DNA of 55,474 bases from a virus, in the IMG/VR virus record IMGVR_UViG_3300010300_000015, positions 1 through 55,474 of that record; one strand, given 5' to 3'. Shown piece after piece: positions 1 through 55,474 of this stretch. Both the position numbers and the translations under genes were made by a program. A model generated the notes under the pieces. The model did no database searches, was not told where the DNA came from, and saw nothing but the letters and a program-made list of their open reading frames with translations. Position 1 is the stretch's first letter; each line of letters starts with the position of its first letter.

Positions 1-12
1 ACTTAGCATGAT

Positions 13-201
13 TCAGTAAGATTGATCGAGTTTCTTGTGATCGTTGTTTGCGAGAGATAATTGCCTCTCAAACTCAACACGCAATGAGATAAGATGCCTC
101 CTCAAGAAATCCTTGAATGTTACATGTGGATCATCAATTTGCTTCTCAATCTCATCAATTTGTGCAAGAATTGTTTCTAATGTTTGTGATGTATCAGACA
201 T
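13..201 (-). CDS. Small hypothetical protein, 62 aa
   Basis: Unrecognised acidic/basic helical protein. The segment ILAQIDEIEKQIDD followed by a charged helix suggests a short coiled coil. It starts with ATG and overlaps the end of the next upstream gene (stop at 194-196) by 8 bases, so it looks like the last member of a run of short, tightly packed minus-strand genes. No catalytic motif or membrane segment is visible. Confidence 0.6.
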   Translation of the reverse strand: MSDTSQTLETILAQIDEIEKQIDDPHVTFKDFLRRHLISLRVEFERQLSLANNDHKKLDQSY

Positions 202-394
202 AAAGATTATTCATGAAAGTCCATTCATACTCGCCATCTTGAGGATCAACACCATCAACAATCCACTCTTCACATACAGCAATGGCGTCCTCATTCTTTC
301 CTTCCTTAACAAGATTAGTCAAGCGAAGGAAATAGGTTTCACCCATGTTTTCGATGCTGGTTTCCTTCTCGTTGATGTCGTAATCCATGATCAT
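194..394 (-). CDS. Small hypothetical protein, 66 aa
   Basis: Acidic protein of unknown function. Two ATGs open the frame (M-I-M); the first forms an ATGA overlap with the stop of the upstream gene, which supports it as the start. The middle resembles a single TPR-like helix pair (LVKEGKNEDAIAVCEEW), but one such unit is too little to assign a fold. Part of the small-gene run at 13-779. Confidence 0.6.
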   Translation of the reverse strand: MIMDYDINEKETSIENMGETYFLRLTNLVKEGKNEDAIAVCEEWIVDGVDPQDGEYEWTFMNNLYV

Positions 395-594
395 TTAGAA
401 TGTTGAAGTTGAATGATTTTTTGAAGCAAATCAGTGTGTGGAGTATTCTCAACGAGACCGCGAAGAATAGCGAGATCACACTTATTTAACTCTGTGATGA
501 AGATGTCTTCATCGAGATCTTCATCTTGTAGAGTTAGATCTGGATTCTCCCAAAAGTCGATCCAGTCACTATCATTTGCTGCAGAAGTGATCAT
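391..594 (-). CDS. Small acidic hypothetical protein, 67 aa
   Basis: Strongly acidic, with no known family recognised. The frame is open to a TTG at 612, but the ATG at 594 is preferred because it forms a TGATG overlap with the stop of the upstream gene (594-596). The sequence then begins MITSAANDSDW. The following gene starts inside its stop codon by ATGA, so translation of the run is probably coupled. Confidence 0.6.
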   Translation of the reverse strand: MITSAANDSDWIDFWENPDLTLQDEDLDEDIFITELNKCDLAILRGLVENTPHTDLLQKIIQLQHSK

Positions 595-779
595 CAGAAA
601 GGATTGCTCCAACGCTCATATTGTGAGAGGGTGATATAACCCTCTTTGCACAGTTGATCAGTAAAGTCATTCCATTCAGTGCGCTTCCAAACTACATCAT
701 TCTTGAGTTTGGGATGTGCAATAGTGATGACTTTCCAGTTATACTTAAACTGCTGAAGTGCTTGTGCTTTGGTAGTCAT
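594..779 (-). CDS. Small conserved cyanophage-type protein, 61 aa
   Basis: Begins MTTKAQALQQFKYNWK and contains KRTEWNDFTDQL. The composition and phrasing look like short conserved proteins in other T4-like cyanophages (recalled, not searched). Function unknown. Its leader contains an 18-base element that recurs before the gene at 3655-4260, together with a TATAAC -10-like box, so this gene is probably the first of the early run 13-779. Confidence 0.65.
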   Translation of the reverse strand: MTTKAQALQQFKYNWKVITIAHPKLKNDVVWKRTEWNDFTDQLCKEGYITLSQYERWSNPF

Positions 780-780
780 G

Positions 781-806
781 TCGAATTGCTTTGACCTTGT
801 TATATT
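781..806 (-). promoter_or_regulatory. Early-type promoter and repeated leader element
   Basis: On the minus strand a TATAAC box is followed by AAGGTCAAAGCAATTCGA and, one base later, the ATG of the 61-aa gene. The same 18 bases occur before the gene ending at 4260, again just downstream of an AT-rich -10-like box. There is no clear Shine-Dalgarno in either leader, so the element may take part in translation or mark a shared promoter class. Confidence 0.4.
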
Positions 807-844
807 TGCACAGATCTGGTGCCTGTGCTCATTTGGTGTGCAGG

Positions 845-1087
845 TTATTCAAGTGGCACACTACCATCCGTGATTAGATTCAGTAGAGTCTGTGCGCGTG
901 ATCGATGTAGATCATGGTATGCAATCGTATCCTCAATAGCAGACACTAACTCATCATAACATTGCCGAGGATTTGTATCATCGGAGTTGAGATAATCACC
1001 GATCGCCTCATCAAGACGTTGGCGACGTTGCTCAGCATACTTTTTATTCACTTCAGATTCCAGGTGGAAGGTGTAAGCGTCAGTCAT
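845..1087 (-). CDS. Hypothetical protein, 80 aa
   Basis: Helical, Arg/Glu-rich protein (KKYAEQRRQRLDEAIGDYL then a second helix) of unknown function. The frame is open to a TTG at 1093, but the first ATG at 1087 is more likely. It abuts the stop of the upstream 105-aa gene, so both are probably on one transcript. No Shine-Dalgarno is obvious. Confidence 0.6.
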   Translation of the reverse strand: MTDAYTFHLESEVNKKYAEQRRQRLDEAIGDYLNSDDTNPRQCYDELVSAIEDTIAYHDLHRSRAQTLLNLITDGSVPLE

Positions 1088-1089
1088 AA

Positions 1090-1407
1090 TCAAACAAGTT
1101 GCAGTTGAGGGACATTTGTAACTTTGAAAGAGTTAATTCCATCGGGACCGATGGAGTAACCATTGTCAGGCAACATGGAGTTGCTCTCAATAACTTGCCA
1201 AGAATCTTCGGTCTCTTTGATAACAGCGAAACCGAAGACTCCTGCAGTTGGCATCATAAACAAACCGTGCTTTTCTGCCTGCCTAGCAGATGCGAACCCA
1301 CGGGCAGTGATAGTCCAGGTGATACCAGACTGATCACCACCGAAGTATGCACAAATGAAGTCAGTCACGTTGCTTTGTTTGTTTGTTACCTGAGTATTGT
1401 AGGGCAC
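1090..1407 (-). CDS. Hypothetical protein, 105 aa, GTG start
   Basis: Compact globular protein with no recognised family. The only upstream start is GTG at 1407; a second GTG lies at the NVTDF segment. Its leader contains AAGCGCCCAG (1418-1427), a decamer also found immediately upstream of the helicase gene at 5969-5978, and in both cases the coding sequence continues with CCC. The start is therefore supported by leader similarity rather than by a Shine-Dalgarno. Confidence 0.55.
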   Translation of the reverse strand: MPYNTQVTNKQSNVTDFICAYFGGDQSGITWTITARGFASARQAEKHGLFMMPTAGVFGFAVIKETEDSWQVIESNSMLPDNGYSIGPDGINSFKVTNVPQLQLV

Positions 1408-1455
1408 AGCGGGTCACTGGGCGCTTGGAGTGTGGAGGTTTGTAGAGTGGCACAA

Positions 1456-1626
1456 TCAACGATAGAGGGGCGATCGACTGAGTTGATAACCCTCACGCAA
1501 TGCATGTATGATTATATTATCATACGAATGTGAGCGGAGAGGGATGTGTCGGTGCAACAAATAATCCTCACAATCTTCTGCTAATGCCTCCTTATCTTCG
1601 TGTGACATTGATTCGAGATCGATCAT
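1456..1626 (-). CDS. Candidate small protein, 56 aa
   Basis: This frame fills most of the interval between the 105-aa gene and the lone oxygenase. It starts ATG (1626), reads MIDLESMSHEDKEALAED, and ends in TGA at 1456. The residue pattern is protein-like (acidic helix, then an Ile/Leu-rich segment), but the ribosome site is weak. A second ATG (MSHEDKE) is an alternative start. Confidence 0.45.
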   Translation of the reverse strand: MIDLESMSHEDKEALAEDCEDYLLHRHIPLRSHSYDNIIIHALREGYQLSRSPLYR

Positions 1627-1695
1627 TGGTTGTCTTCAAACAGAAACACAGTCTACTCTATGTATGGACTTCAGCACCGAAACTTAAGGATGATT

Positions 1696-2217
1696 TCAGA
1701 TTTCAGGTGGGACACAGATTAGTCCTAGAGTGAGTCTAACTCCTCTAGATGGTGGATTGCCCCAGTGATGCAAATGGGATGGAAATATCACCATTCTATT
1801 CTCTTTGAATGGTATCCTGTGCAGTGATTCAGTAGAATGATCTGCAAAGATCAAATCACCATCAACACCCTCCACCATGTAAACTACACTCATTGGACCA
1901 ATCTCATCAGCATCAGTATGCTCTTCAGACAATAGTCCAACACTTTGAAAGTTTAACAGTGTGCGTTGCACTTTATATCCAGGCAACAGATCATCATCAT
2001 GAGTAACATCAGCGTTGAGATATTCAACAAACCAATCATACTCAGGACCAACCCATCTTCCATTGGATACCATCATCGTCCCGAAGAATCTGCTCTTCTG
2101 ATAGTTACCATAGGGTGAGTTTGTGAAGCGCACAGGATACTCTAGAAGGCGCTGTGATGCCTCTGAAAGCATCCAGGTAGGGTATCTATCATCGATGACC
2201 TTAATTAGATCTTTCAC
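1696..2217 (-). CDS. 2OG-Fe(II) oxygenase, stand-alone
   Basis: A 173-aa double-stranded beta-helix oxygenase of the prolyl-4-hydroxylase type. The iron-binding triad is visible as H100-T-D102 and H150 (or H151), with R161 in SRGVRLTLGLI placed to bind 2-oxoglutarate. The start is GTG (2217), preceded by a strong GGAGGAGG at the right distance and overlapping the upstream stop as GTGA. The substrate is unknown. It lies among small early-type genes, away from the main oxygenase block at 6.8-10.1 kb, so it may act on a different target or at a different time. Confidence 0.8.
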   Translation of the reverse strand: MKDLIKVIDDRYPTWMLSEASQRLLEYPVRFTNSPYGNYQKSRFFGTMMVSNGRWVGPEYDWFVEYLNADVTHDDDLLPGYKVQRTLLNFQSVGLLSEEHTDADEIGPMSVVYMVEGVDGDLIFADHSTESLHRIPFKENRMVIFPSHLHHWGNPPSRGVRLTLGLICVPPEI

Positions 2218-2402
2218 TTGAATCCTCCTCCTTTTGTCTTAGCATCAAGCACCTCAACATGTGATAGATGTTGTGGGAAGTTCCACCATGCTCTCATCAC
2301 ATCTTCATAATCATCTAGAATCTTGACACTACCATCGACACACCATACTTTATAACGATGTCGATCATATGGAGCATCTGATGTGCGTGTGAAGTGTGTC
2401 AT
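2214..2402 (-). CDS. Small hypothetical protein, 62 aa
   Basis: Contains YKVWCVDGSVKILDDYEDV, a pattern recalled from short conserved cyanophage proteins. Function unknown. ATG start in an ATGA overlap with the stop of the 67-aa gene upstream; its own last codons carry the Shine-Dalgarno of the GTG-started oxygenase downstream. Confidence 0.6.
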   Translation of the reverse strand: MTHFTRTSDAPYDRHRYKVWCVDGSVKILDDYEDVMRAWWNFPQHLSHVEVLDAKTKGGGFK

Positions 2403-2602
2403 TTGTTTTCTTCAATCAACCAATTATCATCTTGTGGAGCATCAACCCAAAACCAATAATCTGGGTTGTCCCATGCACTAACGAAGATGCGATTGCCCTT
2501 CTTGTGCTCTACTCTCACTTGGTTTTTGTTATTCAGATACTGAGCAAGATCATTCCTTGCTTTGTCGCTGATAGGTATAACGATGGCAGTATTTCTTAGC
2601 AT
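2399..2602 (-). CDS. Small hypothetical protein, 67 aa
   Basis: Unrecognised. Trp/Asp-rich C-terminal half (DNPDYWFWVDAPQDDNW) after a short helix and strand. It overlaps both neighbours by a few bases within the 1.7-3.7 kb minus-strand run. Confidence 0.6.
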   Translation of the reverse strand: MLRNTAIVIPISDKARNDLAQYLNNKNQVRVEHKKGNRIFVSAWDNPDYWFWVDAPQDDNWLIEENK

Positions 2603-2838
2603 GGTGGTGGCATTGCGGTGAATGGTGTGGTGAGATCTTTATCAATCTCACTTCCTACTTTCTTTGCATTTATAGGAGAATGAATTGCTCCTGTTTTCTT
2701 CTTGATAAATCCCCACACAGTTTTAACTGGTTCAGTGGTATAAACGTAGGGATAGTGATGATGTAACCACACAACATCGTAAGTCTTGTTAAACTCAGCG
2801 ACGCTGTAATGATACCCATCGGGTGCCTCATGAATCAT
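2596..2838 (-). CDS. Small hypothetical protein, 80 aa
   Basis: Unrecognised His/Tyr-rich protein (YDVVWLHHHYPYVYTTEP). The frame extends to 2868 with an alternative start, but ATG at 2838 forms an exact ATGA overlap with the stop of the methyltransferase gene and is preferred. Translation is probably coupled to the methyltransferase. Confidence 0.6.
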   Translation of the reverse strand: MIHEAPDGYHYSVAEFNKTYDVVWLHHHYPYVYTTEPVKTVWGFIKKKTGAIHSPINAKKVGSEIDKDLTTPFTAMPPPC

Positions 2839-3674
2839 GTGAGAATTGTCAATAGGTGAGGTTTGCAAAGTTTAGCACGTTTCTGTGCCATTTCACAGTA
2901 AGTTTGATCAATCTCAAAACCAATAAACTTCCTGCCCTCTTCTATACACACCTGAGCAGTTGTGCCACTACCCATGAAAGGATCAAGCACCACATCATTC
3001 TTATCACTCCAGGTGATAATATGACCTCTTGCTAACTCCTCAGGCATGGTTGCAGGGTGTTTGTATGACTCTTTGGATGATTGTCCAAACCCACCGCTAT
3101 TCTTAATCTTCCAAATATTGGTCCTTACACCATATTCTCTGATTTCTTTGCTCTTCTTGCCTGGGTCATGCATTGTCCCATCCTTGCGCCTGGTTTTAGC
3201 ATTTCCGAAGGAAGTATAACCTGCCCATGCATTTTTCTTATCTTGGATAAGATTGATGGTCTTAGGTTTGCCCTTGGAGAGGATAAAACAATACTCAAAG
3301 ATTTGAGTATATCTCACGCTATTAGGACCAGAAGCAAATGCTGTGCCTGTCTTTTCATAGATCATAGTATCATGTAGACGGAGACCATGAGCATCCATAA
3401 AGTATAGGCACTGACGAAAACTACTACCAGTTTCACTACCTTTTACCGTTGCGTCGTTGACATTCCACATGATAACACCGCCAGGTTTCAATACCCTGAC
3501 GATGCTATCTGCTACCCTCTTGAATACCTCATGGTCCCACTTGCTGCTGTCATTGTATGTCCGCAGGTCATCGTAGGGAGGAGAGGTGATCACTAGATCC
3601 ACACTCTCCTCATCCATGAGTTGCATCCCATCGATGCAATTCATCAGGTAAGTATCATTGAGCGAGAGTTTCAT
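2835..3674 (-). CDS. Beta-class DNA methyltransferase (N4-cytosine or N6-adenine)
   Basis: SAM-dependent DNA methyltransferase of about 279 aa. Catalytic motif IV is TSPPYDD (SPPY at 31-34) and the SAM-binding motif is DPFMGSGTT near residue 235; the order IV, target region, I is that of the beta class. SPPY is more usual in N4-cytosine enzymes, DPPY in N6-adenine ones. The start chosen, ATG at 3674 (MKLSLNDTYLMNC), matches how such proteins usually begin; an ATG at 3716 would deepen the overlap with the upstream gene from 20 to 62 bases. It lies directly downstream of a possible nuclease gene, so it may protect phage DNA from a partner enzyme or from host restriction. Confidence 0.85.
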   Translation of the reverse strand: MKLSLNDTYLMNCIDGMQLMDEESVDLVITSPPYDDLRTYNDSSKWDHEVFKRVADSIVRVLKPGGVIMWNVNDATVKGSETGSSFRQCLYFMDAHGLRLHDTMIYEKTGTAFASGPNSVRYTQIFEYCFILSKGKPKTINLIQDKKNAWAGYTSFGNAKTRRKDGTMHDPGKKSKEIREYGVRTNIWKIKNSGGFGQSSKESYKHPATMPEELARGHIITWSDKNDVVLDPFMGSGTTAQVCIEEGRKFIGFEIDQTYCEMAQKRAKLCKPHLLTILT

Positions 3675-4260
3675 ATTCGGTGTGGATAAACTTGGTGGTG
3701 CTTCTGATTTTACCATAGATCACAGTAATGCAAGCAGCATCATCTTTGTGGATCTGCAGTTTGCTGAAACCGTTGTTATTCTTGCCAGTCTTTGTAACGC
3801 TGTCAGTCCACCCAGTCGCCTCATTAGTGGCGAGGGAGAGGTCAACAATAGCAGCGAAACAACGAGGGAAGATGTTACCAACCTGCTGCACTTTGCAGAC
3901 AAAGACCTTATCAACCTTAGTCTTGCTGTGGTTGTTGCCAGTAGCGAAGGATGAAGTATCCTGACCCAGTGTCAGTTTATTCTCCAACTCTTCCTGCAAC
4001 AGGATAGCATCATAACCAGTAGTCTCTTCGGTGATGTAATCAACTCCGAGATTCTTGGCAGCATCCTCTAGAGCAGGGTTGAAGATGTTGGCAAGCAGTT
4101 TAGTCTTGTCAACAGTATTCTCACCAAAATACTCATCGAGATCGCCATAACGACCGCCAGAGATGATGCTGAGACCTTTAGAAAGACGCTGGGTGGTGAG
4201 GTTGAGAGCGGCAGGAATCAGGCGAAAGAGTTGATCAGCGAGTTGTGCGTTGGTTGCCAT
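3655..4260 (-). CDS. Possible PD-(D/E)XK restriction-like nuclease, 201 aa
   Basis: No family is recognised with certainty. The segment GYDAILLQEELENKLTLGQ has the spacing of a PD-(D/E)XK active site (D84, then E93-N-K95). It is followed by FATGNNHSKTKVDKVFVCKV, which recalls the strand after the catalytic core in several type II restriction enzymes. The size and its position overlapping a DNA methyltransferase fit a restriction-modification pair. This is inference from motif and context only; a virion or regulatory protein is possible. The leader carries AAGGTCAAAGCAATTCGA, shared with the gene ending at 779. Confidence 0.45.
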   Translation of the reverse strand: MATNAQLADQLFRLIPAALNLTTQRLSKGLSIISGGRYGDLDEYFGENTVDKTKLLANIFNPALEDAAKNLGVDYITEETTGYDAILLQEELENKLTLGQDTSSFATGNNHSKTKVDKVFVCKVQQVGNIFPRCFAAIVDLSLATNEATGWTDSVTKTGKNNNGFSKLQIHKDDAACITVIYGKIRSTTKFIHTEYETLAQ

Positions 4261-4263
4261 TGA

Positions 4264-4315
4264 TCGAATTGCTTTGACCTTACTAATATACAGACAAAAT
4301 CACCGTGCGGTGCAA
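4264..4315 (-). promoter_or_regulatory. Early-type promoter and repeated leader element
   Basis: On the minus strand a TTGCAC box, a 19-base spacer and TATATT precede AAGGTCAAAGCAATTCGA and, two bases later, the ATG at 4260. The 18-base element is identical to that upstream of the gene ending at 779. The -35 assignment is tentative because the spacer is long. Confidence 0.4.
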
Positions 4316-4500
4316 ATAGTGGACGGTTTGGCGACTGGCACATCATTCCAATGTCTGATCACTCCTGCAACAATGAAACAATTAGTGAGGAAATAAGTGA
4401 CAAATATAATAGACCGTATACTAGCAATGTTGTCTGCTTCTCGTTTATCATTGGATGCTTTTTCTCCGAGTGCTTTACACCATAGTCGCCATAGTTTCAT
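4300..4500 (-). CDS. Small conserved membrane protein, 66 aa
   Basis: Starts MKLWRLWCKALGEKASNDKR, has a charged N-terminal helix, then one hydrophobic segment (SIIFVTYFLTNCFIVAGVI) that should span the inner membrane, then a short polar tail. The phrasing matches small membrane proteins recalled from other T4-like cyanophages. ATG at 4500 makes an ATGA overlap with the gene upstream. Role unknown. Confidence 0.65.
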   Translation of the reverse strand: MKLWRLWCKALGEKASNDKREADNIASIRSIIFVTYFLTNCFIVAGVIRHWNDVPVAKPSTICTAR

Positions 4501-4727
4501 TCAAACTCTTCTACGATTGGATGATAGGGTAAAACAGGAATTGGATGCTTTGTATCATAGTAACCCATCTTGTGCCAGTAGCAATCAAGCATCATCAATT
4601 CTTCAGTTGGATCGTTAATGTTATATGCATCAATGTATGGGTAGTAGTCATCACATTGCCTTACAATAGCAGCAGGCACCTCAATAGGTTTCCAGTGCAG
4701 TGGTTCTTGAATAATAATGGGTATCAT
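4497..4727 (-). CDS. Hypothetical protein, 76 aa
   Basis: Pro/Tyr-rich, acidic protein without a recognised family. It starts in an ATGA overlap with the stop of the helicase and ends in an ATGA overlap with the small membrane protein, so the three are probably one operon read from the promoter near 5990. Confidence 0.65.
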   Translation of the reverse strand: MIPIIIQEPLHWKPIEVPAAIVRQCDDYYPYIDAYNINDPTEELMMLDCYWHKMGYYDTKHPIPVLPYHPIVEEFE

Positions 4728-5962
4728 ACGAGTGCAGTAGGAGGGACACCTTTGATGAAGATCTCATCAACAACGCGCTGCAGGCGCTTGACAACTTGAG
4801 CACCATAATTCTGATGCACGGGCACAGTCACGAAACCAGTGGGTTTGCGATAGTTAGCAAATGCACCAGGAGTGAGAGCACCAGATTGCAAATCTGCAGC
4901 GTCATCTTTATGTAGACGGATCACACGTCCGATCGTTTGTGCCATCTCAACCACGTTAAGATTACGCAGCAGGATGCAATGAGTGAGACCAGGGACGTTG
5001 ATACCTTCAGAGAGAATAGAGTAGTGGAAGATAACAAACTTGCGTCCATCTTCCTTACCCCATGCAGTCAACGTGTCGAAGAATACTTCACGATTGACCT
5101 TCTTATCGTTGACATATGCACCAAACTTAGAGGTAACATGGAGCACATCATAACCACGCTCTTTCAACTCTTGGAGGATAGAAGTGTGACCGATGATGTT
5201 ACCGAGCACCTTGGAAGATGGCACAGCAACCAACACTTTAGCAGCGTGAGTCTCGTCGAGATTGTCTAGCACATCTTGAATAGATTGCGAGTGATGCACA
5301 TGTGCCTCATCCTTACTGATGCTCTTGTTGATAGTGAAGGGCACAATAGTGGGAGGGATGATGCTACCACCAGCAATCAATTCAGGTGCAGGCACACTAC
5401 AAATAACGTTGCCATACACATCTGCGTTATTCATACCACGGCGGTCACGATGACTAATGCGAGGAGTAGCAGTAAAGAAGTAAGCAGAGGAAGCGATGTC
5501 ACTAACACAAACAGTAGAAACAAAGAAAGACTTTGCAACACTGTTATGTGCTTCGTCAAAGTAAGCACAGTCAATAGTAATGCCAGAGTTAGCAACACGA
5601 TGGAGAGAATGATAGGTGGTAAAGATAATGCAGGACTCACCTGCAGCGCGAGCAGTGTTAGCGAAGAGAGCAATGTTGTCGCTCTTGGTGCTGCTGTAGA
5701 AGTGAGTTTCACCACTATGAGCATGACACACATGCACGTTGCTCTTATCAACAAACTGCATAAACTCATCGCAGAGTTGATTTGCGAGGAGAATACGAGG
5801 TGCGACAACTACAATAGTGGCACCTTTCTGCAGTTTATTGATAGCATCTTGAATCATAATGAAGGTCTTGCCACCACCAGTGGGGACAATGATCTGACCT
5901 TTGTTATATGATTCCATCGCCTCTAGAGCACGCTGCTGGTGAGGGCGAAGGGTAATGGGCAT
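4724..5962 (-). CDS. Superfamily II DNA/RNA helicase
   Basis: A 412-aa ATP-dependent helicase with a ResIII-type core. Visible motifs are the Q-like LRPHQQRALEAM, Walker A PTGGGKT (27-33), DEAH in YFDEAHNS, TATPR (motif III) and QTIGRVIRLHKDD (motif VI). T4-like phages encode UvsW, a related recombination helicase of about 590 aa; this protein is shorter and may be its functional counterpart, but orthology is not certain. It is the first gene of a three-gene run. The leader holds the decamer AAGCGCCCAG shared with the gene ending at 1407. Confidence 0.85.
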   Translation of the reverse strand: MPITLRPHQQRALEAMESYNKGQIIVPTGGGKTFIMIQDAINKLQKGATIVVVAPRILLANQLCDEFMQFVDKSNVHVCHAHSGETHFYSSTKSDNIALFANTARAAGESCIIFTTYHSLHRVANSGITIDCAYFDEAHNSVAKSFFVSTVCVSDIASSAYFFTATPRISHRDRRGMNNADVYGNVICSVPAPELIAGGSIIPPTIVPFTINKSISKDEAHVHHSQSIQDVLDNLDETHAAKVLVAVPSSKVLGNIIGHTSILQELKERGYDVLHVTSKFGAYVNDKKVNREVFFDTLTAWGKEDGRKFVIFHYSILSEGINVPGLTHCILLRNLNVVEMAQTIGRVIRLHKDDAADLQSGALTPGAFANYRKPTGFVTVPVHQNYGAQVVKRLQRVVDEIFIKGVPPTALV

Positions 5963-5988
5963 GGAGTGCTGGGCGCTTGTCTCCAGAT

Positions 5989-5994
5989 ATTATA
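5989..5994 (-). promoter_or_regulatory. Promoter -10 box of the helicase operon
   Basis: Minus-strand TATAAT, a perfect host-type -10, lies 27 bases upstream of the helicase ATG. The expected -35 position falls in the terminator hairpin and shows no consensus, so the promoter may rely on the -10 or on a phage activator. Confidence 0.5.
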
Positions 5995-5997
5995 CAC

Positions 5998-6022
5998 GAA
6001 AAAGGGCACCCATAGGTGCCCT
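5998..6022 (-). terminator. Rho-independent terminator
   Basis: Perfect 8-bp stem AGGGCACC/GGTGCCCT (6003-6010 with 6015-6022) with a 4-base loop, followed on the minus strand by a run of T. It ends the transcript of the 57-aa gene just upstream and directly precedes the -10 box of the helicase operon. Confidence 0.85.
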
Positions 6023-6044
6023 GTGACGGATATATGACCGTCCA

Positions 6045-6218
6045 CTAGATTAGTAGTCTGCAAACCCTCCTACATTGTGCAGGTGTTTCTTCTAATGAGC
6101 ATTCAATTAGGCAGTCAAAATAGTCATTGATCGTGTCATAATCCTCCAACGCTCGATTGACCGTAGACTCAAAGTGACGCCATTCAGTTAACTGTTGCCT
6201 AGGTATGATATTGTGCAT
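6045..6218 (-). CDS. Small hypothetical protein, 57 aa
   Basis: Begins MHNIIPRQQLTEWRHFESTV and ends TAG at 6045. The ribosome site AAAGGAGGTTGTGAT before the ATG is the best in the window, and a terminator follows 23 bases after the stop, so this is very probably a real gene. The protein is helical, with four cysteines in the second half. No family recognised. Confidence 0.75.
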   Translation of the reverse strand: MHNIIPRQQLTEWRHFESTVNRALEDYDTINDYFDCLIECSLEETPAQCRRVCRLLI

Positions 6219-6311
6219 ATCACAACCTCCTTTCTCAAGTTGGTCACATGATATAAATGATATAAAGGAGTTTCATCTCATTTGTATCACCATAAGATTC
6301 TACGCTATATA

Positions 6312-6641
6312 TCACCGTTTATCTAACTCAGGCAACATATCGTTACCTGGGTGATCGTCAACAACTCCAGTATAGGATTTGCCATACTGTTTAATGGGTT
6401 CCATCTCTACATCTTCCCATTGATGAGGGTAGATAACAATGCAACACTTGTTGACTCTACTAAATGCATGTTCGTCTTCAGTCTCATTCTTGCTGATGCA
6501 TAGAGTGACATACTCATCTCCTACAAACTCGATATTGCCCTCAAAACCATCGAAACGGGCGCGAGCACCCTTCACAAAATACTTCATAATGTTTCTCAAT
6601 TCAATAGCAGGACTGTTACCGATTAGGAGTGGTGTTGTCAT
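6312..6641 (-). CDS. Hypothetical protein, 109 aa
   Basis: Small alpha/beta or beta-rich protein; KGARARFDGFEGNIEFVGDEYVTLCIS resembles an SH3-like barrel strand pattern, but this is only an impression. ATG at 6641 forms an ATGA overlap with the short upstream gene, which supports the start. Function unknown. Confidence 0.65.
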   Translation of the reverse strand: MTTPLLIGNSPAIELRNIMKYFVKGARARFDGFEGNIEFVGDEYVTLCISKNETEDEHAFSRVNKCCIVIYPHQWEDVEMEPIKQYGKSYTGVVDDHPGNDMLPELDKR

Positions 6642-6796
6642 TGATTAAGATGCAGTGTTTCTCGAATGTGTTTCAACAACTGCTCTTGTTTGGGTGATAA
6701 ACCCCCGCTAGCGAGGTGTTTATTACTGTAGAGAAAGAGCGATTGTTTGACGACCTTTTTCTCTTCGTCAGATAGGATTGCAGATTTTGCCCACAT
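6638..6796 (-). CDS. Small hypothetical protein, 52 aa
   Basis: Begins MWAKSAILSDEEKKVVKQSL, continues with LASGGLSPKQEQLLKHIRE, and ends TGA in an ATGA overlap with the 109-aa gene. A GGGGGA Shine-Dalgarno precedes the ATG, and a CTAAATA late-promoter motif lies about 25 bases further upstream. Mostly helical; no family recognised. Confidence 0.7.
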   Translation of the reverse strand: MWAKSAILSDEEKKVVKQSLFLYSNKHLASGGLSPKQEQLLKHIRETLHLNQ

Positions 6797-6819
6797 CGTA
6801 TCCCCCAAGCATGGATACC

Positions 6820-7545
6820 CTATTTAGTTTGAGTTTCATAGTATTTTGTATAGTTTGTATCACTAATTAACTCTTCTACTCTACTAGGACTAAAACCAGG
6901 CACACCTTGATCATATTCTGTGTAGGGATGTAGTTGTTTAGATGCTGCATCTAGCAATTCATTCCTTTCATCGAGTGCCATAAACTTAAAGGCAAGCATA
7001 TATCTATTCCACAAGAAGTATGGAGTAGGTGTGCGAGCACTGTGAGGTATTCTCCCATCAAAGATAACAACTCTGCCAGGTTTAGGACAGACAGCATGAA
7101 GAATATCTAGATTGTGATCATAGAATATAGTTTCACCACCATAGTTAGGTATCCAAAACTCATTCATATACACAATCATTGTGACCTGATTGTCACACCA
7201 ATGTGGTGCATCACAATGTATGCGTGGAGCATCACCAAACTTCAGCACATTCATATATGCACTGTAGAGATCTTTCCTGGGAGGTATTGGACAGCGGAGA
7301 GATTCCAATCTATCTAACACATTCTCATAGAGAGGATTCAGACTGCATTGTGTGAAAGGTGTGGTGCCATGATGATCCACACTGTAGAAATCATGGGTGT
7401 AATATGTGCCACGAAGATCTACCTCTTCTATATTAGTTTGGGGCAGATCCTGTCTACCATGCCAGTAGGGCAATTCAATAACTCTCTGGCATATCTCACT
7501 GTCTAGAATGTCAGTGTCAAATACTTGAATCAAGGGATGTTGCAT
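6820..7545 (-). CDS. 2OG-Fe(II) oxygenase, prolyl-4-hydroxylase-like (cluster member 5)
   Basis: A 241-aa Fe(II)- and 2-oxoglutarate-dependent dioxygenase. The iron ligands are H110-C-D112 and H168 (RIPHSARTP), and R181 in LWNRYMLAFKF is placed to bind 2OG. The strand YGGETIFYD between them is typical of the P4H superfamily. Such enzymes hydroxylate protein side chains or small molecules; nothing in the sequence fixes the substrate. It overlaps the upstream oxygenase by 16 bases and is the last of five in a row, all in the same direction as the fibre genes upstream. Confidence 0.85.
   Translation of the reverse strand: MQHPLIQVFDTDILDSEICQRVIELPYWHGRQDLPQTNIEEVDLRGTYYTHDFYSVDHHGTTPFTQCSLNPLYENVLDRLESLRCPIPPRKDLYSAYMNVLKFGDAPRIHCDAPHWCDNQVTMIVYMNEFWIPNYGGETIFYDHNLDILHAVCPKPGRVVIFDGRIPHSARTPTPYFLWNRYMLAFKFMALDERNELLDAASKQLHPYTEYDQGVPGFSPSRVEELISDTNYTKYYETQTK
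6821..6827 (-). promoter_or_regulatory. T4-type late promoter motif (CTAAATA)
   Basis: Minus-strand ACTAAATAG overlaps the stop codon of the last oxygenase gene and lies 25 bases before the ATG of the 52-aa gene. Confidence 0.5.
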
Positions 7546-8198
7546 GATACTAGAGCAGTGATATTCAATGTCATTACATAACGTGTGCCCTGTCCATTGT
7601 TAGGACCAGTGCGATGACGTAACCATCCAGGAAAGAATAGCACGTCATTTGTCTTAACTGGTATATCTATCCAGTTATCTTCGTTGGGCATTTCATACTC
7701 ATCAGACACAGGTTCTGAGAGTTTGTATATATCAAATGGATTCTTGATCTGTAAGTTACCACTACCCTCAGGCACCTGTAGATAGGCAACCACGGCAACT
7801 GTGACATTTTGATGATGATGCTCTAGTGTAGTTGCACCAGGAGGATGTCTATTGATCCACGATTCTGTGATGTTTCGATATACTCTCTTCAGTGACCATC
7901 TATCCCAAATGTCATCAACAACCATGGGGATATGATTGCCAGTAAAGTCTTCAAATACTTTCCATCCATGTGGAGGATCGTGCCTACATCTACCAACAGA
8001 TGATGTGCCACCCTTCTCAAGTGCAGAGTTACGATATACACTCTGAGGATCATCAATGATGTCTAGATAATAATCAGTCTCTGGGATTATTTCATTCCAG
8101 ATGTCAGTGAAATCATATTGTGACCTGAAGATGAATGGATAAGGATTAACGGATTGAATACCATTTCCTATCAACTGGTCGGGTAAAGGATTTCGCAT
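7530..8198 (-). CDS. 2OG-Fe(II) oxygenase, 2OG-FeII_5-like (cluster member 4)
   Basis: A 222-aa putative dioxygenase. The core reads ESWINRHPPGATTLEHHHQN, with the first iron ligands among H127-H129, then a strand with a YLQVPEGSGNL turn, then the distal H195 in FFPGWLRHRT and R206 in TRYVMTLNI. This order matches the family annotated in phages as putative 2OG-Fe(II) oxygenase type 5. The start ATG at 8198 lies 53 bases inside the upstream gene. Substrate unknown. Confidence 0.8.
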   Translation of the reverse strand: MRNPLPDQLIGNGIQSVNPYPFIFRSQYDFTDIWNEIIPETDYYLDIIDDPQSVYRNSALEKGGTSSVGRCRHDPPHGWKVFEDFTGNHIPMVVDDIWDRWSLKRVYRNITESWINRHPPGATTLEHHHQNVTVAVVAYLQVPEGSGNLQIKNPFDIYKLSEPVSDEYEMPNEDNWIDIPVKTNDVLFFPGWLRHRTGPNNGQGTRYVMTLNITALVSCNIP

Positions 8199-8868
8199 GA
8201 TACAAATGATAGTGATGGACAGGAATACTTAAAGAGATTCTTTCTTCAGATGGTGATGCACAATGATAACATCTTGGTGGTATGTATAGAGCATCTCCAG
8301 GTTTCAATATTACATCAATAGCAGGAGTGAATGAATCATAGTTTACTGTTGGATCACCTGGGTCTGCTTGAATCACAAATGTTGCACGTCTTTCATTATA
8401 TACACGCCAATGAGTTGTGCCCTTCAACTGCACAATAAAGTTACTAGGTAGATCCTCATGAATATAAAAACTATTACTCTTTCCAAGACCACAATAGATC
8501 TGAAATTGTGAATCGCCAGGGAATATTGACTCCCATTCGCCCACCATTTCAGACCTACGTCTATCTCTGAATGAATAGTTGTTGATGATAATTGTGTGCC
8601 CATCTCTCAGGGCATGAAACAATTCCTCTTTCTCTTCAAAATCATACTTAGACCAACTACGAGCATATTTGGGCGGATTGATCTTTTCAATTCTATGACG
8701 ACTGACAACATCAATATCAAAGAATTGTGGGTTGTTTAAGCAATACTCAACATCACTCCATGTGCAAATAGAATTACACTCTTCCTGATCGATTACACCC
8801 TCATAGTAGTGTGGGACATCATGATCCCAGTCTCTATCGTATAGTTTAATCGGCAATAATAACGTCAT
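8146..8868 (-). CDS. JmjC/cupin_4-like oxygenase (cluster member 3)
   Basis: A 240-aa cupin-fold protein unlike its P4H-type neighbours. FYIHEDLPSNFIVQLKG supplies H137 and D139 as iron ligands followed by a hydrophobic strand and TTHWRVY, and KPGDALYIPPRCYHCASP supplies H202. This is the layout of the ribosomal-oxygenase group (RoxA/MINA53-like, cupin_4), whose known members hydroxylate Arg or His in ribosomal proteins. A protein substrate is therefore plausible but not shown. Its start lies 23 bases inside the upstream oxygenase gene. Confidence 0.8.
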   Translation of the reverse strand: MTLLLPIKLYDRDWDHDVPHYYEGVIDQEECNSICTWSDVEYCLNNPQFFDIDVVSRHRIEKINPPKYARSWSKYDFEEKEELFHALRDGHTIIINNYSFRDRRRSEMVGEWESIFPGDSQFQIYCGLGKSNSFYIHEDLPSNFIVQLKGTTHWRVYNERRATFVIQADPGDPTVNYDSFTPAIDVILKPGDALYIPPRCYHCASPSEERISLSIPVHHYHLYHAKSFTRPVDRKWYSIR

Positions 8869-9502
8869 CGGGCATACCGTGGAAGTTGAAGTTTAATACA
8901 ATTCTATACTGCGATTGCACAGGATTAGATGATCCGTGGTATCTATTACCATCAAACAATACAAACTTGTTTGCCTCTGGTTTATGTCTCTCACATACAG
9001 TGTATTCTTGATTGAATGTATTGAATATTCGATCATTCAATTCTTTGGTTGGATCATCAACCTGATCAAATAACACTGTGTCACCATCAGCATCATGGAA
9101 ATAGAATAGTCCTGTGTGATGCTTAGTCTCGTGATCTGTGTGTGGTGTGTTGTAATCTTTGACATGATGACTATTATGCAGCATCGCAAGTCTCAGTCGA
9201 AAGATATTAAAACTGCAACCAAGTCTGTCTTGAATGTGATCTACAATGGGAATGAATAGATCATAATATTGTGATACTGGTTCACTGTCATGACACAGCA
9301 CATGAGTCCAACCACATGATGTTTGATCGGTTGGACTCATCCCAAATAGATTTTGATCACCAAACTTATACTCATACCCACTGCCATATGTGACATCATT
9401 GGGCAGGAAATACCAAGGGAATCCCCTGCTCGTCATCACATCATTCAGGCGATTCAGATACGCTTTGGGTAAAAGATTCGATAGACTTCTGGATACTGCC
9501 AT
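8846..9502 (-). CDS. 2OG-Fe(II) oxygenase (cluster member 2)
   Basis: A 218-aa dioxygenase with an intact facial triad: H121-T-D123 in NTPHTDHETKHH, H189 in FDGNRYHGSSNP and the 2OG-binding R200 in SQYRIVLNFNF. The N-terminal helix LLPKAYLNRLNDVM followed by FPWYFLPND is typical of phage members of this group, which favours ATG at 9502 despite a 62-base overlap with the upstream gene; ATG at 9436 is the alternative. Substrate unknown. Confidence 0.85.
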   Translation of the reverse strand: MAVSRSLSNLLPKAYLNRLNDVMTSRGFPWYFLPNDVTYGSGYEYKFGDQNLFGMSPTDQTSCGWTHVLCHDSEPVSQYYDLFIPIVDHIQDRLGCSFNIFRLRLAMLHNSHHVKDYNTPHTDHETKHHTGLFYFHDADGDTVLFDQVDDPTKELNDRIFNTFNQEYTVCERHKPEANKFVLFDGNRYHGSSNPVQSQYRIVLNFNFHGMPDDVIIAD

Positions 9503-10121
9503 AGTTAATATGTGTTGAATACAACGTCACATTGAAAGAGTAAGAGATTCTCTCCTCACTGCCTTTATTTGTCTCTACTCGGTGCAGTGTGTCTGCTGGG
9601 AAGATAAACAACTGATCAGGTTCGGGATCATATGCTGCTATCTCATTGTTTAATGGATTGGTGCCATGCACATAGTTATATGCTGTGCCCCAAGACTTAA
9701 ACTTATGCCCCTCATCAAATGGTCGGAGGAATGTGATACCACCAGACTTTGGGGGCACCTTAGCATAATAAACACCAGCAAACATTGCACCAGGATGTGA
9801 GTGACAATGATTGAGATCTCCAGGTCCATTGATATTTAACCAACCATTAGTGATCAGCATGGCAAAATCTTTGAATCCAAGATCCTGACATGCTACATCC
9901 ACTGCACTATAGATTACCTCAGATAATCCCTTCCATGGTTCTATGGTGTGAATCATTTCACTTCCCCAATCATTTGATTGGTATCCACCTTCATTTGATG
10001 CTTGTCTACCAGACATTGCACCACGATGGTCAATAGCAAAGTCAACGAATTGTTGGGTGTCTAGTCCACAATCCTTCTGGTGCCAGATACCTCTGGGAAA
10101 CCAGTAATCACATTTCAACAT
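9441..10121 (-). CDS. 2OG-Fe(II) oxygenase, 2OG-FeII_5-like (cluster member 1)
   Basis: A 226-aa putative dioxygenase. LNHCHSHPGAMFAGVYYAKV carries H107-S-H109-P, the hallmark of the type-5 phage family; the distal ligand is H180 in FPADTLHRVETN and the 2OG-binding residue is R191 in EERISYSFNV. It is separated by two bases from the coiled-coil gene upstream and is first of the five oxygenases in transcription order. Relatives are common in cyanophages, where their targets are unknown. Confidence 0.85.
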   Translation of the reverse strand: MLKCDYWFPRGIWHQKDCGLDTQQFVDFAIDHRGAMSGRQASNEGGYQSNDWGSEMIHTIEPWKGLSEVIYSAVDVACQDLGFKDFAMLITNGWLNINGPGDLNHCHSHPGAMFAGVYYAKVPPKSGGITFLRPFDEGHKFKSWGTAYNYVHGTNPLNNEIAAYDPEPDQLFIFPADTLHRVETNKGSEERISYSFNVTLYSTHINYGSIQKSIESFTQSVSESPE

Positions 10122-10123
10122 AA

Positions 10124-10495
10124 TTATTCAGCGAAAGTAAACTCTTTGTCGGTTACATTGGGATCCACATGGATACTATACAGATACAATGCTTCGATAG
10201 CACCCTGCAGTTTATTCAACTTATCTTTCTTCTCTTGCATACCCTCAAGGGACACACGAGTTACTGTAGATGAATAGGAAAGGTTATCCAATGCCTCAGT
10301 GAGTTTCCTATACTCAGCGATAGTCTCTTCATACTGAGAAATAAGATCTGCTACCAGTTGATCATATGTCAACCTCACAGGATTGCCATCCTCATCACAG
10401 AAGATACCTAATCTCTCTTCTTTGCTGACACCTGCCAAATCATTGATGTCTACATTCTCAACTTCAGGCAGATTACTAAACGTTTGTGCTTCCAT
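10124..10495 (-). CDS. Coiled-coil hypothetical protein, 123 aa
   Basis: After an acidic N-terminal segment the protein is largely helical (ISQYEETIAEYRKLTEALD and EKKDKLNKLQGAIEALY), so it is probably a dimeric or trimeric coiled coil. It starts in a TAATG overlap with the upstream DUF6065-like gene. Its position between halogenases and oxygenases in a late operon could mean a scaffold, carrier or small structural protein; none of this is shown by the sequence. Confidence 0.65.
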   Translation of the reverse strand: MEAQTFSNLPEVENVDINDLAGVSKEERLGIFCDEDGNPVRLTYDQLVADLISQYEETIAEYRKLTEALDNLSYSSTVTRVSLEGMQEKKDKLNKLQGAIEALYLYSIHVDPNVTDKEFTFAE

Positions 10496-11346
10496 TAGTT
10501 AAACCTCTCTAGATTCTTATTTAGTGAGTTGATCTTGGCATGGTCTTTAATACGCTCATCCAAGGTTGTGTTTTCGATGAATGATTTAGTCTTCAAATAA
10601 TCCATCATCTGCTCGCATTTGTAGTCATGCTCATTAGCAGTCTCTACAACAATTTGAAACTCACTAGAGTCCAACCATTTGCGAGGAATAGGAATCCATT
10701 GGCACAATGGTGTGCCTGCTTTTACAATGTGATCACCCTCCATAGCGTGCCAGAAGAGTTGCACATTGATTTCATATGAATACTGTGGATCCACTATACC
10801 ATAAGGAGCACTAAATCTCATGTCTTCATGATATGCAACTGGAATCTGCAAGATAACAATATCAGGGTGTGCTTGCACTCTCCAGGGTGTCTCCAACTTC
10901 ACAACTTGACCGAGGGTTGGCATACCTTTGTTGACAAGATCTCTCATCCCATCAGTCTGTCGCTCAATGTGTGACGTGACATACTTACCACCAACAAATA
11001 ATTGTCTGGTGACCCACTGGAATGTGCCATCCTCTTTAGGACGAATAGCAAAATCTGCTGGGGCAGGGAGTATCCAACCACTGTCCATGATTGCAGTCAA
11101 TGCAGGGCAAGTTGCGGCATGTTCTTTGATGCCATTGTCCTGCATCTTGAGGTTGTCGAATGTTTCTCTGAGTGCCATCACTGGGCACTCACTACGCTTC
11201 TTTGCCTGATCTTTGACTACATCAACTCTCCACTTTCTCTTGAGTTTCTTAGAAGGATACAGAGGGAAAAACTCTGCAACACCAGCGTCCATAGAATAGA
11301 ATCTAATCCATGGTTTCTGAAACTTTGCTTTAATCTTTTTCCACAT
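10495..11346 (-). CDS. DUF6065-like protein, 283 aa
   Basis: Function unknown. A basic N-terminus is followed by a globular domain with ECPVMALRETFDN, GWILPAPADFAIRP, then HPDIVILQIPV, GIVDPQYSYEINVQLFWH and KAGTPLCQWIPIPRKW. This strand order and the final 'G.PLCQ..P.P' pattern resemble the DUF6065 family as recalled; a search is needed to confirm it. The start overlaps the end of the second halogenase by 17 bases. Placement between halogenases and oxygenases suggests a joint role, perhaps as a substrate or partner. Confidence 0.6.
   Translation of the reverse strand: MWKKIKAKFQKPWIRFYSMDAGVAEFFPLYPSKKLKRKWRVDVVKDQAKKRSECPVMALRETFDNLKMQDNGIKEHAATCPALTAIMDSGWILPAPADFAIRPKEDGTFQWVTRQLFVGGKYVTSHIERQTDGMRDLVNKGMPTLGQVVKLETPWRVQAHPDIVILQIPVAYHEDMRFSAPYGIVDPQYSYEINVQLFWHAMEGDHIVKAGTPLCQWIPIPRKWLDSSEFQIVVETANEHDYKCEQMMDYLKTKSFIENTTLDERIKDHAKINSLNKNLERFN
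10518..10524 (-). promoter_or_regulatory. T4-type late promoter motif (CTAAATA)
   Basis: Minus-strand ACTAAATAAG lies 23 bases before the ATG at 10495, inside the end of the upstream gene. It would allow late transcription of the coiled-coil gene and the five oxygenases. Confidence 0.5.
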
Positions 11347-12958
11347 AAATGTAGTCCCTCAAGTATTCGTAGTGTGTTGGAAGTTGTCTGACTGCATTAT
11401 ATATTGCCTTGCGATCCTCTTGCCATTGTTTGTGGTAATCATTGATTGTTGACTTCCTGACAGGATACAAGTGGTGTGCCTCATAAACATTAAACTCGTT
11501 GATTGGCGAGAAATCCTGACCAGCAGCGATGTAGATTAGACCAGCAAACTTATCTTCACTCCAGAAGTTTTTCCTGAGTCCATCAAACAACTGATAGTAT
11601 TCCAACCTAGATTGTAGCATACTATGCCAAGTAAGGGGATCTTCCTTAATCTGGAAGAGATCATTCTTACCTGCAAAGTCTACATTTGCACAGTCTCTCC
11701 AGTATTTCGTATCATCACGACCTGTGAGGACATAATGCATCGTAATGAAATTCTTCATGGACTCGATAGCATTATCCACAGTGTAGTTGTATGAATCAAC
11801 ATCAATACGAGTGACCTGATTGCGTCTCATGAGAGTATCAATCAGATAAAGGATATTCTCATGAGTTGTCATCAAACCAGTAGATTCCAGTGGTTCTAAG
11901 AATCCATATGCAAGACCGATACCAACAACATTCTGCACCCACGCCTTCTTACGCTTACCATGTCTGATGTTGATCAGTTTATATTGGGCAGCATCGGCAA
12001 CCTTTGGACTATACCTCTTCGCAATGTATTCAACAAACTCTTCATAAGCAATGTCTGGGTCAATATACTTCTTGCTGAATACATATCCAGTGCCAACTCT
12101 ATCCCACAGTGGGATATTCCACACCCAACCACTAGACAATCCAACACAGTCAGTATAGAGATCCATCTGATTCTCTCTGTCTGTATAGTCAACACGAGCA
12201 GCAAATGCTGTGTCATTAAACAGCACATCATTAAATGATACAAACTCAGATCCCATGATGCCTTCAAGCACCACAGATTTGAATCCTGTGCAGTCGATGA
12301 AGAGATCTGCCTTTACAACTTGAGCAGCACCTGTGCCATCATCAACAATCACAGATGCAAGTCTGCCGTCAGGTGTCTTCACACCACCAGACACAGTGCC
12401 ATATACTCTGGTGATTGCATCTTTGCAATATTCTTTGTCTAGATACTCACCAAACTTCTCAGAGTCCATGTGATATGCAGTATCTTCAGAGAATCTCCAA
12501 GATGGATGCTCATTGCACACATAATCGGAAGTAATCCGATTTTCCTCTGCCATAATGGTATTTGGATTGAAGAATCTAGCAAACTCTTCAGGTGGATAGT
12601 GTTGAGGGAATCTTGCCCTCAACTCAAAGAATGTCATGTAATCACTTCTATAATCAGAGTGATCAATTCTTCCGAATGGATACTGAAAACGCTCACCCTC
12701 TCCATCTCTGAAGTTTTGGAAAGCAATAGATGACTTGTAGGTTGCACTACAATATGGCATCCACTCTCTATCACTCAGACCCAGAAATCTGAAGAATCTG
12801 TTGATATGTCCAAGGGTAGATTCACCAACACCAATGATATTCCTATCTTTAGGTTCGATGATAGTAATATCTTTCTCAGGAAATGCACGCAGCAGAGCAG
12901 CAGCAGTCATCCATCCCGAAGATCCCCCACCAACAACACAGAATGAATCAATTCGCAT
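11330..12958 (-). CDS. FAD-dependent tryptophan-halogenase-like protein 2
   Basis: A 542-aa member of the flavin-dependent halogenase family (PrnA/RebH type). Features in order: FAD-binding VVGGGSSGWMTA (8-19), GVGESTLGH (43-51), the catalytic lysine K75 in ATYKSSIAF, IDCTGFKS (221-228), the family signature WVWNIP (278-283) and LEPLESTG with the active-site glutamate region (354-361). All residues needed for making HOCl or a lysine chloramine are present. Known enzymes chlorinate or brominate Trp or other arenes and need reduced flavin; no flavin reductase is visible in the window. It overlaps the first halogenase by 11 bases. Confidence 0.9.
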   Translation of the reverse strand: MRIDSFCVVGGGSSGWMTAAALLRAFPEKDITIIEPKDRNIIGVGESTLGHINRFFRFLGLSDREWMPYCSATYKSSIAFQNFRDGEGERFQYPFGRIDHSDYRSDYMTFFELRARFPQHYPPEEFARFFNPNTIMAEENRITSDYVCNEHPSWRFSEDTAYHMDSEKFGEYLDKEYCKDAITRVYGTVSGGVKTPDGRLASVIVDDGTGAAQVVKADLFIDCTGFKSVVLEGIMGSEFVSFNDVLFNDTAFAARVDYTDRENQMDLYTDCVGLSSGWVWNIPLWDRVGTGYVFSKKYIDPDIAYEEFVEYIAKRYSPKVADAAQYKLINIRHGKRKKAWVQNVVGIGLAYGFLEPLESTGLMTTHENILYLIDTLMRRNQVTRIDVDSYNYTVDNAIESMKNFITMHYVLTGRDDTKYWRDCANVDFAGKNDLFQIKEDPLTWHSMLQSRLEYYQLFDGLRKNFWSEDKFAGLIYIAAGQDFSPINEFNVYEAHHLYPVRKSTINDYHKQWQEDRKAIYNAVRQLPTHYEYLRDYIYVEKD

Positions 12959-14459
12959 ACAATGTCCTCAAGTAATAATGATACGGCACTTCACAATATC
13001 TATCCAAATCCCAATGGTCGTAATTCCAACTAGGACTCCAACTATTCAAGTGTGACTCTTCTGGAATTGGACCATAAAACAAAACTTCTTTTTCAATTAC
13101 TTCATTGAATGGATTCCATCCATGTCCCGCCATAACAGACATCAGTGAGTCGCCAGTAAATCCATTGTTGAAGTTTAATTTACCAGCAAAGTTAACAGAC
13201 TCCTCCTGAAGAAGTATAGAAGCAGACTCAAGCATACCTTGCTGAGGATATTTTGTGTTGGATACTGCTTGCCAATAACGTGTATCATTGCGTTGTGTCA
13301 TACTATAATGCAATGCAACGAAAGATGCAAATCCATCAAATGCAAAGTTGACTTGTTTGTTGAATGTGTCACGCATATATTGTGTGACAACATCTCTACC
13401 CTGTATCTGTCGGACAAATCTGAGCAAAAACTCATGCACAGATAGTAATCCATTTGACTCTAGTGGTTCTATAAAACCAGCAGACAATCCGATGGACAAA
13501 ACATTATTCCACCAGATTTCTTTCTTTCGTCCAACTTTGAATTTAAGGTTTCTAAGCAGGACCAATTCGTCATGCTCATCACCGAGGTGTTGTTGAAACT
13601 CTTCACGAGCATCATCGTCTGAAATGTATTTGTCCGAATAAACATAACCTGTCCCGATTCTACTCCAAGTTGGCACTCTCCACACCCATCCAGAGGATAG
13701 TGCTGTGCATTGAGTATACGGCACCATCTCAGATGCCTTGTCTTTGTATTGCAAACGTGTCACCCATGCAGAGTTATTGGGTAACCAGTCGGAGTAATCT
13801 ACCCACTCAGATTGACTCAAAAGAGATTTGAATCCTGTGCAATCAATGTAGAAATCACCATCATCATATCGTTTGCCGCCAATCATCAGGGACTGCACAT
13901 ACTTGTCCTCACCATACACAACACCATTTACATCAGCAAGTATGTGAGTGACTTTATCTTTGCAGTAATGATCTCTCAGATAATGAGCAAATTTGACAGC
14001 ATCAAAATGAAACCCACTGTTGTGCCTGAGTGAAAAATATGGGGCATTTATGGGCAGAATTGATCTTTCGGCACATTCTGCCGCCACGAAATAATCCCTG
14101 GCAAACTTATCATTCTTCCACCCTTTCTTGTATGCATTCCAAAACCATACGTCTGGTGCTGGTGCATCATATCTGGGGGATCCAAAAGGATACTGCCAAG
14201 GATCATCCTTATCTTTGTGGAAGTTAGAAAACCTGACGCTAATCTTGTACGTTGCGTCACAATGAGGCATCCAGTCCTCATCTGTGAGACCAAGATAGTG
14301 TATCCATGGTCTAAAATACTGAGTCGTAGACTCACCTACACCAACTGAAGGCACGTTGGGGGACTCTACGACTACAATATCGGATTGTGGAAATGCTTTC
14401 ACCAGTGTGGCAGCAGTCATCCAACCAGATGATCCACCACCAATAATATAAAATTTCAT
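12948..14459 (-). CDS. FAD-dependent tryptophan-halogenase-like protein 1
   Basis: A 503-aa paralogue of the following gene. It has IIGGGSSGWMTA (5-16), GVGESTTQY (40-48), K72 in ATYKISVRF, IDCTGFKS (205-212), the signature WVWRVP (258-263, V in place of I) and IEPLESNG (330-337), so it looks catalytically intact. The two proteins differ enough to suggest an old duplication or separate acquisition and perhaps different substrates or regiochemistry. It follows a small fibre-associated gene by 3 bases and is translated just after it. Confidence 0.9.
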   Translation of the reverse strand: MKFYIIGGGSSGWMTAATLVKAFPQSDIVVVESPNVPSVGVGESTTQYFRPWIHYLGLTDEDWMPHCDATYKISVRFSNFHKDKDDPWQYPFGSPRYDAPAPDVWFWNAYKKGWKNDKFARDYFVAAECAERSILPINAPYFSLRHNSGFHFDAVKFAHYLRDHYCKDKVTHILADVNGVVYGEDKYVQSLMIGGKRYDDGDFYIDCTGFKSLLSQSEWVDYSDWLPNNSAWVTRLQYKDKASEMVPYTQCTALSSGWVWRVPTWSRIGTGYVYSDKYISDDDAREEFQQHLGDEHDELVLLRNLKFKVGRKKEIWWNNVLSIGLSAGFIEPLESNGLLSVHEFLLRFVRQIQGRDVVTQYMRDTFNKQVNFAFDGFASFVALHYSMTQRNDTRYWQAVSNTKYPQQGMLESASILLQEESVNFAGKLNFNNGFTGDSLMSVMAGHGWNPFNEVIEKEVLFYGPIPEESHLNSWSPSWNYDHWDLDRYCEVPYHYYLRTLYAN

Positions 14460-14462
14460 AGA

Positions 14463-14870
14463 TTATTCAGGAAATGGTTCCCATGCTTTACGACCAGGGA
14501 CTTGGACTTTGCGAATATCCTCTACATACTCGGGAGCAGTAGATGGAGCAGCAGTTGTTGCTTTGACGTTTGCTATATGATCTCTGAAGCGAGTGCCACC
14601 ATCGAGTTGATCCTTATAGATCATATCGAGTTGCTCACCCATACTACCATAAGCAATCATTCTTTGCACAGTAAGTGCTGCCTGTTGATCTTCCAATTCG
14701 TCTCTATCATACACCACGCCATTGATCATGACAGACTGGTTAGTAGTGTCATCAGGGACATCACACCATTTCATGTTGGCGTCAGCACCTTCATAAATTT
14801 GAAATTCATCACCTGCTTCGCAGATGTCGGTGATAATACCAGAATCACCCTGTACAATTGCTCTTTTCAT
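14463..14870 (-). CDS. Small fibre-associated protein, 135 aa
   Basis: The N-terminal part (GDSGIITDICEAGDEFQIYEG) is a short beta-rich domain. The C-terminal part contains AYGSMGEQLDMIYKDQLDGG, the 'GDQLD..Y.D...G' helix found in many small proteins encoded next to marine phage tail fibres; their role is unsettled (assembly or fibre tip). It has its own late promoter motif at 14896 and an AAGGAG ribosome site, and leads directly into the first halogenase. Confidence 0.7.
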   Translation of the reverse strand: MKRAIVQGDSGIITDICEAGDEFQIYEGADANMKWCDVPDDTTNQSVMINGVVYDRDELEDQQAALTVQRMIAYGSMGEQLDMIYKDQLDGGTRFRDHIANVKATTAAPSTAPEYVEDIRKVQVPGRKAWEPFPE

Positions 14871-14895
14871 TGGAAAACAATAACTCCTTCGTTGT

Positions 14896-14903
14896 TATTT
14901 ATC
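14896..14903 (-). promoter_or_regulatory. T4-type late promoter motif (GATAAATA)
   Basis: Minus-strand GATAAATA lies about 26 bases before the ATG at 14870, followed by the ribosome site AAGGAG. It is the nearest promoter upstream of both halogenases. Confidence 0.6.
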
Positions 14904-15711
14904 AACCGTAAAACTCGTGGACCACAACAACACCTTGACGACCTCTAGCACCTCTATCGCTGTGCTGAGATCCATTGCCACCTGCACCCCAGGCAGCATG
15001 GTTTTCGTGTCTATGTGAATAATTACCTTGTCTATGTGAGGACGGTTGAGATCCTCCATAATAAGATCTACCGCCAGAGTGGTTGCCATAACTGTGGTGA
15101 GATCCGTGACCATTGCCACCACCACCGTGGACATTCAGGTTTCCACCTGATCCATTACCACCATAACCTCCAGAGTGCTGTTGGGAGCAGTTAGCGCCAA
15201 CACCACCAGAGGCAGACAGATAACCACCAAAACTAGATGTGTTGCCATTGCCACCACATCCTGAGTAGTTTGTGCCACCACCAGGATTACCCACAGTAAC
15301 GGAAACAGATGCGATGTTAGTAACATCTAAAACACGCTGAGACATACCACCAGCGCCACCAGATTCAGTATACCCAGATCCACCACCACCAGCACCAACA
15401 ACGGTGATCATAATGGATTTAACGTCTGAGGGTCTACTCCAGGTGCCATTACCTGTCCAGACCTGCATCGATCTGAATCCAGATGTGGAAGAAACATTAC
15501 CCCAGGAAAGATTCGTGCCATTTGTCTGCAGGTATTTTCCTGCCTGACCACTCATACTTGGAATAATATACTTGGAAGTGCCAGTAATTGTGCCGTTAAT
15601 GGTCAAGTCGCCACAGGTCAATGATGCCTCTGCGGTGATGCCACCAGTGGTTAGTGTAAATCCAGAGATACCAGCGAGGTCTCTAACTTGGGTTACTCGT
15701 ATAGTGCTCAT
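14902..15711 (-). CDS. Gly/His-rich tail fibre paralogue A, 269 aa
   Basis: An N-terminal beta-rich attachment region (LAGISGFTLTTGGITAEAS, TINGTITGTSKYIIP) is followed from about residue 82 by WTGNGTWSRP and VVGAGGGGSGY, the start of a glycine-rich phage fibre domain. The last third is rich in Gly, His, Ser and Tyr (HGSHHSYGNH, SHRHENH) and ends GRQGVVVVHEFYG. Such domains are thought to form the receptor-binding tips of fibres. It is close in sequence to paralogues B and C upstream. A late motif lies at 15740, inside the end of gene B. Confidence 0.8.
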   Translation of the reverse strand: MSTIRVTQVRDLAGISGFTLTTGGITAEASLTCGDLTINGTITGTSKYIIPSMSGQAGKYLQTNGTNLSWGNVSSTSGFRSMQVWTGNGTWSRPSDVKSIMITVVGAGGGGSGYTESGGAGGMSQRVLDVTNIASVSVTVGNPGGGTNYSGCGGNGNTSSFGGYLSASGGVGANCSQQHSGGYGGNGSGGNLNVHGGGGNGHGSHHSYGNHSGGRSYYGGSQPSSHRQGNYSHRHENHAAWGAGGNGSQHSDRGARGRQGVVVVHEFYG

Positions 15712-17297
15712 CTAAAATACAACTCCACCCTTGCAGATCTATTTATCCCAGTGCGGTTTTGGCAGCAACTGATTCTATCACCAGCACTGTAGTTACCGAA
15801 GTTACTACTCATACCAATACCACCTGACACGTCGTCAGAGTTCATGTCTGCTTCAGGATAACCACCTGATCCACCACCGTTTTCATTCCATCCAAATCCC
15901 CAACGTGTGCGTGCCCACCCACCATTGTTTCTATAGTTGAAACCATAGAATCTAACGTGCGATTGACCAGAGAAGTTATTGATACCACAGAATTCATTGG
16001 CATTAGTCTTGTAGAATCTATCAACCTCATTCCAGAAGTTGATGGGATAGATTCTACCACCACGTCCATATCCTGTGTTGAAGTCAGTCTCAAACCATGT
16101 CCAACCACGATTACTACTAGGGACGCAACCTCCGCTGCCAATATCAGGCCAAATCGCCATAATGTCCTTGGCAGGGAATCTATTCATGACCTCAAATTTG
16201 GCATCACCATCATTGGTATTGTACTGAGTTTCGTTGAGGACGTTATCACTTGTCCAGTAATTTGCTCCCCATTGGAATGTGGTGCCACGGGTCGCTTTCA
16301 TACCCATCATCCAACCACCACCCAACCAGCGATCATCCATCAAGCAATAGATTTGTCTGGTGCGACCACCATCCAGGGCGATCCAGTAAACACCATCAGA
16401 TGCACCAGGATTTCTTCTCTTAATTTCTTGAGCAGAAGGGGCAGCAGTTGCTTCAGTTGTGCCGTAAGTGGTATCAGCAGCAGATGGTCTACCATAATAC
16501 TCATGGACCACAACAACACCTTGGCGACCAGAGGCACCACGGTTACTATGCTGAGATCCGTTACCACCAGCACCCCATGCCGAGTGACCTTCATGTCTGT
16601 GGGAGTAATTACTTTGTCTGTGGGATGACGGTTGACTTCCCCCGTAGTAACTTGCGCCACCAGCGTGGTTTCCATAACTGTGGTGGGAACCATGTGCATT
16701 CCCGCCTCCACCGTAGACGTTTAGTGTACCACCAATACCTTCTCCCCCTAATCCACCTTCGTGTTGCTGAATACAATTAGATCCGCCTCCACCAGCGCCA
16801 CTGCAATAGGATCCGAAAGATGACGTGTTACCGTTACCACCACACCCAGCATAGTTATTGCCACCACCAGGATTACCAACAGTAACACTAACTGAAGTAA
16901 CATTGCTGACATCAATAACTCTTTGTGCCATTCCACCAGCACCACCTGCTTCACAGTATCCTGATCCACCACCGCCAGCGCCAACAACTGTGACCATGAT
17001 TGACGTGCAATCGTTAGGTCTATTCCAGGTGCCATTACTTGTCCAGACCTGCATCGATCTAATACCAGACACACCTGCCTGATCAACCCACGCCATCGAT
17101 GTGCCATCTGTTTGAAGAAGTCTTCCTGCATTACCACCCTGTTTGGGGATAATGTGATTGGACTCTCCGATAATAGCACCATTCAGGATAAGGTTACCAA
17201 CCACAAGAGGCAGCGTTGCAGTGATGCCACCGTTAGAAAGTTGGAAACCACCTGTATCGGTGAGGTCGCTAATTGAAGATACTTTGAGTAGACTCAT
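15708..17297 (-). CDS. Gly/His-rich tail fibre paralogue B with fibrinogen-like C-terminal domain, 529 aa
   Basis: Residues 1-268 repeat the plan of paralogues A and C: attachment strands, WTSNGTWNRP, VVGAGGGGSGY, a His/Gly/Tyr-rich tip (HGSHHSYGNH, SHRHEGHSAW) and GRQGVVVVHEYYG. A linker (AADTTYGTTEATAAPSAQE) leads to a second domain beginning near residue 292: RNPGASDGVYWIALDGG, then IYCLMDDRWLGGGWMMGM, which is the start of a fibrinogen-C-like recognition domain with Trp/Asn-rich loops to the end. Fibrinogen-like domains bind sugars or acetyl groups, so this is a candidate receptor-binding extension. It ends in an ATGA overlap with paralogue A. Confidence 0.8.
   Translation of the reverse strand: MSLLKVSSISDLTDTGGFQLSNGGITATLPLVVGNLILNGAIIGESNHIIPKQGGNAGRLLQTDGTSMAWVDQAGVSGIRSMQVWTSNGTWNRPNDCTSIMVTVVGAGGGGSGYCEAGGAGGMAQRVIDVSNVTSVSVTVGNPGGGNNYAGCGGNGNTSSFGSYCSGAGGGGSNCIQQHEGGLGGEGIGGTLNVYGGGGNAHGSHHSYGNHAGGASYYGGSQPSSHRQSNYSHRHEGHSAWGAGGNGSQHSNRGASGRQGVVVVHEYYGRPSAADTTYGTTEATAAPSAQEIKRRNPGASDGVYWIALDGGRTRQIYCLMDDRWLGGGWMMGMKATRGTTFQWGANYWTSDNVLNETQYNTNDGDAKFEVMNRFPAKDIMAIWPDIGSGGCVPSSNRGWTWFETDFNTGYGRGGRIYPINFWNEVDRFYKTNANEFCGINNFSGQSHVRFYGFNYRNNGGWARTRWGFGWNENGGGSGGYPEADMNSDDVSGGIGMSSNFGNYSAGDRISCCQNRTGINRSARVELYFR
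15740..15747 (-). promoter_or_regulatory. T4-type late promoter motif (GATAAATA)
   Basis: Minus-strand GATAAATA, 29 bases before the ATG at 15711, followed by a GGTGGAG ribosome site. Confidence 0.6.
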
Positions 17298-17317
17298 GGT
17301 GTTTCAGATCCTAGATT

Positions 17318-17325
17318 TATTTATT
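17318..17325 (-). promoter_or_regulatory. T4-type late promoter motif (AATAAATA)
   Basis: Minus-strand TTAATAAATAAATC lies about 21 bases before the ATG at 17297 and reaches the stop codon of paralogue C. Confidence 0.6.
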
Positions 17326-18133
17326 AACCCCAGTATTCGTGGATAACCACGATACCTTCACGACCTCTAGCGCCTCTATTACTATGGCGAGATCCGTTAC
17401 CACCAGCACCCCAAGCAGCGTGCAATTCGTGTCTGTGTGACCAGTTAACTTGGTTGTGACCTGCGGGTTGTCCACCACCATAATAACTAACGCCAGAAGC
17501 ATAGTTACCATAACTATGGTGCGATCCGTGACCATTACCACCGCCACCATGGACATTTAGAGCTCCACCAGATCCATTGCCACCGTAACCTCCAGCGTGC
17601 TGCTGAGAGCAGTTAGCACCAATACCACCAGAGGCACTGCAATAAGATCCAAAAGAGGAAGTGTTTCCGTTACCACCACAACCAGAATAGTTGTTACCAC
17701 CACCAGGAGAACCAACAGTAACGGAAACAGATGCGATGTTAGTAACATCAACCTGTCGTTGGGACATGCCGCCAGCACCGCCTGCTTCGCAGTAACCTGA
17801 CCCACCCCCACCTGCGCCAACACATGTGACCATGATGTTTTTACATCCAAATGGTCTGGTCCATGTGCCATTAGCAGTAAATACCTGCATTGATCGGATT
17901 CCTGCTCTGGTGCTCAATGGTGACCAGGTAGGATTAGTGCCATCGGTGCTTAAAAATGCACCACTTTGACCTGCTTGAGATGGCACAATATAAGAAGATG
18001 ACCCAGTAATAGTGCCATTGACAACTAGATCGTTAACGGTCAAAGTACCACTCACACTCACTGTGGAGTTACTAACTGTAAAACCTACAGATCCTGATGG
18101 GTCTTGAATTTGATTAACTCTAAGTAGTGCCAT
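17324..18133 (-). CDS. Gly/His-rich tail fibre paralogue C, 269 aa
   Basis: Same length and plan as paralogue A: LVVNGTITGSSSYIVPSQAG, FTANGTWTRPFG, CVGAGGGGSGYCEAGG, HGSHHSYGNY, NWSHRHELHAAWG and the ending GREGIVVIHEYWG. Differences are concentrated in the N-terminal region and in a few tip positions. It follows the 111-aa gene after one base. The three copies lie consecutively, so homologous exchange among them is possible. Confidence 0.8.
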   Translation of the reverse strand: MALLRVNQIQDPSGSVGFTVSNSTVSVSGTLTVNDLVVNGTITGSSSYIVPSQAGQSGAFLSTDGTNPTWSPLSTRAGIRSMQVFTANGTWTRPFGCKNIMVTCVGAGGGGSGYCEAGGAGGMSQRQVDVTNIASVSVTVGSPGGGNNYSGCGGNGNTSSFGSYCSASGGIGANCSQQHAGGYGGNGSGGALNVHGGGGNGHGSHHSYGNYASGVSYYGGGQPAGHNQVNWSHRHELHAAWGAGGNGSRHSNRGARGREGIVVIHEYWG

Positions 18134-18134
18134 A

Positions 18135-18470
18135 TCAGTCTAAGTAAGGATCCAGTGCCTTGTAGAATGCTCCGTTAGTATTTAGCGTGCCATCTTTTAT
18201 GTCTTGGAAGAGAGCATCCAACAGTGCAGTGTTGCTAGGTCTATTAGCAGAAGGAGTATATTCTAGGTCTTTGATTGCTTCCATGATAACTTCTGGAGAG
18301 TATGCTTCTCCATCGGAAAATCTGATATCAAAGATATTGCTATTCACCAAGACATAATCACGCCCAGGATATACCTTAGCAATTGCTTGTGTAATTACAC
18401 CTTCATCATCAGGTGTAACGTTTCCTGAGCGAAGACGCTCAAATAATTTTCTCCAAGTATTCTCGATCAC
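18135..18470 (-). CDS. Small fibre-associated protein, 111 aa, GTG start
   Basis: Helical protein with NTWRKLFERLRSG at the start and TALLDALFQDIKDGTLN near the end, the same kind of terminal helix as in the small protein at 14463-14870. It starts with GTG at 18470, supported by GGAGG seven bases upstream, and overlaps the upstream stop as GTGA. Its role is unknown; a fibre-assembly or adaptor role is a guess from position. Confidence 0.7.
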   Translation of the reverse strand: MIENTWRKLFERLRSGNVTPDDEGVITQAIAKVYPGRDYVLVNSNIFDIRFSDGEAYSPEVIMEAIKDLEYTPSANRPSNTALLDALFQDIKDGTLNTNGAFYKALDPYLD

Positions 18471-19366
18471 GATCTAACCTCCATAGCGATCAATGTGCTG
18501 ATGCCTCTCATATCATTACCTGCTCTATCGTTAATATAAAGATTGCGATTACCACCACTCCAAGAAGAAGAGGCACCAACAGTATATGTAACCGAGTTGG
18601 TTGTGCCTGGGACATCCATATATTGAAGATTATTGCAATACATGTAGTCGTCACCATCATAACCAGTATATGTGGTGGCAACAGATCCACTACTGATATT
18701 GGTGTTGCCATTCAAACCAGTGGTCAGGATATTACCATCACGGAAGAAACCAAATGAGCAGACGTGACGAGCAGATGAATTGACCATTGCCAACAACACA
18801 ATCTTAGAGTTAGTGTGCGTGGGGGCAATAGAGACTTCTAGGTCAGGAATCTGTGACAACTCTTGTGAGTTGATCAGATAACGATTAGGGGGTGTCATAG
18901 ACATACGAAGTTGGACAACTTCACCCTCTCTAAGGTCATTTTCCTCACCACCAACAATAAACCAAGAGGCATTAGGTTCGATGGTTACAGTAAAACCTTG
19001 CTGCACTTCAACAGGTCCAGCAGTAAAACCGTTTCTAAACTCCTCACCACCATTGGCGATAGGACCAACGGTAATATTCTCATTGATGAAGTTGGCATTG
19101 GTGCGGATAATCGAATCTTCACCAACTGAAGGACCACCGCCACCGACATCATCCCACCCAGGCACACCTGCCTTGGCATCCTGAAGATATATCTGTGCCA
19201 TATCTTCATCGGTATTATAGACAATCGTGCCGTAAGCAGGAGTGCCTAAACCTTGAATGGCAACCTCTGTCAATGGGGGCAGATTGATCTGTTCCGTTAC
19301 CGAGAGTGCTGTGATAATTGCTCTGGTAGCGGCATCAATCTGATTACCGTTGATTTTTGTAGACAT
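18467..19366 (-). CDS. Putative tail fibre/virion protein, 299 aa
   Basis: The N-terminus STKINGNQIDAATRAIITAL followed by GTPAYGTIVYNTDEDMAQIY is typical of phage fibre proteins that use a short trimerising stretch. The C-terminal 150 residues form a beta-rich domain (LEVSIAPTHTNSKIVLLAM, then SVTYTVGASSSWSGGNRNLY) like those at the tips of other cyanophage fibres. A CTAAATA late motif lies about 21 bases upstream. Confidence 0.75.
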   Translation of the reverse strand: MSTKINGNQIDAATRAIITALSVTEQINLPPLTEVAIQGLGTPAYGTIVYNTDEDMAQIYLQDAKAGVPGWDDVGGGGPSVGEDSIIRTNANFINENITVGPIANGGEEFRNGFTAGPVEVQQGFTVTIEPNASWFIVGGEENDLREGEVVQLRMSMTPPNRYLINSQELSQIPDLEVSIAPTHTNSKIVLLAMVNSSARHVCSFGFFRDGNILTTGLNGNTNISSGSVATTYTGYDGDDYMYCNNLQYMDVPGTTNSVTYTVGASSSWSGGNRNLYINDRAGNDMRGISTLIAMEVRS

Positions 19367-19386
19367 TTATACCCTCAGTCTAGTAG

Positions 19387-19393
19387 TATTTAG
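19387..19393 (-). promoter_or_regulatory. T4-type late promoter motif (CTAAATA)
   Basis: Minus-strand ATCTAAATAC overlaps the stop of the 1190-aa gene and lies 21 bases before the ATG at 19366. Confidence 0.5.
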
Positions 19394-22300
19394 ATGACCA
19401 ATTCTCTAACATGCACAGTATCCCCTGTTTGAGGAATTGTGCCGATGGAGAAGTCAACAGAGTTACCGACAACTTGATAATCAACTCCAGGCGTTTGGCA
19501 AACACCATTCAAGAATACAAGCAGTGAATATGCACTGTGACCAGAAGAGATAGCAAATGTTGAGGTTGCACCGTCGCCTGCATAGGTTGTCCCATTGTTA
19601 GCGTTAGCAATACCCGTCGCCAAAGAGTATTTATCTACAGCACCATACTTACCTGTAACTTCCAGATCGCCCTCAACGTGGAGGTTACCACCAATCTTCA
19701 TTCTATTTGTTGCATCTGGTGCAATACCAACACCATAATGTGTCACACCACTATATCTATTAGATGTGATAGCAGTGGTATCACTGAGACCAAACTTATA
19801 CCAGACGTTGTTGTCATAAATCCAACCCAGTGCTTGACCAGGGGTCCAGTCAATGTTATAGCACATGTCGCCTGTGTTAAAGGCAAGACCTGTCTCAAGA
19901 TCGGGAAGACCATTACTATCTTCCTCAGCAAGGAAGGTCTTCCTCAAAACAGTGCCATCATCGTTAGAGTATGTAAACTCTAGAGACTGAATCTCATCCT
20001 GTGATGTAATCTTCTTCTGGAAGGTTACAGGACCAGAGAATACAGATTCCAACTGGTTAGATGCACCACCAATAACAGTCAGTTTGTCGGTAAGCACCAA
20101 CTCAGAGAAAGTTTCAATGGTTGTGTCTTCTTCACCCAACACATTCAATTGTGCAATATCTTCGTTAGTGATCTGACCTGTAACTGGGTTGATAACTTGG
20201 TTACCAACAAACAACTCACCGTCAGAGTTAACACCAGAATAGTATGCCACACCTGCTGCTTCTTTGAGTGACTGAGACAATCTAACTTGCTCAGGACTCA
20301 ACACTTCCACCTGTGTAGAGGGGAATGCAGTTGAGTAGTTACCAGGACCGAAACCAAGATATTCAAACGTGTGACCAGATGCTCTAAGAATGGAGTATCT
20401 TCTCAACTCAATGAGCAAGGGTTGGACACTACCATCAGAGTTAAGTTTCAGAGGAATCTTACGCTCTTCAGCATCACCCAGACGTGCAGTAACTGAGATA
20501 CCATTCAGCACGTTAGATGCAGTGGTATAACCAAGGTTGTTTTGACTCTCTTGCAGGAAATACTGTGCTGTCTCCTTAGTAATAGACAACTGAGTATTGA
20601 GATTGGGAGTGGGTTGTGCTCCATCAGTTGTCTTCACAAGACCTAAAGTCTCGTTATCTGCAATAGAGATGGATGCTGCAGGGTCTGCAACAGGGTTGTC
20701 TCTGTCAAATGCAGGATAAAGGTCAACAGTTTGCTGAGAGAATTCAAAGTCATCAAAGTTGGTTGTGGTCGGAGTTACCGAAGCATTCAACAATGTCAGA
20801 TAATAGATACCATCAGCAACACCACGCTCAAACACTTGATATGTTTCAACAGCGTAAATGTAGTATGTCCTAGTATATGCAGGAGAGTTGGTTTCAGAAG
20901 ATCTCGGTTGAATCACGAAACCCGTGATGGGCACTCTGGGCACAGGGAATGCATCCTTGTCCAGCACATAACGATAACGATAGATTCTGTCAACCAAGTT
21001 ACGAGCATCGGGCACACGACGGATAAATGTTGTCGGTGTGAATCCAAGATTCTGATAGATGCTATTGGACTGCAGTGTGGTGTAAATGGTATTAGCAGTG
21101 CTTTCTACTTGGATATACCAGTTACCAACAGCAGAGTCCCACTTGAGAGGTGATTCATCATCACCAGCAGCGGTGCCTGTAACTGTAGGACCAGTGGGTG
21201 TAATGTTTGCGTAGTGTACAGTTGGTTCGGTTGCACCAGAAGCAATCAACTGCACATAGATTTTATCAGGACTGTTGACATCATCCTGCCTAGCACCAAT
21301 AGTGTAACCCTGAATCTTTGTGGGAGGTCTACCAGTCTCTACAGAATAACCATACAAGTAGAGTTTTGTTGGGTCTGCTGCAGCACGAGTCTTGTTAATG
21401 TCAATCGTGATCCAGTTGATAGCGATCTCATCGACATCATCAAGAGATTTTGGTGGAATAACGTGTGTGAATTGTCCTGCTTTATCTTTGGTGAATGCTG
21501 CTGACTTAAATCCTTTAGATCTAAGTGATGTGTTACCAAAGTTAGAGTTGGAGTTAGTAATTGAAAGGTCACCACCACTCTCTGAGAAGAAGTGATCACC
21601 AAATCCCACAGCAAACACAGACACAACCTGAATGAATGCGTCATTCGATGCTTTAATGTGTGCGTGTCTCCATCCTTTGCGATACTTCGCTAGACCGTTA
21701 ATGTGAGCACCAGATCCTGCTGCTTGTGCTTCATATTGCTCAGTCGTTGGGTTGTATACAACGAATGCTCTGTCATCTTTTTGTAGTGAAATGCCAGTAA
21801 ACTGTGCAACCACCATCGATTTGAAACCAGTTGCTTCAGCACCATCAGCGTGCATACCATTGATACCCCACACCGATCTAAGTGAGAGGTTGAATGCATA
21901 TGGAGATGCAGAGTCAACTGTATCAATCTCAACCTTCACCAGGATATTACTACCGATAGCATTACCTGAAGGCTCAGATGACATCTGATAGGTAAATTGG
22001 TTACCTTGTGCTGAGGTTACGAAGAATGACCCGTTATATAGTAACTGATCCTGATCAGTAGGACCAGTGACGCCAGAAATATTAACTGCCACACCCACCG
22101 AGAAACCGTGATTCTTGGGGTTACCCAATTCATCAACGGTAAATGCCGTTGCCGTCTGACCATTTCTAATAATCTGAGAAACAGCAAATTCGTCCGAAAT
22201 CGGACCCACAATTCTGTTTTCCTCAACTCTCGCCTGCAATTGGTCTTGAGAGATGATACCAGAGGAGTCAGGAATTGTAGCGTATGCTTTAGAGATCTTC

Positions 22301-22962
22301 TGGTAATACAGGTTAAGATCTTCTGTATTAGCGAAGGTGAAGCAAGTTAGTTTGTGGTGTGAGAAATTTGGGGCAATTTGGGACAAATCGTCACGGTAGT
22401 AGACCCCGTTAGTGTCACCATCAAAGAAAGAAAACTGCCAGAAGTATGTTGCACCAGTAACCTTAAAGATGGATGTAGCTACAGGTTCATTGGCAGCAGT
22501 AATGCCCAAACTACCCTGCACTGTTGGGTATGGGACATACTTAGGCACAATTTTTGTGCGTCTTAGGTCAGATCCAACAACGGAGCAACCTCTAGGACAG
22601 ATAACACCACCCCTAACTGAGTTAAATTTATATAACTCGTTGGAAGCAGAGGTGATATCGAAGTTAGTATTTTCGTTAAATGGTTGAATCTGGTTGTAAT
22701 CAGCAAGACCAGGACGGTTGTCGATTACATATTCAGATGGATACAAATAAATCGAGAAGGCGTCAAATTCGTCGTTTGACAGACCCACTCGATACGAAAA
22801 TCTAGAGACTTCAAGAAAGGCACGCTGCAACGTCTTAAACGGACGCAATGCCGAGTTACCTCGGTTATCATATGCGTCCGATGCATCGAAGTCATCAGGG
22901 TTGACGTAGATAATACGTCCCGTCCTAGACGTGATGATATTCTTAAGACGAGTAAGTGCCAT
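19390..22962 (-). CDS. Large virion structural protein with beta-helix, 1190 aa
   Basis: The N-terminal part reads TSRTGRIIYVNPDDFDASDA, then GNSALRPFKTLQRAFLEVSR, a signature recalled from a long structural protein of T4-like cyanophages, probably attached to the baseplate or a fibre. The repeated short strands around residues 90-400 fit a right-handed beta-helix (pectate-lyase-like). The C-terminus has NNGTTYAGDGATSTFAISSG and LLVFLNGVCQTPGVDYQV, a fold common at the ends of phage fibres. Probably a trimeric virion component; exact T4 counterpart unknown. Confidence 0.75.
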   Translation of the reverse strand: MALTRLKNIITSRTGRIIYVNPDDFDASDAYDNRGNSALRPFKTLQRAFLEVSRFSYRVGLSNDEFDAFSIYLYPSEYVIDNRPGLADYNQIQPFNENTNFDITSASNELYKFNSVRGGVICPRGCSVVGSDLRRTKIVPKYVPYPTVQGSLGITAANEPVATSIFKVTGATYFWQFSFFDGDTNGVYYRDDLSQIAPNFSHHKLTCFTFANTEDLNLYYQKISKAYATIPDSSGIISQDQLQARVEENRIVGPISDEFAVSQIIRNGQTATAFTVDELGNPKNHGFSVGVAVNISGVTGPTDQDQLLYNGSFFVTSAQGNQFTYQMSSEPSGNAIGSNILVKVEIDTVDSASPYAFNLSLRSVWGINGMHADGAEATGFKSMVVAQFTGISLQKDDRAFVVYNPTTEQYEAQAAGSGAHINGLAKYRKGWRHAHIKASNDAFIQVVSVFAVGFGDHFFSESGGDLSITNSNSNFGNTSLRSKGFKSAAFTKDKAGQFTHVIPPKSLDDVDEIAINWITIDINKTRAAADPTKLYLYGYSVETGRPPTKIQGYTIGARQDDVNSPDKIYVQLIASGATEPTVHYANITPTGPTVTGTAAGDDESPLKWDSAVGNWYIQVESTANTIYTTLQSNSIYQNLGFTPTTFIRRVPDARNLVDRIYRYRYVLDKDAFPVPRVPITGFVIQPRSSETNSPAYTRTYYIYAVETYQVFERGVADGIYYLTLLNASVTPTTTNFDDFEFSQQTVDLYPAFDRDNPVADPAASISIADNETLGLVKTTDGAQPTPNLNTQLSITKETAQYFLQESQNNLGYTTASNVLNGISVTARLGDAEERKIPLKLNSDGSVQPLLIELRRYSILRASGHTFEYLGFGPGNYSTAFPSTQVEVLSPEQVRLSQSLKEAAGVAYYSGVNSDGELFVGNQVINPVTGQITNEDIAQLNVLGEEDTTIETFSELVLTDKLTVIGGASNQLESVFSGPVTFQKKITSQDEIQSLEFTYSNDDGTVLRKTFLAEEDSNGLPDLETGLAFNTGDMCYNIDWTPGQALGWIYDNNVWYKFGLSDTTAITSNRYSGVTHYGVGIAPDATNRMKIGGNLHVEGDLEVTGKYGAVDKYSLATGIANANNGTTYAGDGATSTFAISSGHSAYSLLVFLNGVCQTPGVDYQVVGNSVDFSIGTIPQTGDTVHVRELVI

Positions 22963-22985
22963 TACTTGTTATCCTTGTATATGGT

Positions 22986-22992
22986 TATTTAG
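22986..22992 (-). promoter_or_regulatory. T4-type late promoter motif (CTAAATA)
   Basis: Minus-strand ACCTAAATAACC, 24 bases before the ATG at 22962. Confidence 0.5.
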
Positions 22993-23006
22993 GTTATCAG
23001 TTGACG

Positions 23007-25187
23007 TTAGGGGACAGCAGCACCAGCGCCGTCATCAACTGCTGCCTTAGTCATGTTGATCACATCATAGTCATCACTCGAAGACTCAAAACCATTCAAC
23101 ACAAAAGAAGTATTAGCATTACTAGAATATACCAAAAGATTTTGACCAGGACCAACTACAACGCCAGAAACCTTAGCTGTTGTTGTGGCGGCAAGGTCCT
23201 CATCATAATACATCCAATCAGAAGCAGAATAAACATCAGTCGTATCTGCTTGAAGACCCGTGGAGATAGTAGCAACGTCAAGGGTCAGATCGGCAGCGCC
23301 ACCACCACCGAGCAGAGAATCCAGGATAGTGATAGTATCGGCAGCAACGTGATTCTTACCACCGTTAAGGATGGTTACAGTTGCCGCACCAGATCCATCA
23401 ACAACAACTTCAAAGGACTGGTTAATGCCACTACCAGAGGAAGTGCCAGAAACAGTGTATGTGCCAGCACTGCGGGAAGCATCTGCTCCACCAATATTGG
23501 TGATGGTGAGGATCTTACCGTCAACAACTTCAACGAAAGATCTCGTGCCGTTAATTCTTGTCGGGGAGTCATAGAATTGATCACCCACAGAGAATGAGGG
23601 GGATCCAGTGTCCGTAGAGACCTTCAGATGGTTTGCTGCAGGATCCCATTCATGGACATAACCGTAAGCACCAGGATTAACACCATTTGCCTGAATTGTC
23701 TGAGTAACACCACCGATGGTAAATGTATCAGCAGCTGCGAGTGACTCCCCACCAATGTTGTAGATGTAGATTCTACTGTAAGTTGGTTGAAGTTGGACGT
23801 TAGCAGTCAAACCGATACCATCAGTTTGCTCAGCATAGATGTTGAGCAGGTTAGAAGTCTGGTCGGTAATTGAAATCTCAACGATACCATTTGTGCCACC
23901 AGATCCAGTCTTAGTAACACCGATAGTATATTCTGTGCCACTGCCATTAGCACCCTCTTGATCATCATCAGAGAATCTCAAATCATACCCAGTGTTAGAC
24001 ACATGTGCCTGGTCGAAGATATAAGTCCTATCTACGTCCAAAGAGCGAGTCTGGGTGAAAATGTGATCATCAGCAACTGTAGATGTCTCAGAGAAAATAA
24101 ACTTAGTGTCGATAGTCTGAGAGGCAGTAGCACTGAAGGAGATCACAGCAGCAGCACCGCTGGAGAAAGTCAAACCTTCATCTGCACTAAAGAAGTTGAG
24201 AAGATACTGACCATTGTTTGTCAGAAGAGTTACGGTTTGACCGTTGTTGTGGTTAACATCGGACGTGCCGTAAGATCCACGAGTAACAGTCAGATCATTA
24301 CCAGCAACACCAACAATCTCCATAATCTCGTTATCAACCAGGATGAAACCACCTGTAACGAAACCAGTAGAGTCTGTGACTGTCAGAGTTGCATCACCTG
24401 CAGCGTAGGTAGCACCTTCGTTGATTGTGCTGACAGTAGCAGAGGCAGACCATGCAGTAGACAGACGACCAGCAGGAATTGCTGCAGCAGTTGTGCCAAG
24501 AGCACCACGAGTCACCGTGAGTGTATTGGTTGTGAGGTTAATACCAGAAGCATCAATACTGATAACTTCATCAGTGTTTGTCGATTCCTGAGGGTCTCCA
24601 ATGGTCAGATACATACCATCGGCAAGACCAGTATTGCGGTCAACTTGGACAGAAGTCGCAGAGTTAGAAACGTCGGGAATGTTGATATAAGCACCAGATC
24701 CCTGAGTTGCTAGACCGCCTCTAAACTTAGCAACCAAACCAGAAGTATCGCCAGTGATGGTGTCACCGTCTTCCTCCAAACCAGAGAGACTATCCTGAGC
24801 ATAAGAGATCTGAATGATCTCTTCTACCTTGGTGTAGAAAGTAACATCTTCTGTGGGTTTGTATACATCAAGCAGGGTAGCAGTAGCACCAGCAGTTGTT
24901 GTGATGTTTGTGCCAGGAATAGCAGAAGCATCTTGGAAACCAGGATTCAAATCCAGGTAATAAGATGTGACTGGGTTGCCCTTTGCGAATGCATAGTTAC
25001 TTACGTTGAGACCGTCTAGGTGCAAAACCTGATCGTAATCTCGCAATGCTACTCTAAAGGTGCCAGCAGATCCATCTTGATTACAGACGCTTACGACAGC
25101 GGAAGCAGTGTCTTCAATCGCTGCCCTATAGAGCAAAGTATTTGTAGTTGCCGCTGGATTTACAGCAGCGAGTCTTCCTGCTACCAT
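23007..25187 (-). CDS. Large virion structural protein, 726 aa
   Basis: Starts MVAGRLAAVNPAATTNTLLY, as in abundant structural proteins of other cyanophages (recalled). The rest is beta-rich, low in Cys and high in Thr, Gly, Asp and Val. It contains two similar units with the pattern TVTRGALGTTAAAIPAG and TVTRGSYGTSDVNHNNGQ, each preceded by an 'LT..DSTGF' or 'I..G..Y' strand, suggesting internal repeats of about 70 residues. It starts 7 bases after the upstream stop. Confidence 0.75.
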   Translation of the reverse strand: MVAGRLAAVNPAATTNTLLYRAAIEDTASAVVSVCNQDGSAGTFRVALRDYDQVLHLDGLNVSNYAFAKGNPVTSYYLDLNPGFQDASAIPGTNITTTAGATATLLDVYKPTEDVTFYTKVEEIIQISYAQDSLSGLEEDGDTITGDTSGLVAKFRGGLATQGSGAYINIPDVSNSATSVQVDRNTGLADGMYLTIGDPQESTNTDEVISIDASGINLTTNTLTVTRGALGTTAAAIPAGRLSTAWSASATVSTINEGATYAAGDATLTVTDSTGFVTGGFILVDNEIMEIVGVAGNDLTVTRGSYGTSDVNHNNGQTVTLLTNNGQYLLNFFSADEGLTFSSGAAAVISFSATASQTIDTKFIFSETSTVADDHIFTQTRSLDVDRTYIFDQAHVSNTGYDLRFSDDDQEGANGSGTEYTIGVTKTGSGGTNGIVEISITDQTSNLLNIYAEQTDGIGLTANVQLQPTYSRIYIYNIGGESLAAADTFTIGGVTQTIQANGVNPGAYGYVHEWDPAANHLKVSTDTGSPSFSVGDQFYDSPTRINGTRSFVEVVDGKILTITNIGGADASRSAGTYTVSGTSSGSGINQSFEVVVDGSGAATVTILNGGKNHVAADTITILDSLLGGGGAADLTLDVATISTGLQADTTDVYSASDWMYYDEDLAATTTAKVSGVVVGPGQNLLVYSSNANTSFVLNGFESSSDDYDVINMTKAAVDDGAGAAVP

Positions 25188-25194
25188 TTTTTAA

Positions 25195-26535
25195 TTACCA
25201 TCCTGACTGAAAGTATGCTTGAAGTCTGAGTCGTCCGCCAAGGACAGGTGCCGAGATCGGACCACCGAAACTAATACCCACGTCAGAGATGTTGTTGGTA
25301 GACAACAACGTAGCATCTGCGTTGGGGAATTGAATGGTAACTGAGTTATCAATGTTTGATGCATCGATATTGATGATACCATTCAAGTCAAGTGGATTGT
25401 TGATTTTGAAATTCTCAACAGTCTTATTGACTAGAGTTTGAGTTTTTAACTCAGTCACCAGAATGCTGGTGCCTGATGTATTTAGGGGGAATGCTGGATC
25501 GTTGTTTGGGAAACCAAAGTCATATGTTTGGTTATCCTCAATGTTGGAAAGATCAAACTGAATCTTTCTACCAATACCCAAAGCAGGATCTGTGTCAGCA
25601 AACACTGCACCCTGATAAATTTTGTTGCTAAGAGTTTGAGAAGACTCAGTGCCAACAACCTCAACGTTGAGGTCGGGGAAAACAACCTGCCTATCAATAG
25701 TTAGGTTGGAAGAGTCAAAGATAACTCTAGCAGTGGGATTCTCAGGATCACCAGAAGGTGTGTTGGAGAATGTGGGGTTAACCATATTCTTGTTAAACAC
25801 ATTCTGATCGGTGATGTCATCGAGCAGTGTCGATTGAGTCACTGTAGCACCGAAATCGGGCAAGCGATAGATGTGAGTGCCAGGAGATTCCCAAGCGTCA
25901 CATTCCAGTTTAGCGACCTTATCAGTTGATGTGGATCCAGTGATAGACAATTCACTATCTTTGATAATGATTGTTTTGTTGGTCAGAGTTTGGAATGTGT
26001 CATTAGCAACGAGCGTTGTGGACGTGTTTGCTCCCACGTCAGGAAGATCAAAACGCTTGGTGCCAGATTGTGCTGAAATTGTATCTGCGTTAAAGAATGC
26101 TCTCTTCGCAGGGTTTTGGTCACCAGTCAGATAAAACTCAACGTCTTTCAGTTGTGTGACACCTTGGACAGTGAAATAACCACTACCCTGAGGTGTGATC
26201 TGCACATTACTGTTAGCAGAAGCACTGTCAATTGCTTGGACATTCAGAGTTGAAGATCCGTCAGTGTTAGCGATTCTACTATTGTAGAGAGTTGCACTAC
26301 CAAAAGTAATACCGATCTCATTAACTGCAGACTGATAGAGACCAGTGTCTCGGTCAAGGTCAAAACAAAGTCCAGGAGATGAAGCAGATCCTGCACTCAC
26401 ACCTCTGTGAAGTTGATTAACCTTTGCCTTGCGGTTTGGTTGCAGAGGGTCAGAAATGACCACTGGAAGAATAGATTCTCCAGTTACCTCTGCATCAGTA
26501 ATCGCACTAAGTTGAGATATTCTCTTTGTTGCCAC
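25195..26535 (-). CDS. Putative tail fibre protein, 446 aa, GTG start
   Basis: ATKRISQLSAITDAEVTGES with ILPVVISD is the usual start of cyanophage fibre proteins. Repeated motifs of the form DTFQTLTNKTI, ESSQTLSNKIYQ and LKTQTLVNKTVENF occur at about 90-110-residue spacing, which suggests a trimeric fibre shaft built from repeats. GTG start at 26535 without a clear ribosome site; a perfect TATAAATA late promoter lies at 26561. Confidence 0.75.
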   Translation of the reverse strand: MATKRISQLSAITDAEVTGESILPVVISDPLQPNRKAKVNQLHRGVSAGSASSPGLCFDLDRDTGLYQSAVNEIGITFGSATLYNSRIANTDGSSTLNVQAIDSASANSNVQITPQGSGYFTVQGVTQLKDVEFYLTGDQNPAKRAFFNADTISAQSGTKRFDLPDVGANTSTTLVANDTFQTLTNKTIIIKDSELSITGSTSTDKVAKLECDAWESPGTHIYRLPDFGATVTQSTLLDDITDQNVFNKNMVNPTFSNTPSGDPENPTARVIFDSSNLTIDRQVVFPDLNVEVVGTESSQTLSNKIYQGAVFADTDPALGIGRKIQFDLSNIEDNQTYDFGFPNNDPAFPLNTSGTSILVTELKTQTLVNKTVENFKINNPLDLNGIINIDASNIDNSVTIQFPNADATLLSTNNISDVGISFGGPISAPVLGGRLRLQAYFQSGW

Positions 26536-26560
26536 AGCACAACCGCATCAGTTACAGTTT

Positions 26561-26568
26561 TATTTATA
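26561..26568 (-). promoter_or_regulatory. T4-type late promoter (TATAAATA)
   Basis: Exact match to the T4 late consensus on the minus strand, 26 bases before the GTG at 26535. It is the best placed promoter for the fibre region 14.5-26.5 kb. Confidence 0.75.
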
Positions 26569-26579
26569 CCCCTTAGGAT

Positions 26580-27182
26580 CTATGCAAAGACCATTCGTTG
26601 TGTATACTTGTGAGCAAAATAGGTGCGGTTTCCATGGATACCCCAACCCAACCAAGGATATGACTGGTTGATATACCACTCGACAGAATTGCCAGGAGTT
26701 TTCATCTTGGGTTCGATGCCAATCCACTGTTGCTCATTGACAAGATAACGTAGTTGTGTGTCAAGGGTAGAAGGATCGCCACCATACTTCATGGCGAATT
26801 TACCAAGACCCACATAACGTTGGGTGGTTGTCCATTGGATTAAACCAAATCCACCACTGCGACAATTGGGATAAGTAACTCTTGCACCACCTTCACAGAT
26901 GTTAGGGTGGAAATTACTTTCCGCTTTGATATTGCCCATAATAGATGCCAGGGCATTTCTATCAGAAATACCACGCTTCTGGAAAAAGGACAGTGTAGTT
27001 TTTTCGTTGCTATTGCAACCAGGACACTTCCACGTTTTTGCTACAGGAGCAGGTTTTGGTGCGGGAGCAACCTTTGGTGCCTCAGACACTTTGGGCGGGG
27101 CTTCGATCTCGCTGATGCTGGGGTAAGCACAAGCGGGAAGTCCTACGGCGAGCGTCGGAAGGATCATCAGTTGTTTAAGCAT
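26580..27182 (-). CDS. Exported lysozyme-like protein, 200 aa
   Basis: The start is taken at ATG 27182 (MLKQLMILPTLAVGLPACA), which gives a signal peptide; the longer open frame would run through the promoter and into the tRNA-Asn gene. After a Pro/Ala/Lys linker and a CPGC pair (53-56) comes a muramidase domain of the phage tail lysozyme type: FFQKRGISDRNALASIMGN, catalytic E88 in IKAESNFHP, and SGGFGLIQWT. It probably cleaves peptidoglycan in the periplasm during lysis or superinfection exclusion. LPAC could be a lipobox, but a cut after ACA by signal peptidase I is as likely. A host-type promoter lies 68 bases upstream. Confidence 0.8.
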   Translation of the reverse strand: MLKQLMILPTLAVGLPACAYPSISEIEAPPKVSEAPKVAPAPKPAPVAKTWKCPGCNSNEKTTLSFFQKRGISDRNALASIMGNIKAESNFHPNICEGGARVTYPNCRSGGFGLIQWTTTQRYVGLGKFAMKYGGDPSTLDTQLRYLVNEQQWIGIEPKMKTPGNSVEWYINQSYPWLGWGIHGNRTYFAHKYTQRMVFA

Positions 27183-27249
27183 TTGGTTAAATAGAAATCG
27201 ACATCCACCAACGGACGAGAGATGATTCGTTGGGTGGCACGAAGTATAT

Positions 27250-27278
27250 ATGATACCCGATACCCATTTCCTTGTCAA
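27250..27278 (-). promoter_or_regulatory. Host-type sigma-70 promoter of the lysozyme gene
   Basis: Minus-strand TTGACA (27273-27278), 17-base spacer and TATCAT (27250-27255). It lies immediately after the tRNA-Asn gene. The leader downstream contains an imperfect inverted repeat, CCACCAACG against CGTTGGGTGG, that could form a hairpin before the start codon. Confidence 0.75.
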
Positions 27279-27279
27279 G

Positions 27280-27351
27280 CTCCCCCTCCAGGATTCGAAC
27301 CTGGGACCCAACGATTAACAGTCGTTTGCACTACCGCTGTGCTAAGGAGGA
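27280..27351 (-). tRNA. tRNA-Asn (GTT)
   Basis: 72-base cloverleaf. Acceptor arm TCCTCCT pairs with AGGGGGA with one G-T pair; the T loop is GGTTCGAATCC and the anticodon loop CTGTTAA gives GUU. Discriminator G as in bacterial tRNA-Asn. The 3' CCA is not encoded. Confidence 0.95.
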
Positions 27352-27357
27352 ATGGGA

Positions 27358-27444
27358 CGGAGAGTTAGGGATTTGAACCCTAGATGAGGTTGCCCCCATA
27401 CAGCATTTCCAGTGCTGCTCCTTAAACCACTCGGACAACTCTCC
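27358..27444 (-). tRNA. tRNA-Ser (GGA)
   Basis: 87-base type II tRNA with a long variable arm (TATGGGGGCAACCTCAT). Acceptor GGAGAGT pairs perfectly with ACTCTCC; anticodon loop CTGGAAA gives GGA, reading UCC and UCU. Discriminator G; no encoded CCA. Confidence 0.95.
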
Positions 27445-27446
27445 AA

Positions 27447-27520
27447 AGCCTGATGTCGGACTTGAACCGACGACCTACGGTTTACAAAACCGTTGCTCTA
27501 TCCAGCTGAGCTAATCAGGC
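27447..27520 (-). tRNA. tRNA-Thr (TGT)
   Basis: 74-base cloverleaf with acceptor GCCTGAT/ATCAGGC, T loop GGTTCAAGTCC and anticodon loop TTTGTAA, giving UGU for ACA codons. Its first ten bases overlap the end of the coding sequence at 27511-27780, whose stop codon lies in the acceptor arm. The three tRNAs are spaced by 2 and 6 bases and are probably one transcript. Confidence 0.95.
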
Positions 27521-27780
27521 ACTTCTTCAAAATTTTCTATCATGTCTTCCATCGGGAAGAGTAGTGGATGACACTCTTCAGCGACCAAGTAGTAGGACAT
27601 ACGATAGAGGTCTTCCATGGTATATGACGTAGTTGTGGCTGCGTCAAGCTGGACTTCTGGATCGTCTTGAATGATTTTGGGTAACTCATCGAAGGTGTAA
27701 GGGATTCCACATATCTTGTAGAGTTTAACAATCCCTACCTCTTCGATGATTGCATAATTGCTTGTTACCCTTATCTTCAT
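27511..27780 (-). CDS. Hypothetical protein, 89 aa
   Basis: Acidic protein without a recognised family (IRVTSNYAIIEEVGIVKLYK; PLLFPMEDMIENFEE). It begins directly after the stop of the 84-aa gene and its TAG stop lies within the 5' end of tRNA-Thr, so mRNA and tRNA precursors must be the same transcript. Confidence 0.6.
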   Translation of the reverse strand: MKIRVTSNYAIIEEVGIVKLYKICGIPYTFDELPKIIQDDPEVQLDAATTTSYTMEDLYRMSYYLVAEECHPLLFPMEDMIENFEEVPD

Positions 27781-28035
27781 TTAGAAATCCCTCGTCATCT
27801 CTGCTAGCGACTCTGCGACATAAGCACCGACAGCAGCAGGATCAGGAGTGAATTCTTCAGGATCTGGAATATTGACTCCAGGATCTAACTGAGTATAACC
27901 CATAACTGGGGTCATGATAACTGCTTTACCGTTGTCGGTGATTATCTTAATAGTGTGACCTTTTTCAACCAATTTAATAGCGAAATCAAAGTTATCTTCG
28001 ATTTCTTCTACCGTCAGTGTAATAATAGTGCTCAT
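27781..28035 (-). CDS. Phd/YefM-like small protein, 84 aa
   Basis: The first 45 residues (TVEEIEDNFDFAIKLVEKG, then IKIITDNGKAVIMTPVM) follow the pattern of Phd/YefM antitoxins: a DNA-binding helix-strand unit ending in a 'G..V.I....VI' stretch. The acidic tail (PDPEEFTPDPAAVGAYVAES) would be where a toxin binds. No toxin-like gene is adjacent; the neighbours of 89 and 61 aa show no RelE or Doc motifs. It may therefore be a lone antitoxin or a repressor, or the likeness may be superficial. Confidence 0.6.
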   Translation of the reverse strand: MSTIITLTVEEIEDNFDFAIKLVEKGHTIKIITDNGKAVIMTPVMGYTQLDPGVNIPDPEEFTPDPAAVGAYVAESLAEMTRDF

Positions 28036-28217
28036 GGGATGTAAGTAATCATGTCATCTGGGACGGATCCTTTGATGTTACTGATGGTTTCGTGAAAACC
28101 TTCGGCACCATCTTGGTCCCACTTATATTTAACAACGTCTTCGTATCCTTCTTCGTCAACGATAGTAAATTGTCTTGCCGAGAATTTTACGAAGATGTGC
28201 GAAATGGCGTCTGACAT
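28032..28217 (-). CDS. Small hypothetical protein, 61 aa
   Basis: ATG at 28217 is preferred to the start at 28244 because GAGAGAGG lies just upstream. It begins MSDAISHIFVKFSARQFTIV and is acidic with aromatic residues. It ends in an ATGA overlap with the Phd-like gene. Function unknown. Confidence 0.6.
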   Translation of the reverse strand: MSDAISHIFVKFSARQFTIVDEEGYEDVVKYKWDQDGAEGFHETISNIKGSVPDDMITYIP

Positions 28218-28247
28218 GGGGACCTCTCTCAACCCCCACATCATACA

Positions 28248-30845
28248 TCAATTCAGTAGCAGTGGCAACCCATAGACCTGATGAGGACCAGCGGAGCAAC
28301 CTGTTGCCATGAATCCAGTGCCCACACCGTAGGATGCAAGACCTGTGGAAACTTGGTTAATGATAGCACCACCAGCAGAGTTTACAATCTCAGCAATACC
28401 ACCAGTAGCGGTGTTGATGAATGTAAAGTGTGCCCCAGTTGTGCCTAGGACGATATCTGCCATACCACCAACGTTGGTATTCGCAAAGGAAATACGCATT
28501 TGAATGGGTGGTGTTGTGGCAGGAATGGGCACATCTGTTGTCAGGTCAATAATAGATCCATTAACAATATTAAAGATACCACTCACAGGAGGTGGAATCA
28601 GAGACGGGAAGATATTGATCAGATTCAAGTGACCAGACTTCACAATAGATGTGATCCAGTTTGCTTCCATATCGATCTCACCGTCTGCAACCAGATCGAT
28701 GACGTTACCCTCAATTTTTGTAACCTGAGAGCAAATGTTTGTGTTTCTGACAGAAGTGACGTTTACATTGGCACCTTGAATCTTAACGTCACCAGTATAT
28801 CCAATGGTGTGGTCACCATGTTTCAGAGCAGCACTACCCTGCTCCTTATCATCTTTCTTACCTTGTGAGAGTTGAGATCCACCAGGACGACGACCCCACT
28901 TGTCAGCACCAGGCTCTCTAGGAATCGGAGGATAGAAACCATACTTCTCTGCCAATGTAATAGACTCAACAGAGTTTTCAAGGTTGGCAGCGTTGTTGGA
29001 TCCGCTGTTAGTTGCGCCCTGTGCGTTGTCTGCAGATGCAGTTGGTGCCCCTTCTTTAGAGGATCCAGTTGCTTCTGTTTGTGGACCATTACTTGTATTT
29101 TCGTTATATGCACCAATAACTTCAAGGTGCATGTTACCCATAACTTTGAGGTGGAAATCACCCTCAATAGTCATAGTCTTGTTGCCCTTGACAGTTTCAC
29201 AACAATCCTTACCAATGATTCTAGTATCGTTGTTGGGGACGTTTTTATGGACGTTACCAATAGAGTCTTCAATTGTGGAGACTGCACCAGGACCACTCAC
29301 AATACGCTTCTCTTTTCCTGGCGTAGCATCTTCGATGATGCTCGTGCCATTCAAAAATGTTTGTGTGGCTTGTCTATATGGATCGAGATTAGTAAATAGA
29401 TCTTGGAAATAACCAGCACCAGACCCAGAAGCGTTTCGATATTGATCTAGGTTGCGATATCCTGCAGTTGCTAACGTTGTGCCTAAATCTCCACAACTTG
29501 TAGTGCCTACAAGTGGATACCAACCTTTCACCTGCGTGTCTTTAACAGGTCGATCACATAACTTACCGAAGATCGCTTTCAAGATTGCCAGAATAATACC
29601 AAGCAGAGATCCCCAATCCAACTTGGAGAAGTCAACAGAAAGGATCTTACCGAGATTACCAACAGCAGCTCCAAGACTCTGAGCAACCTCAACAGCGGAT
29701 ATAACTGTGTTGATAATATCTGCCGTTTGGGCTAGAGCATTTTGCACACCCTGCAAGATTCTATCGGTGATACCCGCCACTCTATCCAGGACACCAGCAA
29801 GCACGTCAGCAATTTTATCAACAATAGCGTTTGCTAACTGGTTTGCAAAGTTTGCCACATCTGATATTGCACCCTGCACAATACCTAACCAAGCGGGGTG
29901 AGGGATGCAGAAGATATCAAGAATTTCGCCCAGGAAACTCAGAATTGTTGTAATAACAATCAGAGGCACAAAGGAAGAAATTGCCTTCACAATGATGTTG
30001 ACAACCTTAACAATAATCTCTGCCAAGGCATTCTTTAGGGGAGCAAGAATACCAGAAATTCCACCGTAAATGAAATTCATGATTTTGCTCAAGCGATCCA
30101 AGACAGGATCACCAAGCACCTTCTTACCAGTGATCAATGAAATATAATTACCATCTCTACCCTTGGCGAGCATGGTGGTCATATTTGCCAACTCTGTAAG
30201 CATACGCTTCAGGTCAGTTAGGAATCCCTCACCTGCAGGACCCTTAACACCATCAGCGACACCCTGCCTCTCAGAGGGGACCACCTGGGGGTTGGATGTT
30301 GCATCTCCCTTATTGGCAAGGGCAGCAGCTGCTTCACCTAGAGCACCCCTAGATTCGTCCTTTGCCAATCCAGGACCATCTGGAGCAGCAACTACCTTAG
30401 GAGCAGTGTTTCCACCTTGGACTTTCTGTCCAGTAAGGGTCTCAGCAGCAGGAGGAGAGTCTGCATCTGCATTTGCTTGAGTGGGATCTGCAGCAAAAGT
30501 ATCACTTTTAAGATCAACGTCTTTAGTTGTGTGATAGGCACCCATGACCATGGGAATCTGCCCTTGCTCACCATCCATAAAGAAGCCAACAACCATGGCA
30601 CCTTCTTGGAGGTTGGACATGGTGCCAACTTGTTTGACCTGTGCTTTATCAGTAGGGACTAAACAGTTTGCCCAAGGCAGTGCTTCTGTTGGTAGTTTCT
30701 TTAGGTAATTCTCTTTGTCATTACCACCAGTATTCCAACCATAGATACGCACCTTGACACGACCAAGTTGAAGAGGATCTTTGTTGTCCTCAACCTCTCC
30801 AATCCACCATACAAATCCATCTGATCCTGAATAGTCAGCTGCCAT
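28248..30845 (-). CDS. 5: Baseplate hub/tail spike protein gp5-like, 865 aa
   Basis: N-terminal OB domain (GFVWWIGEVEDNKDPLQLGR, VKVRIYGWNTGG, ALPWANCLVPT; about residues 8-105) as in T4 gp5. T4 gp5 next has a lysozyme domain; here the region from about 200 to 430 is instead long, hydrophobic and helical (IVKVVNIIVKAISSFVPLIV and similar), with no muramidase motif. The C-terminal part has the short-strand repeats of a triple-stranded beta-helix needle (GDHTIGYTGDVKIQGANVNV). It should be a trimer at the tip of the tail tube that pierces the outer membrane. Late motif at 30869. Confidence 0.85.
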   Translation of the reverse strand: MAADYSGSDGFVWWIGEVEDNKDPLQLGRVKVRIYGWNTGGNDKENYLKKLPTEALPWANCLVPTDKAQVKQVGTMSNLQEGAMVVGFFMDGEQGQIPMVMGAYHTTKDVDLKSDTFAADPTQANADADSPPAAETLTGQKVQGGNTAPKVVAAPDGPGLAKDESRGALGEAAAALANKGDATSNPQVVPSERQGVADGVKGPAGEGFLTDLKRMLTELANMTTMLAKGRDGNYISLITGKKVLGDPVLDRLSKIMNFIYGGISGILAPLKNALAEIIVKVVNIIVKAISSFVPLIVITTILSFLGEILDIFCIPHPAWLGIVQGAISDVANFANQLANAIVDKIADVLAGVLDRVAGITDRILQGVQNALAQTADIINTVISAVEVAQSLGAAVGNLGKILSVDFSKLDWGSLLGIILAILKAIFGKLCDRPVKDTQVKGWYPLVGTTSCGDLGTTLATAGYRNLDQYRNASGSGAGYFQDLFTNLDPYRQATQTFLNGTSIIEDATPGKEKRIVSGPGAVSTIEDSIGNVHKNVPNNDTRIIGKDCCETVKGNKTMTIEGDFHLKVMGNMHLEVIGAYNENTSNGPQTEATGSSKEGAPTASADNAQGATNSGSNNAANLENSVESITLAEKYGFYPPIPREPGADKWGRRPGGSQLSQGKKDDKEQGSAALKHGDHTIGYTGDVKIQGANVNVTSVRNTNICSQVTKIEGNVIDLVADGEIDMEANWITSIVKSGHLNLINIFPSLIPPPVSGIFNIVNGSIIDLTTDVPIPATTPPIQMRISFANTNVGGMADIVLGTTGAHFTFINTATGGIAEIVNSAGGAIINQVSTGLASYGVGTGFMATGCSAGPHQVYGLPLLLN

Positions 30846-30867
30846 TATTTAACTTGTATCTACGAAT

Positions 30868-31326
30868 TTATTTATTCACTTTCTTAAAGTGATACTCACC
30901 CTGGTGATCAGGGGTGCCCCAAATGAGTTTTCCAGTCTTATCTCTTCCGTTATCCAAAGCCCAATAATCTTCACCGTTAAAACGGGCAACACTGGTCACA
31001 AGGATCTTATTGTGCATACACGGTCCCTCAGTCTCACCCCACCAAGTCCCACCATCCATTTTTACAAACAAGTAAGGACACCCCTCACGATCTTTAATTA
31101 AGTCGTAGGTGTGAATCTTTACGATGTCTTTATGGATGTGATGCCAAGTGTGCCTGGCATGACGATATGGTTTGTGCGCCCCTTGATAGTCATACCAAGA
31201 CTTAGAAGTGAATACTTTCCCTTCTTCTTCTATCTCGAAGAGTAAATTTATATGGGGCCAAAGAGAAGGATTGGAATATGCCTGCTTTGTATTTTTATAG
31301 TGTCCTATAAGCTGTTCTTCAAACAT
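30868..31326 (-). CDS. cpeT: CpeT-like phycobiliprotein lyase
   Basis: A 152-aa CpeT/CpcT-family protein. Typical segments are LIGHYKNTKQAYSNPSLWPH near the start, SKSWYDYQGAHKPYRHARH, and GCPYLFVKMDGGTWWGETEG with NKILVTSVARFNGEDYW towards the end. Host CpeT is a T-type chromophore lyase for phycoerythrin; phage versions are shorter and may hold or redirect bilins or pigment proteins during infection. It lies between late tail genes but has its own host-type promoter at 31348-31376, so it is probably expressed independently and earlier. Confidence 0.9.
   Translation of the reverse strand: MFEEQLIGHYKNTKQAYSNPSLWPHINLLFEIEEEGKVFTSKSWYDYQGAHKPYRHARHTWHHIHKDIVKIHTYDLIKDREGCPYLFVKMDGGTWWGETEGPCMHNKILVTSVARFNGEDYWALDNGRDKTGKLIWGTPDHQGEYHFKKVNK
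30869..30876 (-). promoter_or_regulatory. T4-type late promoter motif (AATAAATA)
   Basis: Minus-strand GAATAAATAAATTC, 24 bases before the gp5 ATG, over the last codons of cpeT. Confidence 0.6.
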
Positions 31327-31347
31327 TCTCTGAAAACCGACAAGCTC

Positions 31348-31376
31348 ATTCTAATTATTATTGAGGATGTTGTCAA
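31348..31376 (-). promoter_or_regulatory. Host-type sigma-70 promoter of cpeT
   Basis: Minus-strand TTGACA (31371-31376), 17-base spacer, TAGAAT (31348-31353), 22 bases before the cpeT ATG. It fills the 51-base gap between the 70-aa gene and cpeT. Confidence 0.8.
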
Positions 31377-31377
31377 G

Positions 31378-31590
31378 TCAATCGTCGTAGACTAGACACT
31401 CAGGCGAGCTTGGGTTGTTGTCACAATACAATTCCAGAGAAGTGGGATCGTGATGATCCTCAGGATGATTCTCATGATACGACTCAAGATCTTCCAATTC
31501 AGATTCCAGATGGCGGCGACGTTGAGCAGAGATAGTAGGATTAGAGAGCTCCTCTTTGTCTGCCTCTATATGCTTTTCAATCGATTCCAT
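31378..31590 (-). CDS. Small hypothetical protein, 70 aa
   Basis: Charged helical protein (IEKHIEADKEELSNPTISAQ, RRRHLESELEDLESYHENHP) with a short tail holding two cysteines. The likely form is a helical hairpin. It is preceded by a late motif at 31615 and lies after the gp27-like gene. No function recognised. Confidence 0.65.
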   Translation of the reverse strand: MESIEKHIEADKEELSNPTISAQRRRHLESELEDLESYHENHPEDHHDPTSLELYCDNNPSSPECLVYDD

Positions 31591-31614
31591 TTTATGTTTA
31601 CAGTAATACTAAAG

Positions 31615-31622
31615 TATTTATT
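31615..31622 (-). promoter_or_regulatory. T4-type late promoter motif (AATAAATA)
   Basis: Minus-strand GTAATAAATACT, 25 bases before the ATG at 31590. Confidence 0.6.
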
Positions 31623-33027
31623 ACTTTGCTTTCCTAATCGAATCTTTTGTTAGATACAGAGTTGTGATCATCCCTTGCTTTCTGAAAGCGTGGTGAAGGC
31701 TTGCAATTAAGTATTTTCCAGAGTAGACTCTATCTTCAACAACTTGACCATCCTCGGATTTAGATTCAGGGATACTAACCTCAATGATCTGTCCGATCGT
31801 TAGCATAGTATTTCCTGGCACTACAATCGTTAGTTGGATAGAGTTAAGCAAGGCATATCTTGCCGATGCATATGAAGCGACTTGAATAGTATCGATGTGC
31901 TCTGTCGTGCCTCCATTGGCGTTACCACCTCCCTTAGGCATGTGGTTAAGTGACGGCATCACCCTAAACTTATATCTTGTCGCTGGCTGTGTATCTGGAT
32001 TGGTAAACTTAGTGCCTGGGAATGGTGGCTCAGTATCAATAGTGTTTGCTTTTTTGAAGGTATTCTCGAATGTGGGCTCCATATTCTTAATCTTCACATT
32101 CGCTGTGCTATTGCCAGATCCACTCCCTCCACTTGGAAGGAATGATTGACCTTGAGCAGCAACAGAAATACCCAACACTGATGTCTTGTAGAGACCAGAG
32201 CGTAACTTCTCTAGATGATTTGTCTTGTCTGGATATGTTGCTGACTGAATCTTGTAAAACTCGTCAATGGGGTCGTTAGTCTCAACAGATTGCTGTGAGT
32301 ATGTAAACTTCCTTCCACTCACTCCTTGGCTGCACAGGGCATCAATAGACTTGAAATGGAATCCATCTTTGTTTTCGTAGAAGAGGAATCCAGACTGTGC
32401 TTCAGATACCTTACCACCAGCAGATCCACCTTTTCTGACAACTTTGTCGGAGCAGTATACGATGGCATCGATGGGTCTCCAATTTGGACTGTAGAAACAG
32501 ATCTGGGAATGTGCCTCAAAGTTTTCACTTTTGACCTTGCTCCCTCCCTTGAGGATATCTTTGGCAACGTATTTGGGAAAATGCTCTTTATTTTTGTGCT
32601 TCTCACAAGGACCAAAGGCACCAAAGATTCTTCTTGCCTCATTCAAGAATTGCTCATGAGATACACAATGAAGGATATACACAACTGCTCTTTCATTCTT
32701 AACAAAACTTCCAACCTTAAACAGTCGGAAGATGACTTCAAGGGGCTCGTCATTAGAGCTCTCTGATGTTAGTTTTACCTTTACGACCTCTTTACCACGC
32801 AGACTCTTATATAAGTCAATAGCATCAACTACAGTGATATCACATCTTAAGAATGGTGCATCAATCGATTCGTAGTAGTTAATTTCTGCTACAAGCTCTC
32901 GAATATCAATAGCATCCTTACCACTCGATCTTTGTTTTGGATTGAGGGGTGCTTCCCAATCCATTTCCGCTCCGAGAGTGATGCTGCATTCGTTTAATGC
33001 TATTTGTTTTGCTTTACGACTTGCCAT
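31621..33027 (-). CDS. 27: Baseplate hub protein gp27-like, 468 aa
   Basis: Resembles phage hub proteins: IRELVAEINYYESIDAPFLR, then CDITVVDAIDLYKSLRGKEV is the first tube-like domain with the usual 'Y.S...P.....I..VDA' opening. The C-terminus (LTIVVPGNTMLTIGQIIEVS, YSGKYLIASLHHAFRKQGM) is the barrel that carries the spike. In T4, gp27 trimers join gp5 to the tail tube. It starts in a TAATG overlap with the SGNH-containing gene. Assigned by pattern and position; the sequence is distant from T4 gp27. Confidence 0.7.
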   Translation of the reverse strand: MASRKAKQIALNECSITLGAEMDWEAPLNPKQRSSGKDAIDIRELVAEINYYESIDAPFLRCDITVVDAIDLYKSLRGKEVVKVKLTSESSNDEPLEVIFRLFKVGSFVKNERAVVYILHCVSHEQFLNEARRIFGAFGPCEKHKNKEHFPKYVAKDILKGGSKVKSENFEAHSQICFYSPNWRPIDAIVYCSDKVVRKGGSAGGKVSEAQSGFLFYENKDGFHFKSIDALCSQGVSGRKFTYSQQSVETNDPIDEFYKIQSATYPDKTNHLEKLRSGLYKTSVLGISVAAQGQSFLPSGGSGSGNSTANVKIKNMEPTFENTFKKANTIDTEPPFPGTKFTNPDTQPATRYKFRVMPSLNHMPKGGGNANGGTTEHIDTIQVASYASARYALLNSIQLTIVVPGNTMLTIGQIIEVSIPESKSEDGQVVEDRVYSGKYLIASLHHAFRKQGMITTLYLTKDSIRKAK

Positions 33028-36000
33028 TACTTAATCGTTGCGGTGAAATTCATATCGGGGTTATTTATTACAAAGGGGTTAAACTTAGAAACTTGGAATG
33101 GATCTGCTTCTAAATTCTTATTCAATGGGGGTGTAACAATAAAGTTGGTATCATCACCCTCAGCAGGGATCTCGAATGGCATGTTGTTTCCTGATTCAGC
33201 CATCTTGCGAGGGTCAAATGCATTCTCCATGGCAGCCATGTATTCCTTATCCTGTGCAATCGTATTAAATGTATCTGCATTTTCTTGGAGAATTGCGGAA
33301 GTGATTGCTTCTCCCTTCCCTTGCTTCATTGCCTCACTAAACTTCTTCAATGCCTCTTCCAGTGCCTTTCCAGGGTCTTGCTTCTCAGAAGTTTCTGCAC
33401 TAGAAGTAGAGTCACTGCTGCTAGAATCGCCACTGCTGTCATTAGTTGGCGCTGCCAACTTGCTGGGATCTGGGGCAGATCCAGACGGATGCAGTCCATC
33501 AGTTGTAGTGAAAGATCCACCGAATCCTGCCCCACCCGCAGCTGCAAGTGCTTTCAGTTTGTTGTTGATTTCTTCACTCTTGAAATCTGGGTAACCTTTA
33601 GATGCAGCATCACTAGAAACACCACCAAGGATAACTTGCTTTGCACCTGCTTGCTTGAGCATTGTAAGTTGCCTTTCAATGCTGTCATATGGGACATTTG
33701 TATATGCATTGGTGGCACCAGAAGACAGGAATACTGTCTTACCTTTGATGTCATCTTTTCTTCTGCTGATCATCTGAAGCACTTGTCCAGGTTGTGCTCC
33801 AACCATGGTCTCACCATTGGGTTTGCTCACAAGTTGCTGGTTGGGTCCATTGTGACCAGCAAACCCAGAGGCAATACTATCGCCAATGAAAAAGTCATAC
33901 TGACCACCTTCAGCATACTGTGGGAGGAGATTCCATTTAACTGTTGTGGGTTGATACTGTCCACCAGCAGCGAAGGGTAGGGCATACCCACCTTTTGCTG
34001 CTTCCTTCATTCTCCTGCCAGTAAGACCCTTGTTATTGCGAGTTGCTGGGGTGTTAAATGGGACAACGAATGCGCTACCACCTGACGCTCTGCCAGGATA
34101 TCCAACCCACTCAAGTCCATGTCCAATAAAGGAAGTCGATTTACCACCGTCAAGGGATACTGGGTAACCTGACATAGGACCATTGATCCACCCACCTTTG
34201 GCAAATCCACCAAGAGATTGTGGCACTTGTCCACCTTCGGCAAACCAAGTTGAAGGATTCCAAAACTTGAATGCTTTGTCAGATTCTGCAGTAGGACCTT
34301 TACTTCTTTCAGCGAGGTGTCCGACAAGTTTTCCCATCAAACCTAGGACAGACTCTTTGCCTCCAGCAAGAATCTCATTTACTTTACCAATACCATCTTC
34401 TTGCCTTTCCTGGTCCTTACCAGACTGTGCAGAATCTTCAGCACCTTTTTCACTACCACCCAGACCAAGCATACTCAGGGGTATACCAAATGCCGAAGCA
34501 ATGGGGTTGAGAAGATTCCCCAACATCTGCTTAATTGGTGCAGGTAGGAATTTAGCAAATGTCCTAGATACCTTTCCAATAGCAGATACAATACCCAAAC
34601 CGATTGCTTTCAGTGGCAATCTCATCAATTCACCTAAAGCGGCGACTTTAGTGATGAGTTGTCTCTGAATGGATTGTGGGTCGAATGGATTGATATTAGG
34701 AAGATTAAATCCACCCGCTGCGCTCTCTCCACCCTCAGCCATCTGTGGGACCACCACAGGGGTCACTACAGGACCCCCTGACGCCCTCTTTGTGGTGGTC
34801 TCCTTCTTAGGTTTTTTATCTCCACCAGCACCAGAGAAGAAGTTAAGAATCCATGTCAATGCTTTGAGTAGAGCAATCAAAGGTAGGAATGCTGCAGTGC
34901 CGAAGAATCCTGCGATCTTCTTCAGAAGAGGCATATGTGGTTCGATGAAGTCTAAGATCTTCGTCATCACATTGCCAAGGGCAGTGAAGAATTCATGTGT
35001 TGCGTCTTTGATCGGTTTGAAGACTGCATTAAACAGATCTCCAACCATTCCAAAGAATTCTTTGATTGGATCGATGATAGGCGCAAGCATCTCGCCAATA
35101 GGACCACCAATGGCACCGCCAACAAAAGCACCAGCAGCACCAGCAACAGGTGCTAGAGCACCTAGTCCAGCAGCATTCGCTAAACCTTCACCAGCAGCAT
35201 AACCAGCAGCACCGCCTACAGCAGATCCTGCCAAACTTGCCTTACTCTGGTCCTCGCCACCAAACATAGCGGCAGATGCAAGACCTATGCCACCACCAAC
35301 AACTGCTGCCCTGCCAAATTTATTGCCCATAATCTTTCCAGGCAGGCGCTTCAACTTGGAAGCAATCTTGCTCCCTTTCATGATATTGATAAGTGACTTG
35401 GCAAGATTCTTGACAACCCACATCACCCCATCGACTGCTAGTTTGGGGTTTTTCAATACTGCCATGGCAGCAAATAGTGGTGCCGCACTCAGGACAAACT
35501 GAATGGCACCGAAGAATCCTGAAATACTCAGGGGATTCTCTAAGAATTTAACTAAACCATCAAGGGCAGATCCAACCAGAAACTCAGTAATCTTATATGC
35601 AAATTTTGCAATAGCGAGTAAACCTTTAGCAAGTTTCTTTACCTTGTCTGGGTTTTTGATAATCCAGTCAAGGACGGCAAACTTAATAAACCCTCCCAAC
35701 AACCACTTGGCAACACCTGCCAAAAGACCAAACAAACCTCCGAAAGTTTTTGCAACGCCAACTGCAAATCCTTCCATGAGTTTCTTCATGGGACCTTCTT
35801 TAATAACAGAGTCAGAATCTCTCTTCGATCTCTGCAGTTTTTTCTTTCTATCTGCTTCGTCTCTTTTCTGCTGTAGTTTCTCCTCAGCGTCTCTCTTAGC
35901 GTTGTATTTGGTTAGTGCTGCTTGATTTTGAATCTGAATCTGAGTTGATTTCTTCATCTCAGATAGCACACCTTCCATTGCAATAGCAATAGAATTTAAG

Positions 36001-36143
36001 GTGCCACCCAAACTATTAACAGCAGAAATCGTTGACTTCAGACCACTAGAAGTTTCGGTTGACGCCTCAGTGTCAATCCCCTTGAATGAAACCATCTTGT
36101 AAAGTGCTGGTTTCGTGACTCGTATTGTCGGTCTTTCTGCCAT
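33027..36143 (-). CDS. Tape-measure-like tail protein with SGNH-hydrolase domain, 1038 aa
   Basis: Residues 55-115 form a charged coiled coil; 115-450 alternate hydrophobic helices and Gly/Ala-rich stretches (FGGLFGLLAGVAKWLLGGFI, AGAAGAFVGGAIGGPIGEML), as in tape-measure proteins. From about 745 to 895 there is an SGNH/GDSL-like domain: block I FFIGDSIASGF with nucleophile S756, block III LSSGATNAY (N812) and block V DGLHP (D882, H885). These would make an esterase or deacetylase. N-terminal similarity to the next gene suggests an old duplication. It is joined to both neighbours by TAATG overlaps. T4 gp29 is the positional counterpart, without the hydrolase. Confidence 0.8.
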   Translation of the reverse strand: MAERPTIRVTKPALYKMVSFKGIDTEASTETSSGLKSTISAVNSLGGTLNSIAIAMEGVLSEMKKSTQIQIQNQAALTKYNAKRDAEEKLQQKRDEADRKKKLQRSKRDSDSVIKEGPMKKLMEGFAVGVAKTFGGLFGLLAGVAKWLLGGFIKFAVLDWIIKNPDKVKKLAKGLLAIAKFAYKITEFLVGSALDGLVKFLENPLSISGFFGAIQFVLSAAPLFAAMAVLKNPKLAVDGVMWVVKNLAKSLINIMKGSKIASKLKRLPGKIMGNKFGRAAVVGGGIGLASAAMFGGEDQSKASLAGSAVGGAAGYAAGEGLANAAGLGALAPVAGAAGAFVGGAIGGPIGEMLAPIIDPIKEFFGMVGDLFNAVFKPIKDATHEFFTALGNVMTKILDFIEPHMPLLKKIAGFFGTAAFLPLIALLKALTWILNFFSGAGGDKKPKKETTTKRASGGPVVTPVVVPQMAEGGESAAGGFNLPNINPFDPQSIQRQLITKVAALGELMRLPLKAIGLGIVSAIGKVSRTFAKFLPAPIKQMLGNLLNPIASAFGIPLSMLGLGGSEKGAEDSAQSGKDQERQEDGIGKVNEILAGGKESVLGLMGKLVGHLAERSKGPTAESDKAFKFWNPSTWFAEGGQVPQSLGGFAKGGWINGPMSGYPVSLDGGKSTSFIGHGLEWVGYPGRASGGSAFVVPFNTPATRNNKGLTGRRMKEAAKGGYALPFAAGGQYQPTTVKWNLLPQYAEGGQYDFFIGDSIASGFAGHNGPNQQLVSKPNGETMVGAQPGQVLQMISRRKDDIKGKTVFLSSGATNAYTNVPYDSIERQLTMLKQAGAKQVILGGVSSDAASKGYPDFKSEEINNKLKALAAAGGAGFGGSFTTTDGLHPSGSAPDPSKLAAPTNDSSGDSSSSDSTSSAETSEKQDPGKALEEALKKFSEAMKQGKGEAITSAILQENADTFNTIAQDKEYMAAMENAFDPRKMAESGNNMPFEIPAEGDDTNFIVTPPLNKNLEADPFQVSKFNPFVINNPDMNFTATIK
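33062..33069 (-). promoter_or_regulatory. T4-type late promoter motif (AATAAATA)
   Basis: Minus-strand GTAATAAATAACC, 35 bases before the ATG of the gp27-like gene. Confidence 0.6.
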
Positions 36144-39100
36144 TATCTATGCAGTCCTGGTGTTGTCGGAGTCATAATCTGTTTGGTCGGTTTTCCTCCC
36201 GACGATGGGGGTTGCTGACCACTACCGTTATTTATCGGCACAGGCACGAGGGTAGGTCTAGTGCTCTTAGCACGCGCACGCTCACGCTCCTTCCTTTCAG
36301 CTTCTGATTTTTGCAATGCTTCTGCTTGCTTAGATTTAACATCACTCGAAGATCCAGCAGTCACTTCAGGATTTGCTTTTGCTGGATCTGTTTTAGGTCC
36401 TTCGCCCTTTAACTTATCCTTATCTAGCGGTGGTGCCTTACCAGACTTCATCGCTTCGCTAAATTTAGCAAGAGCCTCATTGAGAGTAGCGATTCTATTC
36501 TCAATAGTATCTGGTTTTTCTGGCTCTTCATCAACGTCCCCACCACCACTATTGTCACCAGCAGGAGTTGAGCTTCCTTCTTTCATTGTATCTGGATCGT
36601 ATGTAGCGCCAAGTTGAGCAGCAGCAAATGCTCTATGGTCACTTGGAGTTGCATCCAAGTGGACATGCACAGATCCTGATGGCATATTACCCTGTAATCC
36701 AATTACAGTCATAGCATCAACCATCTGTCCAACACTTGTCTTGATCGCATCAAAGTGGTGGAACTGCATTCTTTCCTTGCCATTTGAAGAAATAATGACA
36801 GTATTGTGGGATCCACCTGCATGGGTTACTTTACCGCTTACGCCAGCAACAATTGGAGTGCCTCTATCCAGACCTTGATTGCCCCAGTCCCTGACTGCAA
36901 CATAATCTCTCGGAACAATAGGAGGACCACCCAATCTATGATTGTTGTATGAATGTGTATCGGGTTTATTGTGGTGAAGTGGGTAACTACTAAATGGTGT
37001 TTGTGGCGACAGACGCACATCAGATACAGATCCATTGGTGGCGAGTAGACCACCTGCAGCAAAAAATTTCCTCGGTTTGTCAGTTGTGCGCTTCGCATCT
37101 ATATCTTGCTGTATCTTTTCATATACCTTTATGTCTGTGGGCTCCCCCATGCCAAAACGACCGCTTCTTCTTATCCTACCGCCAGCTGCAGCAAACTGGA
37201 CTTTTCTCACCAATTCTCTTTCAGCAGCAGTTGCTTTATCGCTAGGTCCAACCCAAGGCTGTATCCCTCTCTCCTTAATGAGTTGGATCGCCATCTTATC
37301 TTGAACCGTGTTATTAAATTTCATGTCATCAGTGACACCAGCACGGGAAGCCACTCCTGGGAGTGTATTTCCAACAAACTGATATCTACCAACGGCGTGT
37401 AATTTACCAGACGACTGCCACTGCGCCCAAGTTTGTCTTGGAGTCTGTTCTGCCTGTCTTTGTTTTATCTCACCGACAGTCATATCGGTAAGTGGTGTCT
37501 TTGAAGGATTCCAAGGTGCATCCATAATGTTGCCAGAGAAACCAAGCACTCCACGCCCGTTATTGCTGCCACCCTGGTTGACAGCATTATATCCAGCAGC
37601 ACCAGACTCATATTTGGCAAGCACGCCTAGTGCTGCTCTTTCATCATCAGTTATTTCTGCGCTGAAGTCAGTCGGACCTGCTGTTGAAGGTCCACTTTGA
37701 TTATTGCCTGCACTGCGTCTACCACCACTTTTCTGATTTGCTGCAGCCTCAACTGCCTTCTTAAGCAATCCGACCAGAGAGTTGCCACTACCACCGAGAA
37801 TATTTCGAGTTGATTCGTATTTACTATCCTCCTTGGATTTAACATCCTTCGTGCTACCGAGATCACCAGATCTCGCAAGTGTGCCCAGTGATGTGCCACC
37901 TGATGCAGCAGGAGCAGCGGATCCAAATACTGATTGTATCCTAGCAATATCCTGAGCAATTACTCTAGAAACATCAGGAGCAACAAATCCAAAAGCATTA
38001 ACGCCAGCAAGAATGGCAGATGTTAGACCATTTCCAACAAGATCAAACGTTGCCAGTGGGTTTGCCATACCCATCATCATCGGGTTGCCGAGAGGACCAC
38101 CCATCATCATCTTGGGTGTGACTATATCTGGGACAACAACCTTACCACCACCAGCAAACTGCTCAACATTTGGTTTCTGTTGTGCTGCTTTCTGGTTTGC
38201 TGCTTGTTTTAGATCAACACCATCACCAGGATTCTTACCTCTAATTACATCCCAAGCAAATCCAATCGGATTCATGGCAAATTTGACAATATTCTTAATC
38301 ACATTGAATTGGAAAGACATTATCTTGAAGATTGTCTTAACTCCTTCGCCAATAATGAATCCCACAAACTTCATGATGGGACCGACGAATTGCATTACGA
38401 ATCCGACGACCTTACCTATTGCACCAAAGAATGCACTGAAGAAAGGTCCAATCTCTTTCAGAAGGGGATCAAAGACTGCCTTGAAGATTTCCATCCCCAT
38501 GCCAAACCAACGCTTGATCGGTCCAAAAATAGGCTCGATCAGGGGTCCAATCTGACCACCAATAAACTCACCCAGGAAGTCACCGATGAATCCTCCCACC
38601 ATGGGAGCAAACGGACCCAGGAAGGGGGTCAGAAACGCTGTGCCCAGTGCTGCACCAGCAATGCCACCAACTGCCTTACCGACGCCAGCACCGACCGCAG
38701 TGCCCTTCTCCTCGCCCTCACGGTCGCCTTCCATGATGCGTCCAACACCACCCACAACGGACATACCCGCTGACAGCAGTCCAGCACCACCACCTAACTT
38801 CGCACTTACCTTACTACCAAAACCCTTAACTTTGTTTAATCCACGTCCCATCACGCCAGGCTTTTGTGCCCTACGCATGGCTTCATACTCTTGCTTAGAG
38901 TAGAATTTGCCAGTTTCCTTATCGAAATATCCGCCTCTAGTCCTTTCCTGCTGATCGGTAACCTGATTCTCTGTCTGCTTGACTGCAGAGAATGCACCGA
39001 TAATAAACTTGATATCTGTAAGGATTCTCCAGGGTCCAGTTAGGTATCTAAGGACCAGGAGACCTCCTGTTAGTTGTAAGAAACCAAATACAAATCGAAG

Positions 39101-39721
39101 TCCACGCTTGACTCCATTCTCCTTGATTCCCTTGGCACTATGGTCACCAAACATGTTGGTGAGTCCGTCCATAACAGCGAACACACCAAACTTGGTAATC
39201 TTGTAGGCAAACTTACCAATGGCAACAAATAGTCGGATTACCTTTACTATCTTATCTGCGTTTTTCTCTATGTAATCTAGGGCACCAAATGCCAGGAAGG
39301 CACCAAAGATTGCACTGAAGAATCCTGCAATCTTTTCTAGGAATGTCTTGACAGGTTTTAACTCCTTCTTTTTATCCTCAACCTTCCCAGCATCTTTCTT
39401 GCCGCGATCAACTGCTAACTTAGCAGATGAATCCCTTCTGAGTTTCTGAGTATTCTTATTTTCTTCCTTCGCAAGTTTAGACTTGAGTAACTTTTTATTC
39501 TTTACCCTATTCTTGTCAGTCTCGATTGCTTGATTGTGAGTTGTATTCAGGAATTCATTTTGAAACTTGAGCAACTCATACATGCTCTCAATACTTTTAC
39601 CAATACCTGTGGTCGTGCCTCCAATGCGATTCACAGACAACCGAAGGGCATTAAAATTTTGCCCTGTTTTGGTGACAGCCTTAAACGGTTTAACTTTTAG
39701 GTATGACCTGATTATTGCCAT
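36143..39721 (-). CDS. Tape-measure-like tail protein with lysozyme-like and M23-like domains, 1192 aa
   Basis: The N-terminal 125 residues are a basic coiled coil, followed by hydrophobic and Gly/Ala-rich stretches to about 500, as in tape-measure proteins. Residues 688-825 look like a lysozyme/transglycosylase domain: E705 in LAKYESGAAGYNAVN, then LHAVGRYQFVGNTL and IQPWVGPSDKATAAE. Residues 922-1035 resemble M23 metallopeptidases: RGTPIVAGVSGKVTHAGG, MQFHHFDAI (H989) and GSVHVHLDA (H1019, H1021). The usual first zinc ligand of M23 (H...D before GTP) is not obvious, so activity is uncertain. The gene starts in a TAATG overlap with the -1 frame extension of gp26. Confidence 0.8.
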   Translation of the reverse strand: MAIIRSYLKVKPFKAVTKTGQNFNALRLSVNRIGGTTTGIGKSIESMYELLKFQNEFLNTTHNQAIETDKNRVKNKKLLKSKLAKEENKNTQKLRRDSSAKLAVDRGKKDAGKVEDKKKELKPVKTFLEKIAGFFSAIFGAFLAFGALDYIEKNADKIVKVIRLFVAIGKFAYKITKFGVFAVMDGLTNMFGDHSAKGIKENGVKRGLRFVFGFLQLTGGLLVLRYLTGPWRILTDIKFIIGAFSAVKQTENQVTDQQERTRGGYFDKETGKFYSKQEYEAMRRAQKPGVMGRGLNKVKGFGSKVSAKLGGGAGLLSAGMSVVGGVGRIMEGDREGEEKGTAVGAGVGKAVGGIAGAALGTAFLTPFLGPFAPMVGGFIGDFLGEFIGGQIGPLIEPIFGPIKRWFGMGMEIFKAVFDPLLKEIGPFFSAFFGAIGKVVGFVMQFVGPIMKFVGFIIGEGVKTIFKIMSFQFNVIKNIVKFAMNPIGFAWDVIRGKNPGDGVDLKQAANQKAAQQKPNVEQFAGGGKVVVPDIVTPKMMMGGPLGNPMMMGMANPLATFDLVGNGLTSAILAGVNAFGFVAPDVSRVIAQDIARIQSVFGSAAPAASGGTSLGTLARSGDLGSTKDVKSKEDSKYESTRNILGGSGNSLVGLLKKAVEAAANQKSGGRRSAGNNQSGPSTAGPTDFSAEITDDERAALGVLAKYESGAAGYNAVNQGGSNNGRGVLGFSGNIMDAPWNPSKTPLTDMTVGEIKQRQAEQTPRQTWAQWQSSGKLHAVGRYQFVGNTLPGVASRAGVTDDMKFNNTVQDKMAIQLIKERGIQPWVGPSDKATAAERELVRKVQFAAAGGRIRRSGRFGMGEPTDIKVYEKIQQDIDAKRTTDKPRKFFAAGGLLATNGSVSDVRLSPQTPFSSYPLHHNKPDTHSYNNHRLGGPPIVPRDYVAVRDWGNQGLDRGTPIVAGVSGKVTHAGGSHNTVIISSNGKERMQFHHFDAIKTSVGQMVDAMTVIGLQGNMPSGSVHVHLDATPSDHRAFAAAQLGATYDPDTMKEGSSTPAGDNSGGGDVDEEPEKPDTIENRIATLNEALAKFSEAMKSGKAPPLDKDKLKGEGPKTDPAKANPEVTAGSSSDVKSKQAEALQKSEAERKERERARAKSTRPTLVPVPINNGSGQQPPSSGGKPTKQIMTPTTPGLHR
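36229..36236 (-). promoter_or_regulatory. T4-type late promoter motif (GATAAATA)
   Basis: Minus-strand CCGATAAATAACGG, 86 bases before the ATG at 36143, within the end of the upstream gene. Confidence 0.45.
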
Positions 39722-39924
39722 TAGAGTGAGATTCGGTTGCTATTCTTTTCGCTATTACGACGACGCTCTTCTTCTTGTAGGAAAGCAAGGAGAAGATTCA
39801 CATACACATCTCTTTCCCAAGGTATCATATCCTCCAATTCTGTTAGAGAATACTTATGGTGCTGCATCAGGGCAAAATTAGTCTTGTAGTAATTCTCAAG
39901 ATTATCATGCAGCAGTGCTATGCG
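39721..39924 (-). CDS. -1 frame extension of gp26 (candidate frameshift product, 67 aa)
   Basis: Open frame without a usable start at its 5' end: it begins at the slippery site in gp26 and reads RIALLHDNLENYYKTNFALM, then HKYSLTELEDMIPWERDVYV, then a charged tail, ending TAA. The 'Y.L.EL..MIPWER..Y' pattern is typical of the short tail-assembly chaperone segments (or gp51-like proteins) of tailed phages. Its stop overlaps the ATG of the tape-measure-like gene (TAATG). If read by a -1 shift it gives a 302-aa gp26 fusion. An internal ATG at residue 20 could give a 48-aa protein instead, but would cut the conserved start. Confidence 0.65.
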   Translation of the reverse strand, partial: RIALLHDNLENYYKTNFALMQHHKYSLTELEDMIPWERDVYVNLLLAFLQEEERRRNSEKNSNRISL

Positions 39925-39930
39925 AAAAAA
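39918..39930 (-). promoter_or_regulatory. Candidate -1 ribosomal frameshift site
   Basis: Minus-strand heptamer T-TTT-TTC (39930 to 39924) is in phase for a -1 slip two codons before the TAG stop of gp26 (39918-39920). A slip leads into the open frame that ends at the start of the tape-measure-like gene. Confidence 0.6.
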
Positions 39931-40628
39931 GACGCCAATCCCTCAAACACAATCTCATTATCTTTTTTGGTCTTGGGATTTCTCACAGTCATTTCATATC
40001 TCAGTTTAGGCATAGTCTCAAAGAAGTTTTGGACCTTAGCAAACTGATCAGAATTCAGAGACTCCAGGAAATCAATTGCTTCCTTTTTGGTGAAGCTGTC
40101 ATAAGTCTCATCTTCATCAAATGCTTGGGCAATACAACCTGCCGCAAGCTCAAAGATGTCATCAATACCAACATCGCCTTCTGTCATATTCTGATTGACG
40201 AATACATCCAGCGAAGGATACTTCATGATCACGCCAACTTTCTTGTCAAACATGATCTTAGTGTCATGACCCTCAGGCACATCAATCTCAACGTCTTGCA
40301 GGGGAATCTGCACTTCAACCTGAGTTACTTCATCATCTGGGCAAGTGACCTTAAATTCACTCACTTCACCAACTGCTTTACCACGAATTCTGAGGAAGAT
40401 GTATTCCACTTCAAAAGTGGCAAGTCCCTCAACCTCATTCTCTTTAAGGTTTGTGCAGTTTTTAATGATAGTTTTGACCGCCTTGATCATCTCCTTCTCA
40501 TTCTTGGATTCCATAGCAAGATAGAGGAGTTTCTCTTCCTTCACGAGGAAGGGGCGATATGTAAGTTTTCTCCCTGTAAGGGGCATCACCAAGTCATACT
40601 CGGGCAATGCAAGTTTAGGCAAAGGCAT
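39918..40628 (-). CDS. 26: Baseplate hub assembly protein gp26-like / tail chaperone, 236 aa
   Basis: Matches the T4 gp26 family: PLPKLALPEYDLVMPLTGRK, then LTYRPFLVKEEKLLYLAMES near the N-terminus; T4 gp26 is about 208 aa. The middle forms a cysteine-poor beta domain and the C-terminus reads LRYEMTVRNPKTKKDNEIVF. T4 places 26 next to 51, and here the product may be extended in the -1 frame by a gp51-like segment. This arrangement before a tape measure parallels lambda G and G-T, which chaperone the tape measure, so a chaperone role is likely. CTAAATA lies upstream at 40653. Confidence 0.8.
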   Translation of the reverse strand: MPLPKLALPEYDLVMPLTGRKLTYRPFLVKEEKLLYLAMESKNEKEMIKAVKTIIKNCTNLKENEVEGLATFEVEYIFLRIRGKAVGEVSEFKVTCPDDEVTQVEVQIPLQDVEIDVPEGHDTKIMFDKKVGVIMKYPSLDVFVNQNMTEGDVGIDDIFELAAGCIAQAFDEDETYDSFTKKEAIDFLESLNSDQFAKVQNFFETMPKLRYEMTVRNPKTKKDNEIVFEGLASFFA

Positions 40629-40652
40629 AATAAGTCACCATTATCTTAATTC

Positions 40653-40659
40653 TATTTAG
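40653..40659 (-). promoter_or_regulatory. T4-type late promoter motif (CTAAATA)
   Basis: Minus-strand ATCTAAATAG, 25 bases before the gp26 ATG. Confidence 0.5.
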
Positions 40660-41450
40660 ATACCAACAGCGGTAATGCCTGTCAGTTGTGGGTCGATCAT
40701 GAGTGCTCCCAATACATTGGCACTCTCCATGGAAAGCTCTCGGTCCTTCTCAGTACCACTAAACATCTTCCTACCGTTGACAGTATCAAAACGATATCTC
40801 TCATAATAGAAAGAAATATCCAGTTTCAATAAGTCAGTGGGTCCATTATTTAGGGATAGAGAAGACATATCGAAAGGAAATGCGCCATATAGCGTCCAAG
40901 CACCTGTGACGCCATTTAAGCGACTTCTATAAGTTTTACCATTCTTTCTGTTTACGCCAACATAGTTGGATGCCACTTCCCACTTGATGATTTTGATAGT
41001 TGTGACATACTCTCGGTAGAAGTTGACTCTATTTTCGGCGTCAGATGCAGCGAAATTCATCCAACGCTCAAAAAACTTCCTGTGCCAATAATCTTGAGTC
41101 ACAAGGAAGGAGATTTGCATTTCCGAGAAACTCGTATCTGTGGCAAATCTACGCATCGCACCAACATCTCTAACAGATCCAACTGTCAGTCTTCTTCCAG
41201 GGACAGTAACGGAATCTGCAAAATAGTTAATATAGTCGTAATAATCTTTCGAGGATACCTCTAATGACTTACTTGCCGTTTCCTTATTGATACTATCCAA
41301 TGCTTTGCCGAATCTTCCGCCAGCAGAATACATTGCAGGAGGAGGATCGATGACGATCTCAAATAGGTTAGATCTAGAGGGAGTCTTATCACCTGAACCT
41401 ATTAGATCGGCAAATTTACCGAAATCATTTGGATTGAGAATAGCAGACAT
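40656..41450 (-). CDS. 54: Baseplate tail-tube initiator gp54-like, 264 aa
   Basis: Belongs to the gp19/gp54 tube-fold group: INYFADSVTVPGRRLTVGSV, then MQISFLVTQDYWHRKFFERW, the strand-helix elements of the tail tube subunit. In T4, gp54 sits on the baseplate hub and starts tube growth; it is somewhat longer (320 aa). Position with gp48 and gp26 agrees. It is joined to the upstream gene by TAATG. Confidence 0.75.
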   Translation of the reverse strand: MSAILNPNDFGKFADLIGSGDKTPSRSNLFEIVIDPPPAMYSAGGRFGKALDSINKETASKSLEVSSKDYYDYINYFADSVTVPGRRLTVGSVRDVGAMRRFATDTSFSEMQISFLVTQDYWHRKFFERWMNFAASDAENRVNFYREYVTTIKIIKWEVASNYVGVNRKNGKTYRSRLNGVTGAWTLYGAFPFDMSSLSLNNGPTDLLKLDISFYYERYRFDTVNGRKMFSGTEKDRELSMESANVLGALMIDPQLTGITAVGI

Positions 41451-41932
41451 TACGTCAATCGGCTCCAGATTACATTGCTTGGGACTGGCATTGTCAGTCC
41501 AATGGTCGGTTTCCTTAAGACAAATTGCTCAAGGGGTAGTGGCACATAATCTTCAAAATCACTCGTCTTAAACTGGTATATTCCACTAGCATTAGACATA
41601 AAGTATTTATGATGGCAACGCTTAGGGTAGTAGCGTGTACCAGTCTGATACCACAAATCACCTACATCCTTTCTTCTGGCTGGTCTCAGGTAGTGAATAT
41701 TGCCACCTTCAAACGTGCCGTTACTCTCACTTGCCTTAACAATAATCATCAGTGGATTAGTGTCATAGAAGGGCAAATCTGGGGTTGCCGCTCCATAACT
41801 AAACATCAGAATCTTTCCAGGAGTAAACTGACCATCGAAAGGGGTGGCACCAAATCTTACCTGATTGCGATACCAGTCTTTTGACTTTCTCTTTCCTCCA
41901 GTGAGGTCTTTTACGTCCTTAAATAGGGTCAT
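41450..41932 (-). CDS. Conserved phage protein, 160 aa
   Basis: Contains FTPGKILMFSYGAATPDLPF, YDTNPLMIIVKASESNGTFE and GNIHYLRPARRKDVG, then YVPLPLEQFVLRKPTI. This 'PG....F.Y......YD..P......G...HYL.P' pattern is recalled from uncharacterised proteins of other large phages, often called structural; its role is unsure. Between gp4 and gp54, with ATGA and TAATG overlaps, it probably serves head or tail completion. Confidence 0.65.
   Translation of the reverse strand: MTLFKDVKDLTGGKRKSKDWYRNQVRFGATPFDGQFTPGKILMFSYGAATPDLPFYDTNPLMIIVKASESNGTFEGGNIHYLRPARRKDVGDLWYQTGTRYYPKRCHHKYFMSNASGIYQFKTSDFEDYVPLPLEQFVLRKPTIGLTMPVPSNVIWSRLT
41604..41611 (-). promoter_or_regulatory. Possible late promoter motif (CATAAATA)
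   Basis: Minus-strand ATCATAAATACT inside the 160-aa gene, 154 bases before the gp54 ATG. Weakly placed; could be chance. Confidence 0.3.
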
Positions 41933-42363
41933 ACCTTTAACTCTTTTTCTGTGAGGATCACAAAACTCATTTTACGATCTGCACAATATTCTCTTGCTGC
42001 CTTCCATTTCGCATCATTGACAGCATAGGTCTTGACTTCTGTTAGATATTTCTTTGTTACTCTTTTTTGCTTTTTGGGGGGATGAGTCTGCGACTTTGGT
42101 TTAACTTCGATAATGAGCTTCGTAGACCTTCCGTCCCTGGTCCTTGCTCTAACATAGAAGTCTGGAAAATAACGATGAACCCTACCGTCAACAGGACTAA
42201 TGTAGGGGATGATAATCTCTTCACTGCCCCACTCCAAGACATTTTCATTTTTGTCGCACCAAACCATGAATTTTCTCTCCCACAAACTTCTATAAATAAT
42301 ATTTGTAGGATCACCCTTATATTTTGTTGGATTTGAAGGTCTGTATCGTCCTGAGTAACTCAT
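41929..42363 (-). CDS. 4: Head completion protein gp4-like, 144 aa
   Basis: Starts MSYSGRYRPSNPTKYKGDPT (ATG 42363), the usual opening of gp4 in T4-like phages; the longer frame to 42501 is not needed. NIIYRSLWERKFMVWCDKNE, then PYISPVDGRVHRYFPDFYVR and KLIIEVKPKSQTHPP form the PD-(D/E)XK fold (D in PDF, then E-V-K) of this head-completion nuclease, about 150 aa in T4. AAGGAGAG precedes the start. It is divergent from gp48 with only three bases between the two start codons. Confidence 0.9.
   Translation of the reverse strand: MSYSGRYRPSNPTKYKGDPTNIIYRSLWERKFMVWCDKNENVLEWGSEEIIIPYISPVDGRVHRYFPDFYVRARTRDGRSTKLIIEVKPKSQTHPPKKQKRVTKKYLTEVKTYAVNDAKWKAAREYCADRKMSFVILTEKELKV
42291..42298 (+). promoter_or_regulatory. 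T4-type late promoter (TATAAATA) for gp48-gp53
   Basis: Exact T4 late consensus on the plus strand, 68 bases before the gp48 ATG and inside the coding sequence of gp4 on the other strand. Confidence 0.75.
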
Positions 42364-42366
42364 TAG

Positions 42367-43401
42367 ATGTCTCTCCTTATCTTTCCTAGAGCTAAACCAT
42401 ATGGTGCTACGCAATCTGAGCTGAGAGGCAAGATCTCTAGACAAGAAGCGTATCCCACTACTGTTATCGATTATTTGAAGATTGACATCTACGATAGTCA
42501 AGCAAATAACCCGTATAACAATATTGGGGCTAAGGACGATGGTACTATTGCGAAGACAATTTATTTATACTTGCCAAACAAGCTTGCTGAGCAGTATAGC
42601 ACAAATTACACCAACCAGAAACTAGGTGCTGTAGGTGCTAAGGCAATTGGTATGGTGAATGGTGAAGGTGACTTCACTGAGCAGATTAAAGGTGCTGCAC
42701 AATCAGGTAAGGCACAACTCGGATTCAAAATGGGATCTGATGCTATTAACACAGTTGTTAGTCTTACAGGCGGATCTTCAAATCTAAGCGCAAACAGTCT
42801 GTCTGCTTTGACTCAGAAAAGAGTTTTCAATCCCTATGAAGAGACTACATTTGAAGGGATGAATTTCAGGACACATAACTTCAACATGAAACTTGTGCCC
42901 AAAGATGGTCCTGACGTTGCAGTGATTCAAGAGATCATTCAGACACTCAGACTGGCAATGCTCCCTGGTAAGGGTGGCGATACTGGCACTTGGTTGACTA
43001 TTCCTGACTTCTTTAGACTGTCCATCGTTAGATATAGCGATGATGGTGGAAAGGAGAAGATCAGCAAACCCCAAGGTAACGCAGCAGGGTTGTCTAACCT
43101 GTTTAAGTTTCCCAAGAAAATGGTCCTTAAGGACATGTCGATTGATTATTCACCTGATGGAAACTATGCAAGCTTGATGAGTCATTTTGGCGATAAAACA
43201 GTAGATTACGGTCCTGTGTCTTATCAGATCGGTCTAACATTTGCCGAAACGGGTCTGCTCACCAAGAATGACTACGATCCAAACTTTGAATATAACAGTA
43301 ATGGTGAGTGGAATTTTGATCAACTCAAAATTGGTGATGATGATAAAGAAGGTGAGGATAATAAGGAAACAACAGAAACTGAAACGGGGGAGTCTGAGTA
43401 A
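42367..43401 (+). CDS. 48: Baseplate tail-tube cap gp48-like, 344 aa
   Basis: One of only two plus-strand genes. LKIDIYDSQANNPY at the start and FRTHNFNMKLVPKDGPDVAV, IQEIIQTLRLAMLPG in the middle match gp48 of T4-like phages (364 aa in T4), which caps the baseplate and leads into the tube. The C-terminus is acidic and low in complexity (DDKEGEDNKETTETETGESE). Its stop overlaps the ATG of gp53 (TAATG). Its late promoter lies inside the divergent gp4 gene. Confidence 0.8.
   Translation: MSLLIFPRAKPYGATQSELRGKISRQEAYPTTVIDYLKIDIYDSQANNPYNNIGAKDDGTIAKTIYLYLPNKLAEQYSTNYTNQKLGAVGAKAIGMVNGEGDFTEQIKGAAQSGKAQLGFKMGSDAINTVVSLTGGSSNLSANSLSALTQKRVFNPYEETTFEGMNFRTHNFNMKLVPKDGPDVAVIQEIIQTLRLAMLPGKGGDTGTWLTIPDFFRLSIVRYSDDGGKEKISKPQGNAAGLSNLFKFPKKMVLKDMSIDYSPDGNYASLMSHFGDKTVDYGPVSYQIGLTFAETGLLTKNDYDPNFEYNSNGEWNFDQLKIGDDDKEGEDNKETTETETGESE
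42562..42569 (-). promoter_or_regulatory. T4-type late promoter (TATAAATA) for gp4
   Basis: Exact T4 late consensus on the minus strand inside gp48, 198 bases before the gp4 ATG. Together with 42291-42298 it makes two divergent transcripts that overlap by about 270 bases. Confidence 0.6.
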
Positions 43402-44315
43402 TGAGCAAATATTTTACATATCTCCCAGAGGTTAATATTCGCAAAACTGGGTTTAGGAATGATAGCACTAGCCCATACTACAGAGCGAAAAATCTTTTCA
43501 GAAGGATCAAAATCAGAGATAACCTCACTGACATTATCCTCGGTTTCGAGAAGTATTACATCAAAAACGGCGAAAGACCAGATCAACTGAGTCAGAAGTT
43601 TTATGGCACAACTCAGTATGACTGGGTTATTCTGTTGTGCAATAATATCATCAATATCTACCAAGATTGGCCAGTTACAGAAACTGAGTTATACGAGATT
43701 GTCAAGAGAAAGTATGGTTTTACCTCTGATGACCAATTGGGTGGTGTGCATCATTATGTGACTCAAGAAGTCAAACATAGCAATGGTATGGTTTTAGTGC
43801 CTGCAGATTTGGAGGTGTCCGATACCTTCACATATACCAGATCTGACGGCACAGTCGTTCCTAGAGAACAGTTAATAAGACCCATTTCATACTACGAGCA
43901 TGAAATGTTTGAGAATGAGAGAAAACGCATGGTTTACATTCTCAAGCGTGATTACCTAAATGACTTCAAAGAGGAATTCTTCCAACTCACGCAATATCTG
44001 CCGAGTGATGAAGTTGACGAAGAAACTGGTGTGAAGACGACATTCCAAGTTGTCGAAGAAAACTTCACAGCGAAGAAAGAGGTATATACCTCAGATATTG
44101 GAAAAACGCCAAGTATCAACTTCCTCGCAGATCAGCAATTTACTAATAGAGTCTATAGTAGCACTGCAGAGGCAGTTACTGGATTTACTGACGCTTCCTC
44201 TACACTGGATCCCTTCTCAGCCGCTGGATCGTTTACTCTCACATCTACTGATGCTGCCACCAATCAGTCTGCAAGTAGTGTGGGCAATACTCAAACGAAT
44301 ACTAACGGATACTGA
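43401..44315 (+). CDS. 53: Baseplate wedge protein gp53-like, 304 aa
   Basis: The N-terminal 200 residues match gp53: MSKYFTYLPEV, KNLFRRIKIRDNLTDIILGF, and the LysM-like GERPDQLSQKFYGTTQYDWV with ILLCNNIINIYQDWP. It holds adjacent wedges together in the T4 baseplate, where it is 196 aa. The extra C-terminal 100 residues are Thr/Ser/Asn-rich and probably extended. A strong bidirectional terminator follows 26 bases after the stop. Confidence 0.85.
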   Translation: MSKYFTYLPEVNIRKTGFRNDSTSPYYRAKNLFRRIKIRDNLTDIILGFEKYYIKNGERPDQLSQKFYGTTQYDWVILLCNNIINIYQDWPVTETELYEIVKRKYGFTSDDQLGGVHHYVTQEVKHSNGMVLVPADLEVSDTFTYTRSDGTVVPREQLIRPISYYEHEMFENERKRMVYILKRDYLNDFKEEFFQLTQYLPSDEVDEETGVKTTFQVVEENFTAKKEVYTSDIGKTPSINFLADQQFTNRVYSSTAEAVTGFTDASSTLDPFSAAGSFTLTSTDAATNQSASSVGNTQTNTNGY

Positions 44316-44341
44316 TTTTCTAAAAAACCCTGGGGGCAAAA

Positions 44342-44371
44342 AAATACCCCGCGTTTTTTAGCGGGGTATTT
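44342..44371. terminator. Bidirectional rho-independent terminator
   Basis: An 11-bp perfect stem (44342-44352 with 44361-44371, GC core ACCCCGC/GCGGGGT) and an 8-base loop. A-rich and T-rich flanks serve both directions. It lies between the convergent genes gp53 (+) and the poly-His protein (-). Confidence 0.9.
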
Positions 44372-44394
44372 GTAATCGAAAAGTCATTTTTGTT

Positions 44395-44748
44395 TTACCA
44401 CCCACAAGGAATTCTAACCTTGTCTCGGTATACCCTGACGTAACCTGGGGTATGACTGTTGCCTGGGATGTATTCTTCACGATACTCCTGCCTGTAGCAG
44501 ACCCTTTGAGGTCTTGGGCGTGAGTAATGATGATGATGGTGGTGGTGATGGTCCTCAGTGAAAGGCTCCCAAAACTCTTTCCAGGTTACTGCTTGAGCAG
44601 GAGATGCAAACCCAACTAGCACCACCGAAGCAGCAAGTAGTTTTGCCTTGAGGGCAGCACGACGCTTCTTCGCTTGGCGCAGTGCCTGAGGTTTCAAGGT
44701 GCGCTTTGCTTCTTTCTTAGAATGGTGTTGCCAGTTGGGTGTTGTCAT
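44395..44748 (-). CDS. Exported basic protein with octa-histidine run, 117 aa
   Basis: A long basic N-terminal region (Lys/Arg to residue 36), a hydrophobic stretch LLAASVVLVGFASPAQA ending in an AXA signal-peptidase site after A53, then a mature part of 64 aa. The mature part begins VTWKEFWEPF and carries eight consecutive histidines (67-74), then Arg/Tyr/Pro-rich sequence with two cysteines (C84, C115). This points to a periplasmic or outer-membrane metal-binding peptide, by analogy only. It starts in a TGATG overlap with the end of gp32, so it is co-expressed with a DNA-binding protein made in quantity. Confidence 0.65.
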   Translation of the reverse strand: MTTPNWQHHSKKEAKRTLKPQALRQAKKRRAALKAKLLAASVVLVGFASPAQAVTWKEFWEPFTEDHHHHHHHHYSRPRPQRVCYRQEYREEYIPGNSHTPGYVRVYRDKVRIPCGW

Positions 44749-45644
44749 CAGTCGTCCTCAGCGAGTCGCTCGAAGTATGAGAGGTCCACATCATCGGACT
44801 CCTCTTTGAAAGATTCTACACGAGTGCCAAACCCTTTAGTAGGGGGCGGTGTGCCAGTTTCTTCTTCGTCCTCGAAAGACTCATCAAGGACGTTGCCAAC
44901 ACGAGGGGACTGCTTCAGCACTTCACTCAGACGCTTTTCCAATTGCTCATAGGTCTTGAATTGATCTTGAGAATTGAATGCCTTCAGAGAGTAGGAGCGA
45001 CGCCAGATCTCTTCCAGTTGATCGTCATCGAAGTTGCCGAGAGTAGACGGGTTGGCGAAACTAGACTTATCATAATTCCAGTATCCAGCAACCTTACAGA
45101 TCTTCAGTCGGAAGTCTGCACCCTGCCAAAGATCGAAGGGGTTGATGGGGGTCTCATCTTCAAACTCAGGTTGTGCTGCAGTGCGAATCTTATCATAGAT
45201 ACGCTTACCATATTTATACAGGAAGACTTTTCCTTCATTCTCAGGATTCATCTCGTCCTTAACAACATAAATGTTGCTGTAGTAGGACAGTTTACGCTTC
45301 TGTTTCCGAGCGGTCTCCTTGTCTGCATCGCTGCCACTATTCCACAACTCTCGGTTGAGGTCGGACACGGGGTCCTTCTGATTCAAAGTGGTCAGAGAGT
45401 TTTCAATATACCATCCACCAGGACCTTGGAAAGCGTGACTCCACACCTGCACCCAGGGGAAGTCCTCACCATCAGGCTCGGGGAGGAAGCGAATGACTGC
45501 GTAACCGTTACCACTCTTATCCAAGGTGGGTTTCCAGAAACGCTCGTCTACGTTAGCACCAGCGGGTTTAGAAAGTTTCTCAATCTCTTTGGTCAGTTTG
45601 GCGAAGGAAGATCCAGAAGACTTCTTCAGTGCTGCAAAAGACAT
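44748..45644 (-). CDS. 32: Single-stranded DNA-binding protein gp32-like, 298 aa
   Basis: Start ATG 45644 (MSFAALKKSSGSSFAKLTKE), preceded by CGGAG; the track-length frame to 45689 is unnecessary. The N-terminal basic segment serves cooperative binding, the core (GYAVIRFLPEPDGEDFPWVQ, GPGGWYIENSLTTLNQKDPV) is the OB fold, and the C-terminus is strongly acidic (SFKEESDDVDLSYFERLAED), as in T4 gp32 (301 aa). The zinc-binding cysteines of T4 gp32 are not evident. It coats single-stranded DNA in replication and recombination and works with UvsY, encoded just upstream. Confidence 0.95.
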   Translation of the reverse strand: MSFAALKKSSGSSFAKLTKEIEKLSKPAGANVDERFWKPTLDKSGNGYAVIRFLPEPDGEDFPWVQVWSHAFQGPGGWYIENSLTTLNQKDPVSDLNRELWNSGSDADKETARKQKRKLSYYSNIYVVKDEMNPENEGKVFLYKYGKRIYDKIRTAAQPEFEDETPINPFDLWQGADFRLKICKVAGYWNYDKSSFANPSTLGNFDDDQLEEIWRRSYSLKAFNSQDQFKTYEQLEKRLSEVLKQSPRVGNVLDESFEDEEETGTPPPTKGFGTRVESFKEESDDVDLSYFERLAEDD

Positions 45645-45704
45645 GTTTGTATTCTCCGTATTTAATGTGTGTGGTCTGTGTGCCACCATGTAATGATGGC
45701 ATAG

Positions 45705-45711
45705 TATTTAG
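45705..45711 (-). promoter_or_regulatory. Possible late promoter motif (CTAAATA)
   Basis: Minus-strand GCCTAAATAC, 61 bases before the gp32 ATG and just after the uvsY stop. A second, weaker TTAAATA lies at 45659-45665, 15 bases before the ATG. Confidence 0.4.
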
Positions 45712-45717
45712 GCGTTG

Positions 45718-46068
45718 TCAAGTGGTGGATTTCAATTCCCGACGCCACTCCTGAAGTTTGTCCTCCATCATCTGAAGGATCTGCATGAGATTCATTCCGC
45801 CAGAATAGATCTCAGACATCTTGTCCACTCGATCCTTGACGAAGGACACTTCTTCTTGTGTCCCTGGCTCGTGGGAAGCAAGGGCAAGACGAGCATAGAA
45901 GACTTTCTGCTTGGCAATTAACTCAAGAGTCTTCTCAATATGATCCAATTTTTGTTGGGGGTTGAAGTCTTTAAGACCTGCAGACATCTTGAGCAGATCT
46001 GTGTAGGTAGTCTGGATGTCTTCCATCTCTTTTGCTACCTGCTCTGTCTGGAAAAAACTGTCACTCAC
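45718..46068 (-). CDS. uvsY: Recombination mediator UvsY, 116 aa, GTG start
   Basis: Helical protein of the expected size (T4 137 aa): IQTTYTDLLKMSAGLKDFNP, then QKLDHIEKTLELIAKQKVFY and MSEIYSGGMNLMQILQMMED. UvsY loads the UvsX recombinase on gp32-coated DNA; gp32 is the next gene, as expected. The start is GTG at 46068, with AGGAG upstream, in a GTGA overlap with the stop of gp33. Confidence 0.85.
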   Translation of the reverse strand: MSDSFFQTEQVAKEMEDIQTTYTDLLKMSAGLKDFNPQQKLDHIEKTLELIAKQKVFYARLALASHEPGTQEEVSFVKDRVDKMSEIYSGGMNLMQILQMMEDKLQEWRRELKSTT

Positions 46069-46310
46069 AATGGTAACACTCCTCTACTTGTTCGTTTTAC
46101 ATAATTGAGTTTTTGTGCATCCCATTTGAGTTTGTCCTTCAGAGGACGAGAGATTAGTTTGTTAACGATCTCAATTTCGATCTCATATTCCTCACAAATT
46201 GTGGTGACTGCCTCAATGTAATTCAACAGACCACCACTATCTTTCACTAACTCTTCAACTAATGATGTAAATTTGCCTTGTGTCATAAATTCCTTTTCAA
46301 GTTCATCCAT
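46065..46310 (-). CDS. 33: Late transcription coactivator gp33-like, 81 aa
   Basis: MDELEKEFMTQGKFTSLVEE, then GLLNYIEAVTTICEEYEIEI and VNKLISRPLKDKLKWDAQKL agree with gp33 of cyanophages as recalled. In T4, gp33 links RNA polymerase with the sliding clamp and acts with sigma gp55 at TATAAATA promoters, which are abundant in this window. It overlaps both neighbours. Confidence 0.85.
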   Translation of the reverse strand: MDELEKEFMTQGKFTSLVEELVKDSGGLLNYIEAVTTICEEYEIEIEIVNKLISRPLKDKLKWDAQKLNYVKRTSRGVLPL

Positions 46311-46935
46311 TGGGCAGGACCTCCAGTCTCATTCTAGAGACTCCACCAGATTCTATCAGACCTGACGGAAAAGCGTTAGCAGCAATGGTCATTCTAGGCA
46401 TACTTGTTGTGTTTGGTTGTGCATAATGCCTAATTGTGGGTGGAAATACTATAAACTTTCCAGGCTCAGTAGGCTCCTCATGTGTGAGGTGATATTTGAA
46501 GTCAGTATAGTCACCGAAGGGACTAATATTCGTTGCCGAGTAGTAAGGATTGGGATACAACCACACCGTCTTGTCTTGTGGCTCTCCTGTTGCATAGTAA
46601 TTGCTAGACAGGAAGCAGTTGGGGTGGGTGTGGTCAAAGAAATAGTCACCAGGATCATTCTTGTTTGCCCAAGATGAAACCAGAGTCATTTTCTCTGCAT
46701 GTGGTGCTATGTCTTGTCGGACTTCCTCTAGGCATTCATTGATCCAATCAAATAGATCTTTGAATTGAGGAAGGGTGTGCATGTCTTGACCCTTTGCATT
46801 TTGTTTGATGCCACCCCAGATATAATTTGTATCGTTGCGAATCCATTCCAACTTGGACATTTCATCGGCAACATATTCTACATCACCAGGATAATAGAAT
46901 CTATAGAAGGGTATACCTAGGAATGTATCTTTCAT
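46303..46935 (-). CDS. 2OG-Fe(II) oxygenase among replication genes, 210 aa
   Basis: Putative 2OG-Fe(II) oxygenase. FFDHTHPNCFLSSNYYATGE has H102-T-H104-P (type-5 phage family), the distal ligand is H170 in FPPTIRHYAQPN, and R181 in MPRMTIAANAFP should bind 2OG. It lies between a RecB-type nuclease and gp33, with overlaps on both sides, a place where other cyanophages also carry such a gene. Substrate unknown; it is separate from the halogenase block. Confidence 0.85.
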   Translation of the reverse strand: MKDTFLGIPFYRFYYPGDVEYVADEMSKLEWIRNDTNYIWGGIKQNAKGQDMHTLPQFKDLFDWINECLEEVRQDIAPHAEKMTLVSSWANKNDPGDYFFDHTHPNCFLSSNYYATGEPQDKTVWLYPNPYYSATNISPFGDYTDFKYHLTHEEPTEPGKFIVFPPTIRHYAQPNTTSMPRMTIAANAFPSGLIESGGVSRMRLEVLPNG

Positions 46936-47621
46936 AGGGACTTAACATACTCACGATACTCCTTGATGTAATCAATCAAGGTGTTTACATAATCTTCTTT
47001 GTTATATCGTTGCTCAACCTGCATCTCTCCGCTTTCAGAAACAGAGATAATGACAAGTTTATCAACCTCTAAACCAGTATGCTCATAATACATGTATGCA
47101 TATGCTGAGCACTGGACGAAATAATTCTCTAGGTATTTAGTCTTCTTCAATTCCTTGGTAGTCTTGAAGTCAATTACAGCAAGCTCACCATCAAACTCAG
47201 CAAGACAGTCAACACGACCAGCAAGACCGAGAGCAGCAGAGTGAAGAGGGGATTCAATAAGGTGAATGTTATTGATCCGATCAAGATCCTTACGAGCAGC
47301 CCTGAAAAGGTAGTTGGTAAGACCTTGACCTTCCTCAGGTTTAAGTGATTTCTTATACATCTCCGTATACTCATTACGAAGATAAGACTCAACTAAATTG
47401 TGGAATTTCGTGCCTCTCCAAGAAGATGCCATTCGGATCTTCTCTGCTTCAGTGTGTCCAACACGTTGTTGCCAGGCAAGGATGCCTGCCTTGGACTGAT
47501 GTCCAATAACTGTGGTGACAGAAGGCACCCAGGTGCCGTCAAGTTTATAGAAACGACCCTGGGTGAGTGTCCTAGATTCTAATTCAGGGATTTCACAAGG
47601 GGGACCAACATAATCAAACAT
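46932..47621 (-). CDS. PD-(D/E)XK exonuclease, RecB/Cas4/MGME1-like, 229 aa
   Basis: The nuclease core is visible as H94/V-E-S-Y region (TKFHNLVESYLRNEY), GLAGRVDCLAEFDGE with the catalytic Asp and LAVIDFKTTKELKKTKYLEN with D-F-K, then QCSAYAYMYYE, the QhxxY motif. These are the signatures of RecB-family single-strand exonucleases. A role in recombination-dependent replication or host DNA breakdown fits the PhoH, UvsY and gp32 neighbours. ATGA overlap with the oxygenase downstream. Confidence 0.85.
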   Translation of the reverse strand: MFDYVGPPCEIPELESRTLTQGRFYKLDGTWVPSVTTVIGHQSKAGILAWQQRVGHTEAEKIRMASSWRGTKFHNLVESYLRNEYTEMYKKSLKPEEGQGLTNYLFRAARKDLDRINNIHLIESPLHSAALGLAGRVDCLAEFDGELAVIDFKTTKELKKTKYLENYFVQCSAYAYMYYEHTGLEVDKLVIISVSESGEMQVEQRYNKEDYVNTLIDYIKEYREYVKSL

Positions 47622-47627
47622 AATGAA

Positions 47628-48380
47628 TCAATAACCTAGACTGATTTTACTTACCAGATACTCTTTGACAAGTCCAGATCTAACAATGTCATCAATACCA
47701 AACTCAGTGCAGGTAAAGGAGGGCATATTCTTTAGGATCTTCATGAAGTCTAGGACTCCATCTTTCTCCCAATTTTTAACCAAGTCAGACTGGAAATAGT
47801 CTCCAGAGAAAATGATGCGACAGTTTTCACCAACCCTAGTGATCATTGAGTCAAGCTCGTGGAAGTTGAGGTTGGAAAACTCGTCAACAATAATGATGCA
47901 ATCATCCATAGTAACACCACGGACGAATGAGGTAGACCAGAAAGAGATAGTTTCCTGTGCTCTCAGATTTGCATACAATGCTTCAAACGAATTCTCGTCT
48001 GGCATCTGGAACATATATTTTACCATATTCTTGTAGGGAATTTGGTAAAGGTTGGACTTATCTTCATGGTCTCCAGGAAGGAAACCAATCTCTCTGGTAG
48101 GGACAAGAGATCTAATCATATAGACCTTCTCATAGGGAGAAGCAGGATTTAGACACTCTTGCAGTGCAAGGTACAAACTAATAAAGGTCTTACCAGTGCC
48201 AGCGGCACCATGTAAGACCAAGTTTTGTCCTTTGGCAAAGGCGTCCCAAACAACTCTCTGATTATCTGTGAGAGGTTCGATGGTCTTGAGATGCTCCAGG
48301 TTGATTGGCTTCTTCCTTCGCATCTGCTTCGCAGTCATACCATTCTTGAATTCTGGCATGGTCTTCTTTGCTCTTGGCAT
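47628..48380 (-). CDS. phoH: PhoH-like ATPase, 250 aa
   Basis: Walker A HGAAGTGKT (57-65), Walker B IIIVDEFSNL, and GDYFQSDLV after the sensor strand are the PhoH pattern. The N-terminus is basic (MPRAKKTMPEFKNG). PhoH is widespread in marine phages; it is an ATPase thought to act on RNA, and its link to phosphate stress in phages is doubtful. TAATG overlap with the 77-aa gene upstream. Confidence 0.95.
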   Translation of the reverse strand: MPRAKKTMPEFKNGMTAKQMRRKKPINLEHLKTIEPLTDNQRVVWDAFAKGQNLVLHGAAGTGKTFISLYLALQECLNPASPYEKVYMIRSLVPTREIGFLPGDHEDKSNLYQIPYKNMVKYMFQMPDENSFEALYANLRAQETISFWSTSFVRGVTMDDCIIIVDEFSNLNFHELDSMITRVGENCRIIFSGDYFQSDLVKNWEKDGVLDFMKILKNMPSFTCTEFGIDDIVRSGLVKEYLVSKISLGY

Positions 48381-48613
48381 TAGGTGTAATTACTAAGGTT
48401 TGCTCGTGGGTGCTCAGATTGGATCTTTTGCATCACCTCTTTGAATCCATCAGACTGTTTGGGTTTGCCGTAGGTAGTGCCTCCGACTCCCTCCATCCAG
48501 TCACGATCCCAGTCAGGATTTTCCTCCCTCCAGGTTGAGTATTCTTTCATGGTCATTGAGAGAGTTTGTTTCTCTCCTGTGACCTTATTTATCACGGGGT
48601 ATGTAGGCATCAT
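48380..48613 (-). CDS. Small conserved protein, 77 aa
   Basis: MPTYPVINKVTGEKQTLSMT, then EENPDWDRDWMEGVGG. This is the pattern of short T4-like phage proteins that resemble FmdB but lack its zinc cysteines. Two ATGs (48613 and 48610) are possible; MPTYP at 48610 is the usual beginning, while 48613 gives an ATGA overlap with thyX. Function unknown. Confidence 0.65.
   Translation of the reverse strand: MMPTYPVINKVTGEKQTLSMTMKEYSTWREENPDWDRDWMEGVGGTTYGKPKQSDGFKEVMQKIQSEHPRANLSNYT
48586..48593 (-). promoter_or_regulatory. Possible late promoter motif (GATAAATA)
   Basis: Minus-strand GTGATAAATAAGG inside the 77-aa gene, 206 bases before phoH. It matches the motif well but is far from the next start. 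Confidence 0.35.
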
Positions 48614-49332
48614 TCAATAAGGATAGAGGGTTGATCGAAGCACTCTTCATTGCACTTGCAGTCCACACAATCCCAGTCAAGTGCCTTGGCAGTGATAGGA
48701 AACTTGCAGATGAAATGTTGTTTGCACAGAGTAGCAATGTCCATGTGCTCTTTTTGTGTGCCATGGGCAGACCGAAGGTCGATGTAATGAATCCATGACC
48801 GCACAGAGCCAGTCATGTAAATTTTGGTGGGCGTTGCCAAGGGAAGCACAAAGCGAGCACATTCCTTTGCCACACCTGCCCGAAGCAATTCGTTGTAGAG
48901 GTCCATACCTTCAGCAAAATACTGATAGATACGACCGTGGAAGAATGCTTTATCCGCAGGAGAGATATCGTCAATAGAATTCTGTCGATTCTTAGTGTCC
49001 TGTGACCTCAGATCAGGGACAGGGATGCGATCGGACAGAAGATTGGTGTCAGCATAACGCTGAGAGAACTCCTGATATGTGAAGGATCTATGACGAAGTA
49101 TTTGAGCTGCGATGCCCCTGGTAGTGTTAATCTCAAGGGTCATATGCGCCTGCTCAAAGACGCTCCAGTGCCCATGTTTGATGCAATAGGCAAGGAGACC
49201 AGCAACGTTAGGGTTTTCCTGGTTGCTGGGGTTACTCACACGAGCAACATACCCCATGGTCTTCTCTGCATCTGGAGTAGCAGACACAAAGCAGACCTTA
49301 GGGGTAGCAATTTCAATAACAGGTTTAGTCAT
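48610..49332 (-). CDS. thyX: Flavin-dependent thymidylate synthase ThyX, 240 aa
   Basis: The ThyX signature RHRSFTYQEFSQRY (80-93; R-H-R-x7-S-x-R) is complete and preceded by HWSVFEQAHMTLEI. The enzyme makes dTMP from dUMP using FAD and methylene-tetrahydrofolate, supplying DNA synthesis. C-terminal CVDCKCNEECF is cysteine-rich and not part of the core family, perhaps a metal or redox site. It overlaps neighbours on both sides. Confidence 0.95.
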   Translation of the reverse strand: MTKPVIEIATPKVCFVSATPDAEKTMGYVARVSNPSNQENPNVAGLLAYCIKHGHWSVFEQAHMTLEINTTRGIAAQILRHRSFTYQEFSQRYADTNLLSDRIPVPDLRSQDTKNRQNSIDDISPADKAFFHGRIYQYFAEGMDLYNELLRAGVAKECARFVLPLATPTKIYMTGSVRSWIHYIDLRSAHGTQKEHMDIATLCKQHFICKFPITAKALDWDCVDCKCNEECFDQPSILIE

Positions 49333-49603
49333 TACGATTAAAGAGGATTGAGGACATTACAACAAGACCAAACGCTTTGAGGTAACCGATAGTTGCCAGA
49401 CCAAACAGTCCAGGCATCAACCAATTCCAGACTAGCATAAGAATCACAGGACTAACAAAGAGTCTAGTGAGAGCGGCAACAACTTTCTTGCCCATCTCAA
49501 TCTTCTCTTTCTCCTCTAGTTGTTTGATGAGATCTTCTGCCTCAGGGAGTGAGATGGTTTGTCCCTCTTCCCTGGGTCTCCTAGGGTCGAAGTAGACACT
49601 CAT
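49325..49603 (-). CDS. Small membrane protein, 92 aa
   Basis: The N-terminal half is charged (FDPRRPREEGQTI, EDLIKQLEEKEKIEMGKKV). It is followed by one or two hydrophobic segments: LFVSPVILMLVWNWLMPGLF and GYLKAFGLVVMSSILF. Probably in the inner membrane with a cytoplasmic N-terminus. Function unknown; overlaps thyX by 8 bases. Confidence 0.65.
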   Translation of the reverse strand: MSVYFDPRRPREEGQTISLPEAEDLIKQLEEKEKIEMGKKVVAALTRLFVSPVILMLVWNWLMPGLFGLATIGYLKAFGLVVMSSILFNRND

Positions 49604-50040
49604 GCACCACGACCTCCCCAGATGATCTCAGGGAATGCTTCATCAACAACTGCCTTGGTGATCCTATAACGCTTACCAAGGGACTTATTGATTGCCTTAA
49701 CCAAGACCTGTGCCTCTTCACTGTGAAGACCTTCCAATGTCTGAATAAACATCGTCTCAATCTTCATCTGAGGGAGATGATCCGCCCCACCCTTAAAGTA
49801 ATAGTAAAACTTACTTGCTTGGGTCTCAAGGACAGTATGCTCTGTCCCCTGGGGTGCATCATTAGGTTTGTAAGGCACATCCTCACCAAGAGGGACTCTC
49901 GGTTTCAGGCTGTCATCATAATTCATAATGAAGATAGTCCTCAGAGCACTACTATTGTTGTCTCTGAGGATCTTGATCTTCTCTTGTTTTGTTTTTGCAT
50001 TGTGTGCTTTTTGTAGCACTTCAGAGATCATAAGTTTCAT
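49600..50040 (-). CDS. DUF6433-like conserved protein, 146 aa
   Basis: SEVLQKAHNAKTKQEKIKIL and RDNNSSALRTIFIMNYDDSL fit the DUF6433 family common in T4-like cyanophages; the C-terminus reads ITKAVVDEAFPEIIWGG. ATG at 50040 is preferred (TGATG overlap) to the TTG at 50043. Role unknown. Confidence 0.75.
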   Translation of the reverse strand: MKLMISEVLQKAHNAKTKQEKIKILRDNNSSALRTIFIMNYDDSLKPRVPLGEDVPYKPNDAPQGTEHTVLETQASKFYYYFKGGADHLPQMKIETMFIQTLEGLHSEEAQVLVKAINKSLGKRYRITKAVVDEAFPEIIWGGRGA

Positions 50041-50270
50041 CAATCATCCTCGTCATCAAATACATCGTTATCGATACGCAGGTAAAGAAGTTGCTGGTCT
50101 GTTAACTCTCCATCCTCATACATTTCGGGGTGCATCTTAATTGCTGCGTAGTCTGCCTTGGCGATCCAAACATCAAAGACATCCTTTACATTCCAAGATA
50201 CTAAGAATCCAATAAAGAAACTTCCAATCGTGAGGAAGAAGGCAATATAAAGAAAGGATAAGTCCTGCAT
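50040..50270 (-). CDS. Small membrane protein, 76 aa
   Basis: Start ATG 50270 (MQDLSFLYIAFFLTIGSFFI), preceded by AGGGGG. One N-terminal membrane span (LYIAFFLTIGSFFIGFLVSW), then a soluble acidic tail ending DNDVFDDEDD. Similar short membrane proteins are recalled from other cyanophages. Function unknown. Confidence 0.65.
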   Translation of the reverse strand: MQDLSFLYIAFFLTIGSFFIGFLVSWNVKDVFDVWIAKADYAAIKMHPEMYEDGELTDQQLLYLRIDNDVFDDEDD

Positions 50271-50300
50271 ACGTTGCCCCCTAATTTGTCCAGTCAATAA

Positions 50301-50681
50301 CTATTTAGTCTTCCTTCGGGAAGTTGTTTTATTTTTCGTCCCAGGTTTGCGTCCAGGCTTTCGCTCGGCAGCATACTTCCAGGAGTCTTCCAGCATACCA
50401 TAAAAGTATGTCTTTAACTTCTTGGCCTGCTGTTTCGTTAGATGTGCGTAGGCTTCCTTGAGAAATTTATCCTTCCCTTTGGTATATGTTTCCAGGTCCA
50501 TGACCAACTCACTTAACCTGGCTGCCGTGGGGGATTCGATAAACTCTTGTGTATCACGCCGAGTCCACTTACCCAGTTTCAAGTAGTCGTACATCTTAAA
50601 GATGTATCGGTCATCAGCAAACGCAGAGTCGATCGCTCGATCAACCAACTCATACAATTCATGGGTGTTAATTTGGCTCAT
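50301..50681 (-). CDS. Basic-tailed hypothetical protein, 126 aa
   Basis: Helical body (LYELVDRAIDSAFADDRYIF, KMYDYLKLGKWTRRDTQEFI) and a basic tail ERKPGRKPGTKNKTTSRRK that resembles an AT-hook (R-K-P-G), so DNA or RNA binding is likely. ATG at 50681 makes a TGATG overlap with grx; a GTG directly before it is the alternative. No family recognised. Confidence 0.6.
   Translation of the reverse strand: MSQINTHELYELVDRAIDSAFADDRYIFKMYDYLKLGKWTRRDTQEFIESPTAARLSELVMDLETYTKGKDKFLKEAYAHLTKQQAKKLKTYFYGMLEDSWKYAAERKPGRKPGTKNKTTSRRKTK
50302..50308 (-). promoter_or_regulatory. T4-type late promoter motif (CTAAATA)
   Basis: Minus-strand GACTAAATAG overlaps the stop of the 126-aa gene, 32 bases before the ATG at 50270. 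Confidence 0.45.
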
Positions 50682-50932
50682 CACAGATACTTGTTTTCCC
50701 TCAGAAATTTAACAGCTTCGGTGCATCCACCGACTTTTCTACCACCAACAATAACTTGTGGGAATGTAGCACGCTGACCAAACTCAGCGTAGAATTGATC
50801 CCTAGTAAAGTTTGTGTTGAGCACATACTCAGCAAAGGACCAACCATTCATATTATACACCTCTTTGATCTTGGTGCAATATGGACAACCTGGGCGAGTG
50901 TAAATTGCTGTGTGCGATGGGGTTTTAGACAC
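50681..50932 (-). CDS. grx: Glutaredoxin, 83 aa, GTG start
   Basis: Thioredoxin fold with active site C16-P-Y-C19 (YTRPGCPYCTKIKEVY), cis-proline strand ATFPQVIVGGRKVGG and a final helix AVKFLRENKYL, the full small glutaredoxin. It likely reduces ribonucleotide reductase or other phage enzymes. GTG start at 50932 with a strong GGAGG five bases upstream. Confidence 0.95.
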   Translation of the reverse strand: MSKTPSHTAIYTRPGCPYCTKIKEVYNMNGWSFAEYVLNTNFTRDQFYAEFGQRATFPQVIVGGRKVGGCTEAVKFLRENKYL

Positions 50933-50948
50933 GTTTACCTCCAGAAAT

Positions 50949-50971
50949 AAAAAAAGGGGTCCTAAGACCCC
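50949..50971 (-). terminator. Rho-independent terminator
   Basis: Minus-strand stem GGGGTC/GACCCC (50966-50971 with 50956-50961), a 4-base loop, then at least seven T. It ends the gene of the beta-barrel protein and separates it from grx, although a CTAAATA motif lies just before it at 50974-50980. Confidence 0.8.
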
Positions 50972-50994
50972 AATATTTAGTTGACTATATTATA

Positions 50995-51366
50995 TCAGAA
51001 GCTATACTTCAGACCAGCCTTAGTGCCGTAGCTACGGTCAACACCAGCAACGCCCGAGCCCTTGAAGGACACTTCGCCGTAAGCGGAGAGGGAGTCGGTC
51101 AGACCCACGCCCAGACCAGCCTTGCCAGAGGGCACGGTGTCGGTAGCACCGTTGTCAGGAGCAACGATGGTAGCGCCAGCTTGGACATACCAGGAAGAAG
51201 ACTCGCCCAGAGCACCCTCGTAACCCACATGGGTGTCGATATCGGTGCCGCTGTAGTTGCTACCAGTAAAACCAGAGTTAGCTTCCACGTTGACATAGGG
51301 ACCTGCGAAAGCAGCGCCAGCAAACAGGGGGGCAGCAGCAGCTGCAGCGATGAAAGATTTGATCAT
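50995..51366 (-). CDS. Exported beta-barrel-like outer membrane protein, 123 aa
   Basis: A typical signal peptide (MIKSFIAAAAAAPLFAGAAFA, cleavage after AFA) is followed by about 101 aa of alternating strands (GPYVNVEANSGFTG, THVGYEGALGESSSWYVQAG, SAYGEVSFKG). It ends in Tyr-Ser-Phe with a C-terminal phenylalanine, the outer-membrane beta signal. It is short for an eight-strand barrel and may be four or six strands or an oligomer. Similar proteins are recalled from many marine cyanophages, without a known role. GAGGAAATT ribosome site before the ATG. Confidence 0.75.
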   Translation of the reverse strand: MIKSFIAAAAAAPLFAGAAFAGPYVNVEANSGFTGSNYSGTDIDTHVGYEGALGESSSWYVQAGATIVAPDNGATDTVPSGKAGLGVGLTDSLSAYGEVSFKGSGVAGVDRSYGTKAGLKYSF

Positions 51367-51415
51367 TTGAATTTCCTCGTTAAGTTTCTTGCGGAATGGT
51401 TACCCGCAGATGGTG

Positions 51416-51453
51416 GGTCGGATCGACTTCCCGACCGCCTGTGTATTGTAGCA
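51416..51453 (-). promoter_or_regulatory. Extended -10 promoter and hairpin leader
   Basis: Minus-strand TGCTACAAT (51445-51453) is an extended -10 with no clear -35. The transcript leader contains the stem GGTCGG/CCGACC (51416-51421 with 51431-51436) and a second GCGG/CCGC hairpin closer to the start codon, which may stabilise the mRNA of the exported protein. Confidence 0.45.
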
Positions 51454-51512
51454 CAGATCCGAGTAGTTGAGGGATCATCAGTGTTACATAATATATATGA
51501 AGTTTTACAACT

Positions 51513-52655
51513 TCACATTAAACCCATTTGGAGTTGCCACATACAGGTGATCCCGAAGATCTCTGTATGGTCAGGAGCATAAAAGAAATCTTTGTCACAG
51601 CACTCAGGAGACTTTCTGTTGCGAGACCAGACGGAATATGCTTCATTGATAACTGCTGGTGAATTCCACCAGCGATCAGCAACTCTCTGACGGGAGTAAG
51701 TGGATACATCAGTCCAAAATGACGAAGCATATTGCGATCCAAATTGATAATGGAAAGCAAGGGCATCCAAATATGCTTCAACTGCACGGCGGTATGTTAG
51801 ATTCGCATTCATCTTTGACACTTCACTACGAGATCCATGCCAGAGATACTGGATGATTCTTTTAGCAAAGAAGTCATAATGAAATAGAGACAGTGCCTGC
51901 AGTGGCTCAAAGAAAAGCAAGGCGTTTCCATTGAGTGCCAGTTTGTCTGAGACAATCATACTTGGGGAGTATGATGGTGTCCATTTTAGCACCTTTGCAT
52001 CTTCTGGACAATAGGTCAGAGCGATGGTTTCAGATAGGTGCTCCCTCTTATAGAGGAATCCACTACGACAAATACCCAGGTTTGGAAATGGTAGTGTAAA
52101 CTTCCATCCATTCTCATGGGCAAGGTGATTGGTATACTGAGGGTCTAAGACATCAGGATCCAATTCCTCCGTGTAGTATACCACAGAATTAACTGTGGGG
52201 ATCTTGATGGGAATACGAAACTTCTCATCAAACCCAGCACATGATATCACAAAGTCATATGATTCGTAAAGGACTTCGGGACTTCTGACGGGTTGGGAAA
52301 TGAAACGGACACCCTTCTCTTCTAGTTTCTCACACAGGAATGGGTTGAGATCCTTTGTGAAGAAGTGAATAGCATCTGAGAAGATGAAGTCATGAGTAAA
52401 GACTTCACCACTCTTACCCCAACCATCAAACTCAATACCATATTTCATCGATGCAAGACCCAGATCACAAAGATCTTTCCTTGTATATCCAAGAGTCTTC
52501 TCAATGAGATCTGGAAATTGTGGCGTTGTAGATTCACCCACAGGTAACTGGGGTATGCTTGGATCGTAATAAACGTCCACTTGAATTCCATAGGCAAGAA
52601 GATTCATCGTCGTGATTAAACCAGACGATCCTCTGCCAATCACAGCGACTTTCAT
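51513..52655 (-). CDS. Divergent tryptophan-halogenase-like flavoprotein, 380 aa
   Basis: FAD-binding VIGRGSSGLITT (5-16) has Arg in place of the middle Gly; PVGESTTPQF (38-47) and the lysine K71 in SMKYGIEFDGW are kept. The WxWxIP signature is replaced by GWKFTLPFP, and FEPLQALSL stands where halogenases have EPLEST. The protein is some 120-160 aa shorter than the two paralogues at 11.3-14.5 kb. It may act on another substrate, be a non-halogenating monooxygenase, or be degenerate. It is in ATGA overlap with the coiled-coil gene upstream, itself after a large structural protein. Confidence 0.75.
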   Translation of the reverse strand: MKVAVIGRGSSGLITTMNLLAYGIQVDVYYDPSIPQLPVGESTTPQFPDLIEKTLGYTRKDLCDLGLASMKYGIEFDGWGKSGEVFTHDFIFSDAIHFFTKDLNPFLCEKLEEKGVRFISQPVRSPEVLYESYDFVISCAGFDEKFRIPIKIPTVNSVVYYTEELDPDVLDPQYTNHLAHENGWKFTLPFPNLGICRSGFLYKREHLSETIALTYCPEDAKVLKWTPSYSPSMIVSDKLALNGNALLFFEPLQALSLFHYDFFAKRIIQYLWHGSRSEVSKMNANLTYRRAVEAYLDALAFHYQFGSQYASSFWTDVSTYSRQRVADRWWNSPAVINEAYSVWSRNRKSPECCDKDFFYAPDHTEIFGITCMWQLQMGLM

Positions 52656-53035
52656 TCTTCTGCCTGCAAATACTCTCGAATTGCCTGCATGTCTTCCGTT
52701 GCCATCTCGATAGGAGACGGAGGTGCATTCTCCTCTACCTCCTGATCAGTCAACTCCTGACGCTTATCGAGAATCTGATTCTCAACATTCGCCCAGAATT
52801 CTTCTCCCTTGGGTTTGTAGTCAAGGTTTTTAATTGTAGCAACGTTGCTGCTCCAATACTTCTTCATCTTCTTGAGCATCTTGGCACGACCCTTTGGGTC
52901 ATCCTTGTATTGCTCAATGACTCTACGAAGCATTTTTAATTCTTTAGAAGACTTTTCAAGACTCCTCTCTGCCCAATCAGCATGACGCTTTGCCTGGCTA
53001 GTTGGGATAATAGATTCACCGAAACCTTCACTCAT
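52652..53035 (-). CDS. Coiled-coil hypothetical protein, 127 aa
   Basis: Helical and Lys/Glu-rich: HADWAERSLEKSSKELKMLR, RAKMLKKMKKYWSSNVATIK, then an acidic proline-containing tail. Linked by ATGA to both neighbours, so it is made together with the large structural protein and the divergent halogenase. Function unknown. Confidence 0.65.
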   Translation of the reverse strand: MSEGFGESIIPTSQAKRHADWAERSLEKSSKELKMLRRVIEQYKDDPKGRAKMLKKMKKYWSSNVATIKNLDYKPKGEEFWANVENQILDKRQELTDQEVEENAPPSPIEMATEDMQAIREYLQAEE

Positions 53036-55474
53036 GATACATCGCTCACTCTTACTTTGAAATGGATATGATTTTTGGGATCTGTCCTACGAAGATACCA
53101 TACCATAGATTGTTTGTTGTGGGACTCTTGATATAATGCATCCCTTACTGGACTCTTGCCAGTGTCCTGATATTTATCTTGATACTCATAGGAGATACCA
53201 ACTTCTTGAGGGATTTTGTATGTTGTGTTAACTCCATATGTGTTTGGTTTGTGGTGCTTCGGATGGAATGGGGAGAAGATGTCATCTGCTACCTGGGATG
53301 GAGTGCCTTGGTCTGCCCACTTACGTTGTTTCTTTTCGTAATCAATTGGCCATTTAAGATCAAACTCCTGACCCTCCGAGTAACCATAACCGTCATTCAG
53401 GACTTCAAGCAACTCTACTATAGCATAGAAGTTGCTCCTGCGGTATGCCTTACCAAAGGTTGTCAGAGAAGCACCAGTTGAGTATGGATAGAAAGTAATA
53501 CCCACACGAATCTTTGCAGTCCTAGTGAAGTCAATCTTATCCTTTGCATCATCATCGACTAAGTAATAGTCTTGGATGAAGTATCCAGGCTCATAGAATT
53601 CAAACGTATTGTTTTGACTGATGCCATCATACAAATCATCTAGAATCTCACTGTTGGTTGTGGAGTTTCCATAGCGAGTGGCAGACTCATCCCACCAGAC
53701 AGTTGCATTGTCAGAGAATCTAGCAAGTCTGGCGTAGTTGTAAGGGGTTTCGATGTGATTCTTAGTATTACTTCCAGCAAGGTTGGGCTCTACCTTGTGT
53801 CTACCAGTCTTACCATCCTTAAACAAGTCTGATGTTGTCAACTTATTAAAGTGCTGCCTGACATCTCCAGAGTCAATACCAAATGAGTCTAGGTAAGCAC
53901 CATATCTGCTACCAGTGGTGTAATTCCAACCTCTATTCATCCCATTCATTCTCTGGGACCATGTGAGTTTGGATGCATACTCGTTGTCAGTGTCAACCAA
54001 CGCACCATTCTCATACATCTTATACATCTCAGTGAGATTCCAAACAATATCACCACCATTCTTACCATCTTCACCAGTCAATACTGCCAGTTGCATATCC
54101 ATACCTCTGACCTGACCATCTGTCGGGAGAGCATCCTTGTTACCCAATTGATATGGAATGGGATATGAATCAGTATCGCCAGCGGTTGTCATCAACCTGA
54201 TGGTCATCGCACCCTCAAACAGTTGAGTCGCCTCATCAAAGATTGACATCTTGGGACTGACCGATCCAGCAAAAGGACCCTGAGTGATACTCACCACCTC
54301 TAATGTAATTGTATCGCCCTTACTAACTGAGAAGTCAGCGATTCCTGGGTGCATCTTGGATCCAATCTCTGGCCATTCTTCCATGACAATCTGTTGGTCC
54401 CAAACCACACTGCCACCGATCGTTAATCTAAACCTAGCAGTAATGCAGTCCCCTGCAATGCCACCAACAACTCCACCCATACTTCTGATGCTGAATTTGC
54501 CACTGGAAATAGCATCAATGGTCTGTGACCTATTCATTTCAAAGGTATATGACCCATTGCATTTACCACATTCGATCTTCATCTCAGTGGCATCAGGATC
54601 AACACTGAAGACCTCTGGTCCACAGTCCGATCTTGTCACTTGAATGTCTTGGAATTGACGATCGAAGAGACGCTGGTCGCATTCAGATTTATTTCTAATG
54701 GGGACTTTGATTGGTGTGGGAGCAGGATCCCTCCAGACATAGCACTGAATGCCTTCATACTTGTATGTTTGACCATGCCAGTTGAGCTCATGCCAAAACT
54801 TCATGTCATCGAAGTCGTTGTCACCACCAATAAGATCTTCCCAATACTGGAAGTTGTTACCGACCCACTTACTAAACTGTCGGCTACCACCCCTAGAAGA
54901 ATCCTTGGGATTCAGTCTGTGGTCTGAGAAGAAGACATAGTTACTCTGAGCAGAGCTAATTCCTGATGCTCTCCACCCATCAGACAATGCACTGAAAGAT
55001 ATGACCTGACCTGTGCTGAGACTATTCTGGTTTCCTCCATTAGGAATCAAGAAGAATCCCAACTCATGTCTCTTGTATTGATTCAGGATACTAGCACTGA
55101 TCCTAAACTTTTTCATGCCAGTGGACGTTGTTGCTCTAGGCTCAATGATCGCACCCCACACAGGGTCACCCTTGGGCTCAGCAATGTATACACCCATAGC
55201 ATTCTGATACCCAGCACCACCCCTCTCCAACACAGCCTTGATCTGCAATGCATCGTGGATATCAGTGGGGATATGGTAGTAGTTTTTCTTAGATGCCTTT
55301 GTGGGAGGCTCCTGAAATACCTGAGCGTCGATACTATATTTGTGGTTGTTGTCAGTGCCGCTCGATCCTCTCCAGTAACGGTGAAGTGCGTTTGCTTTCT
55401 CACCCTTCTCCAGGTAAGGAATCATCTTAACACTGTCATCGTATGCGTATCCTAGGATCTCAATGAATCCCATC
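53032..55474 (-). CDS. Large virion structural protein, at window edge
   Basis: At least 813 aa; the frame is open to the window end, with a Met as its first codon at 55473, so the true start may lie outside. Beta-rich, with many Trp/Tyr/Asn residues; ECGKCNG holds a possible disulphide or metal pair. The region TFEMNRSQTIDAISSGKFSI to VVSITQGPFAGSVSPKMSIF looks like a separate beta-sandwich. Large proteins of this kind occur in other cyanophages as virion components, but no T4 counterpart is recognised. Confidence 0.65.
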   Translation of the reverse strand, partial: MGFIEILGYAYDDSVKMIPYLEKGEKANALHRYWRGSSGTDNNHKYSIDAQVFQEPPTKASKKNYYHIPTDIHDALQIKAVLERGGAGYQNAMGVYIAEPKGDPVWGAIIEPRATTSTGMKKFRISASILNQYKRHELGFFLIPNGGNQNSLSTGQVISFSALSDGWRASGISSAQSNYVFFSDHRLNPKDSSRGGSRQFSKWVGNNFQYWEDLIGGDNDFDDMKFWHELNWHGQTYKYEGIQCYVWRDPAPTPIKVPIRNKSECDQRLFDRQFQDIQVTRSDCGPEVFSVDPDATEMKIECGKCNGSYTFEMNRSQTIDAISSGKFSIRSMGGVVGGIAGDCITARFRLTIGGSVVWDQQIVMEEWPEIGSKMHPGIADFSVSKGDTITLEVVSITQGPFAGSVSPKMSIFDEATQLFEGAMTIRLMTTAGDTDSYPIPYQLGNKDALPTDGQVRGMDMQLAVLTGEDGKNGGDIVWNLTEMYKMYENGALVDTDNEYASKLTWSQRMNGMNRGWNYTTGSRYGAYLDSFGIDSGDVRQHFNKLTTSDLFKDGKTGRHKVEPNLAGSNTKNHIETPYNYARLARFSDNATVWWDESATRYGNSTTNSEILDDLYDGISQNNTFEFYEPGYFIQDYYLVDDDAKDKIDFTRTAKIRVGITFYPYSTGASLTTFGKAYRRSNFYAIVELLEVLNDGYGYSEGQEFDLKWPIDYEKKQRKWADQGTPSQVADDIFSPFHPKHHKPNTYGVNTTYKIPQEVGISYEYQDKYQDTGKSPVRDALYQESHNKQSMVWYLRRTDPKNHIHFKVRVSDVS
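53171..53178 (-). promoter_or_regulatory. Possible late promoter motif (GATAAATA)
   Basis: Minus-strand AAGATAAATATC inside the end of the large structural gene, 135 bases before the ATG at 53035. Confidence 0.35.

Follow-up and report, generated by a model that had tools for sequence, protein, structure and literature searches.

A gene block of halogenases and oxygenases recurrently linked to glycine-rich tip genes in marine phages, with a probable role in modifying the receptor-binding tip

We describe a block of enzyme genes at 6820-14459 of a 55,474-nucleotide viral DNA (IMG/VR record IMGVR_UViG_3300010300_000015; the window denotes this whole stretch) that is probably the enzyme half of a cassette modifying the receptor-binding tip of the phage. 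Its gene content, motifs and order are shown here, together with a linkage to glycine-rich tip genes that repeats across many distinct phages and with two different types of fibre; this arrangement in many marine phages suggests that the enzymes chemically decorate the host-recognising part. The block consists of nine minus-strand genes lying head to tail with overlaps of at most 62 bases; upstream of it stand three glycine-rich (PF21722) tip genes and then a chaperone-like gene, p1787. Ten minus-strand ORFs are present from p1787 to 6820, with a spacing between neighbours, in gene order from p1787, of 3, -11, -17, -1, 2, -62, -23, -53 and -16. The ORFs, Pfam matches and spacing bear out an earlier description (the first-pass annotation) of two intact tandem halogenases among packed genes overlapping by up to 62 bases. 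The features are as follows.

17324..18133, minus strand: glycine-rich tip A (269 aa, 60 Gly, 11 His; PF21722 Gly_rich_2, 3.2e-13; phrog_863)
15708..17297, minus strand: glycine-rich tip B with an extra C-terminal domain (529 aa; PF21722, 8.5e-10; phrog_863 and phrog_1325)
14902..15711, minus strand: glycine-rich tip C (269 aa, 64 Gly, 12 His; PF21722, 1.3e-11; phrog_863)
14896..14902, minus strand: late-promoter-like ATAAATA ahead of the p1787-halogenase gene run (motif search)
14463..14870, minus strand: p1787, chaperone-like protein (135 aa; phrog_1787, 5.5e-22; predicted model)
12948..14459, minus strand: flavin-dependent halogenase 1 (503 aa; PF04820, 3.8e-101; VirX1 6qgm, 6.4e-93)
11330..12958, minus strand: flavin-dependent halogenase 2 (542 aa; PF04820, 1e-97; VirX1 6qgm, 5.8e-133)
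10495..11346, minus strand: p7084, predicted dUTPase-fold protein (283 aa; phrog_7084, 5.9e-69; predicted model)
10124..10495, minus strand: putative coiled-coil-like protein, so named in the first-pass annotation (123 aa; no convincing family in Pfam and PHROGs)
9441..10121, minus strand: 2OG oxygenase, PF13759 type, HxH variant (1.3e-18; His columns)
8846..9502, minus strand: 2OG oxygenase, phrog_274 type, HTD...H (PF13640, 1.5e-4, below the Pfam cut-off; phrog_274, 2.3e-35)
8146..8868, minus strand: JmjC_2 oxygenase, HED...H (PF08007, 2.3e-18; NO66, 3.1e-7)
7530..8198, minus strand: 2OG oxygenase, PF13759 type, HxH variant (6.5e-17; His columns)
6820..7545, minus strand: 2OG oxygenase, phrog_274 type, HCD...H (PF13640, 1.3e-8; phrog_274, 4.5e-28)

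Both halogenases are predicted to be flavin-dependent enzymes of the VirX1 type. They matched the Pfam family Trp_halogenase (PF04820) at 3.8e-101 and 1e-97, VirX1 (PDB 6QGM) was the closest solved relative of each in a sequence search, and both keep the GxGxxG (GGGSSG), ATYK and EPLES motifs, along with WxWx(I/V)P, one having WVWNIP and its partner WVWRVP, with Val in place of Ile. The catalytic Lys and the EPLE glutamates were invariant across a 15-row alignment; a flavin reductase was absent among the Pfam matches of the block proteins. The five small enzymes matched 2OG-FeII_Oxy_3/_5 or JmjC_2, four above the Pfam cut-off and one (8846-9502) under it (23.1 versus 27 bits). All five keep both metal-binding His columns, the metal triad reading HTD, HED and HCD in three of them and HxH in the PF13759-type pair (9441 and 7530). 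The JmjC_2 gene product reached 66.4 bits against PF08007 (cut-off 22) with HED and H present, and its nearest solved relative was the histidyl-hydroxylase NO66 (3.1e-7). Because one of the five is of this JmjC_2/cupin type, the earlier label of five consecutive Fe(II)/2OG-type oxygenases is a fair one, covering four 2OG enzymes and one JmjC_2 enzyme. Pfam returned no match for 10495-11346 or 14463-14870, and two weak matches below cut-off for 10124-10495. The name 'DUF6065-like' given earlier to 10495-11346 found no Pfam support at E 0.1, and PHROGs placed the protein in phrog_7084, of unknown function there; its predicted model (pLDDT 90.7) has a dUTPase fold (Foldseek 1.7e-4, Z 10.0, rmsd 4.5, 128 residues).

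The three tip proteins score 39.5-50.7 bits against PF21722 (Pfam cut-off 24.3), and a PDB sequence search found no relative for them. For p1787, Pfam and PDB sequence searches found no relation; its predicted model (pLDDT 92.6) shows beta strands followed by helices, and its fold search was led by a weak match (Foldseek E 2.3, Z 4.0, rmsd 2.8, 52 residues) to a chain in the fibre-chaperone entry of Pam3. Tryptophan, named earlier as an example of a halogenation target, was unsupported as a special one, making up 0.49% of tips beside halogenases versus 0.48% of tips without (p 0.50). His enrichment was dropped as a proof of His modification because the compared tips come from different lineages.

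The same genes in the same order are found in cyanophage P-TIM40 (NC_028663), and the parts that match are 75% identical in DNA. The P-TIM40 block corrects the earlier statement that seven tailoring enzymes in a row are not ordinary. The P-TIM40 record annotates the block enzymes singly, and no paper on this block was found in the literature searched. We scanned sequence collections, taking the best 80 loci each of 583, 241, 581, 600, 129 and 592 relatives and labelling halogenases, oxygenases and tips with profiles grown from the window proteins; in a random 100 of the 1159 oxygenase-labelled ORFs, the two His columns were present in 99 and 98. Among the matches listed, there were 43 distinct tip loci (90% identity clusters), and 40 of these, the other three having less than 4 kb downstream, entered the counts. 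In these loci, where counts are inflated by shared ancestry because the scans began from tips of known cassettes, all 40 carried p1787 (directly 3' of the last tip in the maps) and a halogenase, as well as two or more oxygenases within 8 kb (mean 4.8); the JmjC_2 gene and a relative of the coiled-coil-like gene were each present in 36/40, and p7084 in 31/40. Cassette families also accounted for 271/290 of the same-strand ORFs of at least 100 aa in the 6 kb that follow the final tip of the listed loci. The check for this gene order among further marine phages, and for its co-occurrence with Gly/His-rich fibres, was thus positive for all 40 listed loci, and a scatter of the enzymes among unrelated genes, the outcome named as speaking against the reading, was not seen in this tip-seeded group.

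Among the matches listed, a glycine-rich ORF lay within 6 kb of the VirX1-type halogenase at 40/54 distinct loci (leaving out near-copies at 90% and loci with less than 6 kb of flank, and with some contigs common to the tip scan), versus 0/36 PhoH controls (Fisher p 8e-14) and 16/58 PrnA-type halogenases (p 1.5e-6), where the halogenase profile itself does not split VirX1-type from PrnA-type; a halogenase was found near 2/36 of the listed PhoH controls. Around a second kind of glycine-rich tip, an oxygenase lay within 3 kb at 55/55 listed loci with enough sequence (25/80 were left out because no glycine-rich ORF was called or less than 1.5 kb followed the last one), with at least two at 50 loci and a halogenase at one of the 55. 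Oxygenases are the wider core and the halogenase is an addition. The same set stands behind a phrog_529-type fibre and, next to the neck gene gp13 and ahead of it, behind a giant fibre of another kind, and two pelagiphages again combine glycine-rich genes with oxygenases. The linked partner is the glycine-rich tip with its chaperone-like gene, rather than the fibre as a whole.

These neighbourhoods bear on the suggestion that the enzymes act on a small molecule, yielding for instance a halogenated aromatic that shields the infected cell or harms rivals, which we consider unlikely. VirX1 halogenates many free aromatics in vitro (PMC8407142), and the passages of that review consulted give no gene cluster or natural substrate for it; an antibiotic-protection role was once proposed for the cyanophage halogenase and called speculative (PMC2984593). 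The recurring neighbours in the listed tip loci are, however, tips and the chaperone-like gene, and none of the best 80 bacterial halogenase loci among the relatives was hit by the profiles for the tip, p1787, p7084 or the coiled-coil-like protein, while, in the same listed loci, an oxygenase was present in 5/80 and, by bare composition, a glycine-rich six-frame ORF in 15/80, spurious frames included. NRPS, PKS, carrier and precursor-peptide families were absent from the ten block proteins (Pfam at E 0.1), although a short precursor could escape.

The linkage is not without exceptions. S-RIM2 has the tip, the chaperone-like gene and 2OG genes, with a halogenase absent from the 22 kb seen, and because BLAST missed S-RIM2, the tip BLAST count of 19 phage records covers BLAST-found records only. 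No oxygenase accompanies the four glycine-rich ORFs of Bellamy within 12.4 kb, CRP-207 carries a homologue of the ~150 aa gene of the second tip kind with neither a glycine-rich ORF nor an oxygenase, the halogenase of S-H35, 43% identical, lies apart from any tip, and the glycine-rich neighbour is missing at 14/54 of the listed halogenase loci. On the halogenase tree, oxygenase clusters followed glycine-rich neighbours in 5.6 versus 1.0 independent pairs, which is favourable to the link but not significant (median p 0.125). This tree-corrected result, together with the presence of petE and gnd soon after the oxygenases in S-ShM2, would suit a region behind the fibres that serves as a landing site for accessory genes, with enzymes lacking a functional tie to the tips. 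We hold this to be very unlikely: the same few families make up the 271/290 ORFs listed behind tips, the tip-chaperone-halogenase-oxygenase set recurs behind another fibre, and the pairing of glycine-rich genes and oxygenases returns in two pelagiphages.

Least probable, in our judgement, is that the enzymes act on a different virion protein, for instance the shaft of the fibre, with the tip as a mere neighbour. In many loci the tips come after the phrog_529 fibre gene and p7459, and the counterpart in S-SZBM1, _52, is among the proteins detected in virions (PMC9146016), but at the gp13-side loci another, giant protein serves as the fibre while tips, p1787 and enzymes remain, and the two pelagiphage loci share glycine-rich proteins and oxygenases with the window and not the fibre. 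Weighing against the tip as substrate, the S-SZBM1 virion proteome (PMC9146016, Table 1) comprises 30 proteins, with fibre genes _51 to _54 among them and without the glycine-rich _48, _49 and _50, halogenase _46 and the adjoining oxygenases. Here, _48 and _49 are tip homologues and _50 is glycine-rich; 8-9 usable tryptic peptides are expected for _48-_50 versus 6 for the detected _51, and the missing tips may reflect low copy number, loss or modification.

Minus-strand copies of ATAAATA lie at 14896-14902, 15740 and 17318, and such a late-type motif stands ahead of two tips and of p1787. Sites similar to the 14896 motif lie 15-40 nt ahead of four other gene starts, a number matched by 0/2000 shifts in a test whose automatic gene list lacked the p1787 start because a longer antisense ORF displaced it. 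Exact TATAAATA was absent from the block. Of the two late motifs reported earlier, the one at 14896 is credible and the one at 10518 had no match; from this single motif, late expression of the block appears likely. The motif and the linkage to tips and the chaperone-like gene would both be left unexplained if the enzymes modified host targets (ribosome or antenna proteins) or lowered 2-oxoglutarate and so steered nitrogen signalling. JmjC_2 relatives do hydroxylate ribosomal proteins (PMC9994133), and a role in setting the 2-oxoglutarate level has been proposed for cyanophage oxygenases (PMC3037559), but we give this reading very little weight.

For modification of the tip, we infer the substrate, the residues changed, the order of steps and the effect as follows. 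The three glycine-rich, receptor-binding-type tip proteins would be made, probably late in infection, and the small chaperone-like product of the next gene would probably assist their folding. Next, the pair of VirX1-type halogenases and the five oxygenases of Fe(II)/2OG type would put halogen and hydroxyl groups on tip side chains, most likely in loops rich in aromatic residues and histidine, and would do so ahead of assembly of the tip into the fibre. As a guess, the dUTPase-fold protein and the coiled-coil-like protein may act as adaptors. As an outcome, binding of the tip to the cell surface could be altered or diversified, or the tip could be hardened. Virion-protein modification, which the first-pass annotation had favoured, gains from the tip linkage, whereas Trp as a special target, the 10518 motif and the implied rarity of the block were unsupported.

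The linkage offers VirX1 and the 2OG oxygenases a concrete, testable candidate substrate, namely a virion adhesin. We regard as evenly balanced the wider proposition that marine phages of several lineages edit the loops of their own receptor-binding tips, with oxygenases hydroxylating them and, in some lineages, halogenases halogenating them. If such tip editing is true, one gene could present many binding chemistries, host range would be read differently from phage genomes, halogenases acting on protein would be indicated, VirX1 would have a native substrate, and many marine-phage 2OG oxygenases would move from 'auxiliary metabolism' to virion maturation. These oxygenases were counted in 76/153 cyanophage genomes (PMC10452541), and several conflicting roles have been proposed for them.

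Several known systems resemble parts of the cassette. VirX1 is the flavin-dependent halogenase of cyanophage Syn10, where one ORF matches it end to end. Tips and p1787 precede a tandem pair of halogenases there, this ORF being the second, and p7084, a coiled-coil-like gene and genes for oxygenases come next, so VirX1 is itself a cassette member. VirX1, a studied biocatalyst, has been characterised on free small aromatics (PMC8407142). The ribosomal oxygenases NO66 and MINA53, JmjC_2 relatives of the 8146-8868 protein, hydroxylate His within Gly/His-rich peptides (PMC9994133); the phage protein, with 240 aa versus 442-489 in the solved chains and a 93-residue alignment to NO66, has a predicted activity. 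In Pam3 (gp24-gp25, PDB 7YPX), the small chaperone gp25, an N-terminal beta-sandwich with C-terminal helices, covers loops of a glycine-rich receptor-binding tip (PMC9608196), and the p1787 model shares this strand-helix layout, although no sequence relation to the window tips or p1787 was found and the fold match is weak. Phage-tip halogenation and this cassette returned no report in the open-licence literature. Fibre hydroxylation by a virus has a precedent in mimivirus collagen. The enzyme families are each already known.

We found that the block at 6820-14459 belongs to a larger, ordered gene set in the 55,474-base window, the source of which is a T4-like cyanophage with P-TIM40 as its nearest annotated relative. 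Behind a large fibre gene lie phrog_7459, a small ORF without a family and three glycine-rich tip genes (tips A, B and C), in each of which PF21722 was found, followed by the chaperone-like gene p1787 (phrog_1787), two halogenases, p7084 (phrog_7084; dUTPase fold in its predicted model), a coiled-coil-like gene and five oxygenases. The genes from p1787 to the oxygenases all lie on the minus strand with nearly zero spacing. Both block halogenases retain the flavin, WxW, Lys and Glu motifs, and all five oxygenases retain the two metal His columns, with HxH replacing HxD in two. The features discussed are:

19390-22962: large fibre gene (phrog_529)
6820-14459, minus strand: halogenase and oxygenase block
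51513-52655: third halogenase-like protein, compact (380 aa; phrog_2928, 4e-65)
46303-46935: 2OG-type gene outside the block (profile and PHROGs)
1696-2217: 2OG-type gene outside the block (profile)

The third halogenase-like protein has GRGSSG, EPLQ where EPLES is expected and no WxW motif, a sequence that is probably that of an altered halogenase or a non-halogenase. The genes at 6820-7545 and 8846-9502 fall in a family named 'DNA endonuclease V' by phrog_274 and many phage records; they carry 2OG oxygenase motifs and Pfam matches (one below cut-off), and the name is likely a misnaming. The C-terminal domain of tip B (15711-16484) is phrog_1325, and its profile matched four ORFs among the first 96 sources; it may resemble fibrinogen-like domains.

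The first-pass annotation had described this packed run of tailoring-type enzymes behind fibre genes, an observation that is real and that extends, in isolates and in a locus survey, beyond what a single sequence could reveal. Surveying 80 of 583 viral relatives of the type of VirX1, the solved flavin-dependent halogenase of cyanophage Syn10 (PDB 6QGM), and counting 54 distinct loci (near-copies at 90% identity removed) with at least 6 kb of flank, we obtained a glycine-rich ORF within 6 kb in 40/54 and 0.387 oxygenases per kb. The corresponding values were 0/36 and 0.066 per kb at PhoH-anchored control loci, 2 of which held a halogenase, and 16/58 and 0.284 per kb at PrnA-type halogenase loci. 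Anchoring on the tip instead, a halogenase lay within 6 kb in 42 of 43 distinct loci, the exception being a contig stretch ending at the tip, and p1787, a halogenase and at least two oxygenases were present in all 40 tip loci with at least 4 kb downstream. Among bacterial halogenase relatives (80 of 592), an oxygenase occurred at 5/80 loci and the tip, p1787, p7084 and coiled-coil-like profiles matched at none.

A second kind of glycine-rich tip, drawn from those halogenase loci that do not belong to the phrog_863 group of tips A to C (80 of 129 relatives), had an oxygenase within 3 kb in 55/55 loci with enough sequence, at least two in 50/55 and a halogenase in one. Cultured pelagiphages conform to this plan. 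In HTVC023P, three oxygenases come after four glycine-rich genes (24-25% Gly) and a 172 aa gene, and a further 27%-Gly gene and an oxygenase follow. HTVC033P has two 34%-Gly genes flanking a 163 aa gene, then two oxygenases. No halogenase was seen within 12.5 kb in either. Two further families were seen. Oxygenase runs repeatedly end in a gene of ~200 aa annotated as 'ferrochelatase' (loci L502:8313-8933, L503:9781-10425 and L007:19075-19668); a profile labelled its S-RIM44 copy an oxygenase and two pelagiphage copies not. A mostly ~260 aa family within cassettes (L137:14591-15370 and similar ORFs; 17 aligned) has almost no Pfam match beyond two weak ones to DUF6445; as its consensus contains PHxD...H, it is perhaps a further oxygenase family.

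The core set of tips, p1787, one or two halogenases and a variable number of oxygenases is present in P-TIM40, S-SZBM1, S-WAM1, P-RSM6, Syn10, S-RIM44, Sf-FP1, Sf-FR1 and S-CREM1. In Syn10, the second of the two tandem halogenases is VirX1 itself, its ORF aligning with the PDB chain end to end. In S-RIM44, Sf-FP1 and Sf-FR1, the set lies downstream of a different giant fibre, immediately ahead of the neck gene gp13, and thus stays together in different surroundings. At three loci (L027, L032 and L038), the tips and p1787 are on one strand and the enzymes on the opposite one. Halogenases do not adjoin glycine-rich tips in P-SSM2, S-PM2, S-MbCM6 and S-H35. HTVC008M is intermediate, with six oxygenases in the 8 kb between its halogenase and a 33%-Gly protein, and in S-H38 about 5 kb holds a halogenase, oxygenases and JmjC_2, with ~4.5 kb separating the halogenase from a protein of 36% Gly.

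We consider the proposed cassette tailoring a receptor-binding tip to be the best account of this linkage, and a reasonably probable one, although several observations count against it. On a halogenase tree of 88 rows, labeled by a glycine-rich ORF within 6 kb, the label changed 15 times, at least 12 of them on supported branches (shuffled mean 29; 0/500 as low). This label and at least three oxygenases were both present in 41 rows and both absent in 24, with 23 discordant (15 and 8; Fisher p 1.6e-5), but the tree-corrected pair test was not significant (median p 0.125). BLAST detected a tip in 19 phage records, all of which are among the halogenase records; this count covers the BLAST finds, and the search overlooked S-RIM2, which combines a tip, a chaperone-like gene and oxygenases with no halogenase within the stretch covered. 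In Bellamy, a 12.4 kb stretch with four glycine-rich ORFs contained no oxygenase. The S-SZBM1 virion protein list (PMC9146016) includes fibres and 0/3 glycine-rich proteins, for all three of which detectable peptides were expected. Less likely readings are that the enzymes tailor a small molecule, that they are a chance gathering of accessory genes, or that they act on host targets or on other virion proteins. We found no report of a tip-tailoring cassette among the open-licence papers that our literature searches listed; background was taken from PMC10452541, PMC2984593, PMC8407142, PMC3037559, PMC10436341, PMC6224464 and PMC7238727.

Late expression of the block appears likely because ATAAATA is both in excess and placed before gene starts. 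The window holds 15 copies versus 7.6 expected (at least 15 in 2/100 shuffles). The minus strand, which codes for most genes, carries 14. Four of these 14 lie 15-40 nt ahead of a gene start, two preceding tip genes, while shifted sites gave a mean of 0.32 and never reached four in 2000 trials; a fifth, placed by hand, lies at 14896 upstream of p1787. Exact TATAAATA was not found within the block.

Which tip residues might be modified was approached by comparing tips not of the phrog_863 kind at 42 loci beside halogenases and 77 without. Beside halogenases, His (1.08% versus 0.54%, p 3e-9) and Tyr (2.74 versus 2.29, p 0.003) were higher and Phe (2.59 versus 2.83, p 0.009) lower, while Trp (0.49 versus 0.48, p 0.50), Pro and Asn did not differ between these loci. 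As the compared tips come from different lineages, the differences are a hint only. Glycine-rich proteins at phrog_863 loci contain 3.4% His and 1.5% Trp. The nearest solved relative of the block JmjC_2 protein is NO66, which, like MINA53, hydroxylates His within Gly/His-rich peptides (PMC9994133).

Modeling hints that p1787 may be a fibre-tip chaperone like Pam3 gp25. Among 350,542 chains, Foldseek ranked first one of 162 residues from the Pam3 fibre entry, but with an E of 2.3 and a weak Z of 4.0 over 52 residues, a match that is suggestive rather than conclusive. In PMC9608196, Pam3 gp25 is described as a chaperone wrapped around a glycine-rich fibre tip, the loops of which it covers, and as a beta-sandwich followed by a helical domain. 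The confident p1787 model, with strands and then helices, parallels this layout.
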